DNA from: Arhodomonas aquaeolei DSM 8974
Lineage (GTDB): Bacteria; Pseudomonadota; Gammaproteobacteria; Nitrococcales; Nitrococcaceae
Assembly (NCBI RefSeq): GCF_000374645.1
Contig: NZ_KB894808.1
Span: forward strand, 1-64,000
Direction: 5' to 3'
Length of the DNA stretch: 64,000 nucleotides
Shown: in pieces, positions 1-64,000 of the stretch
How the letters are laid out: each line of letters starts with the position of its first letter
Position numbering within the stretch: position 1 is the stretch's first letter
The notes under the pieces: generated by a model
What the model was told of the DNA's origin: nothing
The model's input: the letters and a program-made list of their open reading frames with translations, nothing else
Database searches by the model: none
Translations under genes and position numbers: made by a program

Positions 1-353
1 AAGGGGAGCGTCTTGGCCTGGGCCACCTCGCTGACGCTACGGGCATCGATCCGATCGGTCTTCGCGCGCTGCAGCTCAGAGCGCGCGTGGTGAATGACCT
101 GCGCGGGGTTGAGCAGGTGCACGCCGTAGCCGAGGGCATAGAAGCGCTCGGCGAGCGGCTCGCTGTAGATGCCCGTGGCCTCCAGGGCCACCACCGCCTC
201 GGTGAGCCCGAGTGACTCGAGCCAGCGGTGACAGGCCTGCACGCCCGCGGCGGTGTTGGGGAAGCGGCGCTCGTGCCAACGCTCACGCCCGGGGGGCTGG
301 ATGGCGGCGTGGAAGTCGTGTTTGGCGACATCGATGCCGAGGGTAACGGCCAT
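1..353 (-). CDS. IS110-family transposase, N-terminal part (runs off the window)
   Basis: The first 117 residues of a DEDD-type transposase/recombinase are readable on the minus strand from an ATG at 353, preceded by an AGGGAGGA ribosome site. The RuvC-like half of the IS110 family is clear: GIDVAK with Asp8, ALEATGIY with Glu58, and KTDRIDA with Asp100 and Asp103. The C-terminal serine-containing domain lies beyond position 1, so whether the gene is intact cannot be judged. IS110 enzymes move their element with a structured RNA encoded in the element's non-coding end. Here the 5' flank (354 to about 600) is non-coding and contains a strong hairpin. Confidence 0.9.
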   Translation of the reverse strand, partial: MAVTLGIDVAKHDFHAAIQPPGRERWHERRFPNTAAGVQACHRWLESLGLTEAVVALEATGIYSEPLAERFYALGYGVHLLNPAQVIHHARSELQRAKTDRIDARSVSEVAQAKTLP

Positions 354-739
354 GGCTCCTCCCTTTGAGCACGAAGCAGGGTTTACAGGAGCGCCTGCGA
401 GGGGGAGCGCTTCGTCGCGGCCTAACCTTGTCTGTGCAGGCTCTGAGCGCCTCAGGCCTTGGATACCGTTCGGGCTGTATGCGACAAAAATAAAATGGGG
501 AGCAGGGGGCGAATCTACGTCGCAGGCTCTGTCCTGTAGGCCGAAGGTCGGTTACAGCCTCCCTGCTCCCCTCTCTCCCAGGCGTCCCCGGGACCGACAC
601 TAAGGGCTACAAACCCTTACCGTCGAAAACACAAGGTCGGTTGCTCCTGGCAGCCAACCTGTTGCCTGGCGGTTCGGTTTGGCGATGCCGGAGATGTCGG
701 CTTCCGGAGGCAGCCGACCTACCCGGGCGCTCCCCGATT
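354..739. other. Non-coding flank upstream of the IS110 transposase
   Basis: No plausible gene lies in these 386 bases. The stretch has a large hairpin (497-571), a 10-bp direct repeat GCAGGCTCTG at 436-445 and 522-531, a small hairpin AAGGG...CCCTT near 602-617, and a 7-bp inverted repeat GTCGGCT/AGCCGAC at 696-702 and 712-718. In IS110-group elements the region upstream of the transposase encodes the bridge RNA, so part of this is probably the element's end. The exact element boundary is not visible because the family lacks clear terminal repeats. Confidence 0.5.
485..571 (-). ncRNA. Candidate IS110 bridge-RNA stem-loop
   Basis: Seen: GGGGAGCAGGGgg at 497-509 pairs with ctCCCTGCTCCCC at 559-571 (13 pairs including one G-U), enclosing about 50 nt. 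In transposase orientation the stem is followed by a T-rich run (485-495). Known: IS110-group elements encode a structured bridge RNA with guide loops just upstream of the transposase gene. Inferred: this stem-loop is part of that RNA. It could instead be a plain terminator-like hairpin. No guide-loop matches were testable because the element's ends are not in view. Confidence 0.35.
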
Positions 740-747
740 CCCTGCCG
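740..747. repeat. Target-site duplication, left copy (CCCTGCCG)
   Basis: Eight bases identical to 2116-2123, directly abutting the IS256-family inverted repeat. Extending by one base on either side breaks the match, which fixes the element ends at 748 and 2115. Confidence 0.9.
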
Positions 748-2115
748 GGTAGCGTCCCCATGAGTGTGTAAAAGGCGGTAGGCGGGTCACCACGGGCCTC
801 CGTAGGATTTGGGTTGTAGAGACCTTGAACCCTGGAAAAAGGAGACCCGCGATGACGGAGGACAGGATGGCACTGCTGGCGATGGCGGAGAAGGCCGGTG
901 AGACGGATTTTTTGCGTGATCTGGTGCGCGAGGTGCTCCAGGAGCTGATGGAAGCGGAGGTGGACAGCCGCTGCGGGGCGGAGCGCCATGAGCGCAATGC
1001 CGAGCGCACGGATCACCGTAACGGCTACCGTAGCCGGCGCTGGGACACGCGGGTGGGGTCGATGGAGCTCTCGATCCCGCGGCTGCGCCACGCGAGCTAT
1101 CTGCCGGGCTTTCTCGAGCCACGCCGGGCGGCGGAGCAGGCGCTCACGGCGGTGGTGCAGGAGGCCTACATCCAGGGCGTGTCCACGCGCTCGGTGGACG
1201 ATCTGGTGCGCGCGGCGGGGATGACGGGCATTTCCTCGTCCCAGGTGTCTCGGCTGTGCCAGAGCATCGATGAGCGTGTCTCGGCGTTCCTGTCTCGGCC
1301 GATTGAGGGACGCTGGCCGTATCTGTGGCTGGATGCCACCTACGTGAAGGCGCGTGACGGCGCCCGGGTGGTCTCCAAGGCGTGCGTGTTGGCAGTGGCG
1401 GTGAACACCGAGGGCCGGCGCGAGGTGCTGGGCCTGGCGGTTGGGCCGGCGGAGACCGAGGCGTTCTGGAAGCAGTTCCTGCGCGATCTCATCGGCCGGG
1501 GGATGGCGGGCGTGCAGCTGGTCATCTCCGATGCGCATGCGGGGTTGAAGAAGGCGGTGGCGCAGGTGCTCGGGGCGAGCTGGCAGCGCTGCCGGGTGCA
1601 CTTCATGCGCGATGTGCTCGCCCACGTGCAAAAGCGCCACCAGTCGATGGTGGCGGCGGCCATCCGCACCGCCTTCGCCCGGCAGGACGGCGCCGAGGCG
1701 CGCGCTCAGTGGCGCGAGACGGCGGAGTCGCTGCGCTCTCGCTTCCCGAAGGTGGCGGCGATGATGGATGCCGCCGAGGACGAGGTGCTCGCCCACACCG
1801 CCTTCCCGGCGGCGCACTGGTCGAAGATCGCCTCCACCAACCCACTCGAGCGGGTGAACAAGGAGATCAAGCGCCGCAGCGATGTAGTGGGCATCTTCCC
1901 CAACGAGGCGGCGATCACGCGCCTGGTTGGCGCCGTGGTGCTGGAGCAGTCCGAGGAATGGCAGGTCGGGCGCTGCTACATGGCCAAGCACAGCCTCGCC
2001 GAGCTGCACGACGAGGACAACGACGAGCCCAAGCAGATCCACAACGCAGCCTGAAGTCCCTGACTCGGAGGCCGCGGTGACTCAGAACCATTTACACACT
2101 TGACGGGACACTACC
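748..2115 (+). mobile_element. Complete IS256-family insertion sequence
   Basis: A 1368-bp element bounded by imperfect terminal inverted repeats. The left end starts GGTAGCGTCCCC at 748 and the right end, read inward from 2115, starts GGTAGTGTCCCG. Both share AGTGTGTAAA further in; about 22 of 28 positions match. The element is flanked by a perfect 8-bp duplication CCCTGCCG at 740-747 and 2116-2123, as expected for IS256-family transposition. It holds one transposase gene that looks intact. Confidence 0.93.
852..2054 (+). CDS. IS256-family (mutator-type) transposase
   Basis: A 400-residue DDE transposase. The ATG at 852 is chosen over an in-frame ATG at 825 because AGGAG sits about 8 bases before it. 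The catalytic triad is visible as Asp161 (LWLDATYVK), Asp227 (VISDAHAGL) and Glu333 (NPLERVNKEIKRR), and the GYRSRRWDTRVG segment near residue 58 is typical of the family. Full length with no stop or frameshift, so probably active. It fills the IS between the inverted repeats. Confidence 0.96.
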   Translation: MTEDRMALLAMAEKAGETDFLRDLVREVLQELMEAEVDSRCGAERHERNAERTDHRNGYRSRRWDTRVGSMELSIPRLRHASYLPGFLEPRRAAEQALTAVVQEAYIQGVSTRSVDDLVRAAGMTGISSSQVSRLCQSIDERVSAFLSRPIEGRWPYLWLDATYVKARDGARVVSKACVLAVAVNTEGRREVLGLAVGPAETEAFWKQFLRDLIGRGMAGVQLVISDAHAGLKKAVAQVLGASWQRCRVHFMRDVLAHVQKRHQSMVAAAIRTAFARQDGAEARAQWRETAESLRSRFPKVAAMMDAAEDEVLAHTAFPAAHWSKIASTNPLERVNKEIKRRSDVVGIFPNEAAITRLVGAVVLEQSEEWQVGRCYMAKHSLAELHDEDNDEPKQIHNAA

Positions 2116-2123
2116 CCCTGCCG
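2116..2123. repeat. Target-site duplication, right copy (CCCTGCCG)
   Basis: Matches 740-747 exactly and abuts the right inverted repeat of the IS256-family element. Confidence 0.9.
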
Positions 2124-2196
2124 TGAAGGGTGGGGGCCGGAGTGGCAGGTTTCGTGCGTTCACCGGCCGTTCCGCCCGCTTCCGCTTATCGCGTGT

Positions 2197-2526
2197 TCAT
2201 CCGGCCGCCAGGTGCACGGCGAGCCAGACCGCCGGTGGTGTCGTGCTGGTGCGCTCGACCCGGTGGCGCCGATGGGCGGGGATGAGCAGCCAGTCCCCCG
2301 GGGCGAGTGTCGTGGTCTCCGGTCCGTCCTCGAAGCGCAGCTCGGCCTCGCCCTGCAGTAGCACGACCCACTCGTCCCACGCCTGGTCGTACCATTCCCC
2401 GGCCGGTGTGGCCTGGCCGGTGGAGACGATGCGCTCGATCCGCTCGCCTGTACCCTCGGCGAGGGTATCGAAGCGCTCTTCCGCGAGGGTTTGGGGAACG
2501 TCCGCGAACAGATTGCCTCGGGTCAT
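2197..2526 (-). CDS. Small cupin-fold protein
   Basis: A 109-residue single-domain cupin starting at ATG 2526. The beta-barrel signatures are WVVLLQGEAELRFEDG (about residues 51-66) and PGDWLLIPAHRRHRV further on. The usual first metal-binding HxH is replaced by a DQAWDEW stretch, as in a common family of short proteobacterial cupins. Metal binding and substrate are therefore uncertain. It lies just right of the IS256 element and is transcribed toward it. The next gene upstream on the same strand ends at 2618, so the two might be co-transcribed. Confidence 0.8.
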   Translation of the reverse strand: MTRGNLFADVPQTLAEERFDTLAEGTGERIERIVSTGQATPAGEWYDQAWDEWVVLLQGEAELRFEDGPETTTLAPGDWLLIPAHRRHRVERTSTTPPAVWLAVHLAAG

Positions 2527-2617
2527 CCGGTACCCGTGCTGGTCGTGCGTGTGAATGGGGCGCCCGGGCGGTGGACCGCCCGGGCGCAAAGGCGTGTGGA
2601 TTATACCCGCCGGGCGC

Positions 2618-3937
2618 CTATTCCGCCGGGATGTCGTTCGGCGACTGGATCTGCACGGTCTCGATACCGCCATCCGTGTACTGCCAGATGGCGATGGGCG
2701 TGATCACGTCGCCGTTGTCGTCGAAGTCCGCCGGTCCGGCGGCGCCCGAGTAGGCCACGTCCTCGCCGTTCATGATCGCCTTCACGCCGGCGGCGATGCT
2801 CTCCGGGTCGCCGGCGATGATCTCCTTGCCCGGCGGGTTGGCGACGCCGCGGATGCGGTCGCGGAGCACCGTGCCGGTGATCTTGTCGGCGCTGTCGAAT
2901 CCGTCGGCGACGGCCTTGACCGTGGCCAGCCCGATGACCATGGCCGCGTCATAGGCCGACTCGGTGAACGGCGGGATGCGGTCGCGATCGAATTTCGCCT
3001 TGAACGCGTCGGCGAAGTTCTTGAAGCCCGGGATGCTCGGGTCCTGGCCCGGCGCGGTGCCGTACAGCCCCTCCAGGTCCTCGGCGCCGACCGCGTTGAT
3101 GACCTCCTCCGAGCGGTTGCCGTCGACGAACTGCCAGCTGGTGCTGTCGAAGATGTCCCGCGCCTCCTGCAGGAAGGTCGCGCTGTGGCCGGGGTAACTC
3201 GCCGCGAACAGCAGCTCCGGGTCGCCCTGGAAGGCCTGGGCGAGCTGCGAGGTGTACGTCGGCTGGGGCTCCTCCGGGTGCGGCACCTGGGCGTTGATGG
3301 TCCCGCCGCGTTTCTGGAACGCCCGGGCGAAGGCGTTGGACAGGCCCTGTCCGTAGGGGTTGTTGACGAAGATCGTCGAGGCGCTGTCGAAGGAGTAGTC
3401 GTCGAAAATCTCGCCGCGGGCGAGCTGGGCGGCGACCACGCCCTGCAGCGCGTCGGAGGCGGTGGTGCGGAAGAGCATGTCCGCATCCCGGTCCTCGGGC
3501 AGGACGGTGATCAGCGGTGAGGTGGAGCCGTTGGATATCTGCAGCACCTCCGCGGGGATGGTCACCGAGGTCGCCACCGCCACGGTCACGCCGCTGGACC
3601 AGCCGCCGATGATGGCGGGCACGCCTTCCACCTCGACGAGCTTGCGCGCGGCCTCGATCGCCGGCGTGGGCAGGGTGTTGGTGTCCTCGCTAAGGTGCTC
3701 GGCGATCACCGGTCCGCCCATGACCTCCTTGGTGGCCGCGTTGATGTGCTCGACGCCGAGTGCGGCGCCATCGCGGTAGAACTCGCCGAACTCGGCGCCG
3801 GCCCCGGTGAAGGGCGCGAGCTGGCCGACCTTGATCGCGGGCGGGGCGTCCTGGGCGCTGGCGGTGCCGGCGATCAGCGCGGTCGCGAGGGCGACGGCGC
3901 CGAGCGTGCGGCCCCTGCAGTGTCGTTTCCGTTCCAT
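2618..3937 (-). CDS. ABC transporter periplasmic substrate-binding protein (Liv type)
   Basis: A 439-residue type I periplasmic binding protein (Peripla_BP_6 family). The N-terminus is a signal peptide: basic MERKRHCRGR, a hydrophobic stretch, and AxA-type cleavage after GTASA near residue 28. The mature part opens with IKVGQLAPFTG, the usual beginning of branched-chain amino acid or amide binding proteins. It should capture substrate for the permease genes encoded divergently from 4152. The substrate is not readable from sequence; branched-chain amino acids, amides or aromatic compounds are possible. The 214-bp divergent gap likely holds promoters for both directions. Confidence 0.88.
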   Translation of the reverse strand: MERKRHCRGRTLGAVALATALIAGTASAQDAPPAIKVGQLAPFTGAGAEFGEFYRDGAALGVEHINAATKEVMGGPVIAEHLSEDTNTLPTPAIEAARKLVEVEGVPAIIGGWSSGVTVAVATSVTIPAEVLQISNGSTSPLITVLPEDRDADMLFRTTASDALQGVVAAQLARGEIFDDYSFDSASTIFVNNPYGQGLSNAFARAFQKRGGTINAQVPHPEEPQPTYTSQLAQAFQGDPELLFAASYPGHSATFLQEARDIFDSTSWQFVDGNRSEEVINAVGAEDLEGLYGTAPGQDPSIPGFKNFADAFKAKFDRDRIPPFTESAYDAAMVIGLATVKAVADGFDSADKITGTVLRDRIRGVANPPGKEIIAGDPESIAAGVKAIMNGEDVAYSGAAGPADFDDNGDVITPIAIWQYTDGGIETVQIQSPNDIPAE

Positions 3938-4151
3938 TGCTTACCCTCCTGCATCTGTAAGCCGGTGGGGAACCCGCACGCCGGGTGCGTGGGAAGGCGA
4001 CACACAGCGGGCGTGGTGCCCAGGATTTCAGTGTAGACGCTGGCCGGCGTTCGACAATCGGGCACCGCTGCCGCGTCCCGGGCGCGTCGACAGCACGCCC
4101 GGGTGTTGCTACGTTCAAAGACGTTGGCGCGAAACGGCGCGGGGAGACGGC

Positions 4152-4991
4152 ATGAGCGCGACGGCCGGTGACGACGAGACAACGGGTGCTGCCGCGGGGA
4201 CACCCGCGGGACAGGTGCTCCTGGAGGTCCGGGGGCTGGTGCGCGGGTTCGACAGCCTGCGCGCGCTGGACGGCGCGGACATCACCGTTCACGAGGGCAC
4301 CATCACCGGGCTGATCGGGCCCAACGGCGCGGGTAAGACGACGCTGTTCAACGTGATCACCGGCTTCTACATGGCTCAGGCCGGGCGGGTGGTCTTCGAC
4401 GGGCACGACATCACCAACCTCCCGCCCCACCGCATCTTCCGTCACGGCCTGTGCCGCACCTTCCAGATCCCGCGGGAGCACGAGAGCCTCTCGGTGCTGG
4501 AGAACCTCATGCTCGTGCCCACCGGACAGCAGGGCGAGAGCCTGATGAACGCCTGGTTCCGGCCCGGGGCGGTGCGGCGCCAGGAGCGGGCCAACCGCGA
4601 CAAGGCCCTGGAGGTGCTGGAGTTCGTCGAGCTCTCCCACGTGCGTGACGAGTACGCGCGGAACCTCTCCGGCGGACAGAAGAAGCTGCTGGAGCTCGCC
4701 CGTATCCTCATGACCGACCCGCGCCTGGTGCTCCTCGACGAGCCCGGTGCCGGGGTGAATCCGACGCTGATGCAGCGCCTGACCGACAACATCCGCTATC
4801 TCAATGCCGAGCGGGGGATCACCTTCCTGGTCATCGAGCACGACATGGACATGATCATGTCGCTGTGCGACCCGGTGATCGTGATGAGCGAGGGCCGCCA
4901 GCTGATGACCGGGCCGCCGGAGGTGGTGCGCCGGGACCCGCGCGTGCTCGAGGCCTATCTCGGAGGGCAGTATGCCGTTGCTGAAGGCTGA
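4152..4991 (+). CDS. livG: ABC transporter ATP-binding protein, LivG-like
   Basis: A 279-residue ATPase, first gene of a four-gene transporter operon. GGGGAG lies five bases before the ATG. Walker A GPNGAGKT is at residues 56-63, the signature NLSGGQKK near 173, and Walker B LVLLDEPGAGVNP near 195, followed by the switch histidine in IEHDMDMI. The GAGVNPTLM segment after Walker B is characteristic of LivG rather than LivF. An unusual 20-residue leader rich in Ala, Thr and Gly precedes the domain. It overlaps livF by 20 bases. The gene symbol follows family resemblance only; the substrate is unproven. Confidence 0.88.
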   Translation: MSATAGDDETTGAAAGTPAGQVLLEVRGLVRGFDSLRALDGADITVHEGTITGLIGPNGAGKTTLFNVITGFYMAQAGRVVFDGHDITNLPPHRIFRHGLCRTFQIPREHESLSVLENLMLVPTGQQGESLMNAWFRPGAVRRQERANRDKALEVLEFVELSHVRDEYARNLSGGQKKLLELARILMTDPRLVLLDEPGAGVNPTLMQRLTDNIRYLNAERGITFLVIEHDMDMIMSLCDPVIVMSEGRQLMTGPPEVVRRDPRVLEAYLGGQYAVAEG

Positions 4992-5679
4992 GGGCGTCAC
5001 TGCCGGCTACGGCGACACCGAGATCCTGCGCGATGTGCACCTGGAGGTGGGCGAGGGCGAGATCGTCTCGCTGATCGGCCCCAATGGGGCGGGCAAGTCC
5101 ACCCTGATGAAGACGGTCTTCGGCCTGGTGCACCCGCGCCAGGGCTCGATCCGGTTCCGCGACACGGAGATCGCCGGGCGCTCGCCCTACGACATCGTCA
5201 AGGAGGGCATGTGCTACGTGCCCCAGGTGGCGAACGTGTTCGTGCAGCTCACCGTCGAGGAGAACCTGGAGATGGGCGGCTACCTCCTCGAGGAGCGCGA
5301 GCTTGCCGGGCGCAAGGAGCAGGTCTACGAGCTGTTCCCGAAGCTGCGCGAACGCCGCCGCCAGCGGGCGGGCAAGATGTCCGGCGGCGAGCGCCAGATG
5401 GTGGCGATCGGCAGCGCGCTGATGCTCGAGCCGGCGCTGCTGCTCCTCGACGAACCCTCGGCGGGGCTCTCGCCCAAGCTGGTGGACGAGATCTTCGAGA
5501 ACATCCGCCGCATCAACGCCACCGGCCTGGCGGTGCTGATGGTCGAGCAGAACGCCCGCAAGTCGCTGGAGATGGCGGAGCGCGGCTACGTCCTCGCCGG
5601 CGGGCAGAACCGCGTGGAGGGCTCGGGGGCCGAGCTGCTGAACGATCCGGACGTGGCCCGGCTGTACCTGGGGGGATGA
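4972..5679 (+). CDS. livF: ABC transporter ATP-binding protein, LivF-like
   Basis: A 235-residue ATPase pairing with the LivG-like subunit. Walker A is GPNGAGKS (about residues 37-44), the signature KMSGGERQM, and Walker B LLLLDEPSAGLSPK. It ends in the DVARLYLGG tail common in LivF. The start lies inside livG (20-base overlap) and the stop meets the livH start region, so the operon is translationally coupled. Confidence 0.88.
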   Translation: MPLLKAEGVTAGYGDTEILRDVHLEVGEGEIVSLIGPNGAGKSTLMKTVFGLVHPRQGSIRFRDTEIAGRSPYDIVKEGMCYVPQVANVFVQLTVEENLEMGGYLLEERELAGRKEQVYELFPKLRERRRQRAGKMSGGERQMVAIGSALMLEPALLLLDEPSAGLSPKLVDEIFENIRRINATGLAVLMVEQNARKSLEMAERGYVLAGGQNRVEGSGAELLNDPDVARLYLGG

Positions 5680-5681
5680 GC

Positions 5682-6737
5682 ATGAGCGACGAGGCGGCAG
5701 CGGTTACACGGCAGCGGCGCCCCGCCGAGCGTATCCGCGCGGTGGTGCAGACCCGCGCCTTCCTGCTCGTGGCGGTGGTGGCGTTGTTCATCGTGCTGGT
5801 GGCGCTGGCGATCCACCAGGGGGTGGGTGCCTCGCGGCTCCTGTCCCTGGCTGCCTGGGGCGTGATGCTGGGCGGCATCATCGGTCTCGGCAGCATCGGG
5901 CTCACGCTGGTCTACGGCGTGCTCAAGTTCCCCAACTTCTCCCACGGCGCGCTGGTGACCTTCGGCGCGTACTTCACCTACGCGTTCATGGCCTGGCTGC
6001 CGGAGAGCGCGCCGCTGCGGCCGCTGTCCTTCGGCTGGACGTTCCCGGTGGCGCTGGTGCTGTCAATGCCGCTGGTGGGGCTGGTGGCGCTCGCGGTCGA
6101 CCGTGTGGTCTACCGCCGGCTGCGCCGCCAGAACGCCCACCTGGTGCTTTTCGCCATGGCCTCGCTGGCGATGGCGTTCTTCCTGCGCAGCGTGATCTAC
6201 ATCGTCTGGGGGCCGGACTTCCACTTCTTCTTCCCGGGCCGGGCGAATCCGGCGCTGGAGCTGCCGTTCAACATCCGTGTGCGTGCCGACCAGGTCTTCA
6301 TCCTGCTGCTGGCGCTGGCGATCATGGCCGGGCTCTACGTGCTGCTGGAGCGCACACGCATCGGCAAGGCCATGCGCGCGACCGCGGACAACCCCGAGCT
6401 CGCCCAGGTACGGGGCATCAACACCGAGCGGGTGATCGCCTGGACCTGGCTGCTCGGCGGCGCCCTCGCCGCCGCCGGCGGCACGATGTACGGGCTGTCC
6501 TCCCAGCTCCGCCCGGAGATGGGCTTCTGGCTGCTGCTGCCGATGTTCGCCGCGGCGATCATGGGCGGGATCGGCAATCCCTACGGCGCCCTCGTCGGGG
6601 CGCTGGTGATCGGTGTGACCCACCAGGTATCCACCGCCTTCCTCGATCCCACCTACGGGCCGGCGGTGGCCTTCGTGCTCATGGTGATCGTGCTGCTCGT
6701 TCGCCCCCAGGGCCTGTTCGGGCGCGAGGGAGGCTGA
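5682..6737 (+). CDS. livH: ABC transporter permease, LivH-like
   Basis: A 351-residue inner-membrane permease with about eight hydrophobic segments. GLTLVYGVLKFPNFSHGALVTFGAY (family motif, about residues 74-98) and the MRATADNPELAQVRGIN cytoplasmic loop are typical of LivH/BPD_transp_2. Two in-frame ATGs exist at 5676 and 5682; 5682 is chosen because the GGGGGG run at 5670-5675 then has a normal six-base spacing. The 5676 start would overlap the livF stop. Confidence 0.87.
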   Translation: MSDEAAAVTRQRRPAERIRAVVQTRAFLLVAVVALFIVLVALAIHQGVGASRLLSLAAWGVMLGGIIGLGSIGLTLVYGVLKFPNFSHGALVTFGAYFTYAFMAWLPESAPLRPLSFGWTFPVALVLSMPLVGLVALAVDRVVYRRLRRQNAHLVLFAMASLAMAFFLRSVIYIVWGPDFHFFFPGRANPALELPFNIRVRADQVFILLLALAIMAGLYVLLERTRIGKAMRATADNPELAQVRGINTERVIAWTWLLGGALAAAGGTMYGLSSQLRPEMGFWLLLPMFAAAIMGGIGNPYGALVGALVIGVTHQVSTAFLDPTYGPAVAFVLMVIVLLVRPQGLFGREGG

Positions 6738-6741
6738 GGCA

Positions 6742-7932
6742 ATGGAGACGCTGGTCCTGGTCAAGGCGATGCTGCTGTTCGTGCCCCTGGCGCTGGCTTT
6801 CGGACTGGTGCTGCCGGCACGGGCGTGGCGGCCGCTGGCGGCGGTGGTCGTCGGTGCGGTGGTGGCCCTCGCGGCCGCGGCCGGACTCTCGGCGGGGCTG
6901 CTCGCCTATGGGGTGTCCTTCGCGATCATGGGCTGCGTCTACGCGCTTCTGGCGCTGGGGCTCAACACCCAGTGGGGCTACACGGGCCACCTGAACTTCG
7001 GTGTCGCCGGATTCTTCGCCGTGGGTGCGTTCACCTCCGCGCTGGTGACCATCGAGGCCCCTACCGGGGTCGCCGCGCAGTACACGCAGATGGCGTTCGG
7101 GCTGAACATGCCCTTCCTGGTCGGCGTGCTCGCCGCGGCGGTGGTCTCCGGGGTGGTCGCGTTCCTGATCGCGGTGCCGGTGCTGCGGCTGCGCATGGAC
7201 TTCCTCGCGATCGCGACCATCGGCGTGGCGGAGATCATCCGGCTGATCTTCCAGAATGAGCGCTGGCTCGCCAATGGCCCGCAGCCGCTGCGCGGCATCC
7301 CCCAGCCCATGCACTGCCTCGTGGAGGCGAACGGCTGCGGCTGGGCCCCCGGCTGGCTGAACGGGGCCCTGTCCGTGCTCTCACCGCGGGATTACCCGCT
7401 GTTCTACCTGGTGATCATCGCGGTGTTCGTGGCGCTGGTGTACGTCGTCATCGAGCGGGCCTGCCGCTCGCCCTGGGGGCGGATGCTGCGCGCGGTGCGC
7501 GACGAGGAGTCCTCCGCGGCGATGAACGGCAAGCCCATCACCTACGTGCGCATCCAGTCCTTCGTGGTCGGCGCGGTGATCATGGGCATCGCCGGCGCGC
7601 TGTACGCGCACTACACGGTGACCATCGATTACAGCCACTTCCACGCCCTGTTCGCCACCTTTCTGGTGTGGGTGATGCTCATGCTCGGCGGCAGCGGCAA
7701 TAACCGCGGCGCGATCATCGGGGGATTCATCGTCTGGGGCGTTTGGAGCGGCACCGCCTTCCTCGCCGACGCCATCGAGCCGCTGCTGGCGTTGATCTCC
7801 GACGACCTGCCGCGGCGGGCCGCCTACTTCCGCTGGCTGCTGGTGGCGCTGCTGCTCGCCGGCATCGTGCTGTTCCGTCCGCAAGGGCTGCTGCGCGAGG
7901 AGAAGGTGGTCTCGCGCTATCTTCGGGACTGA
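6742..7932 (+). CDS. livM: ABC transporter permease, LivM-like
   Basis: A 396-residue permease starting four bases after livH. It has about nine or ten membrane segments, the GLNTQWGYTGHLNFGVAGFFA motif near residue 73, and the MDFLAIATIGVAEIIR and RMLRAVRDEESSAAMNGK segments that mark LivM. It forms the heteromeric channel with LivH. The C-terminal RPQGLLREE matches the end of LivH (RPQGLFGREGG), a common feature of the pair. Confidence 0.87.
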   Translation: METLVLVKAMLLFVPLALAFGLVLPARAWRPLAAVVVGAVVALAAAAGLSAGLLAYGVSFAIMGCVYALLALGLNTQWGYTGHLNFGVAGFFAVGAFTSALVTIEAPTGVAAQYTQMAFGLNMPFLVGVLAAAVVSGVVAFLIAVPVLRLRMDFLAIATIGVAEIIRLIFQNERWLANGPQPLRGIPQPMHCLVEANGCGWAPGWLNGALSVLSPRDYPLFYLVIIAVFVALVYVVIERACRSPWGRMLRAVRDEESSAAMNGKPITYVRIQSFVVGAVIMGIAGALYAHYTVTIDYSHFHALFATFLVWVMLMLGGSGNNRGAIIGGFIVWGVWSGTAFLADAIEPLLALISDDLPRRAAYFRWLLVALLLAGIVLFRPQGLLREEKVVSRYLRD

Positions 7933-7943
7933 CGGTCACGGGC

Positions 7944-8417
7944 ATGCCGGGTAATCCCTGGGCAAGGGCGGCGGTCGGCGGGGCGATCGCCTTCGTGATC
8001 GCGAGCCTGGTGAGCAACGGGCTTTTCTTCGGGCTCGCGGCGCCGGTGCTCTTCGATCCGGCGGTGCAGAGCGCCAAGCTCCTGGATGTGCTTTTCGAGG
8101 CCTCGCCGCGACCGCTGATGTTCACCAACGGGCCGTTGTACCTGCTCATCGCCGCCGGTATCGGGGTGCTTCACGGCCTGGTGTTCGCCTATATCGAGCC
8201 GGTACTGCCCCGGGGCCGGATCCCCCGTGGGGCCGCGTACGCCGTGGTCCTGTGGGTGTTGATGGCGCTGTATTTCGAGTTCCACGCGCCGTTCAACATG
8301 TTCCGCGAGCCGGTGGCGCTGCTCGCCCTGGAGCTGGCCCTGTGGGCGGTGGTGGTGCTCGTCGAGGGGCTGCTGCTCTCGTGGCTGTACGGTCCCGGCC
8401 GGGACCGGGTGCCGTGA
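7944..8417 (+). CDS. Uncharacterised four-helix membrane protein
   Basis: A 157-residue protein with about four hydrophobic segments (near residues 10-30, 60-80, 95-110, 125-148) and little else recognisable. It begins 11 bases after livM and is probably the last gene of that operon. The ribosome site is weak. It may be an accessory membrane protein of the operon or an unrelated passenger; no family is recognised with confidence. Confidence 0.6.
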   Translation: MPGNPWARAAVGGAIAFVIASLVSNGLFFGLAAPVLFDPAVQSAKLLDVLFEASPRPLMFTNGPLYLLIAAGIGVLHGLVFAYIEPVLPRGRIPRGAAYAVVLWVLMALYFEFHAPFNMFREPVALLALELALWAVVVLVEGLLLSWLYGPGRDRVP

Positions 8418-8424
8418 GTCAGGC

Positions 8425-8459
8425 GCCGCGGGGGCGCCGGCCGCCGGCGCCCCCGCGGC
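8425..8459. terminator. Perfect 16-bp stem-loop between convergent genes
   Basis: GCCGCGGGGGCGCCGG at 8425-8440, a three-base loop CCG, and the exact complement at 8444-8459. It lies between the rightward transporter operon and the leftward aldo/keto reductase gene. There is no T-run on either side, so it could stop transcription poorly by itself but may protect both transcripts' 3' ends. Confidence 0.6.
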
Positions 8460-8469
8460 ACGGGCCGGG

Positions 8470-9471
8470 TCAGCCGGCCTGCTCGCTGCGGCTGGGCGGC
8501 GCCATGAACTCCGGACCCACCGGATCGGTGATGTGCTCGGCGAGGATGGCGTCGATGCGCTCGAAGTCCGTCTCGGTGAGGTGGAAGTCCATCACCCCGG
8601 AGATTGGCTCGAGCTGCTCCGGCCGCCGGGCCCCCCACAGGGCGATGCCGACACCGGGCCGGTCCAGGAGCCAGCGCAGCGCGAGTTCCAGCACGCCCTT
8701 GCCGAAGCGCTCCGCGGCGAAGGCATTCAGCGCGTCCACCGCGTCCAGGTACTGGCGGTAGCGCGGGGCCTGGAACTTGGGGTCGTTGTTGCGCAGGTCG
8801 TCGCCCTCGAACTGCGTGTCCGCGCGCATCCGTCCCGAGAGCAGGCCACGGCAGAGGGCACCGTAGGTCAGCGTGACCAGGCCCCGCTCGCGCACGTAGG
8901 GCAGCAGCCCGGACTCGATGCCGCGCTCGAAGAGGTTGTACGGCGGCTGGACCGTATGCAGCGGCGCCACCGAGCGAAAAGTCTCTGCCTGCTCCGGGGA
9001 GAAGTTGCTGACCCCGATTGCGCGGATCTTGCCGTCGCGGTACAGGCGCTCCAGTGTCCGCGCCGTCTCCTCGATGGGGGTCTCCGGGTCCGGCCAGTGG
9101 ACCTGGTAGATGTCGATATAGTCCGTGCCGAAGCGGCGCAGAGAGTCCTCGACCTCCTGCTGGATCCGCTCCGGGGAGGCGTTGCGCACCACGCCGGCGT
9201 CGTTCCACTCCAGTGCCACCTTGGTCGCCAGGACCACGTCCTCGCGCCGGCCGTGGCGGGCGAGGGCGCGGCCGACGATCTCCTCGGAGCGGCCGAAGCC
9301 GTAGACCGGTGCGGTGTCGATAAGGCTCACGCCCCGCTCCAGTGCGGAGAGGATGGTGCGGATGGAGCGCTCCTCGTCGGTGCCGCCCCACATCCAGCCG
9401 CCGATGGCCCAGGTGCCGAGGCCGATGCGGGAAGCGGTGATCTGCGTGCCGGGGATGTCGATGTGTTCCAC
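8470..9471 (-). CDS. Aldo/keto reductase
   Basis: A 333-residue NAD(P)H-dependent oxidoreductase. The catalytic tetrad is visible: Asp and Tyr in DTAPVYGFG, Lys in ATKVALEW and His in YQVHWPDP. The N-terminus GLGTWAIGGWMWGG is typical of the large AKR subfamily close to general stress protein 69 and IolS. A GTG at 9471 is chosen because AGAGGTGAG precedes it; an upstream ATG at 9591 would add 40 basic, non-conserved residues. It is divergent from a LysR regulator, which may control it. Substrate unknown. Confidence 0.88.
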   Translation of the reverse strand: MEHIDIPGTQITASRIGLGTWAIGGWMWGGTDEERSIRTILSALERGVSLIDTAPVYGFGRSEEIVGRALARHGRREDVVLATKVALEWNDAGVVRNASPERIQQEVEDSLRRFGTDYIDIYQVHWPDPETPIEETARTLERLYRDGKIRAIGVSNFSPEQAETFRSVAPLHTVQPPYNLFERGIESGLLPYVRERGLVTLTYGALCRGLLSGRMRADTQFEGDDLRNNDPKFQAPRYRQYLDAVDALNAFAAERFGKGVLELALRWLLDRPGVGIALWGARRPEQLEPISGVMDFHLTETDFERIDAILAEHITDPVGPEFMAPPSRSEQAG

Positions 9472-9672
9472 GGTCTCACCTCTGGTGTCTGTGCAATCGG
9501 GTGTCCACGCCGGGCGGGGGTTATCGCCGTCCACCTTGCCGCGTGTCCTCCTCCCGGCAATGAAGTTTTTGTTTTTCTGATATGTCCCCATCCCGGTATG
9601 CTCATGCCGGTGACTTCGCAGACAGGTTCCGCATGGACGGCGGATGGTGCAAGCAATACTTTCTACAGTCCG

Positions 9673-9687
9673 TAAAGTGGAACTTTA
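9673..9687. promoter_or_regulatory. Palindrome TAAAGTggaACTTTA before the LysR gene
   Basis: A perfect 6+3+6 inverted repeat lying 12 bases before the LysR start codon, in the divergent gap shared with the reductase gene. LysR proteins bind dyads in such gaps and often repress themselves. Its function here is inferred from position only. Confidence 0.4.
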
Positions 9688-9698
9688 GAGTGGTGCCC

Positions 9699-10601
9699 AT
9701 GGCCCGATCCCTGCCGCCCCTCAACGCCGTCCGTGCCTTCGAGGCCGCGGGCCGGCACCGCGGCTTCGCCCGCGCGGCGGAGGAGCTCAGCATCACCGCC
9801 GCCGCGGTGGGCCAGCACGTGCGCCGGCTCGAGGAGCGGCTGGGGGCGCGGCTGTTCCGGCGTCACGGTCGCGGGGTGGTGCTGACCGCGGCCGGACGGG
9901 CCTATCTTGAGGCGCTGACGCCGGCGCTGGAGCGGATCGAGGCCGCCACGGAGCGTGTGGTGCAGGCCGAGCGAACGGGGATCGTCACCGTCTCCACGAC
10001 GCCCTCGTTCGCGGCCAAGTGGCTGGTGCCGAGGCTTGCCGGATTTCAGGTCCGGCACCCGGAGATCGATGTCCGCCTGTCCACCTCTAACGCGCTGGCG
10101 GACCCGGCGGTGGAGGACGTGGACGTGGCCGTGCGCTACGGCCCCGGCCGCTGGCCGGGGCTCGAGGTCCATCCGCTGATGGAGACCGAGCTCTTCCCCG
10201 TGTGCAGCCCGGCCCTGCTGGAGGGGGCGTCGCCGTTGCGGGAGCCGGCCGATCTGCGCCACCACACCGTCCTCCACCTGATGGCGGACGACTGGCCGCG
10301 GTGGTTCGCCGCCGCCGGCGTCCCGGAGCTGGCGGCGGTGGCCGAGCGGGGGCCCCGGTTCAGCGACGCCGGCCTGCTGACCGCCGCCGCCGTGGCCGGG
10401 CAGGGCGTCGCCCTCGGCCAGCGGGTGCTGGTCGCCGATGATCTTGCCGCCGGCCGGCTGATCGCCCCGTTCTCCGTCACCCTCGCCAGTACCCACGCCT
10501 ATTACCTCGTGTGCGCCCCGGGTGAGCTGGAGCGTCCCAAGGTCAGCGCCTTCGCGGCGTGGATTCATGGTGAGGCGGGCGGCGTGTTTACCGGCCGTTA
10601 G
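9699..10601 (+). CDS. LysR-family transcriptional regulator, GcvA-like
   Basis: A 300-residue regulator. The N-terminal winged helix-turn-helix is PLNAVRAFEAAGRHRGFARAAEEL...VGQHVRRLEERLGARLFRR (about residues 6-57), where the LSITAAAVGQHVRRLE wording matches the GcvA/AmpR branch. The C-terminal part is a periplasmic-binding-like effector domain (TVSTTPSFAAKWLVPRL onward). The start at 9699 has a poor ribosome site. It probably regulates the divergent aldo/keto reductase gene and itself. Confidence 0.88.
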   Translation: MARSLPPLNAVRAFEAAGRHRGFARAAEELSITAAAVGQHVRRLEERLGARLFRRHGRGVVLTAAGRAYLEALTPALERIEAATERVVQAERTGIVTVSTTPSFAAKWLVPRLAGFQVRHPEIDVRLSTSNALADPAVEDVDVAVRYGPGRWPGLEVHPLMETELFPVCSPALLEGASPLREPADLRHHTVLHLMADDWPRWFAAAGVPELAAVAERGPRFSDAGLLTAAAVAGQGVALGQRVLVADDLAAGRLIAPFSVTLASTHAYYLVCAPGELERPKVSAFAAWIHGEAGGVFTGR

Positions 10602-10634
10602 GACCGGCCTTGCCAGCCCGCATGTGGGCAGCGG

Positions 10635-11807
10635 TCAATCCTGGCGGTGGTAGCTGCGGTAGGCATCCGAGACCACTTCCTCGACATCGACGCTCGGGTC
10701 GTCCGGGTCGTGGGCCAGCCAGCGCCGTTCCGCCAGGGCCTGGCGGGCGTCGCGCAGGCCGGCGGCCCAGTGGTCGCGCACGGACGCACGGGAGAATTCG
10801 TAGTCCTTGCTGTATGTCTCCGAGGGGCCGCTGCGGTAGATCATGTGGACGATGCACATACTCGTGGTGCACCCCCAGGCGGCGAGTTCGCGGACCCGCG
10901 GGTCGTCACGCTCCGCGGCCGGCAGGCGCCGATAGAACTCGTTGATGATCCGTCGCAGTCGGTGACTGGTGCGGTAGTACTCGATGTGGCGGGCGGAGCG
11001 GCTGGCGTAGGTGATGTCCTTGTGGCGCTCGAGCACTTCGTCCAGGTTCCGCGGTGCCTCGCCGCGGGCGTCAAAGAGGTCGACCATGAAGCACACCGTG
11101 TCCCGGCGGGGGTTGTCGTCCAGGACCGCTTCCAGCGGCGTGTTGGAGACGATCCCGCCGTCCCAGTAGAGCTCGCCGTCCACCGTCACCGGCGGGAAGG
11201 CCGGTGGGAGGGCGGTGCTGGCGAGCACGTGCTCGGGGCCGATGCGCCGCTGGGCGGAATCGAAGTAGACGGTGCGGCCGGTGTGCAGGTTCACCGCCCC
11301 TAGGCTGAGGCGCATAGGCCCGGCGTTGATCCGCTCGAAGTCCACGAGCGCGGCGATCGTCTCGTGCAGCGCCTCGACGCTGTAGAGGCTGCGCGCGGCG
11401 TCGCTGTCCGGGATCAGGCGTGCCGGCGCCAGTGGCGGGCGGGGATGGAAGAACCCGGGCTGGCCCGAGGCCGCGGTGGTGGCGGCGCTGAGGCGGTTGT
11501 AGCCCGCGCGCCAGGGCGAATCCCACGCGGGTGCCGGTGCCCAGTCGGAGCGGGTGATGCGCTCCCAGAACGCCTGCAGGCGTTCCAGGCGCCGTTCCGG
11601 TGGGTTGCCGGCGATGATCGCCGCCTGGATCGCACCGATGGAGGTGCCGACGACCCAGTCCGGGCGGTGTTCGGCCTCCGCCAGGCCCTCGTAGACGCCG
11701 CCCTGGAAGGCACCGAGGGCGCCGCCGCCCTGAAGCACCAGGGCGACCTGGGGTCGCGGTGTGCGTGTGGCGTGTCCGTCGCCGCCGGTGGTCTGATCGT
11801 TGCTCAT
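10635..11807 (-). CDS. Patatin-like phospholipase with DUF3734 C-terminus
   Basis: A 390-residue cytoplasmic serine hydrolase. The oxyanion loop LQGGGALGAFQGGVYEGL is near residue 25, the nucleophile elbow GTSIG near 54, and the catalytic Asp in WDGGIVSNTPLE. The C-terminal third (HIEYYRTSHRLRRIINEFY...SETYSKDYEFSR) resembles the DUF3734 tail found in patatins of polyhydroxyalkanoate-forming bacteria. It could act on lipids or stored polyester; no substrate is shown by the sequence. It stands alone on the minus strand. Confidence 0.88.
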   Translation of the reverse strand: MSNDQTTGGDGHATRTPRPQVALVLQGGGALGAFQGGVYEGLAEAEHRPDWVVGTSIGAIQAAIIAGNPPERRLERLQAFWERITRSDWAPAPAWDSPWRAGYNRLSAATTAASGQPGFFHPRPPLAPARLIPDSDAARSLYSVEALHETIAALVDFERINAGPMRLSLGAVNLHTGRTVYFDSAQRRIGPEHVLASTALPPAFPPVTVDGELYWDGGIVSNTPLEAVLDDNPRRDTVCFMVDLFDARGEAPRNLDEVLERHKDITYASRSARHIEYYRTSHRLRRIINEFYRRLPAAERDDPRVRELAAWGCTTSMCIVHMIYRSGPSETYSKDYEFSRASVRDHWAAGLRDARQALAERRWLAHDPDDPSVDVEEVVSDAYRSYHRQD

Positions 11808-11879
11808 CGGCCCGCCGTCCTGCTGTCGTCGATAAGGCGATGATACCGGTGCCCGCCCGCCTCGGCGACCGCCGTGAAA

Positions 11880-12545
11880 CTACTCCAGGGCGAGCCAGAT
11901 GCCGACGCCGATCATCAATGTGCCCGCGATGCGGTTGAGTAGGGTAACACCGCCGCGGCGGGCCAGTAGCCGTCCGAGCGCCCGCCCGCCGGTGGCGTAG
12001 ATCAGCAGTGCCGAGAGCTCGATGGTAAGGATCATCCCGACCAGGGCCGCGAGCTGGGGTGTGAGCGGCAGGGCCGTGTCGATGAAAGGCGGCAGCAGTG
12101 CAATGAAGAATGCCCATCCCTTGGGGTTGGCCACCGCGGTCACGAATCCCTGGGCCGCGAGGCCGCGCCGGCCGGTGCCCGGCCCCGGGCTTGCTTCCAG
12201 GTCCAGGGCAAGCCGCCCGCGGGAGCGCCACAGCTGGATGCCGAGCCACAGCAGGTAGGCGCCGCCGGCGTAGCGCAGCACGGCGAACGCCATGGGATAG
12301 CGCAGCATCACGGTCGCCACGCCCACGACGGCGGCGACCGCGACCACCGCCACCCCCGCGAGCTCGCCGGCCATCATCCACAGCGCACGGCGCACGCCGA
12401 CGGTGATGCCGAGCGACAGTGCCAGTGTCATACACATCCCCGGCGTGATGGACACCAGAAAGAAGGTGGGCAGGAAGGCGTAGAGCAGTCCGGAGCTGAG
12501 AAAGCTGGTCACGGCGGCGATATTCCGGGTGTCGGTGGGTGGCAC
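11880..12545 (-). CDS. LysE-family amino acid exporter
   Basis: A 221-residue inner-membrane protein with about six hydrophobic helices. SITPGMCMTLALSLGITVGVRR (near residue 32) is the family's first-helix signature, and GFVTAVANPKGWAFFIALLP the conserved mid-protein segment. It would export an amino acid or analogue. No regulator sits next to it. A second LysE-family gene lies at 54561 in the arginine operon. Confidence 0.87.
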   Translation of the reverse strand: MPPTDTRNIAAVTSFLSSGLLYAFLPTFFLVSITPGMCMTLALSLGITVGVRRALWMMAGELAGVAVVAVAAVVGVATVMLRYPMAFAVLRYAGGAYLLWLGIQLWRSRGRLALDLEASPGPGTGRRGLAAQGFVTAVANPKGWAFFIALLPPFIDTALPLTPQLAALVGMILTIELSALLIYATGGRALGRLLARRGGVTLLNRIAGTLMIGVGIWLALE

Positions 12546-12725
12546 GCCGGTGCTGTGAGACGCATTCGGCGCTCGCGTTCCGGGGCCCGGGCGCCGCGCC
12601 GATCCTCGCGGGTGGGCGCGTGCGTATGCCCGTTTACGGCGTCGGAAATAACATACAATAACGTGGCGGGATGGGGGTGTGGTAGCACCGGGCCGCCGGT
12701 CAGCGCGGCCCGGTGGCGCGGGGTC

Positions 12726-14417
12726 TCAGACGCGGAAACGGGAGACGGCCTCGCGGAGCTGCTCGCCCATGCGGCTGAGCTCGCCGCTGGCCTGGCTGGT
12801 CTGCTGTACGCCCTCGGAGCTCTGGCCGGCGGCCTCGACGATGCCGGAGACGTTACGGTTGAGCTCCTCGGCGACCTGTCCCTGCTCCTCGGCGGCGGTG
12901 GCGATCTGGGTGATCTGCTCGTGGATCTCCGAGACCGCGGTAGCGATGCCCTGCAGCGCCTCGCGGGCTTGGTGGGAGCGCTCGAGGCTGCTGTGCGAGC
13001 GCTCCTGTGAACGCTCCATGGTGGACACGGCGGTGCGCGTGTCGGCGACCAGTCCCTCGATGATGGTGCGGATGCGGTCGGCGGATTCGCTGGAGCGCTT
13101 CGCCAGGGCGCGGACCTCCTCGGCGACCACGGCGAAGCCGCGGCCCTGTTCGCCGGCCCGCGCGGCCTCGATGGCGGCGTTGAGGGCGAGAAGGTTGGTC
13201 TGTTCGGTGACGTCGTGAATGACGTCGAGCACGGTCTCGATCTCGCGGCTGCGCTCGGCGAGCTGGCTGACCGCGGTGCTGGTGGAGCCGATGTCCTCGG
13301 CGAGGGTCTCCATGGCCGTGTGATTCTCCCGGACCACGCCGTCGCCCTCGCGGGCACGCTCGTCGGCGTCGCGGGCGGACTCCTGGACGGTGCCGGCGTT
13401 GCGCGAGATCTCCTGTACCGTGGCGGTCATCTCGTTGATGGCCGAGGCGATGTGATCGGTCTCTTGGCGCTGGCTGTCGACGTTGCTTCGGGTCTGGTCG
13501 GCGACCTGGCTGAGCTCTTCCGCGGCGGAGGCGAGCTGGTCGGTGGTGCCGCGCACGTCACGGAGGGTCTCCTGGACCTTGGCCACGAAGGCGTTGAACT
13601 GGCGGGCGAGCTCGCCGATCTCGTCCTCGCGGGCGACGGGCAGGCGCCGGGTGAGGTCACCCTCGCCCTCGGCGATGTCGCGCATGGCCCCGGCGGTCTC
13701 GCGGATGGGGCCGATGATGCGGCGGGTCAGGAACACGGCGATGACGGCGATAACCGCGAAGGCGGCGATGCCGGAGAGCGCGGTTGCCAGGACCTCGCGG
13801 CGGACGTTGGCGTTCACCGCCTGCCGTGCGGCGCCGACGTTGGCCTCGATGTCGTTGATGTACACGCCCGTGCCGATCATCCAGTTCCACTTGTCCAGGC
13901 CTGTGGTGTAGGAGAGCTTGGGCTCTGCCTTGCCCGTGGCCGGATTATCCCAGCGGTAGCGGTAGAACCCGCCGCCCTCCTTGGCGTCGGCGATGAGCTC
14001 GCGGATCAGGTAGTCGCCATTGTCCATCTGGAGATCCCAGAGGTTTTGGCCTTTCAGCTCCGGCTTGGGCCGGGTCACCAGGTTGGTGCCCTCGTAGTCA
14101 TAGACGTAGATGTAGCCGTTCTTGCCGTAATCGATGCTCCGCAGGATCGCCTTGACCCGCTCCTTGGCGGCCTTGTCGTTCGGCCCGGCGTTGTCGTAGA
14201 TCGGGCGGATCGCCGTGACCGCAGTATCCACGAGGTTCCTGAGGGATTCCTTGCGGGCCGCAATCAGCGAGTCGCGCAGTTCCGAGACGTCCCGGGCGCC
14301 CTGTTCCTGGAGGTTGTTCGCACTCGCAGTGACGATAGCTGCCGTGATCACCGCAAGGGGCATGAGGCAGACCAGCAGGATTCGGGCCTGGATCGTGAGA
14401 TTGCGAAAAAGCGACAT
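12726..14417 (-). CDS. Methyl-accepting chemotaxis protein with a periplasmic Cache domain
   Basis: A 563-residue chemoreceptor. It has an N-terminal membrane helix (about residues 10-32), a periplasmic single-Cache sensor with [20 protein letters not shown] and [20 protein letters not shown], a second membrane helix near 200, a HAMP linker ending with [12 protein letters not shown], and a signalling tip [19 protein letters not shown]. Small organic acids are common ligands of this sensor type. Start at 14417 ([10 protein letters not shown]) is chosen over an upstream in-frame ATG at 14513. Divergent from a second chemoreceptor gene. Confidence 0.93.
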
Positions 14418-14933
14418 CCGAACGTCCCCGTCGGTGTTTGTTTGCCCGTAATGAATCGAGCCCGGCACGTGAGGGCAGCAAGCTGTGGCACCGCTGCGCG
14501 GCGATATCGGCACCAGGTATTACGTTCCGTAACGGCCGCGCCCGCTCGTTCTTTAGCCCGTCGCCTCCGCTGACCGTTACCGCCCTGAGCGGCGGTCGCT
14601 CGCGCCGCCAGGCAATCTTCGGGTCCCGGAGACCATGGGCCGGGTCGCTTCGCCGGGTACACGCCCGCGCGACGATGCCGCGATATCGGGTGCCGGCGTG
14701 CGGCGGGGGCCGCCGGCGCAGGGGCACGGAATTTATCACCCCCGCCGTCGCCTGTCACCGCGGTCGTTCGCCGCCGGGGCGCCATCAGCGTGTGGACGGC
14801 TGGAATCCGCTCTAACGTATGGTGCGCCGTTGCCGATAACCCTATCGGGGACGGGGAAGACCCGGACAGGAGTCGGTGACAGGGACGCCAAGGCCCTTAT
14901 CAACCATGAACCTTCGTCTAGAGGAATGTGTCG
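14418..14933. other. Gap between two divergent chemoreceptor genes
   Basis: A 516-base gap without a credible gene. It holds a sigma-28-like promoter for the rightward gene (14813-14839). A GCCGATAT sequence on the minus strand near 14505 resembles a flagellar -10 element for the leftward gene, but no good -35 accompanies it. Confidence 0.6.
14813..14839 (+). promoter_or_regulatory. Sigma-28 (FliA)-type promoter
   Basis: TAACGTAT at 14813-14820, an 11-base spacer, and GCCGATAA at 14832-14839. The -10 element is identical to the FliA consensus and the -35 matches 6 of 8 bases of TAAAGTTT. It lies 94 bases before the chemoreceptor start, the expected regulation for a motility gene. Confidence 0.75.
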
Positions 14934-16571
14934 ATGCGTTGGCTGCGTGACCTGTCTTTTCGCTGGAAGCTCGGCGTCCCTGTGGCCGTGCTCACCCTCA
15001 TACTCGTGGTCGTGGCCGGTCTCTCGATGATGCTGCTCGGCAATTTGGCCTACGACGCGCGGACCTATTCCGGGGCGCTGATGCCCGGGGGGTCCCGGGT
15101 CCTGGAGGCCGACCGGGACCTCCATCAATCGCTGATCGCCCAGGGTCGGGCGGTACAGGCCGGCAGTGCCGAGGAGCGCAAGGAGCAGCGTGCGGTGCAG
15201 GCGGAGAACCTGTCCAAGGCCCGCGAGCGCGTGGCCAAGGCCGCGGAGCTGCTCGGTGACCCCCGGGCGACGAAGCTCGCCGCGCAGTTCGACCGGGAGA
15301 TCGACCGCTGGGCGGAGATCAACCGTCGTGTCCGCAGCCTCGTGGACGACGGCCGCACCGAGGCAGCGTTCCAGCTCGCCAACGGGGACGGCGCCGAGCA
15401 GTTTGATATCGCCCGTGGCCGGCTCGACCAGATGACCGGGCGGGTCAACGACATGGCCGCCGCGCTGTCCGCCTCGGTGGAGGAGGACGTGGTGAGCAGC
15501 CGGGTTACGCTGATTACCGCGCTGGTCATCGGGCTGGCGGTCTGTGTTGCCATCCTTATCGTCCTGCCGCGGAGCGTGATCAAGCCGCTGCAGGCGATGT
15601 CCGCGCGCGTCGCGGAACTCGCCAGCGGCGAGGGCGACCTCACTATCCGCCTGGCGAACCCGACCCGGGACGAGATTGGCAGGCTGGCGGACCGCATCGA
15701 TGACTTTCTGGCCATGCTCAACGACATGGTCAGCCGGGCGGCGGACACCACCAATCAGCTCTCCTCCGCCGCCGAGGAGCTGGCTTCGACCAGCCGCGAG
15801 ACCCAGAGCAATGTCGATGCGCAGCACGACGCGACTGACCAGGTCGGCACCGCCACCAACGAGATGACCGCGACGGTCCAGGAGGTGGCACGCAATGTCG
15901 GCGAGGCCGCGGAGTCCGCCAGCGAGGCGACCCGCGAGGCCAACGACATGGCCGCTACCATGGAGCGCACGGTGACCACCGTCGAGGAGCTCGCCCGCCA
16001 GCTCGATCGCACCGGCGAGGGGGTCTCCCGGCTCACGGCGGACGCCGAGCAGATCGGTACGGTGCTGGACGTCATCAACGCCGTGGCCGAGCAGACCAAT
16101 CTGCTCGCGCTCAACGCCGCCATCGAGGCCGCCCGCGCCGGCGAACACGGTCGCGGTTTTGCGGTGGTCGCCGAGGAGGTGCGCACGCTCGCCACCCGCA
16201 CCCAAGACTCCACCAACGAGATCCGCGACATCATCGAACGGGTGCAGACCGGGGCGCGGGAGTCCTCCCAGCTTATGGAGACCGGGCGCCAGCACAGCAG
16301 CGAGACCGTGACCATGGTGCGCGGTTGCGGCGAACAGCTCGAGACCGTGACCGCCGGCATCCAGAGCATCAGTGACATGACCTCGCAGATCGCCTCTGCC
16401 GCTGAGGAGCAGAGCAGCACGGTCGAGGAGATCAACCGCAATATCACCGAGATCAGCGAGATCTCCGGCCGCACGGCCACCGGCGCGAGCCAGGTGTCCA
16501 CCGCGAGCGACGAGCTTGCCCGCCTCGCCAGCGAGCTCGAGGGCCTTATGGGCCGGTTCCGTACCGGCTGA
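14934..16571 (+). CDS. Methyl-accepting chemotaxis protein with a four-helix-bundle-type sensor
   Basis: A 545-residue chemoreceptor. A membrane helix at about residues 15-38 precedes a helical periplasmic region of about 150 residues without Cache motifs, then a second membrane helix ([21 protein letters not shown]), a HAMP linker ending [13 protein letters not shown] and the tip [31 protein letters not shown]. An ATG at 14934 is chosen because GAGGA lies eight bases before it; a GTG at 14928 is in frame but too close to that site. The upstream FliA-type promoter ties it to the flagellar regulon. Confidence 0.93.
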
Positions 16572-16909
16572 CAAGGCCACCACCTGTCCCGGCGCCGCTT
16601 TCCGCGGCGGCTGCCGGGACCCGGTCCACTCCTGCCCGCCGACGGTAGATGTCGAGATCCGGCGGTCGCTCCCGGGCAGCGCTTGCGGGAGACTACCGCG
16701 GCCCGGCGGCCGGGCCGGCCCCGAGCCTACCGCGTCCTCCGCCATGGATGGTATCCGGTGCCGGTGCCGTTGGCGCCGCCGCCCCGGCTTCGGCGTCGCC
16801 GCACTGGCCCGCCCCGTGTACTGCGGTACGGTCATTTGCCGCAGTCCTGGGGTGGCGTGGACAATGAGCCCACTTATTGGTTAAAACCGCAAGCCGGGAG
16901 GGCAACACC
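16572..16909. other. Gap before the beta-hydroxyacid dehydrogenase gene, with a terminator-like hairpin
   Basis: No gene is seen in these 338 bases. A stem GTCCCGGCGCCGC (16586-16598) pairs with GCGGC and GCCGGGAC (16604-16620) and probably ends the chemoreceptor transcript, although no T-run follows. Confidence 0.5.
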
Positions 16910-17800
16910 ATGACGGCGCAGACGTCTGTAGGTTTCATCGGGCTCGGTGCCATGGGTGCGCCGATGGCAACCAATCTGGTCAGGGCAGGCTTCGACGTGA
17001 CGGTGCATAACCGCACCGCCGCCAAGGCACGCCCCCTCGCGGACGCTGGTGCCGCGGTGGCGGACACCCCCGCCGGCGTGGCGGCGGGAGGCGTGGTCAT
17101 CACCATGCTCGCCGACGACGCCGCGGTGCGCGCCGTGACCCTGGGTGAGGACGGCATCGTCGGGCGGCTGGGGGAAGGCGGCCTCCACGTGATGATGAGC
17201 ACGGTGGCGGCGGAGACCAGCCATGAGCTCGCCCGCCGGCATGCGGAGCACGGTGAGCAGGTCCTGGTGGCGCCGGTGTTTGGACGCCCGGACATGGCCG
17301 AGGCGGCGAAGCTCAATATCTGCGTCTCCGGCGACGACGACGCCAAGGCCCGCGCCCGGCCGTTTCTGGATGCCATGGGCGTCGGGGTGTGGGACTTCGG
17401 CGAAGAGTTCGGGGCGGCCAATATCGTCAAGCTCGCGGGCAACTTCATGATCGCCGCGGCCAGCGAGGCCATGGGTGAGGCCTATACCCTGTGCGAGGGT
17501 CATGGCATCGACCGCAACAGCGTCCACGAGCTGCTGTCGAGCACGCTGTTCGCGAGCCCGGTCCACCAGGGCTACGGCGCGCGTATCGCCGCCCGGACAT
17601 ACCAGCCCGCGGGCTTTCCCATGCCGCTGGGCCTCAAGGACCTCACCCTTGCCGGCGAGGCCGCGGCACAGGCCCGGGTGCCCATGCCGCTGGCGGACCT
17701 GTGCCGGCAGCGCCTGATCGCCGGGATCGCCCATGGTCGCGAGGACTGGGACTGGGCCGGCCTGGCGCAGGGCGTGAGCGACGATGCGGGGAGGGGCTGA
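16910..17800 (+). CDS. NAD(P)-dependent beta-hydroxyacid dehydrogenase
   Basis: A 296-residue member of the 3-hydroxyisobutyrate dehydrogenase family. The Rossmann motif is GFIGLGAMGAPMATNLVRAG (residues 8-27). The family substrate-binding segment normally reading GGxxGA is replaced by VAPVFGRPDMAE, and the catalytic lysine sits in GAANIVKLAGNFMI. This variant fits glyoxylate/succinic-semialdehyde-reductase-like or imine-reductase-like subgroups, so the substrate is open. It overlaps the next gene by one base. Confidence 0.85.
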   Translation: MTAQTSVGFIGLGAMGAPMATNLVRAGFDVTVHNRTAAKARPLADAGAAVADTPAGVAAGGVVITMLADDAAVRAVTLGEDGIVGRLGEGGLHVMMSTVAAETSHELARRHAEHGEQVLVAPVFGRPDMAEAAKLNICVSGDDDAKARARPFLDAMGVGVWDFGEEFGAANIVKLAGNFMIAAASEAMGEAYTLCEGHGIDRNSVHELLSSTLFASPVHQGYGARIAARTYQPAGFPMPLGLKDLTLAGEAAAQARVPMPLADLCRQRLIAGIAHGREDWDWAGLAQGVSDDAGRG

Positions 17801-18210
17801 TGAACGCCATTACCGACTTTGCCTCGTTCCTTCAGGCGGCCCATGCCCAGCCCGAGCCGCAGCGGTTGCTGTTCGTGTGTCTGCGCATCGAGCTGCCCGA
17901 GGACCACGATGAGGGGCAGGCGGCGCGCTACCGGGCCGGCCAAGGCGGTGCGCTGTTGCCGGTGATGTACGTGGACAGGCGTGCGGAGGAAGTCGAGAGC
18001 TTCGACGCGCTGGTCGAGGAGTCCCGGGCCCAGGGTGAGAGTTGGCAGATCCTGCTCGCGGCCGCACTCGCCGGGCGTGACGGCCGTCCGCCGAGCGATG
18101 CGGAGACCGATGAGCAGCTCAAGGTGATGGTGCGCACGGTGCACGCCGGTGGCGACCTGTCGCCGTACCTCGCCTTCGACGGCCACGGAGAGGTGCTGTG
18201 GTTCGAGTGA
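17800..18210 (+). CDS. Conserved small protein (family often labelled ribonucleotide reductase subunit alpha)
   Basis: A 136-residue acidic protein starting at an ATG whose A is also the last base of the previous stop (TGATG arrangement), so translation is coupled. The opening FASFLQAAHAQPEPQRLLFVCLRIELPED and the later GQGGALLPVMYVDRR resemble a widespread proteobacterial family often annotated as ribonucleotide reductase subunit alpha. No catalytic motif of that enzyme is visible, so I would not transfer the function. Confidence 0.65.
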   Translation: MNAITDFASFLQAAHAQPEPQRLLFVCLRIELPEDHDEGQAARYRAGQGGALLPVMYVDRRAEEVESFDALVEESRAQGESWQILLAAALAGRDGRPPSDAETDEQLKVMVRTVHAGGDLSPYLAFDGHGEVLWFE

Positions 18211-18483
18211 CCTCGCCGGAGTGTCACGGCCGTGCCTTTCGGCGCGGCCGCTCCGGGGAGATCTCCGGCGGGTATGTTGATATCCGCCGGGGCCGCCGCT
18301 TCGGTGCGCATTGCTCCGTGGCTTGCGTGGAACGTAGTGCACCGCGCCCGCGTATCGGTACCGGACCGGACCCCGTCCACGCCGCCCGGCTGACCCGCCA
18401 CGGTCTTACTTTCGAGGCGTGCGTACCGTTACCAGGAATGACGGCGAGTCGCGATCGCCGTCACTGGTGCGCCCGCTGGTGAG

Positions 18484-19110
18484 CTATCCCCGGGTCGGCC
18501 CGCCGCTGCCGGATCGACGGAATACGACGGTGAGATTGTTTGCGGGCATCGCGTGGCGCTGCTCGAGGGTCAGGCCGTGCGCCGCCGCGCTCTCCGCCAC
18601 CGTCTCCAGATCACGGACCCCCCAGCGTGGATCACGGGCGCGCAGGTCGGCGTCGAAGGCGGCGTTGCTCGCCGCCGTATGCGCCCCGTTCTCCCGGTAG
18701 GGGCCGTAGAGCACGAGCACGCCGTCGTCGGTGAGGAGCCGGCCGGCCCCAGCCATCAGCGCCTCCGTGACCTCCCAGGGCGCGATATGGATCAGGTTGA
18801 TGGCGACGATCGCGTCCAGCGGGCCGGTAACCGGCCACGTGGCGGTGACGTCCAGCGTGAGCGGCGCGAGGAGGCCATCACCACCGTGGCGGCGCCAGTG
18901 CTCGATGGAGGCCAACGCCGGCGCCTGCGCCTCGCTGGGCTGCCATTCCCAGCCGGGCATGGCGGCGGTGAAGAACGCCGCGTGCTCGCCGGTGCCACTG
19001 GCCACCTCGAGCACGCGAGCGCGTTCCGGGATTACCTCGCGGAGCACCGCCAGGATCGGCTCGCGGTTCCGTGCCGCCGCCGGGCTGTGCCGTCGACGAT
19101 CGTCCGTCAT
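18484..19110 (-). CDS. DUF938 family SAM-dependent methyltransferase
   Basis: A 208-residue class I methyltransferase-like protein. Motif I is VLEVASGTGEHAAFF (about residues 27-41). The family-typical wording includes WQPSEAQ and AIVAINLIHIAPWEVTEALM. The start at 19110 (MTDDRRRHSPAAARNREPIL) matches the usual DUF938 N-terminus. An in-frame extension to 19386 is not conserved-looking. The substrate of this family is unknown to me. Confidence 0.85.
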   Translation of the reverse strand: MTDDRRRHSPAAARNREPILAVLREVIPERARVLEVASGTGEHAAFFTAAMPGWEWQPSEAQAPALASIEHWRRHGGDGLLAPLTLDVTATWPVTGPLDAIVAINLIHIAPWEVTEALMAGAGRLLTDDGVLVLYGPYRENGAHTAASNAAFDADLRARDPRWGVRDLETVAESAAAHGLTLEQRHAMPANNLTVVFRRSGSGGPTRG

Positions 19111-19784
19111 GCCGTCGTCCCGGCCTCGACCGGCGCATTTACTGGTGTGGCCAGGTGCGTTACATGGTCGCCGTGATTCATCGTCGCATTTCCCTCCGTT
19201 TTCCGGACTAGACCCCAAGACTACTAACCGGGGCGCGCGCCGCCATAGTGACGCGCGCGTCCGATAGCCGGGTCGTACGCGCAGGATACCGGACCACCTC
19301 GAAGTCATGGGTCGGCGTAACCCGTAGCGGCCGGCGTTGTGGATGCCGAGCGGGAGTGGTAGAAGGAGTTCGACAATTCCGAACATCTCATGACGACTTC
19401 CGGCCGTGTGCGGCAGCGCAACACGTTCACGAGAACTGCGTGTAGGGGCGCACGAAGTCCACCGGGTCTCGACGCTGTGGCGTGATGAGACGCTATGTCC
19501 GTCATCAGAAAGCGAAAGGTCGTCGCATCGATCAGATGAGTCCAGTGTGAGCGCTGCACCCCCCTCCAGGGGCTTAAAAGACCGCGCCGAGGTTCCGTCC
19601 TCGCCGCTTCGAGCGGCTTACGGCACTCGAGCCGTGGGCTTGGCTGGAAGGATGCATTCCGGTAACAAAAAACCCCGCGAGAAGCGGGGTTAGAGGATTT
19701 CAGGGAACTGTTCGGAAGCCGCTGAGGCGGCGACTACCGAATAGCATTTGTAACCATTTGACATAAAAAGAAACAGTCAAATCG
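19111..19784. other. Gene-free stretch left of the island, including a terminator
   Basis: About 670 bases without a recognisable gene on either strand. Only short, low-quality frames occur. It contains a good leftward terminator at 19667-19691. If the island inserted at ssrA, this flank is what originally followed the tmRNA gene, and the terminator may be the original ssrA terminator. Confidence 0.5.
19667..19691 (-). terminator. Intrinsic terminator, leftward
   Basis: AACCCCGC (19671-19678), loop GAGAA, GCGGGGTT (19684-19691). On the minus strand the stem is followed by six T. No gene ends immediately upstream of it now. It is a candidate for the displaced terminator of ssrA. Confidence 0.8.
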
Positions 19785-19794
19785 GAAATGGTGG
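19785..19794. repeat. Candidate att core, left copy (GAAATGGTGG)
   Basis: Identical to 34685-34694, which includes the tmRNA 3' CCA end. The match is only 10 bp, so its assignment rests on position and on the nearby repeated GTTGCCCCCA. Confidence 0.5.
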
Positions 19795-19832
19795 CATGCC
19801 CCCAAAGTTGCCCCCATGTCCGCCGGGTGTCC

Positions 19833-20435
19833 CTACAGCTTGATGCCGAACCGCCGCGCCATGCCGGCCAGTGATTCCTCGACGAAGGCGTCGTGCTCGG
19901 CGGTGAGTCTTTCGAAGGTCCGCCAGTGCATGCCCTTGGGCTTGAGGCCGCTGCCGTTGAGGATACCAGGCTCCCAGCCTAGCCGCTCGCGTATTCGGTC
20001 GGCGCGGCGTGCTGCCCGATCGTCATCGGTTTCCCGCTGGCTGGGGTAGGCCAGACGGTAGCAGTGCCGGCAGGCGAAGATCGCACCGCCATAGAGGATG
20101 GCGACCCGCCGGCCGCAGCCGCGTGCCGGGCAGAGGAACCAGGGGCGGTGGCCGCCCAGATTGCATTCCGTCCAGTTCAGATAGACTGGGTAGCTTTCGT
20201 CCTTCCAGTCACTGCCGCCACTGCGGTGGCGATAGGTGAGAATCACCCGGTCGGGTTCGGTGCGCACCTGGATCGAGGCAACCACCTCGCCACGCCGTGA
20301 CCACTGCCAGCCGAAGGACTGGTGCGGGTCGAGCAGACCGTCCCGCCGCCAACGGCGCACGTCGATGGATCGGTAATCGTCTGTGGTGTCGCTGGCGCCG
20401 AAGTGCCAGCGCCGTCCGCTACCCATGCCGCCCAT
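19833..20435 (-). CDS. Uncharacterised island protein with a C4 zinc-finger-like segment
   Basis: A 200-residue protein. The ATG at 20435 has GGAGG five bases upstream; a GTG two codons earlier overlaps that site. CPARGCGRRVAIL and, 20 residues later, CRHC form a likely zinc-binding pair near residues 100-125. The N-terminus GSGRRWHFGAS and the Trp-rich centre carry no fold I can name. It is the last gene of the leftward island run; its role is unknown. Confidence 0.65.
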   Translation of the reverse strand: MGGMGSGRRWHFGASDTTDDYRSIDVRRWRRDGLLDPHQSFGWQWSRRGEVVASIQVRTEPDRVILTYRHRSGGSDWKDESYPVYLNWTECNLGGHRPWFLCPARGCGRRVAILYGGAIFACRHCYRLAYPSQRETDDDRAARRADRIRERLGWEPGILNGSGLKPKGMHWRTFERLTAEHDAFVEESLAGMARRFGIKL

Positions 20436-20472
20436 ATTCACCTCCGGATTTATCCGAAATCATTTGGCAAGT

Positions 20473-21124
20473 TCACCTTTTTGTCAGGGCTTCATCGTCG
20501 GCTGATCCGTCGTTGTCGCCGGGTTCGGTGTGCGGCAGATACCGCTGGCAATAACGGCGGTCGGTGTCCCACAGCCCCGCGATGGCTTCTGGCTCGCCCT
20601 TGGCGCAATGGCCCAGATGCGGATGGTCCGTGCGCCGGAAGTGGGTGCAGTCGTGGCAGCGGACGGCATGCGGGCGCGGTATCGGCCGGTTGGCTACCCG
20701 ATTCCAGCACCAGGGGGCAGCCCAGCACTTCGCCGGGGAACCACAGCCAGATCGGCCCGCAGTGCTTGCAGGTGGCCCGTTCGGTGTAGTGGGCGGGGCG
20801 CTTCCCCTCGTCCATCTCCCGGCGCTGCACCAGTGACCGGACAAAGGCGGCCAGGGTGTCGTTGGTGATCTCGCCCTTGAGCCAGTCCTCGATGTCTTCC
20901 GGTGCCAATGCGTCCCGCACTGCCGCCGGTGCGATGGGCAGGTCGCGACAGGCATCAGACAGTGCTTCCAGCAGCCTGGAAGCCGTTTCCTCGGCAACCG
21001 CTAACGCAGAATCCGCACTATCCGCAGAATTGCTCGGCATGGCGGTGTTCTGCGCATTGTGCGGATTGTGCGCATGGGGCTTGCCGGCCGCTTCAGCGAC
21101 ACCCAGCGTTTCCCGCCAGCTCAT
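20473..21124 (-). pseudogene. Zinc-ribbon island gene interrupted by a frameshift
   Basis: Starts at ATG 21124, overlapping the stop of the upstream gene (ATGA). The first part reads MSWRETLGVAEAAGKPH... through CKHCGPIWLWFPGEVLGCP. At a run of five G on the plus strand (20713-20717) the sensible reading moves to another frame, continuing WCWNRVANRPIPRP...CHDCTHF...GHCAKGEPEAIAGLWDTDRRYC to a stop at 20473. Removing one base from the run restores CxxC...CPWC zinc-ribbon spacing. Unshifted, the protein runs on in a nonsense frame to 20492. Real mutation, sequencing error and programmed slippage are all possible. Confidence 0.75.
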
Positions 21125-22644
21125 TGCCAGGCCCTCGCGATCTCTGGCCGCACCCTTACCGTGGGTGACGGCGGCCGGCCGGGGCCGTCTCGCGGCGGTT
21201 CGATCACTTCCACGTAGCCGCGCTCTTCCAGCGCATCCAGGGCGTCGCGCAGTTTCGAGACGCGGGGGAAGGTGCCGCGCAGGGCGTTGAAGGCTTCGCG
21301 CACGGTGAACCGCGCCAGCCGCCCGCGCTCGATCCAGTCCCAGACCAGCCGGGCGGCGGCGATGGTGGGATCGGCCCCCATCATGTCCAGCGCGGCCAGG
21401 CTGTGGCGGGTGATGACGGCCATGATCTCCAGGGCGTCGTTCATCGTTTCCGCCGTGATGGCTGCTTCCCAGGGCCTGCCGTGGGCGTGCCTGATCCCGT
21501 GCAGCACGCCGGCCAGTCGCGCGGCGGCCCCCGGTGCCTTGCCCGCCCAGTCGGTGAAGTGCTCCAGCTCCCGGCCGGGCTGCATCTGCACCTCGATGGC
21601 CTTGGCAAAATCGTGCCATTCCACCTGCGCTTCCTGGGACAGGCGCAGCAGGTGGGGGCGTTCCGTGCCCTGTTCGTCCATGGCCGGTTCCCAGTCCAGC
21701 ATGGCGATGATGCCGGCCGTGTAGGCATCGCGCACGCCCTCCGGCACCGGATCGGATTGCAGCGCACGAAAACCCAGCGGCGAGGGTGGCAGCAGGTAGA
21801 GAAACCGGCCCAGCAGGCCACGGCCGCGAAATCCCGGCTTGGCCGCCAGTCCCCGCAACACATCCGGCTGCGGGCTCAGACCGATGCTCAGGCGCGGGCT
21901 GCGCAGATAAACGGCTGGTCGTGAGCCCCGGTCCACGCGCTCCGGGTCGCCGCTGTGCGCCTTCAGCACCAGATCCAGATTGGGAATGCCGTTGGAATAG
22001 CGGCCTTGCAGCAGATCGAACACGCCGCCTTCCGACGACAGCCAGGCCATGCACTCGCCGTGCTCGGCCAGCAGGCTGCCCAGCCGTTCCGGCGTCGCGT
22101 CCGAGGTCCAGATCTGCGGCTGCATCGGAATGTCCGGCAGATCGGCTTCCAGGTCGGCCGCTTCAGCCGCCAGTTCCTTGGCCTTGTTGGCATCCTTCTC
22201 CCTGGCCGCCTTGCTGCGGGTCTCCTTGGCCCGGGCTTCCTGGGTCTTGCGCTCGCTGGTGATGCGCTTGATCTCCGGCTCCATGATCTCGGATTGATCC
22301 CGCTCCCACGCCACCAGCGGCGCGGTGGCGGCGGATTGCACGGCGCTCTTGCGGTTGCCGGGCGGCAAAGCCACCACCGCCCACAGATTGCAGGGCTCGA
22401 AGTAGCCGGGCTTCACCATCACACGCAGGCGACGCGCCGCTGCCGTGGCACAGGTGACCAGAATCATTCCGGCGGCCAGCTCCGGCGGTGTCTCGGTATC
22501 GGCGGCCAAGGCGCGGGCATAGTCCCCGGCCCAGCCAGGCAGGTGTCCCAGGTCGAGGCGGGGCAGGTTGGGCGCGTTCAGCGGGACCAGTGCCGGCCAG
22601 TCTTCCGGCGGCGGTGCGGCGGATTTCAGCAGGTCGGCGCTCAT
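21121..22644 (-). CDS. DUF3987 family protein (island replication-type helicase-like)
   Basis: A 507-residue protein starting at ATG 22644, which overlaps the previous stop. It has PPGNRKSAVQSAATAPLVAWE, a degenerate nucleotide-binding-like loop near residue 95, and a charged helical stretch (about 115-165). WTSDATPERLGSLLAEHGECMAWLSSEGG and later FRGRGLLGRFLYLLPPS are typical of DUF3987. A winged-helix-like tail (FTVREAFNALRGTFPRVSKLRDALDALEERGYV) ends it. Such proteins follow primase genes in P4-like islands and are presumed to act in element replication. Confidence 0.8.
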   Translation of the reverse strand: MSADLLKSAAPPPEDWPALVPLNAPNLPRLDLGHLPGWAGDYARALAADTETPPELAAGMILVTCATAAARRLRVMVKPGYFEPCNLWAVVALPPGNRKSAVQSAATAPLVAWERDQSEIMEPEIKRITSERKTQEARAKETRSKAAREKDANKAKELAAEAADLEADLPDIPMQPQIWTSDATPERLGSLLAEHGECMAWLSSEGGVFDLLQGRYSNGIPNLDLVLKAHSGDPERVDRGSRPAVYLRSPRLSIGLSPQPDVLRGLAAKPGFRGRGLLGRFLYLLPPSPLGFRALQSDPVPEGVRDAYTAGIIAMLDWEPAMDEQGTERPHLLRLSQEAQVEWHDFAKAIEVQMQPGRELEHFTDWAGKAPGAAARLAGVLHGIRHAHGRPWEAAITAETMNDALEIMAVITRHSLAALDMMGADPTIAAARLVWDWIERGRLARFTVREAFNALRGTFPRVSKLRDALDALEERGYVEVIEPPRDGPGRPPSPTVRVRPEIARAWQ

Positions 22645-23528
22645 GCCCCACCTCCCGCCAGCCACCGGGCCAGATCGTTGAAGTCGGTCAGACTCTCCGG
22701 TGCGTCCGCCGGCCACTGCGGCAGCGCCAGCAGCGCATCGGATGCGATGGCGGCGGCCTTTGCCTGGGTGGCTCCCGGATTGCCCGGCGTGCGCCGGTCA
22801 TCGTCACCGGCGATCACGATTTCGGCGGACTGCCAGCGGCGGCGCGCGGCCACGGCGACGGGTTCCAGATTGCCCGCGTCGATGGCGGCCAGCACCAGGG
22901 CGGCCGGGTCGTCCTCCGCGAGCGTGCGGCCCGTCGCCCAGCCTTCGCAGATGATGACGCGCCGGGCCTGTTCCTCGTCGCCGGCAACGGCAATGAAGCA
23001 GCCGCGCTTCCGGCCCCCGGAGAGCAGTCGCTTGCGCCCGTCAGGCGCGATGAATTGCAGGCTGCTGATCGAGCCTTCGAAGCTCGTCACCGGCAGTACC
23101 AGGCACCCGTGGTAAAGCCTGGCGTTATGAGGCGCGATGCCTTTGGCGACCAGATAGCCGTGGTGTCTTGGCGCGGCGGGCGCGGCGTCCCAGATCCTGC
23201 GTGCCCGATTGGCCGCCTCTGCATATCGGTCCTGCCGCGAGCGTTCGGCTTGCAATCTCGCCGCCTTGATTTGGCGCGACAGCGCAGCCTGCGCCTGCGG
23301 CGAGCCTGGCCAGCCCTGCCTGGAGAACCAGGTGCGCGAGAGCCCCGAGGACCAGTCGCCAAAGCAGCCACCTTGCCCGTCGTCGAACAGCAGGCACCAG
23401 CCGGCCCGGTTACTCGGGCCTTTGTCGGCGCCGGGAAAGCGATGCAGCGTGCCTGGCTCGATTGCGTCCGGCGGTTCCAGCCCCGTGGAGCGGATCGCGT
23501 CGCGGAATCGGAGGAGCGCATCAGTCAT
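22641..23528 (-). CDS. Toprim-domain, primase-like island protein
   Basis: A 295-residue protein. The N-terminal half has the WCLLFDDGQGGCFGDWSSG segment common before Toprim domains in phage-type primases. The Toprim part shows VIICEGWATGRTL (Glu) and IVIAGDDDRRTPGNPGA (Asp cluster). No zinc-finger or RNA-polymerase domain is visible, so it may need a partner. The start at 23528 has GGGAGGG upstream. A second in-frame start at 23708, with its own GGGGGGA site 15 bases after the alpA stop, would add 60 residues including a hydrophobic segment VKAAVVTLAVWGWFPLSW. Confidence 0.75.
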   Translation of the reverse strand: MTDALLRFRDAIRSTGLEPPDAIEPGTLHRFPGADKGPSNRAGWCLLFDDGQGGCFGDWSSGLSRTWFSRQGWPGSPQAQAALSRQIKAARLQAERSRQDRYAEAANRARRIWDAAPAAPRHHGYLVAKGIAPHNARLYHGCLVLPVTSFEGSISSLQFIAPDGRKRLLSGGRKRGCFIAVAGDEEQARRVIICEGWATGRTLAEDDPAALVLAAIDAGNLEPVAVAARRRWQSAEIVIAGDDDRRTPGNPGATQAKAAAIASDALLALPQWPADAPESLTDFNDLARWLAGGGA

Positions 23529-23722
23529 CGTGCGGCCCTCCCATGCGGTTGATCCGATTCGCCAGCTAAGGGGGAACCAGCCCCACACCGCCAGCGTCAC
23601 GACGGCCGCTTTCACGCGCGAAGCGATGCCGGTAGAATTGCAGGTACTCTCAGAAGTATTCGGGGTCGCCTGGTGCCCGCCAGCGCGGCCCTTGTTGTTT
23701 GTGGTCATCGTTCCGTCCCCCC

Positions 23723-23920
23723 TTACCGCGCAGCCTGGCGGCTGGTCTCGATCTGCTGCTTCAGCCAGTCGTTCACCTCCGCCTCGATCCAGCCGACGGC
23801 ACGGCCGCCGAGGGATACGGGCTTGGGAAAGCTGCCTTCCGCGATGCGCAGATAGATCGTGGAACGGGAAAGGCCGGTACGGGCCTTCACGGCGGGAAGT
23901 CGAAGGATGGTATGCGTCAT
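23723..23920 (-). CDS. AlpA-family (MerR-like winged helix) regulator / excisionase
   Basis: A 65-residue DNA-binding protein: RLPAVKARTGLSRSTIYLRIAEGSFPKPVSLGGRAVGWIEAEVNDWL is the AlpA signature almost end to end. GAGGTG lies six bases before ATG 23920. In P4-like islands AlpA activates the integrase gene or acts as an excisionase. It is the first gene of the leftward run alpA, Toprim, DUF3987, zinc ribbon. Confidence 0.92.
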   Translation of the reverse strand: MTHTILRLPAVKARTGLSRSTIYLRIAEGSFPKPVSLGGRAVGWIEAEVNDWLKQQIETSRQAAR

Positions 23921-24066
23921 GTTGGCACCTCGTTGGGTGTTGTTGAACATGACGCCATTGCGGACGAGCCAGGGGGCTGTCCTTCAAGCTGTCTCGTTGC
24001 AGCGGCCGGGAGGCCGCGTCCTTGCTGGGTTTTTGGCTCCGGGCGGGATAGCCCCCTGGATCGGGT

Positions 24067-24834
24067 CTACCAGCTCAGCGGGGATTTGGCCGGAGCAGGA
24101 TCGTCTTTCAGGAGCTGTTTCAGGCGCGAAACGGAGATGCCTTCTTCCTCGGCGACGGTCTTCAGGAATGCCCGAACGCCTTTCGCCCTCAACGCTTGTA
24201 CGCGCTTTTTGAGCCGCTCTCTGCGTTGTGCGGCCGATTCCACGTCGCCAGCGCCCGCGACAGGTTGATCCACCAGCCGGGTCAAGGCGCGCCTGTCCAC
24301 GCTGAGTGCGCCGTTCTCCAGCGCGAGCACCTCCGCCAACGCAACGGAATGACCGGCCAGCTCCAGGGTGAGCAAGTTTCCGGCCCGCATCACCACATGG
24401 CTGGAATGTTTGGCACCCTTGAGCAGGCCAAGCTCCCACCGGCCGCTGGATGTGTCGTCATGCCCCGAGCGGTGCAGACCAAGCAATCGCGCGAGCAAAT
24501 CGGCAATCGACTCGCCGGAAGCCTGCCATTGTTCCAGTCGGGAGACCGGCACGGACACGCGGTTGATGTCGCTGCGCTTGTCGCAGACGATGAAGGCTCC
24601 CACAGCATGCCCCGCACCAGTCGGAGTATGTACGGGCATGACGCATTCACGCTCGCAGCCGGGGCAGATCGTGCTGACCGCGGGCCGCGCCCTGGTAATC
24701 ACTCCTTCCGACTGCAAGGCCGTAACCGCTTCGGCCGGCCAGTCCGCCAGCTCATCGGCGCCGACTAGTACCCGTTCGCCGTGTGACGCCGCGATCCGGT
24801 CGAGCAGCTCGGTAAGCACGGCCTGCTGCGTCAT
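24067..24834 (-). CDS. Uncharacterised protein with a zinc-knuckle and a C-terminal HTH, partner of the 406-residue gene
   Basis: A 255-residue protein I do not recognise. The ATG overlaps the stop of the upstream gene (ATGA), so the two are translated together. CPGCEREC near residue 57 is a likely zinc-binding turn. The last 45 residues are highly basic, then FLKTVAEEEGISVSRLKQLLKDD reads like a helix-turn-helix. The middle (LAGHSVALAEVLALENGALSVDRRALTRLVDQ) is helical. It may be a DNA-binding accessory or regulator of the restriction cargo, or an ordinary island gene ahead of alpA. Confidence 0.6.
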   Translation of the reverse strand: MTQQAVLTELLDRIAASHGERVLVGADELADWPAEAVTALQSEGVITRARPAVSTICPGCERECVMPVHTPTGAGHAVGAFIVCDKRSDINRVSVPVSRLEQWQASGESIADLLARLLGLHRSGHDDTSSGRWELGLLKGAKHSSHVVMRAGNLLTLELAGHSVALAEVLALENGALSVDRRALTRLVDQPVAGAGDVESAAQRRERLKKRVQALRAKGVRAFLKTVAEEEGISVSRLKQLLKDDPAPAKSPLSW

Positions 24835-26051
24835 GCCTCAGAGGCTTCCTCGGCCGGTTCAGCTTCCGCCGGCTTCTTGGGCTCGATGCCGGAGGCTTCC
24901 AGCATCTCGCGCAGTTTGATGCCCACTTCGTCGTACTTGAGGGAACAGGAGTTGGGATAGGTAAGGCGGATGGGCACCGTCCTGGGCGGCTTGTCCGGGT
25001 CGGTGACGACGGACGCTGCGATCTCCACCTGGGTCACGTTGTACAGGTGCATCGGCAGGGACTTGCCGAGCCGGTCCAGCAGGTCATAGACGGCATCGGG
25101 ATTACGGGAAGTGTCCGCCTCCAGGGTGATGCGCTCGCCCTTTGTGGCCCGCGAGGACAGCCGCAGTTTGCGAACGACCACATCCTCGATGCCGCTGCCC
25201 ACGTCATAGGTGAAATCGAATGCCCGCTTGCCGAGCAGGTCCAGGTTGTAGACCCGCTCATCCTTCGGATCAGGCGGCAGCTCGTCCAGCTTCAGAATCG
25301 TGGTAGCGAACATGCCCTGGAGCGGCTCCACGGCCTTGCGGGGGCCGCGAAAGTTCAGGTCCAGCGTCCCTTCCTTCTGCGAGTAGACGAAGATCACCTC
25401 GAAGGCCGGGTTGTGCGGCCGGCGGTCGAACTCGCCATCCACCCACTCGATGCTCTGCTGGGAATAGTCCTCCGGGTAGGCGAAGAAGTAGTCCAGCTCG
25501 CCCCGGCGGAAGGGCTCCACGATGCAGTTGTTGCCCCGGCCCTCGGTGCGGTGGAAGTAGTTGCGTATCTGGGTCGCCAGTTGCCGGATGCTGTCGTCGT
25601 CAACCGCGGCGGGCCGGTGCCCCATGTTCTTGCGCTTGCGCCAGTAGGGCAGCGTGTCGGCGTGGTAGAAGCGCGTGGCGCCCTTCCAGCACTCGGGATG
25701 GTCCAGGTAGGTGACCATGGCGCGGTGGTAGTGGTTGGGCAGGGCTGACAGCGCCTCGATGAACTCGCTCAGGGCCTCGGGGTCGGACTGCTTCTGCCAT
25801 TCCGCCTCGTCGATGATGGCGCGGAAGCCCTTCTCGCAGCTCAACTCGAAGATGTCCTGAAACTCGGCGTCCATCGGCTTTCGCTGGTCCTCCGGCAGTG
25901 CCAGCCAGGCCTCGAACAGTTCGTCCGGCTTGGTCTCCTTCAGCGCGGAAAAGTCCAGATCGCCGAACAGGCCCCGTTCCGCGAAATACCGCGCCAGCAG
26001 GGCGTTCGGGACCTGCCGGAAGAAGCTTCGGGTTGAGTAGTGTCGGGCCAT
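24831..26051 (-). CDS. Uncharacterised 406-residue protein divergent from the Mod/Res genes
   Basis: Full-length frame from ATG 26051 with GGGGAGGGAGG just upstream and a TATAAT -10 at 26089-26094. No catalytic motif is evident. The N-terminal half is helical, acidic and aromatic (FFRQVPNALLARYFAERGLF; HRAMVTYLDHPECWKGATRFYHADTLPYWRKRKNMG). The C-terminal half is beta-rich (FEVIFVYSQKEGTLDLNFRG; VTQVEIAASVVTDPDKPPRTVPIRLTYP). It ends in an Ala/Glu-rich tail. It shares an operator region with the RHH-mod-res genes, so it is probably part of the same module. Confidence 0.6.
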   Translation of the reverse strand: MARHYSTRSFFRQVPNALLARYFAERGLFGDLDFSALKETKPDELFEAWLALPEDQRKPMDAEFQDIFELSCEKGFRAIIDEAEWQKQSDPEALSEFIEALSALPNHYHRAMVTYLDHPECWKGATRFYHADTLPYWRKRKNMGHRPAAVDDDSIRQLATQIRNYFHRTEGRGNNCIVEPFRRGELDYFFAYPEDYSQQSIEWVDGEFDRRPHNPAFEVIFVYSQKEGTLDLNFRGPRKAVEPLQGMFATTILKLDELPPDPKDERVYNLDLLGKRAFDFTYDVGSGIEDVVVRKLRLSSRATKGERITLEADTSRNPDAVYDLLDRLGKSLPMHLYNVTQVEIAASVVTDPDKPPRTVPIRLTYPNSCSLKYDEVGIKLREMLEASGIEPKKPAEAEPAEEASEA

Positions 26052-26088
26052 GCCTCCCTCCCCAGCCGATTTGCCAGAATCTCCTTGG

Positions 26089-26116
26089 ATTATACGGGAC
26101 GATGCAGTACATTACA
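26089..26116 (-). promoter_or_regulatory. Leftward promoter of the 406-residue gene
   Basis: A perfect TATAAT (minus strand, 26089-26094) with TGTAAT 16 bases upstream (26111-26116) as a weak -35. The -35 lies inside the repeated CAGTACATT operator, so an RHH protein bound there would block this promoter. Confidence 0.65.
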
Positions 26117-26123
26117 GTACATT
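26105..26123. promoter_or_regulatory. Tandem operator CAGTACATT x2
   Basis: CAGTACATT at 26105-26113 and again at 26115-26123, a 10-base period, i.e. one helical turn. Ribbon-helix-helix proteins bind such tandem repeats. It sits between the leftward 406-residue gene and the rightward RHH gene at 26149. Confidence 0.6.
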
Positions 26124-26148
26124 TGCAGCCACCCTGCGAAGGACCCCG

Positions 26149-26358
26149 ATGGCCACCACCAAGACCGCGACCGTGACCTTCCGCATTGACCCAGCTGTGA
26201 AGGAGGCGCTTCGTACCGCTGCCACCCGCGAGCATCGCTCTATCGCCAACATGGTGGAGGTGCTGATCCGGGATTATTGCGACAAGAACAACATCTCCAT
26301 CGAGGAGGGAGAGACCGTCGCCGGCCTCCCTCCTTCCCGTGGCCGAAAAGGCAAGTAG
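26149..26358 (+). CDS. Ribbon-helix-helix (CopG/Arc-type) regulator
   Basis: A 69-residue protein: the beta strand ATVTFRIDP is followed by helix VKEALRTAATREHRSIANMVEVLIRDYCDKN, the RHH fold. AAGGA lies before ATG 26149. The basic tail SRGRKGK may also contact DNA. It precedes the mod gene by about 100 bases and most likely binds the repeated CAGTACATT just upstream, controlling both directions. It could alternatively be an antitoxin, but no toxin gene follows. Confidence 0.8.
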   Translation: MATTKTATVTFRIDPAVKEALRTAATREHRSIANMVEVLIRDYCDKNNISIEEGETVAGLPPSRGRKGK

Positions 26359-26456
26359 CCGCCGGCCATGTCGATGAGCAAGGTTGCTACGCCCCGAATC
26401 GGATCAGGCCGTAACCCAAACCCGGACATGAATCTTAGAGAGTGGAACCCGTGCCG

Positions 26457-29400
26457 ATGACAAATCGAGAAAAATTTCAAGCACTGTTGCGCGAGCTTTT
26501 CCAGTTCGACTGTGCGGACCTGGACTTCGGCATCTACCGCATCATGAATTACAAGCGGGACGTGATCGAGAAGTTCATCTCGACCGACCTGCCCGAGCTG
26601 ATTGGTGAAGACCTGAACCGTAATGCCTTGGCCGACCAATCACAAGCCGCAGCGGAGCTTGCTGAAACCGCCGAACAGATTACCGAAACGCTGGGCAAGG
26701 AGGCCCTGGATGCCGATGGCAATCTCGCCGAGTCTTATCACGGTACTCCGCTGGGGAAGAAGTACCTGAGCTTGCAGGCGAAGGCAACCGGTGGCCGTGG
26801 GCGCGAGGCCCTGGAGGCCACCATCTTCAACCATCTGTACACTTTCTTTAGCCGTTATTACCAGGACGGCGACTTCATCTCCAAGCGCCGCTACTCTAAG
26901 CGGCAGAAGTACGCCATCCCGTACAACGGTGAGGAAGTCTATCTTCACTGGGCCAACCACGACCAGTACTACGTCAAGACCGCCGAACATTTCCACGATT
27001 ACACCTTCACGTCACAAGGCGTGACCGTGCAATTCAAGCTTACTGCCGCCAACGTCGAGCAGAACAATGTCAAGGGTGAGAAACGGCTTTTCCTGCCCCG
27101 CGTCAAGGAGCTCGACTGGCGGGAGAAGGCAAACGAGCTGATCATTCCCTTCGAGTACCGGCCGCTGACCGAGCAGGAGAAGGTGACCTACGGGAAGAAG
27201 AACCAGCAGGACAAGCTCATAGCGGAGGCCTCTGAGGCCATTCCAAGGAACCTGAAAAAAGCGGATAAGGCCCTCGCCGCCGTTATCGCGGAGCGTCGCA
27301 AGGACGGCGATAACCAGCCGGTGACGTTCCTGGAGCATCACCTGCGGCAATACACGCGCAAGAACACTTCCGACTTTTTCATCCACAAGGACTTGAAGGG
27401 GTTTCTCTCGCGTGAGCTGGACTTCTACCTGAAGAATGAAGTGCTGAACCTGGACGAGATGGAAGCCGCTGGCGAGGGCCGCTCCGAAGGCTGGTTTCAG
27501 GTCCTGCGGGTGATCAAGGCTGTCGGCAGCCGAATCAGCGACTTCCTCGATCAAATCGAGTCCTTCCAGAAGATGCTGTGGGAGAAACGGAAGTTCATCA
27601 CTGAGACGCAGTACTGCATCACCGTCGGCACCATCGACGAGAGCTTCTATCCCGAGATCGCTGAGTGCGATGCTCAATGGGACGAGTGGAGGGAGCTGTT
27701 CCACATTGACGAGGAGCAGACCGACCTGTTTACAAGTGGTAAGAGCAAGGCAGAGCGCCGGGTGGCGTTCCTGAAGGCACATCCGACGCTCTTGATCGAC
27801 ACCTCCCACTTCGCCCCGAGGGTTGTCGATGCCCTTCTCGCCAGTTTCGGTGACCTCGAGGAAATGACGGATGGCGAGCTCTTTCACAGCGAGAACTGGC
27901 AAGCCCTAAATTTACTTTCTGAACTGTACTCCGAGGGAGTTAGCTGCATCTACATCGATCCGCCGTTCAACTCCCCTTCCACCCGCATTCTATACAAAAA
28001 TGACTATCTTCATTCCAGTTGGCTCGCATTAATGAGCAACAGAATCGATTTGTCCCGCCGCTTTCTCGCCGACGGGGTATATGTTGTTGCTATCGACGAG
28101 AATGAACAGGAGCGACTGGGATTATTGATCAGGAGTGGCTGGCTGGGAGCCTACGAGATTGTCTGTGTCGCCGTGCGACATAATCCCCGTGGGATACAGG
28201 GTGCGAATTTCTCGCACTGTCATGAATATGCCTACTTCATGTATCCCTCAGATTCCGAACGCTACATTGGAGAGCGCAAGCTCGATGAAGTGGATGTACG
28301 GAACTTACGCGACAGTGGCCTAGAATCCGATCGTACTGACGCTCGGAACTGCTTCTATCCCATCATCGTGAAGGACGAGGAGATTGTGGGGTTTGGGGAT
28401 GTTCCGCCTGATGAATACCATCCCGCCGGTGTTAATGAAAGAGACGACGGGGGCCTTATTCGGGTCTGGCCGATCGACACAAGTGGTAACGAGAAGAAGT
28501 GGCGATATGCAAGGCAATCTGTCGAACGTATTCTTCCGAAACTGCAAGTGCGGGAAACCCGTGGGAAGCATGAAATATACTTCGCCAAAGATACGGGGAC
28601 TGTGCGGACACTATGGGATGACGCTCAGTTCGACGCATCTGAGTACGGAACCAAGCTACTCCAACACATTTTTGGCAGAAAGGACTTGGACTTCTCGTAT
28701 CCGAAGTCTTTGTATACGCTGATCGAAACTCTGCGCGTATCGCTTCGCCCGTCGCCACGCTCTACTGTCTTGGATTATTTCGGTGGTTCGGGGACGACCG
28801 CTCATGCAACTATCGGTCTGAATCGGGAGGATGGCGGTAATCGCAAGTTCATCCTCGTTGAAATGGGAGACTACTTTCAAACCGTTCTGTTGCCTCGCAT
28901 CAAGAAGATTGCATTTGCACCAGAATGGAAGGATGGGAAGCCAGCGCGTAGTGCAACGGCGGAAGAAGCCGAGCGTGGCCCTCGAATCATTAAGTATTGT
29001 CGTGTCGAGAGTTTTGAGGACACGTTGAACAACATCGCCTTCGACGAGGCGTTCGATCAGGGCACTCTACAGTTTGAGGATTACCTGCTCAAGTACATGC
29101 TCAAGTGGGAGACACGGACGAGCGAAACGCTCCTGAACATCGAGAAGCTCGCCAAGCCCTTCAGCTACAAGCTCACCCTGGCCAAGGGCGACGAGACTAT
29201 CGACAAGACAGTCGATATACCCGAGACGTTCAATTACCTGCTCGGCCTGCATGTCAGCACACGCAAAGTGTACGACGATGATGGGCGTCGATACCTGGTC
29301 TATCACGGCCGCATTGACCATCGACGCATCGCGGTGATCTGGCGTGAGACCGAGGGCTGGCAAAAGAAGGATCTGGAACGCGACAAGAAATTCGTCGTTG

Positions 29401-29519
29401 AGCAGAAGCTCGCCGAGGGTGTGGATGAAGTGTTCGTCAATGGCGACTCGTTCATTCCCAACGCCAAGGCCCTTGAGCCGGTGTTCAAGGCCCGGATGTT
29501 CGCGCCGGTGGAGGCGTAA
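26457..29519 (+). CDS. Mod-like DNA adenine methyltransferase (type III-like R-M)
   Basis: A 1020-residue beta-class N6-adenine methyltransferase. The catalytic motif IDPPFN is near residue 500 and the SAM-binding YFGGSGTTAHAT near 775, with the target-recognition region between, the beta-class order. The N-terminal 480 residues (helical, charged) and C-terminal 200 residues are additional domains, making it far longer than ordinary Mod proteins of 550-650 residues. An in-frame GTG at 26442 could be used instead; neither start has a strong ribosome site. The stop is followed after three bases by res. Bases 27900-28760 are clearly richer in A+T than the rest. Confidence 0.87.
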   Translation: MTNREKFQALLRELFQFDCADLDFGIYRIMNYKRDVIEKFISTDLPELIGEDLNRNALADQSQAAAELAETAEQITETLGKEALDADGNLAESYHGTPLGKKYLSLQAKATGGRGREALEATIFNHLYTFFSRYYQDGDFISKRRYSKRQKYAIPYNGEEVYLHWANHDQYYVKTAEHFHDYTFTSQGVTVQFKLTAANVEQNNVKGEKRLFLPRVKELDWREKANELIIPFEYRPLTEQEKVTYGKKNQQDKLIAEASEAIPRNLKKADKALAAVIAERRKDGDNQPVTFLEHHLRQYTRKNTSDFFIHKDLKGFLSRELDFYLKNEVLNLDEMEAAGEGRSEGWFQVLRVIKAVGSRISDFLDQIESFQKMLWEKRKFITETQYCITVGTIDESFYPEIAECDAQWDEWRELFHIDEEQTDLFTSGKSKAERRVAFLKAHPTLLIDTSHFAPRVVDALLASFGDLEEMTDGELFHSENWQALNLLSELYSEGVSCIYIDPPFNSPSTRILYKNDYLHSSWLALMSNRIDLSRRFLADGVYVVAIDENEQERLGLLIRSGWLGAYEIVCVAVRHNPRGIQGANFSHCHEYAYFMYPSDSERYIGERKLDEVDVRNLRDSGLESDRTDARNCFYPIIVKDEEIVGFGDVPPDEYHPAGVNERDDGGLIRVWPIDTSGNEKKWRYARQSVERILPKLQVRETRGKHEIYFAKDTGTVRTLWDDAQFDASEYGTKLLQHIFGRKDLDFSYPKSLYTLIETLRVSLRPSPRSTVLDYFGGSGTTAHATIGLNREDGGNRKFILVEMGDYFQTVLLPRIKKIAFAPEWKDGKPARSATAEEAERGPRIIKYCRVESFEDTLNNIAFDEAFDQGTLQFEDYLLKYMLKWETRTSETLLNIEKLAKPFSYKLTLAKGDETIDKTVDIPETFNYLLGLHVSTRKVYDDDGRRYLVYHGRIDHRRIAVIWRETEGWQKKDLERDKKFVVEQKLAEGVDEVFVNGDSFIPNAKALEPVFKARMFAPVEA

Positions 29520-29522
29520 TCC

Positions 29523-32500
29523 ATGCCCGGAGCACGAAACGGCAAACCGGAGTACGTGAAGCTGGAGCAACGGCTGGTTCTGTTGACCTGGCTGAACAGC
29601 CTGTTCGGCTATGACAGCAACCGTGATCTTTTGGCTGACCTGCGCGAGGCGGGCGAGGGTTTTGACGCTAGCGGTCGCAGTTACGTGTACCACCGGCTCA
29701 TCGCGCGCGGCGACAAGGTGAAAATCACCCCCGCAGACTTGGCACGCTACGACGACAACATTCGCGAGCATCTTGAAGCGATGAACGCGCGTCGGCCGGA
29801 GCGGATCACGTTGCGGTACTTCCAGCACCTGGCATTGCTGTACACGGAAGTTTTCCTCGATGGCTATTTCAATCATCCGGGGAAGCTCCTGCGGTGGCTG
29901 AACGGCTTCGTGGCGAAGCGCAATGCCTCCAAGAGTGCTGGGGAAGCAAAGGACGCCAAGTTCAGTGAGACCGACCTGAAGAAGCTGGCTTACTGGATGG
30001 CCACCGGCAGTGGCAAGACGCTGATCATGCATATCAACTATCGGCAGTTCCTGCGATACAACAACTTGCCGCTGGACAATATCCTGCTGATCACGCCGAA
30101 CGCGGGCCTGAGCGAGCAGCACATCGAGGAGATGACGGCTTCCAATATTCCCTGCCGCCGGTTTGATCTGAATGAAAGCGGCCTTGGGATTTCCGAGCCC
30201 GATGCCGTGCGCGTCATCGAGATCACGAAGCTGGTGGAAGAGAAGCGCGGCGGTGGACAGAGCGTGCCGGTCGAGGCCTTCGAGGGCAACAACCTGATCT
30301 TCGTCGATGAAGGCCACAAGGGTTCGGGCGGCGAGGCGTGGCGCAGCTTTCGCGACGCGCTGGGGCAGACCGGATTTACCTTCGAGTACAGCGCGACCTT
30401 CGGTCAGGCCCTGACGGCGGCTCGGAACGACAAGCTGACCGAGGAGTACGGTAAGGGCATCGTATTCGACTACTCCTACCGGTACTTCCACGGCGACGGA
30501 TATGGGAAGGACTTCCGTATCCTCAACCTGAAGGAAGAAGCGGCCGAGGACAAAACCGAGACGCTGCTGTTGGGCAACCTGCTGTCGTTCTACGAGCAGC
30601 AGCGGGTTTTCGAGGAAGGCGGCGCGGACTTGCGGCCTTACAACCTGGAAAAGCCGCTCTGGGTGTTCGTCGGCAGCAGCGTGAATGCTGTCTACACCGA
30701 GAACAAGCAAAAACGCAGCGACGTGCTGACCGTGGCCCGCTTCCTGCATCACCTGCTGGAGAACAAACAAGGCTGGGCGGTCAAGGCGATCAAGCGGCTA
30801 CTTGGCGGGAAGACCGGGCTGGTGGACCCGGACGGGCAAGACATTTTTGCCGAGAAGTTCCAGTACCTGAAGGATGCTCGTATCGACGCGGAGACGGCCT
30901 ACCAGGAGCTGCTGGAAAAAGTCCTGCACGCGCCTACCGGCGGCGGCCTGCATTTGTGCGACCTGCGGGGCAGCCCCGGCGAGCTGGGGCTCAAGGCCAG
31001 TGGAGGGGACGAATATTTCGGTCTGATCTACATCGGCGATACCAGCGCCTTTAAGAAGCTGGTGGAGGCGGATGATGCTGGCATCACAGTCGAGGAGGAT
31101 GCCATTGCCAATTCGCTCTTTGAGGGCATCAACGAGCCGGAGACGAGCGTCGAAATATTGATTGGCGCGAAGAAGTTCATGGAGGGGTGGAACTCCTGGC
31201 GCGTCTCCAATATGGGGTTACTCAACATTGGCCGGAAGGAAGGCTCGGAAATTATCCAGCTCTTCGGACGTGGCGTGCGACTACGGGGCAAGGACTTCAC
31301 GCTGAAGCGAAGCTCCGCGCTCGACGGCAGCCACCCTGAGCATCTGCCGGTGCTGGAGACGCTCAACATCTTTGCCGTCCGCGCCAATTACATGTCCCAG
31401 TTCCGGGAGTACCTGGAGAAAGAGGGCGTCGAGACAGAAGGCGATGTCGAGCTATCACTGCCGATCCGTACGAACGATGACTTTCTAGGCCAAGGTCTGG
31501 TCGTACCGCGCATCCCGGACGACCGAAGCTTCGCCGACGAAGCCGACGTGCTTCTGGATGTCGATCCGGCGATTCGTGTGCGCGTCGATATGTCACTCAA
31601 GGTGCAGACGTTCGAAAGTGGGGCGGACGGCTTTACCGCAACCGCGGTGAAGGCCGGTCGCGAGAGGGCCATTCCCGACGCGAGTCTGGGACTTGTGGAC
31701 TGGGAGCGCGTCTACCTGGAGCTCTTGGAGTACAAGGAGCGGAAAGGCATGCACAACCTGGCCATCCGCCCCGATTTGCCGCGGGCGATCTTTGATAAGA
31801 AGGAGCCATCCCGCCTTTATAGCGTTGTTGCTGATGACACCGTCGTTAAGCCGGACTCCTTCGCCGGAACCGCATTCCTTCACGAAGCCGTCCTGACGGT
31901 CCTGCGGAAGTACACGGACAAGTTCTATCGCATGCAGCAAGAGCGATGGGATTCGGAGAATATGGTCTACAAGGCGCTGGGTGTCGAGGACTCGAACTTC
32001 CAGGACTACATCGTCAAGGTCTCCAGAGGTGAAGCGACTCTCATCGGCGCCATTCAGAAGCTGATCGACGAAGCCGATAGCATCTACCGCCAGGATTTGA
32101 CCGACTTGCCGACGATCCACTTCGACCGTCACCTGTATCAGCCGCTGTTGATCGAGCGAGGCGATAAGGTGCGAAGCGATCCGCCGGGGCTCAAAGAGAG
32201 CGAGCGGCAGTTTGTCGGTGATCTGCGTGCTTACTGCCGCGCGGAACGGGACGGCGCACTGGCAGATGCCGAAGTGTACCTGCTACGTAATCTGAGCCGA
32301 GGCAAGGGGATCGGCTTCTTCGAGACGCGAGGCTTCTACCCCGACTTTATCCTCTGGATCAAGACTGCCCATCAGCAACGCATCGTATTCGTGGAGCCCC
32401 ACGGGATGGTGCACGCCGAAGCCTATCAGCACGACGAGAAGGCGCGATTACATGAATCGCTCCCGGAACTGGCCAAGGCCATGTGCAAGCGGACGAAGAT

Positions 32501-32684
32501 GACCGATGTCGTCCTGGATTCGTTCATTGTTTCCGCGACACCGTACGACGATCTGCGCACCAGGTATGACGACGGAAGCTGGGATCGGGATAAGTTCGCG
32601 TCGGCTCATATTCTGTTTCCGATACGGGACAGCGAGTACGACTACATCAGACGAATCGTCAAAGGATGCTCGAAGGATAGTTGA
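29523..32684 (+). CDS. Res-like DEAD/DEAH helicase-nuclease (type III-like R-M)
   Basis: A 1053-residue superfamily 2 ATPase. Walker A MATGSGKT is near residue 160, the Walker B variant FVDEGHKG near 261, and motif VI LFGRGVRLRGKDF near 581. The C-terminal GFYPDFILWI...RIVFVEPHGM (about 940-960) resembles the PD-(D/E)xK nuclease of Res subunits, with the usual lysine replaced by His. It starts three bases after mod, so both are co-transcribed. It should cleave or translocate on DNA lacking Mod's methylation. Confidence 0.85.
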   Translation: MPGARNGKPEYVKLEQRLVLLTWLNSLFGYDSNRDLLADLREAGEGFDASGRSYVYHRLIARGDKVKITPADLARYDDNIREHLEAMNARRPERITLRYFQHLALLYTEVFLDGYFNHPGKLLRWLNGFVAKRNASKSAGEAKDAKFSETDLKKLAYWMATGSGKTLIMHINYRQFLRYNNLPLDNILLITPNAGLSEQHIEEMTASNIPCRRFDLNESGLGISEPDAVRVIEITKLVEEKRGGGQSVPVEAFEGNNLIFVDEGHKGSGGEAWRSFRDALGQTGFTFEYSATFGQALTAARNDKLTEEYGKGIVFDYSYRYFHGDGYGKDFRILNLKEEAAEDKTETLLLGNLLSFYEQQRVFEEGGADLRPYNLEKPLWVFVGSSVNAVYTENKQKRSDVLTVARFLHHLLENKQGWAVKAIKRLLGGKTGLVDPDGQDIFAEKFQYLKDARIDAETAYQELLEKVLHAPTGGGLHLCDLRGSPGELGLKASGGDEYFGLIYIGDTSAFKKLVEADDAGITVEEDAIANSLFEGINEPETSVEILIGAKKFMEGWNSWRVSNMGLLNIGRKEGSEIIQLFGRGVRLRGKDFTLKRSSALDGSHPEHLPVLETLNIFAVRANYMSQFREYLEKEGVETEGDVELSLPIRTNDDFLGQGLVVPRIPDDRSFADEADVLLDVDPAIRVRVDMSLKVQTFESGADGFTATAVKAGRERAIPDASLGLVDWERVYLELLEYKERKGMHNLAIRPDLPRAIFDKKEPSRLYSVVADDTVVKPDSFAGTAFLHEAVLTVLRKYTDKFYRMQQERWDSENMVYKALGVEDSNFQDYIVKVSRGEATLIGAIQKLIDEADSIYRQDLTDLPTIHFDRHLYQPLLIERGDKVRSDPPGLKESERQFVGDLRAYCRAERDGALADAEVYLLRNLSRGKGIGFFETRGFYPDFILWIKTAHQQRIVFVEPHGMVHAEAYQHDEKARLHESLPELAKAMCKRTKMTDVVLDSFIVSATPYDDLRTRYDDGSWDRDKFASAHILFPIRDSEYDYIRRIVKGCSKDS

Positions 32685-33153
32685 CCGACAGAGAGCGTGC
32701 CGAAGCGTGGCAGATGCTCCCGGACCGCCCGTCACGCCGCTTGCATGCTACGCGGGCAAGCGCCGCGCCGGGCTGCGCCGTGCCAGCGTCGGGGCCGCCA
32801 GACTGCCTCCGCAAGCTCCGGCAGCCTGGCTCCGCGGCTTCGTTCGACGCCTGGCCCCTCCGTTACCGCCCGCGCTCCGCCACGGCGCCCTTCGCCCCGG
32901 AAAGCGGGGCCAAGGGCTTGCGGCTCCGCAGCGGGCTACGCCGTGCCGGAATCGGGCACCGCCGGCTGCTGCGCAACCGGCTCGGTGGCTTCGGCCGGGT
33001 TGGGTTCCCTTCGTTGCCGCTTGCGCGGGGCCACTGGCAGGCTCGGCTGTCGCCCAGCCTGCCGCGCCCCCGCACGGCGTTGCGCCTTCCCGCCCACCAT
33101 TGTTTCAGGCTCCGGTAAGACTCGGTGCCGCCTGCCCAACCAGGGTCGGTGTC
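32685..33153. other. Long GC-rich non-coding stretch downstream of res
   Basis: About 470 bases without a convincing gene: all frames are Arg/Ala/Pro-rich without ribosome sites. It contains a near-repeat CGGGCT(G/A)CGCCGTGCC at 32769-32784 and 32932-32947 (15 of 16 identical) and many short hairpins such as GCCCCGGAAAGCGGGGC near 32897. Composition is sharply different from res. It might be a degraded gene, an origin-like or transfer-origin-like region, or a hot spot where cargo was swapped. Confidence 0.5.
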
Positions 33154-33242
33154 GGCAACTGAACATAATGCTTGGAATTATGCGCAGCACAAAAGGCGTG
33201 CTGTTCGCTTCGCCGCATAATTTGCATTATGTGTAAGTTGCC
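33154..33242. repeat. 89-bp interrupted dyad with XerC/XerD-like half-sites
   Basis: Four nested inverted pairs are seen. GGCAACT (33154-33160) pairs with AGTTGCC (33236-33242); ACATAATGC (33163-33171) with GCATTATGT (33224-33232); AATTATGCG (33176-33184) with CGCATAATT (33214-33222); CAGCAC (33185-33190) with GTGCTG (33198-33203). The right arm reads CGCCGCATAA, then TTTGCA, then TTATGTGTAAG, the half-site plus 6-base centre of a dif-like recombination site. The left arm has the same half-sites inverted, with a 9-base centre. Confidence 0.6.
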
Positions 33243-33308
33243 TCCGCCTGTTTTTGATCCCCCGCCCGCCAACCCGTCCGCCCCCAAGGGGCTCCCTGGT
33301 GGCTTCGC

Positions 33309-34526
33309 TCAGGCGCTTTGGTTAATCGGGATGACTACGGCGCCGGCTTTCAGCTTGTCGAGATAATCCGCCCATTCCTGCATCATCTTGCGCCGTTCCG
33401 GCAGGTGGGCCGTGCGGTTGTAGGCGCGGCCGTTGGGGTCGCGCACGGCGTGGGCGAGCTGGTGCTCGATGAAGTCGGGCCGGAAGCCCAGTACTTCATC
33501 CAGGATGGTGCGCGCCATCGCCCGGAAGCCGTGGCCGCTCATTTCTTCCTTGCTGATCCCCATGCGCCGCATGGCGGCGAGGATGGCGTTGTCGCTCATA
33601 GGCTTGTCGCCCTTGGGGTTTCGGGCGCTGGGGAAAACATACCGGCCATTGCCTGTGAGAGGATGCAGCTCGCGGAGGATGTCCACGGCCTGGCGGGAGA
33701 GGGGAACGATATGCGGCGTGTTGGTCTTCTTGACCGTATAGCGCCATTCCGCCGCTTCCAGATCGATGTCGTCCCATTCGGCATGGCGCAGTTCGCCGGG
33801 GCGGACGAATACCAGCGGCGCCAGGCGCAGGGCGCAACGCACGGGGAGGGTGCCTTCATACCCATCCAAGGCGCGCAACACCTCGGACACTTTCTTGGGC
33901 TCCGTGACGGAGGCGAAATGCGTTCCCTTGACCGGCGGTAACGCGCCGCGCAGATCGCCGGAGGGGTCACGTTCGGCCCGGCCGGTCGCCACGGCATAGC
34001 GGAACACCTGGCCGCAATTGCCCAGGGCACGATGCGCCGTCTCCAGGGCGCCGCGCTGTTCAATGCGCCGGATCACTTCCAGCAGTTGCGGGGCGGTGAT
34101 GTCGGCAATGGGTTTACCGCCGAGCCAGGGGAAGATGTCGCGCTCCAGGCGGCGGATGATCCGATCGCCGTGATTGGCCGACCAGTTGGGGGAGTGCTTG
34201 GCGTACCATTCGCGGGCGACCGCCTCAAAGCTATTCGCCGCCCGCTCCACCTTCGCGGCCCTGGTGGCCTTGCGGTTCTCGCTGGGGTCGATGTCATTGG
34301 CCAGAAGCTTACGCGCCTCGTCCCGCCGGTCGCGGGCATCCTTCAGGGATACATCGGGATAGACACCCAGGGAGAGCCGCTTTTCCTTGCCCCCATATCG
34401 GTACTTCAGCCGCCACCACTTGCCCCCGCTGGGGGCAACTTCCAGATACAGCCCGCCACCGTCAAAGAGCTTCCGGGCCTTATCGCCGGGTTTGGCGTTA
34501 CGGATCGCGGTATCGGTCAGCGACAT
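33309..34526 (-). CDS. P4-type tyrosine integrase
   Basis: A 405-residue site-specific recombinase. The N-terminal DUF4102 arm-binding domain reads LTDTAIRNAKPGDKARKLFDGGGLYLEV...SLGVYPDVSLKDAR. The catalytic domain shows Arg in VRPGELRHAEWD, HGFRAMA (H-x-x-R), HQLAHAV and the nucleophile Tyr in YNRTAHLPERR. It is read away from tmRNA, starting 163 bases from it, the usual arrangement for islands inserted at ssrA. Should catalyse integration at the tmRNA 3' end. Confidence 0.95.
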   Translation of the reverse strand: MSLTDTAIRNAKPGDKARKLFDGGGLYLEVAPSGGKWWRLKYRYGGKEKRLSLGVYPDVSLKDARDRRDEARKLLANDIDPSENRKATRAAKVERAANSFEAVAREWYAKHSPNWSANHGDRIIRRLERDIFPWLGGKPIADITAPQLLEVIRRIEQRGALETAHRALGNCGQVFRYAVATGRAERDPSGDLRGALPPVKGTHFASVTEPKKVSEVLRALDGYEGTLPVRCALRLAPLVFVRPGELRHAEWDDIDLEAAEWRYTVKKTNTPHIVPLSRQAVDILRELHPLTGNGRYVFPSARNPKGDKPMSDNAILAAMRRMGISKEEMSGHGFRAMARTILDEVLGFRPDFIEHQLAHAVRDPNGRAYNRTAHLPERRKMMQEWADYLDKLKAGAVVIPINQSA

Positions 34527-34565
34527 GGGGCAACTCCCTGCGGGGGCAGTTCACTTGCCCCGAAT

Positions 34566-34610
34566 GTTGCCCCCAGTCGCCCCCGGATGTCAACGAATCC
34601 TGTTGCCCCT
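34566..34610. promoter_or_regulatory. Cluster of GTTGCCCC repeats, candidate integrase arm sites
   Basis: GTTGCCCCCA at 34566-34575 and GTTGCCCCT at 34602-34610, with inverted GGGGCAAC at 34527-34534 nearby. The exact 10-mer GTTGCCCCCA recurs at 19807-19816 inside the left end of the island. Repeats at both ends fit arm-type integrase binding; this is inference. Confidence 0.45.
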
Positions 34611-34625
34611 TGCTGGACGACGTGG

Positions 34626-34655
34626 AAAAGAAAAAGCCCGCTGTTACGCGGGCTT
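34626..34655 (-). terminator. Intrinsic terminator downstream of tmRNA
   Basis: AAGCCCGC (34634-34641), loop, GCGGGCTT (34648-34655), followed on the minus strand by a T-rich run. It lies 34 bases past the tmRNA 3' end and is inside the island, so the island appears to supply a new terminator for ssrA. Confidence 0.85.
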
Positions 34656-34684
34656 GAGGACTTCGTTGGATGGTTCTGGATGTT

Positions 34685-34694
34685 GAAATGGTGG
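34685..34694. repeat. Candidate att core, right copy (GAAATGGTGG) at the ssrA 3' end
   Basis: Overlaps the last six bases of the tmRNA gene, so integration would leave tmRNA intact. The left partner is at 19785-19794. Confidence 0.55.
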
Positions 34695-35047
34695 AGGCGG
34701 CGGGAATCGAACCCGCGTCCGCGGGACCTCCGCCCCAGGGTCTACATGCTTAGATCCGTCTATTATTTTTAGCCAGCTGCCACCCGACGGACAGGGTGTG
34801 CAGTCGGCGATCCCGTCAAGGTTTCGCGCAACGGATCCGGGCGGTCCGAGGCGCTATCCCGTGTGCTATGCCGGTCGAACATCGGCCACGGGAGACCGGA
34901 TGCCGACCGCTCGCGGTTATTTAGGCCGCGAGGGCGTAGTTGTCGTCGTTGGCAACTATCTTTGCTGCCACATGTTTTACGAGGTTGAGTGACGTCCTCG
35001 GCATGCACCTGAGGTTTTGCGACCCGCGTCGAAGCCAAGTCGCCCCC
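34689..35047 (-). ncRNA. ssrA: Transfer-messenger RNA (tmRNA)
   Basis: A 359-nt gene. The 5' end GGGGGCGACTTGGCTTCGACG and 3' end GGTTCGATTCCCGCCGCCTC plus CACCA form the tRNA-like part, with a seven-pair acceptor stem containing one G-U. The tag frame on the minus strand at 34953-34921 encodes ANDDNYALAA followed by TAA. It rescues stalled ribosomes together with SmpB, whose gene lies just upstream. The 3' end doubles as the island attachment site and remains intact. Confidence 0.97.
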
Positions 35048-35105
35048 TGTTCATCAGATATGACAGTCTAGGGCATAGCGGAGTTCCGCGCGAGCCCCGA
35101 TATCG

Positions 35106-35594
35106 TCACACGTTGTGCTTGAGGATGCGTGCGCGGTCGCGCTGCCAGTCGCGCTCCTTCTTGTCCGCGCGTTTGTCGTGCTGCTTCTTGCCCTTGGCGA
35201 GGCCGATCGTCAGCTTGGCGTTGCCCCGCTTCCAGTGCAGGTCCAGTGGCACGACGGTGTAGCCCTTCTGCTCCGTGGCGCCGATGAGCCGGTCGATCTC
35301 GCGGCGGTGCAGCAGCAGCTTGCGCGTGCGGATCGGGTCCGGGTGGATGTGTGTCGACGCCGTGGGCAGGGGCGGGAAGTTCGCCCCGATGAGCCACGCC
35401 TCGTCATTCTTCAGCAGGACGTACCCCTCCGTGAGGTTGGCCCGACCCTGGCGGAGGCTCTTGACCTCCCAGCCTTCCAGGGCGATGCCCGCCTCCATGG
35501 TGTCCTCGATGAAGAACTCGTGCCGTGCCTTGCGGTTGACCGCGATGAGGTTGTCGGCACCCGTGGACTTTTTCTTGCCTGCTTTCTTGCTCAC
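35106..35594 (-). CDS. smpB: SsrA-binding protein SmpB
   Basis: A 162-residue RNA-binding protein that delivers tmRNA to stalled ribosomes. The core is recognisable: [40 protein letters not shown], then [32 protein letters not shown]. The basic C-terminal tail [13 protein letters not shown] is complete. It lies 58 bases upstream of ssrA in the same direction. Confidence 0.97.
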
Positions 35595-35695
35595 GTTGCC
35601 ATTCTAATCGTCCGCCCGGGCTGCGCCAACGCCCGTGCTTGCCGGGGCGGCGGACAGTGCCGACAATGTTGGCTGGTCCGAGTCGGGAGGACGCG

Positions 35696-37048
35696 GTGGC
35701 AACAGGGTTTACACGGCCGGCGAGCGGGCGCGGGGTGACGCTGCTCCTCGTCGGTGCCACCGTCGGGCTGGGCAATATCTGGCGTTTCCCCTGGCTGGTG
35801 GGTGAGTACGGGGGCGGCGCGTTCCTGCTGCTGTATCTGCTCTGCCTCGCCGGCCTCGGCCTGCCGCTGATGATCGCGGAGCTGGTGATCGGAGAACGCG
35901 CCGGCGTGGCCGCACCGCGGGGGCTCGGGCGCCTGGCGATACGCGAGGGCCATTCACCGGCCTGGGGCGCGATCGGCGTTGCCTCGGTGGCGGCGGGCGT
36001 GGTGCTGCTGCCGGTCTACGGTATCGTCGGCGGCTGGTCGCTGGCCTACATCTTCCGCGCCGCGGGCGGGAGCTTCGAGGGCCTGGACGCCCTGGCCGCC
36101 GCGCGGCTGTTCCGCGCGCTGGTCCACGACGGCGAGGCCCTGCTGGGCTGGTACACCCTGTTCATCGGTGCCGCGGTGCTGGTCGCGGGGCGGGACGTGC
36201 GCTACGGCATCGAGGTGGCGGCGCGCTGGTTCGTGCCCCTGCTCGCGGTGCTGCTCGGCGCGCTGGTGGCAGTGCAGTGGGACTCGCCCGGGCTGCCGGC
36301 GGCGCTGGCGTTCCTGTTCGTGCCGGACTGGGGGGCGGTCACGGTGGAGGCGGTACTTGCCGCGCTGGGGCACGCCTTCTTCACGCTGAGCCTGGGGGCC
36401 GGGGTGATGATCGCCTTCGGTGCGTACTGCCGGGGCGGGGTGATCGTCCCGGCGGTGGCGACGGTGGTGATGGACACGCTGTTCGCGGTGCTCGCGGGCC
36501 TCGCGGTCCTGCCGGCGCTGTTCAACGGCGGGTTGTCGGCGAGCGGCGGTGCCGGGCTGGCGTTCCAGACGCTGCCGGTGGTCTTCGGCGGCATGAGCGG
36601 TGGCGATTACCTCGGCGTGCTGTTCTTTGCGGCGCTGAGCCTGGCGGCGTGGACGTCCACCTGCGCGCTCATGGAGCCGGCGGTGGCATGGCTGAGCGCC
36701 TCGCCGCGGCGCGATCGGCCGATGGCGGCGGCGATGGTGGGTGTCGTCGTCTGGATACTGGGCCTGGTGCCGTTGCTCACCCTGGGGATGCCGGGGCGCT
36801 GGCAGCTGCCGGTGGCCGGCGGCATGGGGCTGTTCGACGCGCTCAACCGTGGCGTGGCGGTGGTGGTGCTGCCGTTGGTGGGGCTCGGTGTGGCGCTCTA
36901 CGCCGGCTGGGTGCTGTCGCCCGAGAGCGTGCGGATCGCGTTGCGTCGCGGTGCGGCGGCGCCGGTGTGGCGTTTTTTGGTAAGGTTTGTGGCGCCCGCG
37001 GCGCTGGTGGTTATCGGCGTGGAGGCCAGCGGGCTCCGGGTCGGCTGA
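35696..37048 (+). CDS. Sodium-dependent transporter, NSS/SNF family
   Basis: A 450-residue inner-membrane symporter with about eleven or twelve helices. GATVGLGNIWRFPWLVGEYGGGAFLLLYLLCL in the first two helices is the NSS sodium/substrate-site signature. The GTG at 35696 is chosen because GGGAGGA lies five bases before it; ATGs at 35639 and 35666 lack such sites. NSS members import amino acids or related solutes with sodium. The substrate is not readable. Confidence 0.9.
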   Translation: MATGFTRPASGRGVTLLLVGATVGLGNIWRFPWLVGEYGGGAFLLLYLLCLAGLGLPLMIAELVIGERAGVAAPRGLGRLAIREGHSPAWGAIGVASVAAGVVLLPVYGIVGGWSLAYIFRAAGGSFEGLDALAAARLFRALVHDGEALLGWYTLFIGAAVLVAGRDVRYGIEVAARWFVPLLAVLLGALVAVQWDSPGLPAALAFLFVPDWGAVTVEAVLAALGHAFFTLSLGAGVMIAFGAYCRGGVIVPAVATVVMDTLFAVLAGLAVLPALFNGGLSASGGAGLAFQTLPVVFGGMSGGDYLGVLFFAALSLAAWTSTCALMEPAVAWLSASPRRDRPMAAAMVGVVVWILGLVPLLTLGMPGRWQLPVAGGMGLFDALNRGVAVVVLPLVGLGVALYAGWVLSPESVRIALRRGAAAPVWRFLVRFVAPAALVVIGVEASGLRVG

Positions 37049-37067
37049 ATCAGTACAGGGGAGGACA

Positions 37068-37505
37068 ATGACGACGGTCTCGCGCTCCGCGATGGTCCCG
37101 TATTCCGCACAGGCGATGTTCGAACTGGTGGACGATGTCAACGCCTACCAGCGATTTCTCCCGTGGGTGAAGTCGAGCCGCGAGCTCTATCGCGACGAGG
37201 ATACGGTCGAGGCCACGCTGGTCTTCTCCAAGGGGGGCTTCGAGAAGTCCTTTACCACCCGTAACCGGCGCCAGCCGGGCAAGATGATCGAGCTGCGCCT
37301 GGTCGAGGGGCCGTTCCGTCACCTGCAGGGCTACTGGCAGTTCCGCGACCTCGACGAGAACGCCTGCCGGGTCTCGCTGGAGCTGGAGTTCGAGTTCTCT
37401 TCGCGGTTGCTCGGCATGGCCTTCGGGCGGGTGTTCACCCAGGTCGCCAACACGCTGGTGGACTCCTTCGTCCAGCGGGCCCGCGAGGTCTATGGCGGGG
37501 AGTGA
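37068..37505 (+). CDS. ratA: RatA / COQ10-like START-domain protein
   Basis: A 145-residue protein of the polyketide cyclase/START fold. SRSAMVPYSAQAMFELVDDVNAYQRFLPWVKSS is the family N-terminus, and ALEFEFSSRLLGMAFGRVFTQVANTLVDSFVQRA-like wording closes it. E. coli RatA was reported to inhibit 70S ribosome assembly, while homologues bind ubiquinone. Which applies here is open. It overlaps the rnfH-like gene by 14 bases, as is usual. Confidence 0.92.
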   Translation: MTTVSRSAMVPYSAQAMFELVDDVNAYQRFLPWVKSSRELYRDEDTVEATLVFSKGGFEKSFTTRNRRQPGKMIELRLVEGPFRHLQGYWQFRDLDENACRVSLELEFEFSSRLLGMAFGRVFTQVANTLVDSFVQRAREVYGGE

Positions 37506-37797
37506 GGGCGCGGCCGCGGGGCAGTTGCATGTCGAGGTCGCCTATGCCCGGCCCGACGTGCAGGTGCTGATCCCGGTGTCGCTGCCGTCTCCGGTGACGG
37601 CGGGGGAGGCCATCGAGGCCTCCGGGATCCGTGGGCGCTTTCCCGAGATCGACCTTGCGCGCCAGACGGTGGGGGTGTTCGCCACGCCGGTGGCACTGGA
37701 TCACGTGCTACACGACGGCGACCGGGTGGAGATTTACCGGGCGCTGCAGGTGGACCCAAAGGAGATGCGGCGCCGGCGGGCCGGCGCGCGGCGCTGA
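37492..37797 (+). CDS. rnfH: RnfH-family ubiquitin-like protein (RatB)
   Basis: A 101-residue beta-grasp protein: HVEVAYARPDVQVLIPVSLP, VTAGEAIEASGI and VFATPVALDHVLHDGDRVEIYRALQVDPKEMRRRRA are standard RnfH/UPF0125 wording. It starts inside ratA. Its biochemical role is not established. Confidence 0.93.
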   Translation: MAGSEGAAAGQLHVEVAYARPDVQVLIPVSLPSPVTAGEAIEASGIRGRFPEIDLARQTVGVFATPVALDHVLHDGDRVEIYRALQVDPKEMRRRRAGARR

Positions 37798-37803
37798 CCG
37801 GGC

Positions 37804-38205
37804 TCAGTCCCCGCTGTAAAGCGGGTTGCCGGACTCGATATAGGCGCCTTTGGCACGGGCGAGGCCATTGTCATCGAAGTACAGCGTCAGCCGCTCGTGG
37901 CTTCGCTCGTCGAATTCATCGCCCCGCGGTACATAGGAATAGATGTAGTCCCAGCGGTCGGCATGGAAGGGATCGTCGATGCTGGGCGTGCCCATGAGGA
38001 ACCGGACCTGCTCGCGGCTCATCCCGGGGCGCAGCTGGGCGACGTCCTCCTTGGCGATCACCGTTCCCTGCTGGAGATCCGGCTTGTAGACGATCGGCAG
38101 GTCGCTGACGCTGCAGCCGCCAAGCAGCAAGGCGCTAATGTATACTATTGGCAATACGCGCACGGTTGCCGTCCTCAATCTCAGGCAGTGACGAGCGCGC
38201 ATCAT
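37804..38205 (-). CDS. bamE: Outer membrane assembly lipoprotein BamE
   Basis: A 133-residue lipoprotein. The signal peptide ends in the lipobox LLGGC near residue 31. The BamE domain (YKPDLQQGTVIAKEDVAQLRPGMSREQVRFLMGTPSIDDPFHADRWDYIYSY) is complete. It is part of the beta-barrel assembly complex at the outer membrane. Divergent from fur with a 44-base gap, the same bamE/fur neighbourhood found in many gammaproteobacteria. Confidence 0.95.
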   Translation of the reverse strand: MMRARHCLRLRTATVRVLPIVYISALLLGGCSVSDLPIVYKPDLQQGTVIAKEDVAQLRPGMSREQVRFLMGTPSIDDPFHADRWDYIYSYVPRGDEFDERSHERLTLYFDDNGLARAKGAYIESGNPLYSGD

Positions 38206-38249
38206 AACTCAGCCACCGCCACATTGACACGAGCGCAACGGGAGGCGTT

Positions 38250-38675
38250 TTGGAGTCCAAAGACTTGCGCAAGGCCGGACTCAAGGTGACCCTGCCGCGG
38301 GTGAAGATCCTCGAGATCCTCGAGGGCAACCGCGAGGAGCACCTCTCCGCCGAGGACGTCTACCGGCATCTCATGAATGCCGGTGCCGACATCGGACTGG
38401 CGACCGTGTATCGCGTGCTCACGCAGTTCGAGGCGGCAGGCATCGTCAAGCGGCACAACTTCGAGGGCAATCAGGCGGTTTTCGAGCTGGACGAGGGCAG
38501 TCACCACGACCACATGGTCTGCGTCGAGTGCGGCCAGATCCAGGAGTTCGTCGACGAGACCATCGAGGAACGCCAGAAGGCGGTCGCCCGTGACCACGAC
38601 TTCGAGCTTACCGACCACTCCCTGATCCTCTACGGCCGTTGCACGCAGTGCCGGGGCCAGGGGACGCAGGCCTAG
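38250..38675 (+). CDS. fur: Ferric uptake regulator Fur
   Basis: A 141-residue metal-dependent repressor. LRKAGLKVTLPRVKILEIL opens the winged helix, GLATVYRVLTQFEAAGIV is the recognition region, and SHHDHMVCVECGQIQEF holds metal ligands, with a second CTQC pair at the end. The start codon is TTG at 38250 with GGGAGG just upstream; no ATG is available before the conserved domain. Confidence 0.96.
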   Translation: MESKDLRKAGLKVTLPRVKILEILEGNREEHLSAEDVYRHLMNAGADIGLATVYRVLTQFEAAGIVKRHNFEGNQAVFELDEGSHHDHMVCVECGQIQEFVDETIEERQKAVARDHDFELTDHSLILYGRCTQCRGQGTQA

Positions 38676-38687
38676 CAGATTTCTTCG

Positions 38688-38721
38688 CGGCAGGGCGTTC
38701 ACCGTGGTGAACGGTCTGCCG
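38688..38721. terminator. Two-part stem-loop between convergent fur and recN
   Basis: CGGCAG (38688-38693) pairs with CTGCCG (38716-38721), and inside it GTTCACC pairs with GGTGAAC across a 2-base centre. No T-run. It probably marks the 3' ends of both transcripts. Confidence 0.5.
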
Positions 38722-38755
38722 TCCCCGGCAAGGATCCCGCTCCGGGTGCGGGTGC

Positions 38756-40420
38756 TCAGGCGCTCGCGCGCTGGAGCATCTCGCGGGCGTGGTTGAGCGT
38801 GTTCTCGGTAATTTCCACGCCGCCGAGCATCCGCGCGATCTCTCGGGTGCGCTCCTCGGGCTCGAGTACGGCGATATGGGTGCGCGTGCGCCCGTCGTCC
38901 ATGTCCTTTTGCACCTGCAACTGATGATGCGCCTGGGCCGCCACCTGGGGCAGATGGGTGATGCACAGCACCTGCGCACCGGTGCCGAGTTCCCGGAGCT
39001 TGCGACCCACGACCTCCGCCACGGCGCCGCCGAGGCCGGTGTCCGCCTCGTCGAAGACCATCGTGGGGATGCGGCTGACGTCCGCTGTCGCTACCGCCAG
39101 CGCCAGGCCGATACGCGAGAGCTCGCCGCCGGAGGCCACCCGCTGTAGCGGGCCGAAGGGCTGATCCGGGTTGGTGCGCACGGTGAAGGCGATCTCATCC
39201 AGGCCGTGAGGGGACGGCGTGGCGTCGGCTTCGTGGTTCACGTCCACCACCATCTCCGCGGCGGCCATGCCGAGCTCGCCGATCAGGTCGTTGATGCGCC
39301 CGGCCAGCGTCTCCGCGGCGTCACGCCGGTGACCGGAGAGCGTGGTGGCGGCGTCACGGTAGGCCGCGTCGGCCTCGGCGAGCTCGCGGTCCAGCTCGGC
39401 GAGCCGGGTCTCGGCGTTCTCCAGCCCGGTGAGCTCCTCGCGCAGGGCCTCCAGGCGCTCCGGGAGCTCCTCCGTGCGCACGCGGTGCTTGCGGGCGAGA
39501 TCGGTGAGGGTGGAGAGCCGCTGCTCGACCCATTCCAGGCGCTCCGGGTCCACTTCCAGGCCGTCGAGGAAGTGGCGCAGCTCCTGGCAGCCCTCCTCGA
39601 GCTGGACCTGGGCGTTGGCGAGCAGCTCGTGGGCGCCCTCCAGGCCCGGGTCGTTCAGCGAGGCGAGCTCGCGGGTGACCCCGCCGAGCTGGCCCTGGAT
39701 GGCGTTGTCGTCGTCATAGAGTGCGGCGAGGGCGGACTGGCAGGTCTCGATGAGGGTGCCCGCGGAGGCGAGCCGGCGCTGTTCGGCGTCCAGGGCGGTG
39801 ATGTCCTCGGCGGTGGTCACCACCGCCTCCAGCTCCTCGACCTGGAAGCGCAGCAGCTCCAGGCGGTCGCCGTAGTCCTCGCCGCCACCCTCGAGACGGC
39901 GCTTCTCGTCGCGCAGGGCGCGCCAGTGACGGTGGGCCTCGCGCACGGCCTCCAGGGCCTCCGTGTAGCCGCCGAAGTCGTCCAGGATCTGGCGCTGGAC
40001 CTCGCGGCGCATCAGGGACTGGTGGGCGTGCTGGCCGTGGATGTCGACCAGGTGGCGGCCCAGGCGTTCGAGCTGTTGCAGGGGCACGGGCCGGCCGTTG
40101 AGCCAGGCCTGGGAGCGGCCGCTGCGGTGGAGGACGCGGCGGAGCATACACTCGTCGTCCTCGGCCATGTCCTGCTCATCGAGCCACGCCCTGGCCGCCG
40201 GGTTGTCGGCGACGTCGAACTGGACGTTGATCTCGGTGCGGTCTGCGCCTTCGGGGATGAGCCCGCTGCCGGCCCGGTCTCCCAGGCACAGGCCCAGGGC
40301 GTCGAGGAGGATGGACTTGCCGGCGCCGGTCTCGCCGGTGAGCGCGGTCATGCCGCCGTCAAGCTCGATGTCCGCGCGGTCGACGATGGTGAAGTTGCGG
40401 ATGTGGATGTGGCGTAGCAT
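38756..40420 (-). CDS. recN: DNA repair protein RecN
   Basis: A 554-residue SMC-like ATPase acting in double-strand-break repair. Walker A is GETGAGKS (near residue 30) after the typical HIHIRNFTIVDRADIEL. A long coiled coil occupies the middle, and VASGGELSRIGLALAV plus PTMVFDEADTGLGG form the C-terminal ATPase half. The start at 40420 is fixed by the conserved MLRHIHIRNF N-terminus. Confidence 0.96.
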   Translation of the reverse strand: MLRHIHIRNFTIVDRADIELDGGMTALTGETGAGKSILLDALGLCLGDRAGSGLIPEGADRTEINVQFDVADNPAARAWLDEQDMAEDDECMLRRVLHRSGRSQAWLNGRPVPLQQLERLGRHLVDIHGQHAHQSLMRREVQRQILDDFGGYTEALEAVREAHRHWRALRDEKRRLEGGGEDYGDRLELLRFQVEELEAVVTTAEDITALDAEQRRLASAGTLIETCQSALAALYDDDNAIQGQLGGVTRELASLNDPGLEGAHELLANAQVQLEEGCQELRHFLDGLEVDPERLEWVEQRLSTLTDLARKHRVRTEELPERLEALREELTGLENAETRLAELDRELAEADAAYRDAATTLSGHRRDAAETLAGRINDLIGELGMAAAEMVVDVNHEADATPSPHGLDEIAFTVRTNPDQPFGPLQRVASGGELSRIGLALAVATADVSRIPTMVFDEADTGLGGAVAEVVGRKLRELGTGAQVLCITHLPQVAAQAHHQLQVQKDMDDGRTRTHIAVLEPEERTREIARMLGGVEITENTLNHAREMLQRASA

Positions 40421-40475
40421 GCGCCTCCCGTCCTGATCCCTGCGCGTGCGGTCGCGACGCAGCCCACAGGGTACA

Positions 40476-41357
40476 TCAAACCGGGTGACCGTCACCCCAG
40501 CGCAGCTTCGCCCGCAGGATGTCGAAGTACTGGTAGCCCGGGGGGTGGAGGAGGTGCACCGGGGCGTCGTGGCGCCGGACGTGGACGCTCGCACCGGGCA
40601 CCGGCTCCAGGTTCTTCTGGCTGTCGCAGCTCAGCCGGATCTGCGCCATCTGGTCGCCGGGCATGCGGATCTCGATATGCGAGCCGGCGCTGATGACCAG
40701 CGGGCGGTTCGAGAGGGTGTGCGGGCAGATGGGAACCAGCGCCATGGCGTCCACGTCCGGGTGGAGGATGGGGCCGCCGCCGGACATGGCGTAGGCCGTG
40801 GAACCCGTGGGCGTGGAGATGATCAGCCCGTCGGAGCGGTACTGGTTGCACAGCTGGCCGTCGATCCAGGTCTCGAACTCGATCATCCGTGCCGTGTGCC
40901 ACTTGTGCAGGACCACGTCGTTGAGCGCGATCCCGGCATCGAGCACGCGGCCCTCGCCGTCGCGGAGTTCTGCGGAGAGCATCATGCGGTCGTCCGCGGT
41001 GTACTGCCCCTCCAGGACCTTGTCGATCTCGGCGAAATCGCCGGGGGAGACGTCCACCAGGAAACCCAGGCGCCCGCGGTTGACCCCAAGGATCGGCACC
41101 TCCGAGCCGGCGACCGTGTGCGCTGCGGTCAGCAGGGTACCGTCCCCGCCGATGGCGACGAGCAGGTCCACCCGCTCGGCGAGGGGCGTCGCGCCCGTGC
41201 GCTCGCAGTCGCCGGCGACGTGGTCGGGGACGGTCCGGCCGTCGACGATCACGGTGCAGCCGCGGCCGCGGAGGTGGTCGGCGATGCGCTGGATGGTGTC
41301 GGTCACCGCGGCGTCGTCGGGCTTGCCGGTGAGTCCGATGGTGCTGAATACCTGCAT
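40476..41357 (-). CDS. nadK: NAD kinase
   Basis: A 293-residue enzyme that phosphorylates NAD to NADP. The signature LLVAIGGDGTLL is near residue 67, NRGRLGFLVDV follows, and SDGLIISTPTGSTAYAMSGGGPIL is the second conserved block. It lies upstream of recN in the same direction and is divergent from hrcA, the common grpE/hrcA-nadK-recN arrangement of gammaproteobacteria. Confidence 0.96.
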   Translation of the reverse strand: MQVFSTIGLTGKPDDAAVTDTIQRIADHLRGRGCTVIVDGRTVPDHVAGDCERTGATPLAERVDLLVAIGGDGTLLTAAHTVAGSEVPILGVNRGRLGFLVDVSPGDFAEIDKVLEGQYTADDRMMLSAELRDGEGRVLDAGIALNDVVLHKWHTARMIEFETWIDGQLCNQYRSDGLIISTPTGSTAYAMSGGGPILHPDVDAMALVPICPHTLSNRPLVISAGSHIEIRMPGDQMAQIRLSCDSQKNLEPVPGASVHVRRHDAPVHLLHPPGYQYFDILRAKLRWGDGHPV

Positions 41358-41431
41358 GGGAGGCCTGTCGCGTGGATTGGCGCGACCGTAGCATGATCAC
41401 GGGGACGGGCCAATGTGCGGCGACGGGCGCG

Positions 41432-41460
41432 TTGACAGCCCGTGCGGGCGTTGATAGCTT
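41432..41460 (+). promoter_or_regulatory. Sigma-70-type promoter of hrcA
   Basis: TTGACA at 41432-41437, a 17-base spacer and TAGCTT at 41455-41460. The -35 is perfect; the -10 is weak. The CIRCE element begins four bases downstream, covering the start site. Confidence 0.65.
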
Positions 41461-41463
41461 CGC

Positions 41464-41490
41464 TTAGCACTCTCGGTCCGGGAGTGCCAA
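41464..41490 (+). promoter_or_regulatory. CIRCE operator
   Basis: TTAGCACTC, a nine-base spacer and GAGTGCCAA, differing from the consensus TTAGCACTC-N9-GAGTGCTAA at one base. HrcA binds CIRCE, so hrcA is autoregulated. Confidence 0.93.
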
Positions 41491-41537
41491 CTCATGACCT
41501 CACTCGATTTTCCCCTGGCGGGGTCGAACGGAAGCGC

Positions 41538-42593
41538 ATGGTCGGTCGGACGGGAGAAACGCAGCTCAATCCCCGCGCCCAGCGCCTGCTGAAGGCGCTC
41601 GTGGAGCTCTATATCCGCAGCGGCCAGCCGGTGGGCTCGCGTACGCTCACGCGTCAGTCGGGCCTCGACGTGAGCCCGGCTACGGTGCGCAACGTCATGG
41701 CCGACCTGGAGGAGGCGGGGTTCATCTGCTCGCCGCACACCTCCGCCGGCCGGGTGCCCACCGACCTCGGCTACCGCTTCTTCGTGGACTCGCTGCTCAC
41801 GGTCCAGCCCATGGACGCTTCCGACGTCCGCCAGCTCAGCATCCAGCTCGAGCGCGACGGCGGCACCACCGAGCTCGTGGACAAGGCCTCGACGCTGCTC
41901 TCCGGGCTGACCCGGCTGGCCGGCGTGGTCACGCTGCCCCGGCGCAACGGCGGGACCCTCCGGCACGTGGAGTTCCTGCCGCTCTCGGAACGCCGGGTAC
42001 TCGCCATCCTCGTGCTCAACGACCACGACGTCCAGAACCGCGTGATCCACACCGAGCGCGAGTACTCCGCGGCCGAGCTCCAGCGCCTGAGCAATTATCT
42101 CAGCGCCGAGTATGCCGGCCGCGAGATCGGCTCCGTGCGCGAGCTGCTCCTCGAGCAGATGAAGGCGGACCGCGAGCAGATGAACTCGCTGATGACCTCC
42201 GTCATCGACGTGGCGCAGCGGCTGTTCGCCGACGAGCAGGGCGAGGACGAGGACTACGTCATCGCCGGCGAGACCAACCTGATGACCTTCGCCGAGCTCT
42301 CGGACGTGGACAAGCTCAAGGAGCTGTTCGACGCGTTCGAGCGCAAGCGCGACATCCTGCACCTGCTCGACCGCTGCCTGTGCGCGGACGGCGTGCAGAT
42401 CTTCATCGGCGAGGAGTCGGGCTACGAGATCTTCGACGGCGTGAGCCTGGTGACCTCCAGCTACCGCGCCGAGGGCGAGGTCCTGGGGGTGCTCGGCGTG
42501 ATCGGGCCGACACGGATGGACTACGACCGGGTGATCCCGATCGTCGATGTGACCGCGCGTCTGCTCGGTCACGCCTTGAATCCCAATTCCTGA
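41538..42593 (+). CDS. hrcA: Heat-inducible transcription repressor HrcA
   Basis: A 351-residue repressor of heat-shock genes. The winged helix is PRAQRLLKALVELYIRSGQPVGSRTLTRQSGLDVSPATVRNVMADLEEAGFI, followed by SPHTSAGRVPTDLGYRFFVDSL. The C-terminal GVLGVIGPTRMDYDRVIPIVD is the family close. ATG 41538 is chosen; a longer frame from 41442 would include the CIRCE element. Many gammaproteobacteria lack HrcA, so its coexistence with sigma-32-like promoters downstream is informative. Confidence 0.95.
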   Translation: MVGRTGETQLNPRAQRLLKALVELYIRSGQPVGSRTLTRQSGLDVSPATVRNVMADLEEAGFICSPHTSAGRVPTDLGYRFFVDSLLTVQPMDASDVRQLSIQLERDGGTTELVDKASTLLSGLTRLAGVVTLPRRNGGTLRHVEFLPLSERRVLAILVLNDHDVQNRVIHTEREYSAAELQRLSNYLSAEYAGREIGSVRELLLEQMKADREQMNSLMTSVIDVAQRLFADEQGEDEDYVIAGETNLMTFAELSDVDKLKELFDAFERKRDILHLLDRCLCADGVQIFIGEESGYEIFDGVSLVTSSYRAEGEVLGVLGVIGPTRMDYDRVIPIVDVTARLLGHALNPNS

Positions 42594-42603
42594 ACCCCAG
42601 CAT
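42575..42603 (+). promoter_or_regulatory. Sigma-32-like promoter upstream of grpE
   Basis: CTTGAAT at 42575-42581, a 13-base spacer and CCCCAGCAT at 42595-42603, close to the heat-shock consensus CTTGAAA-N13/14-CCCCATnT. It overlaps the end of hrcA and would allow grpE expression independent of CIRCE. Confidence 0.65.
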
Positions 42604-42689
42604 AGGTCCCGGAGCGGGCCGTAAACGCGCGGCCTGTCGGTATCGGGATCCTATCGTGACAGTACAGTCGTCCTGAACGGAGACACCAT

Positions 42690-43313
42690 ATGACAGAGGA
42701 AGAGCGCAACGAGTCCCAGGCGTCCACGTCCGCCGAGGCCGTAAGCGAGACGGATGCCGGGGCCCGGCCCGAGGGCGAAGGCGGGGGCGGCTCGACGGAC
42801 GAGGTCGAGGCCCTGCGGACCCAGCTCGAGGAGGCGCAGGCGAAGGCCGAGGAGAACTGGAACCAGCTCCTGCGCGTGCGTGCCGAGATGGAGAACGTCC
42901 GGCGGCGTGCCGAGCGCGACGTCGAGCAGGCACGGCGCTACGGGGTGGAGAAGTTCGCCGGCGAGCTGCTCGCCGTGCGCGACAGCCTCGAGATGGGCGT
43001 CAACGCGGCCCAGGAAGAGGGCGCGGACGTGGAGAAGCTGCGCGAGGGCTCCGAGCTGACCCTGCGCATGCTCCAGCAGGCCATGGAGAAGTTCGACATC
43101 CAGGCGCTGGACCCGACCGGCGAGAAGTTCGACCCGTCGCGCCACGAGGCCATGGCGGCGCAGGAGTCGGCGGAGCACGAGCCCAACACGGTGCTGCAGG
43201 TCGTGCAGAAGGGCTATCTGCTCGGCGACCGCCTGCTTCGGCCGGCGATGGTGATCGTTTCGCGAGCGGCCTCCGGCGGTGGTCAGGGCGACCAGGTCGA
43301 CGAGCAGGCTTGA
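42690..43313 (+). CDS. grpE: Nucleotide exchange factor GrpE
   Basis: A 207-residue co-chaperone releasing ADP from DnaK. An acidic disordered leader is followed by a long coiled coil (VEALRTQLEEAQAKAEENWNQLLRVRAEMENVRRR) and the beta domain ending in VLQVVQKGYLLGDRLLRPAMVIVS. It lies between hrcA and dnaK. Confidence 0.96.
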   Translation: MTEEERNESQASTSAEAVSETDAGARPEGEGGGGSTDEVEALRTQLEEAQAKAEENWNQLLRVRAEMENVRRRAERDVEQARRYGVEKFAGELLAVRDSLEMGVNAAQEEGADVEKLREGSELTLRMLQQAMEKFDIQALDPTGEKFDPSRHEAMAAQESAEHEPNTVLQVVQKGYLLGDRLLRPAMVIVSRAASGGGQGDQVDEQA

Positions 43314-43337
43314 AACACGACACTACGACCTCACTTA
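43309..43337 (+). promoter_or_regulatory. Sigma-32-like promoter upstream of dnaK
   Basis: A perfect CTTGAAA at 43309-43315, a 13-base spacer and CCTCACTTA at 43329-43337. The -35 overlaps the grpE stop codon. The -10 departs from consensus at several bases, but the spacing is the same as at the grpE promoter. Confidence 0.55.
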
Positions 43338-43408
43338 AGGGCGTAGACCGAAAGCAGACCGCTCCCGGGTGCCGGGGGTGACAGGAATCCGGAAGGAGTT
43401 GTTGCATT

Positions 43409-45352
<1,944 letters not shown>

Positions 45353-45393
45353 TCCGGCACGGGGGTGCCCGGCGCCCCCGGCGGTTCCCACGG

Positions 45394-45425
45394 GCGCAGG
45401 ATGTGGCCGGCATCCTGCGCCTTTT
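45394..45425 (+). terminator. Intrinsic terminator between dnaK and dnaJ
   Basis: GCGCAGGATG (45394-45403), seven-base loop, CATCCTGCGC (45411-45420) and CTTTT. It should reduce read-through from dnaK, consistent with a TATACT -10-like element just before dnaJ. Confidence 0.88.
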
Positions 45426-45513
45426 CGTTCGCGGCGTGGGGTGAGCGAGCCCTAACCGGTATACTCCCCGCCGGAGAGTGACCAGACACGAACGGCCTGA
45501 GTGCAACGCAACC

Positions 45514-46650
45514 ATGTCGAAACGCGACTACTACGAGCTCCTGGGCGTCTCGCGCAACGCCTCGGACGGCGACATCAAGAAGGCGTATCGCCGCATGGCG
45601 ATGAAGTATCACCCGGACCGCAATCCGGGTGACGAGGACGCGGAGGCACGTTTCAAGGAGGTCCAGGAGGCCTACGAGGTCCTCGGCGACTCCCAGAAAC
45701 GCGCCGCCTATGACCAGTTCGGCCACGCCGGCGTGGATCCGAACGCCGGTATGGGCGGCGGCTTCGGTGGTGGCGGGGGCGCCAGCTTTTCGGATATCTT
45801 CTCCGACGTCTTCGGCGACATCTTCGGCGGTGGCGGAGGCGGCGGCAGCCGCATGTTCCGCGGCGCCGACCTGCGCTACACCCTGGAGCTGGACCTCGAG
45901 GACGCGGTTTTCGGCACCGAGACGGAGATCGAGGTGCCCACCCTCACCGACTGCGAGACCTGCAGCGGTAGCGGCTCCGCGCCGGGAACCCGGCCCGAGA
46001 CCTGCCCGACCTGTAACGGTCACGGCGATGTCCGTGTCCAGCAGGGTTTCTTCTCCATTCAGCAGACCTGCCCGCGCTGCCGCGGTGCCGGCAAGGTGAT
46101 CACCGATCCCTGCAAGAGCTGCGGCGGCAAGGGGCGCGTGCAGGAGACCAAGACCCTGTCCGTTCGCATCCCCGCCGGGGTCGACAGCGGCGACCGCATC
46201 CGCCTCAACGGCGAGGGCGAGCCCGGCGAGAACGGCGGTCCGCCCGGGGATCTCTACGTCCAGGTGGCGGTCAAGCCGCACCCGATCTTCAAGCGCGACG
46301 GCTCGGACCTGCGCTGCGACATCCCCGTCGCCATGCCCACGGCCGCACTGGGTGGTGAGCTCGAGGTGCCCACCCTGGATGGCCGCGTGAACCTGCGCGT
46401 GCCCGCCGGCACCCAGTCTGGCAAGGTGTTCCGGATCCGTGGCAAGGGTGTGAAGCCCGTGCGCGGCGGCCCCGCGGGTGATCTGCTGGTGCGGGTCAAT
46501 GTCGAGACCCCCGTGAACCTCACCGCCCGTCAGCGCGAGTTGCTCGAGGAGCTCGCCGAGACCCTGGAGCACGGCGGCGAGAAGCACAATCCGCGCGGGA
46601 GTTCTTGGGTCGACTCGGTGAAGTCCTTCTTCGAGAACATGCGTTTCTAG
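45514..46650 (+). CDS. dnaJ: Chaperone DnaJ (Hsp40)
   Basis: A 378-residue co-chaperone. The J domain carries HPD in [10 protein letters not shown]; a Gly/Phe-rich linker ([31 protein letters not shown]) follows. Four CxxCxGxG zinc repeats are present: [24 protein letters not shown] and CKSCGGKG. The start at 45514 ([11 protein letters not shown]) is the conserved one; an upstream in-frame ATG adds twelve unlike residues. Confidence 0.97.
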
Positions 46651-47478
<828 letters not shown>

Positions 47479-47494
47479 CGCGCCGGTTCCTTCA

Positions 47495-47515
47495 GGCCGG
47501 GCGTCAGGCCCGGCC
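47495..47515 (+). terminator. Hairpin after dapB
   Basis: GGCCGGGC (47495-47502), five-base loop, GCCCGGCC (47508-47515), 17 bases past the dapB stop. There is no T-run, so termination may be partial. Confidence 0.5.
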
Positions 47516-47658
47516 ACTACCCGCCTTATTTGTGCTCTATAAGCACATCTGATTGTCCTCTATGTCTCAATGTTCCCTGTCCACATGCCGGTAAACACTT
47601 GTTAGTCTTGACTCATCGGGACTTTTATGAATTTTCGGCACTTAACGAGGCATTGAGC

Positions 47659-47856
47659 ATGCAACAGCAACCGCAGCACCGCCCGCCTACCCCGGCGAGC
47701 GGCTATTACTTCGCCGAGGCCGAGCCGGAGCAGGACAGGGCGGTATCGTACAGCCTCACCGCCGCTCATGGCTGGGAGTTCCTCATCGACAACCACGTAC
47801 GTGAGCAGGATACCGGCGCGGAGGTGGTGCACGCCGCCGTGCTGGGTGAGAACTGA
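47659..47856 (+). CDS. Small uncharacterised protein
   Basis: A possible 65-residue acidic protein starting MQQQPQHRPPTPASGYYFAEAEPEQDRAV, with GAGG eight bases before ATG 47659. An in-frame start at 47530 would add a Cys-rich leader CPLCLNVPCPHAGKH, but that stretch is lower in GC and less gene-like. It is bracketed by a good terminator at 47888, which supports a real short transcript. No family recognised. Confidence 0.5.
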   Translation: MQQQPQHRPPTPASGYYFAEAEPEQDRAVSYSLTAAHGWEFLIDNHVREQDTGAEVVHAAVLGEN

Positions 47857-47887
47857 CGCCCAACGTCCGTGCTCGTCTCCCGTGTGA

Positions 47888-47922
47888 CCCCGGCCGGTTT
47901 AGCCCCCCGGCCGGGGTTTTTT
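47888..47922 (+). terminator. Strong intrinsic terminator
   Basis: CCCCGGCCGG (47888-47897), loop, CCGGCCGGGG (47907-47916), then six T. It ends the small gene at 47659-47856 and insulates the arginine operon downstream. Confidence 0.93.
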
Positions 47923-48187
47923 GTTGCACTCCCCGGCAACACCACCGGCGCGACCGCCGGCAGGGGCCGCAGGCCCGGCGCGGGAGGGGGCGTCGCGGCA
48001 ATCCGGGACGCGCTATCCGTCTGGCCTGCGCCATTGTGCCCGGGGCATCGGGAGCACTCCGGCGAAGGCCCGAGTCGACCCGGAGAGCGAAAACGGTGTG
48101 AGCAGGCGATTGGAGCGGCGCGCCGGTGGGGCCGGGCACACGCGCCGATTGCCCGTTATGCTGGGTGAGAACCACACGGAGGGTGCG

Positions 48188-49438
48188 ATGAGCGACGCGA
48201 TCTACACGGTCTTGCGCGATGGTATCGCTCGGCGGCGGGACGAGGCCCTGGCGATGGTCGAGACACTGGCCGCGATCAATTCCGGCAGCACCAACACCGC
48301 CGGCGTGCAGGCGGTCGCGGAGGCCGCGGCGGCGGCATTCGACGGGCTCGGCGCGGAGGTGGTGACCGAGACGCTGCCGCCCTGGGAGCGCGTGGACGAC
48401 GAGGGCGAGCACCGCTCGGAGACACTGGGGCCGCTGGTGCGACTGGTCCGCGAGGTGCCCGGTGCGCCGTCGGTGCTGCTGACGGGCCATACGGACACGG
48501 TGTTCCCCGCGGATTCCCCGTTCCAGTCCGTCTGGCGCGAGGGTTCCCGGCTGCGCGGCCCGGGCGTGGCGGACATGAAGGGCGGGCTGGTGGTGATGCG
48601 CGAGGCGCTCCGCGCGCTGGAGTCCGGCCCGGCGGCTGGGCGCATCGGCTGGGAGGTGATCCTCAACCCCGACGAGGAGATCGGCTCGCCCGTCTCCGCC
48701 CCCGTGCTGGCGGCCGCGGCGGCCCGCCATCGGGCCGGGCTGGTGTTCGAGCCCTCGCTGCCGGACGGCACCCTCGCCGGGGCCCGCCGGGGCAGCGGCA
48801 ACTGGACGGCCGTGTTTGCCGGCCGCAGCGCCCACGCCGGCCGTGAACACCACCTGGGCCGCAACGCCGTCGCCGCGGCGGCGCGCTTCATTACCGCCAT
48901 CGATGCCCTCAACGGACAGCGTCCCGGTGTCACCGTGAATCCCGCCTTCGTGCGCGGCGGCGGCGCCAGCAACGTGGTCCCCGACCGGACGGTGGTGCGC
49001 TTCAACGTGCGCGTCACCGATGACGACGATGCCGCCTGGGTGGAACGCCAGCTCGAGCAGGCCGTCGCCTCGGTCCATGCGCCGCCGGACTACACCGTGG
49101 CCCTCCACGGCGGTTTCTCGCGCCCCCCGAAGCCCATGAGCGCCGGCCAGCAGACCCTGCTGGACGCACTGAGGGCCTGCGCCGAGGTCACCGGCGGGAC
49201 CCTCGACTGGGCCCCCACCGGGGGGTGCTGCGACGGTAACAACCTCGCCGCCGCCGGGCTGCCCAACGTCGACACTCTGGGCGTGGTCGGCGGCGGCATC
49301 CACAGCGACAGCGAATACATGGAGATCGACTCCCTGGTCGAGCGTGCCGGGCTGGTGGGCAGCCTGCTGGTGGCGCTCGCGACGGGGGACGCGGCGTTTC
49401 CGGAGGGCGGCGATGCACGTGATCCGGCCGGTCCGTGA
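48188..49438 (+). CDS. M20-family metallohydrolase at the head of the arginine operon
   Basis: A 416-residue dizinc hydrolase of the carboxypeptidase G2/ArgE/DapE family. Metal and catalytic residues are visible in GHTDTVFPAD (His, Asp), GVADMKGG (Asp), NPDEEIGSP (Glu-Glu) and GGGIHSDSEYM (His). It overlaps astA by 26 bases, making it part of the AST operon. The usual last enzyme AstE (an M14-type desuccinylase) is absent from the cluster. This hydrolase could therefore remove succinate from N-succinylglutamate; that is inference, and other acyl-amino-acid substrates are possible. Confidence 0.85.
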   Translation: MSDAIYTVLRDGIARRRDEALAMVETLAAINSGSTNTAGVQAVAEAAAAAFDGLGAEVVTETLPPWERVDDEGEHRSETLGPLVRLVREVPGAPSVLLTGHTDTVFPADSPFQSVWREGSRLRGPGVADMKGGLVVMREALRALESGPAAGRIGWEVILNPDEEIGSPVSAPVLAAAAARHRAGLVFEPSLPDGTLAGARRGSGNWTAVFAGRSAHAGREHHLGRNAVAAAARFITAIDALNGQRPGVTVNPAFVRGGGASNVVPDRTVVRFNVRVTDDDDAAWVERQLEQAVASVHAPPDYTVALHGGFSRPPKPMSAGQQTLLDALRACAEVTGGTLDWAPTGGCCDGNNLAAAGLPNVDTLGVVGGGIHSDSEYMEIDSLVERAGLVGSLLVALATGDAAFPEGGDARDPAGP

Positions 49439-50480
49439 GACCGATATCGATGTCCTCTGCGAGCTGGTGACGGGCACCGGCGTGGGCATGACCTCGCTGC
49501 CCCGGGACCGCGATTCCCTGGCGCGGCGGGTGCAGACGTCGCTGGAAACCGTCGAGGCCGGGCCGGCGCGGCTGGCCGATGCTGAGCGGGCGCTGCTGTT
49601 CGTGCTCGAGAACCTGGACACCGGCGCCGTGGTCGGCACCACCGGTCTGCATACCGGCATCGGCCTGAGCGAGCCGTTCTACAGCTATCGGGTGAGCACG
49701 GTGGTGCATGCCTCGCCGACCCTGGGCGTGCACCGGGTCATCCCCACGCTGTACCTCAACAACGACTACACCGGTGGCACCGAGGTGGGCTCGCTGTTCC
49801 TGCACGCCGGCCACCGCGGCGGCGGCCTCGGGCGGCTGCTGTCGCGCTCGCGGCTGCTGCTGCTCGCCAACCACCGCGAGCACTTCCCGGAGAAGGTGAT
49901 CGCGGAGATGCGCGGTGTCACCGACGCACGCGGCCGTTCGCCGTTCTGGGACGGCCTCGGCCGGCACTTCTTCTCCATGCCCTTCCGCCGGGCGGACTAC
50001 CTCACCGGCACCCGGGGCAAACGCTTCATCGCGGAGCTCATGCCGCGCAATCCGATCTACGTCCCCCTGCTGCCGACGGCGGCGCAGGAGGTCATCGGCG
50101 AGGTCCACCCGGATACCCGCCGGGCCCGGGCGCTGCTGGAGGCGGAGGGTTTCCACTACGAGGGTTACGTGGACATCTTCGACGGCGGCGCGACCCTGGA
50201 GGCGCGTATCGGCGGCATCGACGCCGTGATACGCAGCCGGGCCCTGCGCCTGACCCCGGGGCAGCCGGCGGCGGGCAGTCCCCAGTGCCTGGTGGCGACC
50301 ATGCGCTGGTCCGCCTTCCGCTGTGTGCTCGCGCCGCTGGAGGTGCGTGGCAACGAGGCAGTGGTCGACGAGGCGGTGGCCGGGGCACTGGCGGTGCCGT
50401 CGGGGGAGACGGTCCGCGCGGTGCCGGTGGACCCGGATGCGCGGCACATGCACTGGCTCGGGAGGGCACTGGATGAGTGA
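49413..50480 (+). CDS. astA: Arginine N-succinyltransferase
   Basis: A 355-residue enzyme, first committed step of the AST pathway. VIRPVRETDIDVLCELVTGTGVGMTSLP is the family N-terminus; RVSTVVHASPTLGVHRVIPTLYLNNDYTGGTEVGSLFL and RPFWDGLGRHFFSMPF-like wording (SPFWDGLGRHFFSMPFRRADYL) are diagnostic. GGAGGG precedes ATG 49413. Only one copy is present, unlike the paired aruF/aruG of Pseudomonas. Confidence 0.95.
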   Translation: MHVIRPVRETDIDVLCELVTGTGVGMTSLPRDRDSLARRVQTSLETVEAGPARLADAERALLFVLENLDTGAVVGTTGLHTGIGLSEPFYSYRVSTVVHASPTLGVHRVIPTLYLNNDYTGGTEVGSLFLHAGHRGGGLGRLLSRSRLLLLANHREHFPEKVIAEMRGVTDARGRSPFWDGLGRHFFSMPFRRADYLTGTRGKRFIAELMPRNPIYVPLLPTAAQEVIGEVHPDTRRARALLEAEGFHYEGYVDIFDGGATLEARIGGIDAVIRSRALRLTPGQPAAGSPQCLVATMRWSAFRCVLAPLEVRGNEAVVDEAVAGALAVPSGETVRAVPVDPDARHMHWLGRALDE

Positions 50481-51939
50481 CGCGTCGCTGTATATCGACG
50501 GGGCCTGGACGGCCGGACGGGGCGAGGCGGTCACCTCGCTGGACCCCGCCACCGGCGAGGCCTGCTGGCAGGGGAGGGGCGCAGACGCCGCCCAGGTCGA
50601 TGAGGCGGTGGCTGCCGCGCGTGGCGCCTTCCCGGCGTGGGCACGGCTGTCCGTGGACGAGCGCACCGGAGTCGTGGAGCGCTTCGCCGCGATGCTGCGC
50701 GAGCGCCGGGAGTCGCTGGCGGGGGTGATCGCCGAGGACACCGGCAAGCCCCTGTGGGAGGCCCGCGGCGAGGTCGACGCAATGATCGCCAAGGTCGCGA
50801 TCTCGCGCCAGGCGCGGGACGAACGTACCGGCGAGCGCGTGCTCGCCGAGTCCCCGGTGCGCGCCGAGCTGCGCCATCGCCCCCACGGCGTGATGGCGGT
50901 GTTCGGGCCGTTCAACTTCCCCGGGCACCTGCCCAACGGGCACATCGTGCCGGCCCTTCTGGCCGGCAACACCGTGGTCTTCAAGCCCAGCGAACAGGCC
51001 CCGGCGGTGGCGGAGGCCACCGTGCACGCCTGGGTCGAGGCGGGCCTGCCGGCCGGCGTGATGAATCTGGTGCAGGGCGGTGCCGACACCGGCCGGGCGC
51101 TCGCCTCGGCGCGGGGGATCGACGGGCTGCTGTTCACCGGCAGCGAGGCCACGGGGCTGGCCCTCCATGAGGGCCTTGCCCGTCAGCCGCAGAAGATCCT
51201 GGCCCTGGAGATGGGCGGCAACAACCCGCTGGTGGTGCTCCCGGGGGCCGATCCGCGGGCGGCGGCGCTGCTCACGCTGCAGTCGGCCTTCGCCACCGCC
51301 GGCCAGCGCTGCAGCTGCGCCCGGCGGCTCTACCTGCCACGGGGCAGGGAAGGCGACCGGCTGCTGGAGGCACTGACCGGGGCGGCCCGTGCGCTGCGGG
51401 TGGGCGATTGCGACGACGATCCCGAGGTGTTCATGGGGCCGGTGATCAGCGACGCGGCAGCGCGCGTCCTCGTCCACGCCCAGGAGCGTCTGGCCGCCCT
51501 GGGCGGCCGGGTGATCGAGCCGCTCGCCCACCTGCGCGAGGGCACCGGTCGGGTGCGCCCGGGACTGGTGGACGTGGAGGGCATCGACGTCCCGGACGAG
51601 GAGTGGTTCGGCCCGCTGCTGCGGGTGAGCCGGCACGACGGGCTCGACGACGCCATCGCCCGCTGCAACGACACCCGTTTCGGCCTGTCTGCCGGGCTTA
51701 TCGGTGGCGACGCGGCGGCGTTCGAGCGCTTCCGCAGCGAGGTCCGGGCCGGCGTGGTGAACTGGAACCGGCCGCTGACCGGGGCGAGCTCGGCGGCACC
51801 GTTCGGCGGCGTGGGCGTGAGCGGCAATCATCGCCCGGGCGCCTACTATGCCGCGGACTACTGTGCCTATCCGGTGGCCTCGCTGATGACCGAGGCACCG
51901 GCGCTGCCGGAGACGCTGCCTCCCGGGGTGACGCTGTGA
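50473..51939 (+). CDS. astD: Succinylglutamate-semialdehyde dehydrogenase
   Basis: A 488-residue aldehyde dehydrogenase. [32 protein letters not shown] is the cofactor region, Glu in [13 protein letters not shown] the general base, and Cys in [11 protein letters not shown] the nucleophile; the [10 protein letters not shown] wording is typical of AstD. It overlaps the astA end by eight bases. Confidence 0.95.
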
Positions 51940-53264
51940 CCGCACGGGAGGTGAATTTCGACGGCCTCGTGGGGCCGACCCACAACTATGCCGGACTCGC
52001 CCGGGGGAATATCGCCTCGATGCGCCATGCCGGGCTCGTGGCCAACCCCCGGGAGGCGGCGCTGCAGGGCCTGGAGAAGATGCGCGCGCTGGCCGACCTC
52101 GGTGTCGCCCAGGCGGTGCTGCCGCCCCACGAGCGCCCCTGCCTGTCCCTGCTGCGCGGTGTCGGTTTCACCGGTGATGACGCCCGGGTGCTCGAGCGCG
52201 CGGCCGCCGATGCCCCGCGGCTGCTCGCCGCCGCGAGCTCGGCGGCGGCGATGTGGACCGCCAACGCGGCCACCGTCTCGCCCTCGGCGGACACCGCCGA
52301 CGCCCGGGTGCACTTTACCCCGGCGAACCTGGTGAGCCAGCTCCACCGCAGCATCGAGGCGCCGACCACGGCGCGGGTGCTGCGCGCGATCTTCCCCGCG
52401 GGGCCCCGGTTCGCGCATCACGAGCCGCTGCCCGCCACGCCCGGCCTGGGCGACGAGGGCGCGGCCAACCACACGCGTTTTGCCGGCACCCCTGGTGCCC
52501 CCGGCGTCTCTCTGTTCGTCTTCGGCGGCGACGGCCAGGCCGGGCCGCAGCGCTATCCGGCACGCCAGGCCCGGGCGGCGAGCGAGGCGGTGGCCCGCCT
52601 GCACGGCCTCGATCCGGCCCGCGTGGTCTTCGCCCGCCAGGACCCGAAGGCCATCGATGCCGGCGTGTTCCACAACGACGTGATCGCCGTCGGCCACGAG
52701 CGGCTGCTGTTCGCCCACGAGCGGGCCTTCGCCGAGCACGACGCCGTGCTGGAACGCCTTGCCGAGGCGGTGCCCGGGCTCGATGTGGTGGAGGTCCCGG
52801 AGCGGGACGTGCCCCTGGCGGATGCGGTGGCGTCGTACCTGTTCAACAGCCAGATCGTGACCACCGGGGCGGGGGAGCGCGCGCTCGTCGTGCCGGAGTC
52901 CTGCCGGCGGGTGCCGTCGGTGGCGGCCTACCTGGCCCGCTGCGAGGCCCACGGCGCACCGTTCGCCCGGGTCGTCTACCGCGACGTCCACCAGAGCATG
53001 CGCAACGGCGGCGGACCCGCCTGCCTGCGGCTGCGGGTGGTGCTCACCGACGAGGAGGCCGCGGCGTGCGCGCCGGGCGTATGGCTGGACGCCGACCGCC
53101 ACGGGCGCCTCGCCGACTGGGTCCGCCGGCACTACCGGGACCGCCTCGCCCCCGCCGACCTGGCGGACCCGCAGCTGCTCACGGAGTCCCGCGCGGCGCT
53201 GGACGAGTTGACGCGGCTGCTCGGGCTCGGCAGCGTTTACGCCTTCCAGCGCGCCGGCGCATGA
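51936..53264 (+). CDS. astB: N-succinylarginine dihydrolase
   Basis: A 442-residue enzyme releasing ammonia and CO2 from succinylarginine. [24 protein letters not shown] is the family N-terminus; [20 protein letters not shown] (here [20 protein letters not shown]) carries the active-site Cys. It starts at a GTG overlapping the astD stop (GTGA), so the start is well supported. Confidence 0.95.
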
Positions 53265-53292
53265 GTCCCCCCGATCAGCAACGAGGAGTCCA

Positions 53293-54507
<1,215 letters not shown>

Positions 54508-54560
54508 CGCGGCCGTGCCGCTGGTATAGTAGTCGTCTGAACGGCTTGCGCGAGGGCGTC

Positions 54561-55199
54561 ATGGAATATCTTCCGGAGTTCCTTACGGTGGCGACGGTCC
54601 ATCTGCTGGCGGTGGCCAGCCCCGGTCCGGATTTCGCCGTGGTCGTGCGCGAGAGCGTCGGCCACGGCCGCCGTCTGGGGGTGCTCACCAGCCTCGGCGT
54701 GGGCACGGGCATCCTGGTGCACGTCGCCTACTCGCTGCTCGGCATCGGGCTGATCGTCTCCCAGTCGATCCTTGCGTTCACGCTGATGAAGTATCTCGGC
54801 GCGGCCTACCTGGTATGGCTCGGCGTGCGCGCGCTACGCGCCCGTCCCGCGGACGCGGCGACGGATTCGGTCGTCGCGCGGCGGGCTGCACCGGCGGCGC
54901 ACCGGGCGTTCGTTACCGGCTTTCTCACCAACGGCCTCAACCCCAAGGCCACGCTGTTCTTCCTCTCGCTGTTCTCGGTGGTGATCAGCGCGGACACGCC
55001 GCTGGCTCTGCAGGTCGCCTACGGCGGATACATGGCGGTGGCGACGGCGGCGTGGTTCTCGCTGCTGGCCGTGGCCTTCGGTCATGCCCGGGTGCGTGCC
55101 GGCTTCGCCCGGCTCGGCCACTGGTTCGAGCGCATCATGGGGGGTGTGCTGATCGCCCTCGGGGTGAGCATCGCGGCCGCGGGGGCGCGCCGGGTGTGA
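54561..55199 (+). CDS. LysE-family amino acid exporter in the arginine operon
   Basis: A 212-residue membrane protein with about six helices. VASPGPDFAVVVRESVGHGRR near residue 18 is the first-helix signature; GFLTNGLNPKATLFFLSLFSV the mid-protein one. GAGGG is four bases before ATG 54561. Export of basic amino acids or overflow products would fit its position, but this is inferred. Confidence 0.85.
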   Translation: MEYLPEFLTVATVHLLAVASPGPDFAVVVRESVGHGRRLGVLTSLGVGTGILVHVAYSLLGIGLIVSQSILAFTLMKYLGAAYLVWLGVRALRARPADAATDSVVARRAAPAAHRAFVTGFLTNGLNPKATLFFLSLFSVVISADTPLALQVAYGGYMAVATAAWFSLLAVAFGHARVRAGFARLGHWFERIMGGVLIALGVSIAAAGARRV

Positions 55200-55705
55200 G
55201 CGGGGCGGATGACGGGATCCTCGTGCTCGCCACCGGTGGTACCTTCGACAAGGTCTACGCCGACGCCCTGAGCGAGTTCCGCGTGGGCGAGCCGCAGGCG
55301 CCGGGGATCCTCGAGCAGGCCAGGGTGGATGTCGCCTGGCAGGTGGAGGCCGTCCTGGCGAAGGACAGCCTGGAGCTCACCGACGCCGACCGCCGGGCGC
55401 TGCGCGCGCGTGTCGAGGCCTCCGGTGCCCGCCGGGTGATCATCACCCATGGCACCGACACCATGGCGGAGACCGCCGAGGCCCTGGCGGGCGGTGACGG
55501 GCGCACCATCGTGCTGGTCGGCGCGATGCAGCCGGCGCGCATGCGCGAGACCGATGCGCCGTTCAACCTGGGCTTCGCGCTGGCGGCGGTGCAGCTGCTC
55601 GTCCCGGGAGTCTATATCGCCATGAACGGCCGCGTGTTCGAGGCCGGGCGGGTCCGCAAGGACCGCCGTGCCGGCCGTTTCGAGGCCACGCCGCCCCGGG
55701 GCTGA
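55196..55705 (+). CDS. Short asparaginase-like protein
   Basis: A 169-residue protein corresponding to only the N-terminal domain of L-asparaginases (about 330 residues). Both catalytic threonine motifs are there: ATGGTFDKVY and THGTDTMAET. Stand-alone versions of this domain are common in proteobacteria, so it need not be a fragment. The GTG start overlaps the LysE stop (GTGA). Activity unknown. Confidence 0.8.
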   Translation: MSGADDGILVLATGGTFDKVYADALSEFRVGEPQAPGILEQARVDVAWQVEAVLAKDSLELTDADRRALRARVEASGARRVIITHGTDTMAETAEALAGGDGRTIVLVGAMQPARMRETDAPFNLGFALAAVQLLVPGVYIAMNGRVFEAGRVRKDRRAGRFEATPPRG

Positions 55706-55765
55706 TCCGCCGGGGCCGGCGATGGTCCCGCCTTCCCGGTATCCGATGACAGAGGAGTCGCGACG

Positions 55766-56530
55766 GTGGAATGGGCCGTTGCCCCGGAGTTCTATCTGCT
55801 GCTGGCCGCGGTGGGCTTCGCCGCCGGCTGGCTCGACGCCATTGCCGGCGGGGGCGGCCTGATCGCGCTGCCGGCACTGCTGCTGAGCGGCGTGCCACCG
55901 CTCAACGCCCTGGCGACCAACAAGCTCCAGGGCACGATGGGGGCGTTCACCGCGGCGGCGAGCTATGTCCGCCAGGGCTGGGTGGACCTGTCCTGGGCGC
56001 GGGGGCTGATCGTCGCGTCGTTCGTCGGCGCGGGGGCGGGTACGCTGCTCGTACAGTACATGGACAATGACGTCGTGGAGCGGCTCCTGCCGCTGCTGCT
56101 CGTGGTGATGGTGCTCTACTTCGCCTTCTCGCCGCGGCTCGGCGATCTGGAGAGCGAGCCCCGGATGGGGCGGCTGGGCTACGGGCTCACGGCGGCGCCG
56201 GCCATCGGCTTCTACGACGGCTTCTTCGGCCCGGGCACGGGCTCGTTCTTCACCGCTTCGGCGGTGGCGCTCCTCGGTGCCAGCGCCCGCCGTGCGGTGG
56301 CGCTCACCAAGGTGCTGAACGTCACCAGTAATATCGCCTCGATGATCCTGTTCATCAGCGGCGGCTATGTCCTCTGGGGCGTGGGCGCGGCGATGATCGT
56401 CGGTCAGCTCGCCGGTGCGGTGCTGGGCGCGCGCATGGCGATCCGGGGCGGCGTGGCGCTGATCCGCCCGCTGGTGGTGCTGGTCTGTCTCGCCATGCTC
56501 GCGCGCATCGTCTGGGCGCGTTTCCTCTGA
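55766..56530 (+). CDS. TSUP (TauE/SafE) family permease
   Basis: A 254-residue membrane protein with about eight helices. AGWLDAIAGGGGLIALPALLLSGVPPLNALATNKLQGTMG is the first TSUP repeat, and GFYDGFFGPGTGSFFTASAVALLGASARRAVALTKVLN the second. The family moves sulfite, sulfoacetate or other organosulfur anions. The start is GTG at 55766. It is 60 bases beyond the arginine operon and may be separate. Confidence 0.88.
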   Translation: MEWAVAPEFYLLLAAVGFAAGWLDAIAGGGGLIALPALLLSGVPPLNALATNKLQGTMGAFTAAASYVRQGWVDLSWARGLIVASFVGAGAGTLLVQYMDNDVVERLLPLLLVVMVLYFAFSPRLGDLESEPRMGRLGYGLTAAPAIGFYDGFFGPGTGSFFTASAVALLGASARRAVALTKVLNVTSNIASMILFISGGYVLWGVGAAMIVGQLAGAVLGARMAIRGGVALIRPLVVLVCLAMLARIVWARFL

Positions 56531-56739
56531 GCACCCCCGTCGCCGGAGCGTACGGTTCCGGCCGCTGCCGGTAGCCGTTAGGCTGGCACCTTTCGATCAG
56601 CCCGCATGTCTTATCGGATCGCCCTGCGACCGGCGCGGCGTGGCGGAGGCCGGTGTTCACGCATCGGCACGCGCGGGCGGCCCGCCGGTGATCGGGGCCA
56701 TTCGGCCGGGGTGACGGATGCGGGCCGGAGGAGGGCGGA

Positions 56740-57231
56740 ATGCGCATCTCGGCGAGATGGCTGGGACGGCTGATGAATCTCTGGCCGCCGTTCCTGGGTG
56801 CCGGCATACGCGTGCGCGAGATCACCCCCGACTGGCGGCGGGCGGTGGTAGCGCTGCATCACCGGCGCTGGACCAGCAATTATGTTGGAACGCACTTCGG
56901 CGGCAGCCTGTTCGCGATGACGGATCCGTTCTACATGCTGCTGCTCCTGCACAGCCTGGGGTCGCGCTACTGGGTCTGGGACCGGAGCGCGCGGATCGAC
57001 TACCGGCGCCCCGGCCGGGGGACGGTGACCGCGCGATTCGAGCTCGACGAGGCCCGGCTGGAGGCCATTCGCGCCGCCACGGCGGGCGGTGACAAGCATC
57101 TGGAGCGCTTTGAGGTGACGATTCGCGATGGTAACGGCGAGGTCGTGGCGGTGGTCGAGCGAACGCTCTACATCCGCCTCAAGCCGGACCATCGGCCCCG
57201 GGGAGGTGACGGATGGCTGAGCCGATGCTGA
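56740..57231 (+). CDS. DUF4442 hot-dog-fold protein
   Basis: A 163-residue thioesterase-like protein. HHRRWTSNYVGTHFGGSLFAMTDPFYMLLLLHSLGSRYWVWDRSARIDYRRPGRGTV matches DUF4442 nearly end to end. No catalytic Asp/Glu is obvious. It overlaps the downstream patatin by 19 bases, so both may act on lipids together; that link is inferred. Confidence 0.82.
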   Translation: MRISARWLGRLMNLWPPFLGAGIRVREITPDWRRAVVALHHRRWTSNYVGTHFGGSLFAMTDPFYMLLLLHSLGSRYWVWDRSARIDYRRPGRGTVTARFELDEARLEAIRAATAGGDKHLERFEVTIRDGNGEVVAVVERTLYIRLKPDHRPRGGDGWLSRC

Positions 57232-58277
57232 GGGTGATCGCGGGCGCCGCGGCGCGACGTCGGCTGCACGAGCACGGCCTCCGCGCCGCGGACGTGAGCG
57301 GGGTTACCGCGGCCTCCGGCGGCCCGAAGTGGCTGGGCATCTACGGCCTGGACGTGGCGGTGTTCACCGAATTCCTGGCCGGGGAGGGGACGCCGGTAAC
57401 CCTGCTGGGGGCGTCGTCCGGGGCCTGGCGGGTGGCCTGCGCGGCGCTGCCGGACGCCCGTGAGGCGTTCGCTCGTTTCGAGCGCGCCTATCGTGGGCAG
57501 CGCTACCCCGCACGGCCGTCTCCGGCCTTCGTCACCGACATGGCCTGCCGTACCCTGTCGGCGGTGTTCGAGGGGGAGCGCGCGGGGGCCGCACTCGGCC
57601 ATCCCCGGTTCCGGGTCAATCTGGTGGCCGGGCGCCTGCGCGGCATGGCGCCCGATTCGCCGTCGCGGCGTCATCGTTTGCGCCTCGGCGGCGCGGCGCT
57701 GGCGAACCTCGTGCGCCGCAACGCCCTCGGGGCCTTTGTCGAGCGCGTGGTCTTCCATGGCGGCGGCGATGGCGCCGCCGCGCGGTTCGATGACAGCCTG
57801 CCGACGCGCTACGTGCCGCTGACGCCGGAGAACGCAGACGCGGCCCTGCTCGCGTCCGGCTCCATCCCCGGGGTGATGCTGCCGGTGACGGACGTGCCCG
57901 GGGCCGGGCCGGGGGTATACTACGACGGTGGCCTGACGGACTACCACTTCGACGGCGGCTTCGATCCCGGGCCGGGACTGGTGCTGCAGCCGCACTTCTA
58001 TCCACATCTGGTCCCGGGGTGGTTCGACAAGCCGCTGCGCTGGCGCCGTAACCGGGGGGCGCGCGCCTCGCGAACGGTGTTACTGGCGCCGGGCGACGCC
58101 TACCTGTCGCGACTTTACGGCGGCCGGGTGCCGGACCGGCGGGACTTCCTGAAGCTGCCGGACTATGAGCGCGAGCGGCACTGGTTCCGCGCCGTGGCCG
58201 AGAGCGAGCGACTGGCCGACGAGTTCCGCGAGCTGGTGGCGAGCGGCCGGATCGCGGAGCGCGTCGAGCCGCTGTGA
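57213..58277 (+). CDS. Patatin-like phospholipase family protein
   Basis: A 354-residue protein. TAASGGPKWLGIYGLD provides a Gly-rich oxyanion-like loop, LLGASSGAWRVAC is the nucleophile elbow (GxSxG as GASSG), and YYDGGLTDYHF carries the catalytic Asp. It differs strongly from the patatin at 10635 and belongs to another subgroup lacking DUF3734. Starts inside the DUF4442 gene. Confidence 0.82.
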   Translation: MAEPMLRVIAGAAARRRLHEHGLRAADVSGVTAASGGPKWLGIYGLDVAVFTEFLAGEGTPVTLLGASSGAWRVACAALPDAREAFARFERAYRGQRYPARPSPAFVTDMACRTLSAVFEGERAGAALGHPRFRVNLVAGRLRGMAPDSPSRRHRLRLGGAALANLVRRNALGAFVERVVFHGGGDGAAARFDDSLPTRYVPLTPENADAALLASGSIPGVMLPVTDVPGAGPGVYYDGGLTDYHFDGGFDPGPGLVLQPHFYPHLVPGWFDKPLRWRRNRGARASRTVLLAPGDAYLSRLYGGRVPDRRDFLKLPDYERERHWFRAVAESERLADEFRELVASGRIAERVEPL

Positions 58278-58278
58278 G

Positions 58279-59415
58279 TCAGTGCCCGGGCACGAGCAGC
58301 CGCACGAGGATGCCCTCGTAGATGGCGGATAGGGCCTCCAGGTCCTCGCTGGCCACGTGCTCGTCGATCTGGTGGATGCTGCGGTTGAGTGGTCCCAGCT
58401 CGACGATCTGGGCGCCGGTCGGGGCGATGAAACGCCCGTCCGAGGTGCCGCCGGCGGTTGACGGGGTGGTCGCCCGCCCCGTCACCGCCTCGATAGCGTC
58501 CGTGGTGGCGGCGAGCAGGGGACCGGGCTCGGTCAGGAACGGCCGCGCGGAGAGCACCCACTCCAGCGCGAAGTCGATGCCGTGGTCGCCGAGGATGGCC
58601 TCGGTACGGTAGCGCAGGTCCGCTTCCGTGACCTCGTTGGAGAAGCGGAAGTTGAAGTCCACGTGAAGCTGGCCGGGAATCACGTTGGTCGCACCTGTGC
58701 CACCGCGGATGTTGGAGACTTGGAAGCTGGTGGCGGGGAAGCTGTCGTTGCCCTGGTCCCACTGCGTGTCCGCGAGCGCCGCGAGCGCCGGCGCGAATGC
58801 GTGGATCGGGTTGCGCGCGCGCTGGGGGTAGGCCACGTGGCCCTGAGTGCCGCGGACGGTGAGGTGGCCGTGGAGGCTGCCCCGGCGGCCGATCTTGATG
58901 GTGTCGGCCAGCAAGGACTCGGAGCTTGGCTCGCCGACCAGGCAGTAGTCGATGCGCTCGGCCTGCTCGCCGAGGTACTCGACCACGCGGCGGGTGCCAT
59001 TGATGCCCGGGCCTTCCTCGTCGCTGGTGATCAGCAGCGCCACGCTGCCCGCATGTTCCGGGTGATGGGCGATGAAGCGCTCCACCGCTGTGACGAAGGC
59101 CGCCACACTGCCCTTCATGTCCGCGGCGCCGCGGCCGTAGAGCAGGCCTTCGTGCAGGGTCGGCTCGAACGGCGGGCTCGACCAGTCCGCCTCCGGGCCG
59201 GTGGGCACGACGTCGGTGTGCCCGGCGAAGACGAACAGCGGCGCGGCGTTGCCGCGGCGCGCCCAGAGGTTGGTGACTTCGCCGAAGACCAGGCGCTCGC
59301 AGGCGAAGCCGAGTGGGTCGAGCCGCTCGACGAGCAGGTCCTGGCAGCCGGCGTCCTCGGGGGTCACCGAGGCCCGGCGGATGAGCTCGCAGGTGAGTTC
59401 CAGGGTCTCCGACAT
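58279..59415 (-). CDS. dapE: Succinyl-diaminopimelate desuccinylase
   Basis: A 378-residue M20 enzyme. Metal ligands are in [24 protein letters not shown] and [15 protein letters not shown], with the last His in [10 protein letters not shown]. It removes succinate in lysine and peptidoglycan precursor synthesis. ATG 59415 ([21 protein letters not shown]) is chosen over an in-frame ATG at 59439 inside the upstream gene. It ends the leftward run glnD-dapD-arsC-like-dapE. Confidence 0.95.
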
Positions 59416-59416
59416 C

Positions 59417-59751
59417 TCAGCCCAGTGCCTCGTAGTCATCCTGTCGATAGCCGACCAGCACGCCGCCGTCGTGCTCCAGCACGGGACGCTTGATCAGCGT
59501 GGGGTGGGCGGCCATCAGCTCGATGGCACGCCCGCGGTCCAGGCCTTCCCGGTCCACGGCGGGGTGTTCCCGCCAGGTGGTGCTGCGGCGGTTGAGCAGG
59601 CGCTCCCAGCCGACGGCGTCGGCCCAGCGGGCCAGGGCGGGGGTGTCGACGCCGTCCTCGCGGAGGTCGCGGAAGGTGAACGCCACCCCCAGCGTCTCCA
59701 GGTGGCGGCGCGCCCGGCGACAGGTGTCGCAGCTCTTCAGCCCGTGGAGGA

Positions 59752-59755
<4 letters not shown>
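59417..59755 (-). CDS. ArsC/Spx-family protein (YffB-like)
   Basis: A 112-residue thioredoxin-fold protein. [17 protein letters not shown] has the CxxC-type redox site, and [21 protein letters not shown] plus [17 protein letters not shown] are the family's second half. Homologues sit between dapD and dapE in many gammaproteobacteria. True arsenate reduction is unlikely. It starts at a GTG overlapping the dapD stop. Confidence 0.9.
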
Positions 59756-60570
<815 letters not shown>

Positions 60571-60643
60571 TGTGCCTCCTCGTTGAATCGGGTTCGGGCC
60601 GTGCGCGACGCGCACGACCGGGATCGGAAACCGGCCCGTCGGA

Positions 60644-63343
60644 CTAGACGCCGTCCGCGCGGGCCATGATATCGGTGTCGTCGTCGACGATCTCCAGCAG
60701 CGCGGCGCGCAGCGCCTGCTGCTCCGCGGTGGTGAGCGGTGCATTGTTCGGGCCGGTGATGAAGAACACGTCCTCGGCGCGCTCGCCGATGGTGCTGATC
60801 TTGGCGTTCTGCACCCGGATGCCGCAGCGGGCGAAGGTGTAGCCCACCTGGGCGAGCAGGCCGGGCTGGTCACCGGTGATCAGTTCCATCGCCGTGCGCT
60901 CGTTGTGCTGCTCCTCGGAGAAGTTGACCTGGCTCTCGGTGCTGAAGTGGCGTAGCCGCCGCGGCAGTGTCCGTGCCGAGGGCTCCGGCAGCCGGTCCGG
61001 GGTGGCCAGGCTGTCGGCGACGCGGCCGGCGATCTCCGCGCCCCGGTCGTGGCCGCTGATGGGATGGCCGTCGTCCTCCAGGACCAGATAGCTGTCCAGG
61101 GTGTAGCCGTTCTCCGTGGTGATGATCCGCGCATCCTGGATGTTGAGCCGCAGCTGGTCCAGCGTCGAGACCGTGAGCGCGAAGATGTTGTCGCGGTCGC
61201 GGGTGTAGACGAACACCTCCGTGCCGCCGCGGGGGCTCTCCGGGTCGATGAGCACCAGCGGGGCGTCCTCGCCGCGGTGGGCGTGGATGGCGGCGGTATG
61301 CCAGGCGATCTCCTCGGCGCTGTAGCGCAGGAAGTAGTCCGGCGTGAAGTGCCGCCAGATCGAGCGCACGGTCATGTGGTGCAGGCCCTGCTCGCGCAGC
61401 CGCCGACGTGCCTGTTGCTGGGTCTCTCGCACCAGCTCGTCGCCGTCGATAGGGTTGCCGAGGCCCCGGCGAATGGCGCGCTTGGTGAGCTCGTAGAGCT
61501 CGCGCAGCAGCGCCTCGCGCCAGGAGTTCCACAGCTTGGGGTCGGTGCCGCGGATGTCGGCCACGGTGAGCAGGTAGAGGTAGTCCAGACGGCGCTGATC
61601 GCCCACCTGCCGGGCGAACTCGTTGATTACCTGCGGGTCGGAGATGTCCTTGCGCTGGGCGGTCATGGACATCAGCAGGTGCTGGCGCACGAGCCAGCCC
61701 ACGAGTCGGCTGTCGTAGCGCGACAGCCCGTGGTGGATGCAGAACTCGTAGGCCTCGCGCTCACCGAGCTCGGAGTGGTCGCCGCCGCGGCCCTTGGCGA
61801 TGTCATGGAACAGCCCGGCGAGGTAGAGCAGCTCCGGCTTGGCGAGCCGGCCGGCGAGCCGGCTGCAGAACGGGAACTCGTGGGCGAACTCCGGCACGAA
61901 CAGCCGCCGGAGGTTGCGCACGACCATGAGGATGTGGGTATCCACGGTGTAGACGTGGAAGAGGTCGTACTGCATGCGCCCGGTGATGCGCCCGAACGCC
62001 GGGATGTAACGGCCGAGGACCCCGTAGCTGTGCATGCGCCGCAGCTCGTGGGTGATGCCGCGGGGCTGGCGCATGATCTCCATGAACAGGCTGCGCGCGC
62101 GGAGGTCGTTGCGGAAGCGCTCGTCGATGCGGTCGCGGTGCTCGCGGATCAGCCGGATGGTGGCCGCGCGCACGCCCTTGATCTGCGGGTTCTGCTGCAG
62201 CAGCAGGAAGACCTCCAGGAGCGCGAACGGGTAGCGACGGAACACGCTCGGGTGGGTGACCTCGAGGAAGCCGCGCTTGACCTGGAAACGCTTGTTCAGC
62301 AGCCGCGGCGGCTCGTCCACGTCGGCGTAGAGGATCGCCTCCTGGTAGAGCTGGAGGAGCATCTCGTTGAGGCGGTTCAGCCGCATGATGGTGCGGTAGT
62401 AGCGCTGCATGAACTGCTCGACCGCCAGGGTGTGCTCGGCGTCCTTGTAGCCGAACTGCTCGGCCAGCCGGAGCTGGTAGTCGAACAGGATCCGGTCCTC
62501 GCGCCGGCCGGCGAGCACGTGCAGGGCGAAGCGCACGTCCCAGAGGAAGTGCTGGCCCTGCATCAGGTCCGCGTACTCCTCCTCGGTGAGGAAGTCCTTG
62601 CGCACCAGGTCGTAGAGGGTGTCGGCGTTGAGGTGGCGCTTCGCCACCCAGCCGACCATGTGGATGTCCCGCAGCCCGCCGGGGCTCTCCTTGACGTTGG
62701 GCTCCAGGTTGTAGGCGGTGTCGTGGTATTTCTGGTGCCGGTTGTTCTGCTCCTGCCACTTGGCCTCGAAGAACAGCCGGCTCGGCCAGATGTGTGCCGG
62801 GCTGGTGGCCTCTTCCATGGCCTCGTAGAGTCCGCGGTTGCCCGAGAGCAGGCGCGACTCGATGAGGTTGGTGGCGATCGTGATGTCTGCGGCGGCATTG
62901 GCCACGCACTCGGCGACGGTGCGCACGCTGTGGCCGACCTCCAGGCCGATGTCCCAGAGCGTAGTCACCAAGTCCTGGATGGCACTGTCGAAGCGCGCCG
63001 TGTCCTCGGTCTCCGGCAGGAGCACGAGCAGGTCGGTGTCCGAGCCGGGGTGGAGCTCGCCGCGCCCGTACCCGCCCACGGCGATCAGCGCGGCCTCGCT
63101 GCCGAGCGTGCCCATGGTGCGGTCCCACACCCGGCTGACCAGGCAGTCCACCACCTGCGCGCGCAGGGGCACGAGTTCCGCAGCCGGCGTGCCCTCCAGG
63201 AAGCGCGCCTCCATGGTGAGGTCCGCATCCGCCAGGGCCCGGCGGAGCAGGGGCACGGGGGCACTACCGCGGATCAGGGCGGTGTCCAGCGCCTCGATGT
63301 CGAGGAGCTGGCGGTCGTTGCGCACGGCCTCGGGCGTGATCAC
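60644..63343 (-). CDS. glnD: PII uridylyltransferase / uridylyl-removing enzyme
   Basis: An 899-residue bifunctional nitrogen sensor. The nucleotidyltransferase motif is [20 protein letters not shown] (near residue 90), the HD phosphohydrolase shows [18 protein letters not shown] (near 512), and two ACT domains end it ([40 protein letters not shown]). It controls PII by uridylylation in response to glutamine. Confidence 0.97.
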
Positions 63344-63346
63344 GGA

Positions 63347-64000
63347 TCAGTCCTGGTAGGCGTCGCTGTGCGTGAGGATCTCGTAGCCGTCCGGCGTGAC
63401 CAGGATGGTGTGCTCCCACTGCGCGGACAGGCTGTGGTCCTTGGTCACCGCGGTCCAGCCGTCCTTGAGGATGCGGCTGTCCCGGCGGCCGATATTGATC
63501 ATCGGCTCGATGGTGAATGTCATCCCCTCGGCGAGCTCCATGCCCGTGCCGGGGCGGCCGTAGTGGAGCACCTGCGGGTCCTCGTGGAAGCCGCGGCCGA
63601 TACCGTGACCGCAGAACTCGCGCACCACCGAGCAGCCCTCGTCCTCGGCCAGGGTCTGGATGGCGTGACCGATATCCCCCAGGCGCGCGCCCGGGCGCAC
63701 TTGCTCGATGCCCGTCCACATGCAGCGCCAGGCGAGCTCGCTGATACGCCGTCCCTGGATCGTGGGCTCGCCGACGTAGAACATGCGGCTGGTGTCGCCG
63801 TGGTAGCCGTCCTTGATGACGGTGACGTCGATGTTGAGGATGTCGCCGCGCTTGAGCTTCTTCGGCCCCGGGATACCGTGGCAGATAACGTGGTTGACGG
63901 ACGTGCAAACGGACTTCGGGAAGCCGCGGTAGTTCAGCGGCGCCGGGATGGCGTCCTGCTCGCTGACGATGTGGTCGTGGCAGATGCGGTCGAGCTCCTC
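63347..64000 (-). CDS. map: Methionine aminopeptidase type I (N-terminus beyond the window)
   Basis: At least 217 C-terminal residues are present. Metal ligands of the pita-bread fold are visible: GDILNIDVTVIKDGYHGDTSRMF (two Asp), CGHGIGRGFHEDP (His), TFTIEPMIN (Glu) and QWEHTILVT (Glu). It trims initiator Met from proteins. It ends three bases from the glnD start, the conserved map-glnD order. Confidence 0.95.
   Translation of the reverse strand, partial: EELDRICHDHIVSEQDAIPAPLNYRGFPKSVCTSVNHVICHGIPGPKKLKRGDILNIDVTVIKDGYHGDTSRMFYVGEPTIQGRRISELAWRCMWTGIEQVRPGARLGDIGHAIQTLAEDEGCSVVREFCGHGIGRGFHEDPQVLHYGRPGTGMELAEGMTFTIEPMINIGRRDSRILKDGWTAVTKDHSLSAQWEHTILVTPDGYEILTHSDAYQD

Follow-up and report, generated by a model that had tools for sequence, protein, structure and literature searches.

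Two genes in a genomic island of Arhodomonas aquaeolei DSM 8974, which we call u406 and u255, are shown by homology to form a separate module: as a pair, they are related to a gene pair that stands beside the repressors of temperate phages. The whole explanation that we favor, and consider rather likely, is that they make up a phage or island control module separate from the type III restriction-modification (R-M) enzyme encoded next to them. Structure prediction gives this module a probable Rex/RdgC-like fold, and in our best reading the pair serves neither as an effector nor as a specificity subunit. By profiles and motifs the R-M genes are of an ordinary kind; what had not been described is u406-u255 as a module and its tie to phage immunity regions.

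A five-gene locus in a tmRNA-integrated island

The DNA analyzed (the window) comprises 64,000 nt, positions 1 to 64,000 of the forward strand of A. aquaeolei contig NZ_KB894808.1. Five genes lie at 24,067-32,684, all with open reading frames: u406 and u255 on the (-) strand and, divergent from them, genes for a ribbon-helix-helix (RHH) regulator, Mod and Res on the (+) strand. The features of the island are:

19785..19794 (+), weak candidate attL, GAAATGGTGG, identical to a 10-mer at the ssrA 3' end (34685-34694)
19833..20441 (-), o19833, conserved island backbone gene at the far, outer end (202 aa)
21121..22716 (-), DUF3987 helicase-like island replication gene, with relatives in loci L189, L190, L068 and L002
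22641..23987 (-), Toprim_3 primase-like island replication gene
24067..24834 (-), u255, zinc-cysteine protein with a C-terminal helix-turn-helix (HTH); gene 2 of the pair
24831..26051 (-), u406, phrog_37634; N-terminal helical domain and a predicted RdgC/RexA/CENP-N-L-like fold; gene 1 of the pair
26105..26122 (+), candidate RHH operator with tandem CAGTACAT repeats, unique in the 3.96-Mb genome
26149..26358 (+), Arc/CopG-like RHH regulator; 26149 is the probable start
26457..29519 (+), Mod, type III N6-adenine methyltransferase with beta-class motif order
29523..32684 (+), Res, type III restriction subunit, by PADLOC and motifs
33309..34526 (-), tyrosine integrase of the island
34689..35047 (-), ssrA (tmRNA), the integration site

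The original prediction had placed the five genes in this order inside an ssrA island, and the open frames, the integrase and the tmRNA bear it out. The left island border is approximate, since the attL match extends over 10 bp only. Phage-inducible satellites (PICI and P4-like) are characterized by an integrase, a regulator, replication genes and a helper-dependent packaging module; of these, an integrase and primase/helicase genes are present here. GC content falls to 0.52-0.61 over Mod-Res. PADLOC, applied to ten island proteins, returned R-M components and weak helicase and methyltransferase cross-hits only, with no BREX, DISARM or Dnd signature genes, as had been predicted from the sequence. 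Weak Pfam matches to Molybdop_Fe4S4, AAA_16 and Vif fell under the cut-off and were disregarded. Matches to o19833 turned up in 16 of the 369 gammaproteobacterial genomes surveyed.

u406 and u255 form a conserved pair beside diverse cargo

The two genes overlap by 4 bp (ATGA, 24831-24834), which makes translational coupling probable. Neither protein has a significant match in Pfam, NCBIfam or PADLOC, and the conserved pair is undescribed in all three. u406 matches phrog_37634, a family of unknown function, with an E-value of 4e-21 over 367 residues (residues 6-372 on 5-385 of 416). In u255, C57, C60, C64 and C84 are invariant across 11 homologues, and the structural model ends in an HTH tail of three helices (201-217, 223-231 and 235-242); the zinc turn and HTH-like tail proposed earlier are thus both recovered.

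One scan of genome contigs, together with two surveys of whole genomes, yielded 12 close-clade loci in which u406 is whole or is frameshifted or stopped. u255 was found in 4 of 369 gammaproteobacterial genomes, solely where u406 is present. At 8 of the 11 loci with readable flanks u406 adjoins R-M genes, which are of type III in the window and L004, type I in L006, L007, L024 and L067, and type ISP in L002 and L068; the other three (L069, L025 and L005) have no R-M in view. In L002, L004, L006 and L068 the pair lies directly downstream of the R-M genes on the same strand. Six u406 remnants also lie near or adjoin R-M genes, of PstI-like type II (L008/L033), type III (L009) and type I (L026, L027, L028 and L085). 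Loci and remnants together span Pseudomonadota, deltaproteobacteria and Acidobacteriota. The remnants in L008, L027, L028, L026 and L085 are N-terminal pieces. In L005 u406 carries a stop (~10608) and in L007 a frameshift (~10766); both copies are still highly conserved, and the interruptions are either decay or sequencing errors. The twelfth locus, L003, has a cut flank; downstream of u406-u255 it encodes a NACHT protein of 1343 aa (3658-7689), with a weak PADLOC match to PDC-M54A in its N-terminal part only.

The cargo changes between closely related copies of the pair. An Ectothiorhodospira u406 is 92-95% identical to that of the window and is accompanied by a type I rather than a type III system, and supported neighbors in the u406 tree have unlike cargo: the window (type III) and L007 (type I), L003 (NACHT) and L004 (type III), L068 (ISP) and L069 (none). 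Because tree-neighboring copies carry different cargo, the pair is not part of any given R-M enzyme.

Searches with o19833 and with an 850-aa replication protein of sister islands as queries found six islands that share backbone genes and have no pair: L188 and L189 with type I R-M, L190 with metal-efflux-like genes, L193, L220, and the decayed L221. By this gene-content comparison the pair is dispensable in islands. R-M or methylation cargo is frequent with the pair (8/11 islands) and without it (3/6), a non-significant difference (Fisher P=0.6) from small, hand-tallied counts, too few to judge whether the pair prefers R-M islands. The ~850-aa island replication proteins form a family, present in L024 (6292-8835), L004, L006, L067, L069 and L220, with nearly no Pfam match (weak RepB_primase).

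A second branch of the pair lies in phage immunity regions

Queries with u406 or its close clade gave no matches in plasmids, viral contigs or phage records; the phage branch surfaced only with a profile built from the whole-genome hits. This profile revealed a second u406-family clade in prophage-like elements and, in one scan, at least 177 viral contigs. Its member u390 aligns with u406 over 365 columns at an hhalign probability of 99.9%, and the branch matches phrog_37634 with E-values of 1e-69 to 1e-87. In 79 of 80 viral loci the u406 homologue is followed by a partner gene, p. Its product, ~330 aa long, shares a homologous core with u255 (hhalign 93.8%, E 1.7e-7) and ends in a segment unlike the u255 C-terminal end. 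The four zinc cysteines characterize the island clade; p does not conserve them. As far as could be found, the R-M-island clade of phrog_37634 and its conserved partner are previously undescribed.

Gene order puts the phage pair in an immunity-region position. It is often found between a serine recombinase and replication genes (helicase, nuclease, primase), either divergent from genes for an HTH protein and an ImmA-type protease or behind an S24 repressor. Across the 80 viral loci, on partial contigs, a helicase accompanies it in 55, a repressor HTH in 43 and ImmA in 42. No R-M adjoining the pair was found in this branch. In L030-L032, reading frames on the strand opposite the phage gene were rejected as spurious. 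In L071 (4382-6590) and ~40 viral loci, the phage-type pair has beside it a recurrent cluster of three genes, in which a serine recombinase gene stands between genes for proteins of 160 and 140 aa.

u406 probably belongs to the RdgC/RexA fold class

We modeled u406 from 43 sequences (pLDDT 81.5, pTM 0.58), obtaining an N-terminal helical domain followed by alpha-beta domains. Its best structural match (VIA) is RdgC (2owl; Z 8.0, rmsd 5.7, 219 aligned), covering model residues ~130-394, followed by four kinetochore proteins, CENP-N, CENP-L, Chl4 and Iml3, at Z 6-7.9. A Z of 8 is a level that unrelated folds can reach. The top match in the viral library BFVD is a 'Recombination-associated protein' (prob 0.94), and Foldseek gave no match at E<0.001. 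RexA itself is not among the listed structural chains, and its absence has no bearing on RexA likeness. At the sequence level, u406 showed no Pfam RdgC match at E<=1 and only 0.1% with RdgC in hhalign; against RexA, using a profile of only two sequences, the hhalign probability was 0.3%. u406 is also acidic, with a net charge of -16. On the model, u406 probably belongs to the RdgC/RexA/CENP-N-L fold class; the match is borderline, RdgC or RexA sequence similarity is not detected and the protein is acidic, so this fold is probable rather than demonstrated. For u255 the fold search gave generic HTH matches only (Z about 5), resembling Noc/Spo0J/KorB and sigma region 4 about equally.

RdgC, IML3-CHL4 and RexA share one fold class, and lambda RexA is a dimer that binds DNA nonspecifically and biases the switch between lysis and lysogeny (PMC11077077; PMC4080450). 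Lambda RexA/RexB is, like the pair in much of the phage branch, a two-gene module beside the repressor in an immunity region, and the predicted u406 structure suggests a probable shared RdgC-type fold with RexA. The two systems differ in several respects. RexA falls in phrog_12654 and u406 in phrog_37634, with no detected sequence similarity; RexB is a membrane protein, whereas the partner here is a soluble HTH protein (maximum hydropathy of u255, 1.58, versus 2.39 for RexB; no membrane segment in u255 or p by hydropathy); and RexA stands next to CI on the lambda map, whereas the island pair neighbors RHH and R-M genes, with no CI-type repressor seen in the island. RdgC (PF04381), although the best structural match of the u406 model, is a separate gene elsewhere in this genome (G000:C12), and u406 differs from it in having a conserved partner and, at its N-terminus, an additional helical domain.

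An RHH-led slot accepts unrelated R-M systems

The RHH gene most likely starts at ATG 26149, giving a 69-aa protein, because its homologues begin at that position; the listed start at 26050 would run through the candidate operator. This operator, CAGTACATTACAGTACAT at 26105-26122, lies 26 bp upstream of the RHH start. With up to three mismatches allowed (<=3), 0.10 occurrences of the pattern are expected in the window, and it is unique in the 3.96-Mb genome, which agrees with the operator region that the original prediction had the divergent genes share. The pattern recurs at L008/L033 and L189 and is degenerate at L007, L220 and L024. The exact 18-bp operator had 20 matches in viral contigs, none with an RHH homologue, and these were taken as chance.

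RHH homologues 52-72% identical to that of the window stand immediately upstream of R-M or methylation-linked genes in L007, L024, L027, L033, L189, L220 and the plasmid L087, irrespective of R-M type. From gene order, the R-M cassette is shown to be an interchangeable slot, often led by RHH; in this island design, a single RHH-led slot takes R-M of unrelated types. L087 (2-12081 of CP013100.1), a mobilizable Candidatus Tenderia plasmid, has a phage-type u390-p pair; ~3.3 kb away, an RHH gene heads a DUF499/DUF1156-methylase system, so the slot accepts DUF499/DUF1156 systems too. In L220 (8901-17171), an island integrated at tmRNA, a QueC-like gene occupies the place of u406, and RHH is followed by an SNF2/NOV_C helicase and a DUF1156 methylase.

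RHH and its candidate operator look like R-M cassette regulation, and we infer that RHH controls R-M expression. C-protein-regulated type II systems likewise have a gene for a small DNA-binding regulator ahead of the R-M genes, preceded by a repeat operator. The C proteins belong to the HTH class, whereas the regulator here is of the RHH type and leads types I, II and III as well as DUF1156 systems. RHH regulators that act on repeat operators are described for toxin-antitoxin operons (PMC3874152).

Proposed role of the pair and alternatives

In our preferred reading, the island consists of o19833, the primase/helicase genes, u255-u406, the operator, RHH, a methylation-based defense cassette (here type III) and the integrase. 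u406, with the RdgC/RexA/IML3-CHL4 fold, would bind DNA, and u255 would be the partner that supplies sequence specificity through its HTH and zinc turn. Jointly, they would target the control region and the replication start of the element that carries them, much as lambda RexA biases the switch of its own phage, and may add Rex-like exclusion or dampen RecA/SOS-driven induction. RHH would bind the 26105-26122 repeats and set the expression of RHH-Mod-Res, probably affecting the divergent u406 promoter too, and this control would prevent over-expression of restriction on entry. Against this explanation stand the borderline structural match (Z 8 at rmsd 5.7), a charge of -16 that is atypical of a nonspecific DNA binder, the absence of a CI-type repressor from view in this island, and the dispensability of the pair in related islands.

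The original prediction had instead made the two genes effectors, specificity factors or regulators of this Mod/Res pair. Membership in that pair as effectors or specificity factors is not supported, and under the refuting condition set by the prediction itself a role specific to type III fails: type III occurs in only 2 of the 11 readable loci, types I or ISP in six, and three have no R-M in view, while in the phage branch no R-M was found next to the pair. The idea of an undescribed module survives insofar as a conserved pair does stand beside R-M in unrelated bacteria; it is not bound to this Mod/Res. The fallback offered there, that a pair found mostly without Mod/Res would be ordinary island genes, is too weak a description for a module that is conserved across phages and islands and has a probable DNA-binding fold. 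A broader version, in which u406 and u255 are accessory parts of R-M of any type (a restriction-triggered effector, or a modulator of specificity or activity), draws on the 8 of 11 readable loci adjoining types I, ISP and III, on the six remnants near types I, II and III, and on the four loci where the pair directly follows R-M genes on one strand. We consider it quite improbable: the phage branch has the pair without adjoining R-M, R-M occurs without the pair in L188 and L189 and the pair without R-M in L069 and L025, the island family as a whole gives no significant enrichment (P=0.6), and a single conserved protein would need to work with enzymes that are unrelated.

A tentative possibility is a module for origin binding or partition, with u255 on the origin, u406 as loader or clamp, and the neighboring primase/helicase acting next. 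Three different primase/helicase modules lie on the u255 side of the pair in islands, the phage pair heads the arm toward the helicase, nuclease and primase genes, and the u255 HTH resembles Noc/Spo0J/KorB and, to about the same degree, sigma region 4. These HTH matches are generic, however, and L189 and L220 combine similar replication genes with unrelated genes in the place of the pair, so that the pair is not essential for replication. We think it unlikely that the pair is an independent Rex-like anti-phage exclusion module, a second cargo beside R-M. The Rex-like fold class, the position beside repressors in prophages, the defense cargo of this island family, and the other small gene sets that the slot holds elsewhere (such as the QueC-like gene of L220) would fit such a role, but u255 is no RexB-like membrane partner by hydropathy (1.58 versus 2.39) and the pair has no PADLOC match.

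Returning to the control module that we favor, it is conceivable, at a level well short of probable, that it represents a second, RexB-free Rex-like lineage. An RdgC/RexA-fold protein and an HTH partner, zinc-bearing in islands, would tune the phage lysogeny switch, and islands would have adopted the pair beside R-M of several types, coupling restriction (through DNA breaks and SOS) to element control or phage exclusion. For phrog_37634, until now a widespread phage family of unknown function in at least 177 viral contigs, the results add a partner conserved with it, a fold class that it probably shares with RexA, RdgC and the kinetochore proteins CENP-N/L, and R-M islands as a second habitat; they thereby point to a concrete function that can be tested.

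Mod and Res match ordinary type III families

Judged by profile matches and motifs, the Mod-Res pair is an ordinary one of type III, in keeping with the type III-like assignment made earlier. Mod matches PADLOC MTase_III (4.5e-178; type III set PDLC03646/PDLC03654) and Pfam N6_N4_Mtase (7.6e-14), and Res matches REase_III (5.2e-146). Both align along most of their length, with methyltransferase and helicase motifs intact: DPPF and then FGGSGTT in Mod, GSGKT and DEGH in Res. Mod most likely begins at ATG 26457, giving 1020 aa. It had been called unusually long; this is normal for its own subfamily, since the PADLOC type III model is 1057 aa long for Mod (1154 aa for Res). The locus departs from canonical type III systems in its long-Mod subfamily, in the RHH gene at its head, in the neighboring u406 and u255, which lie outside the type III family, and in the Res nuclease motif (~residues 947-965), which reads PD...EPH rather than PD...ExK and is shared with relatives in L004 and L187. 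One viral contig, with no u406 or u255 within the fetched stretch, bears the same Mod-Res at 60-70% identity.
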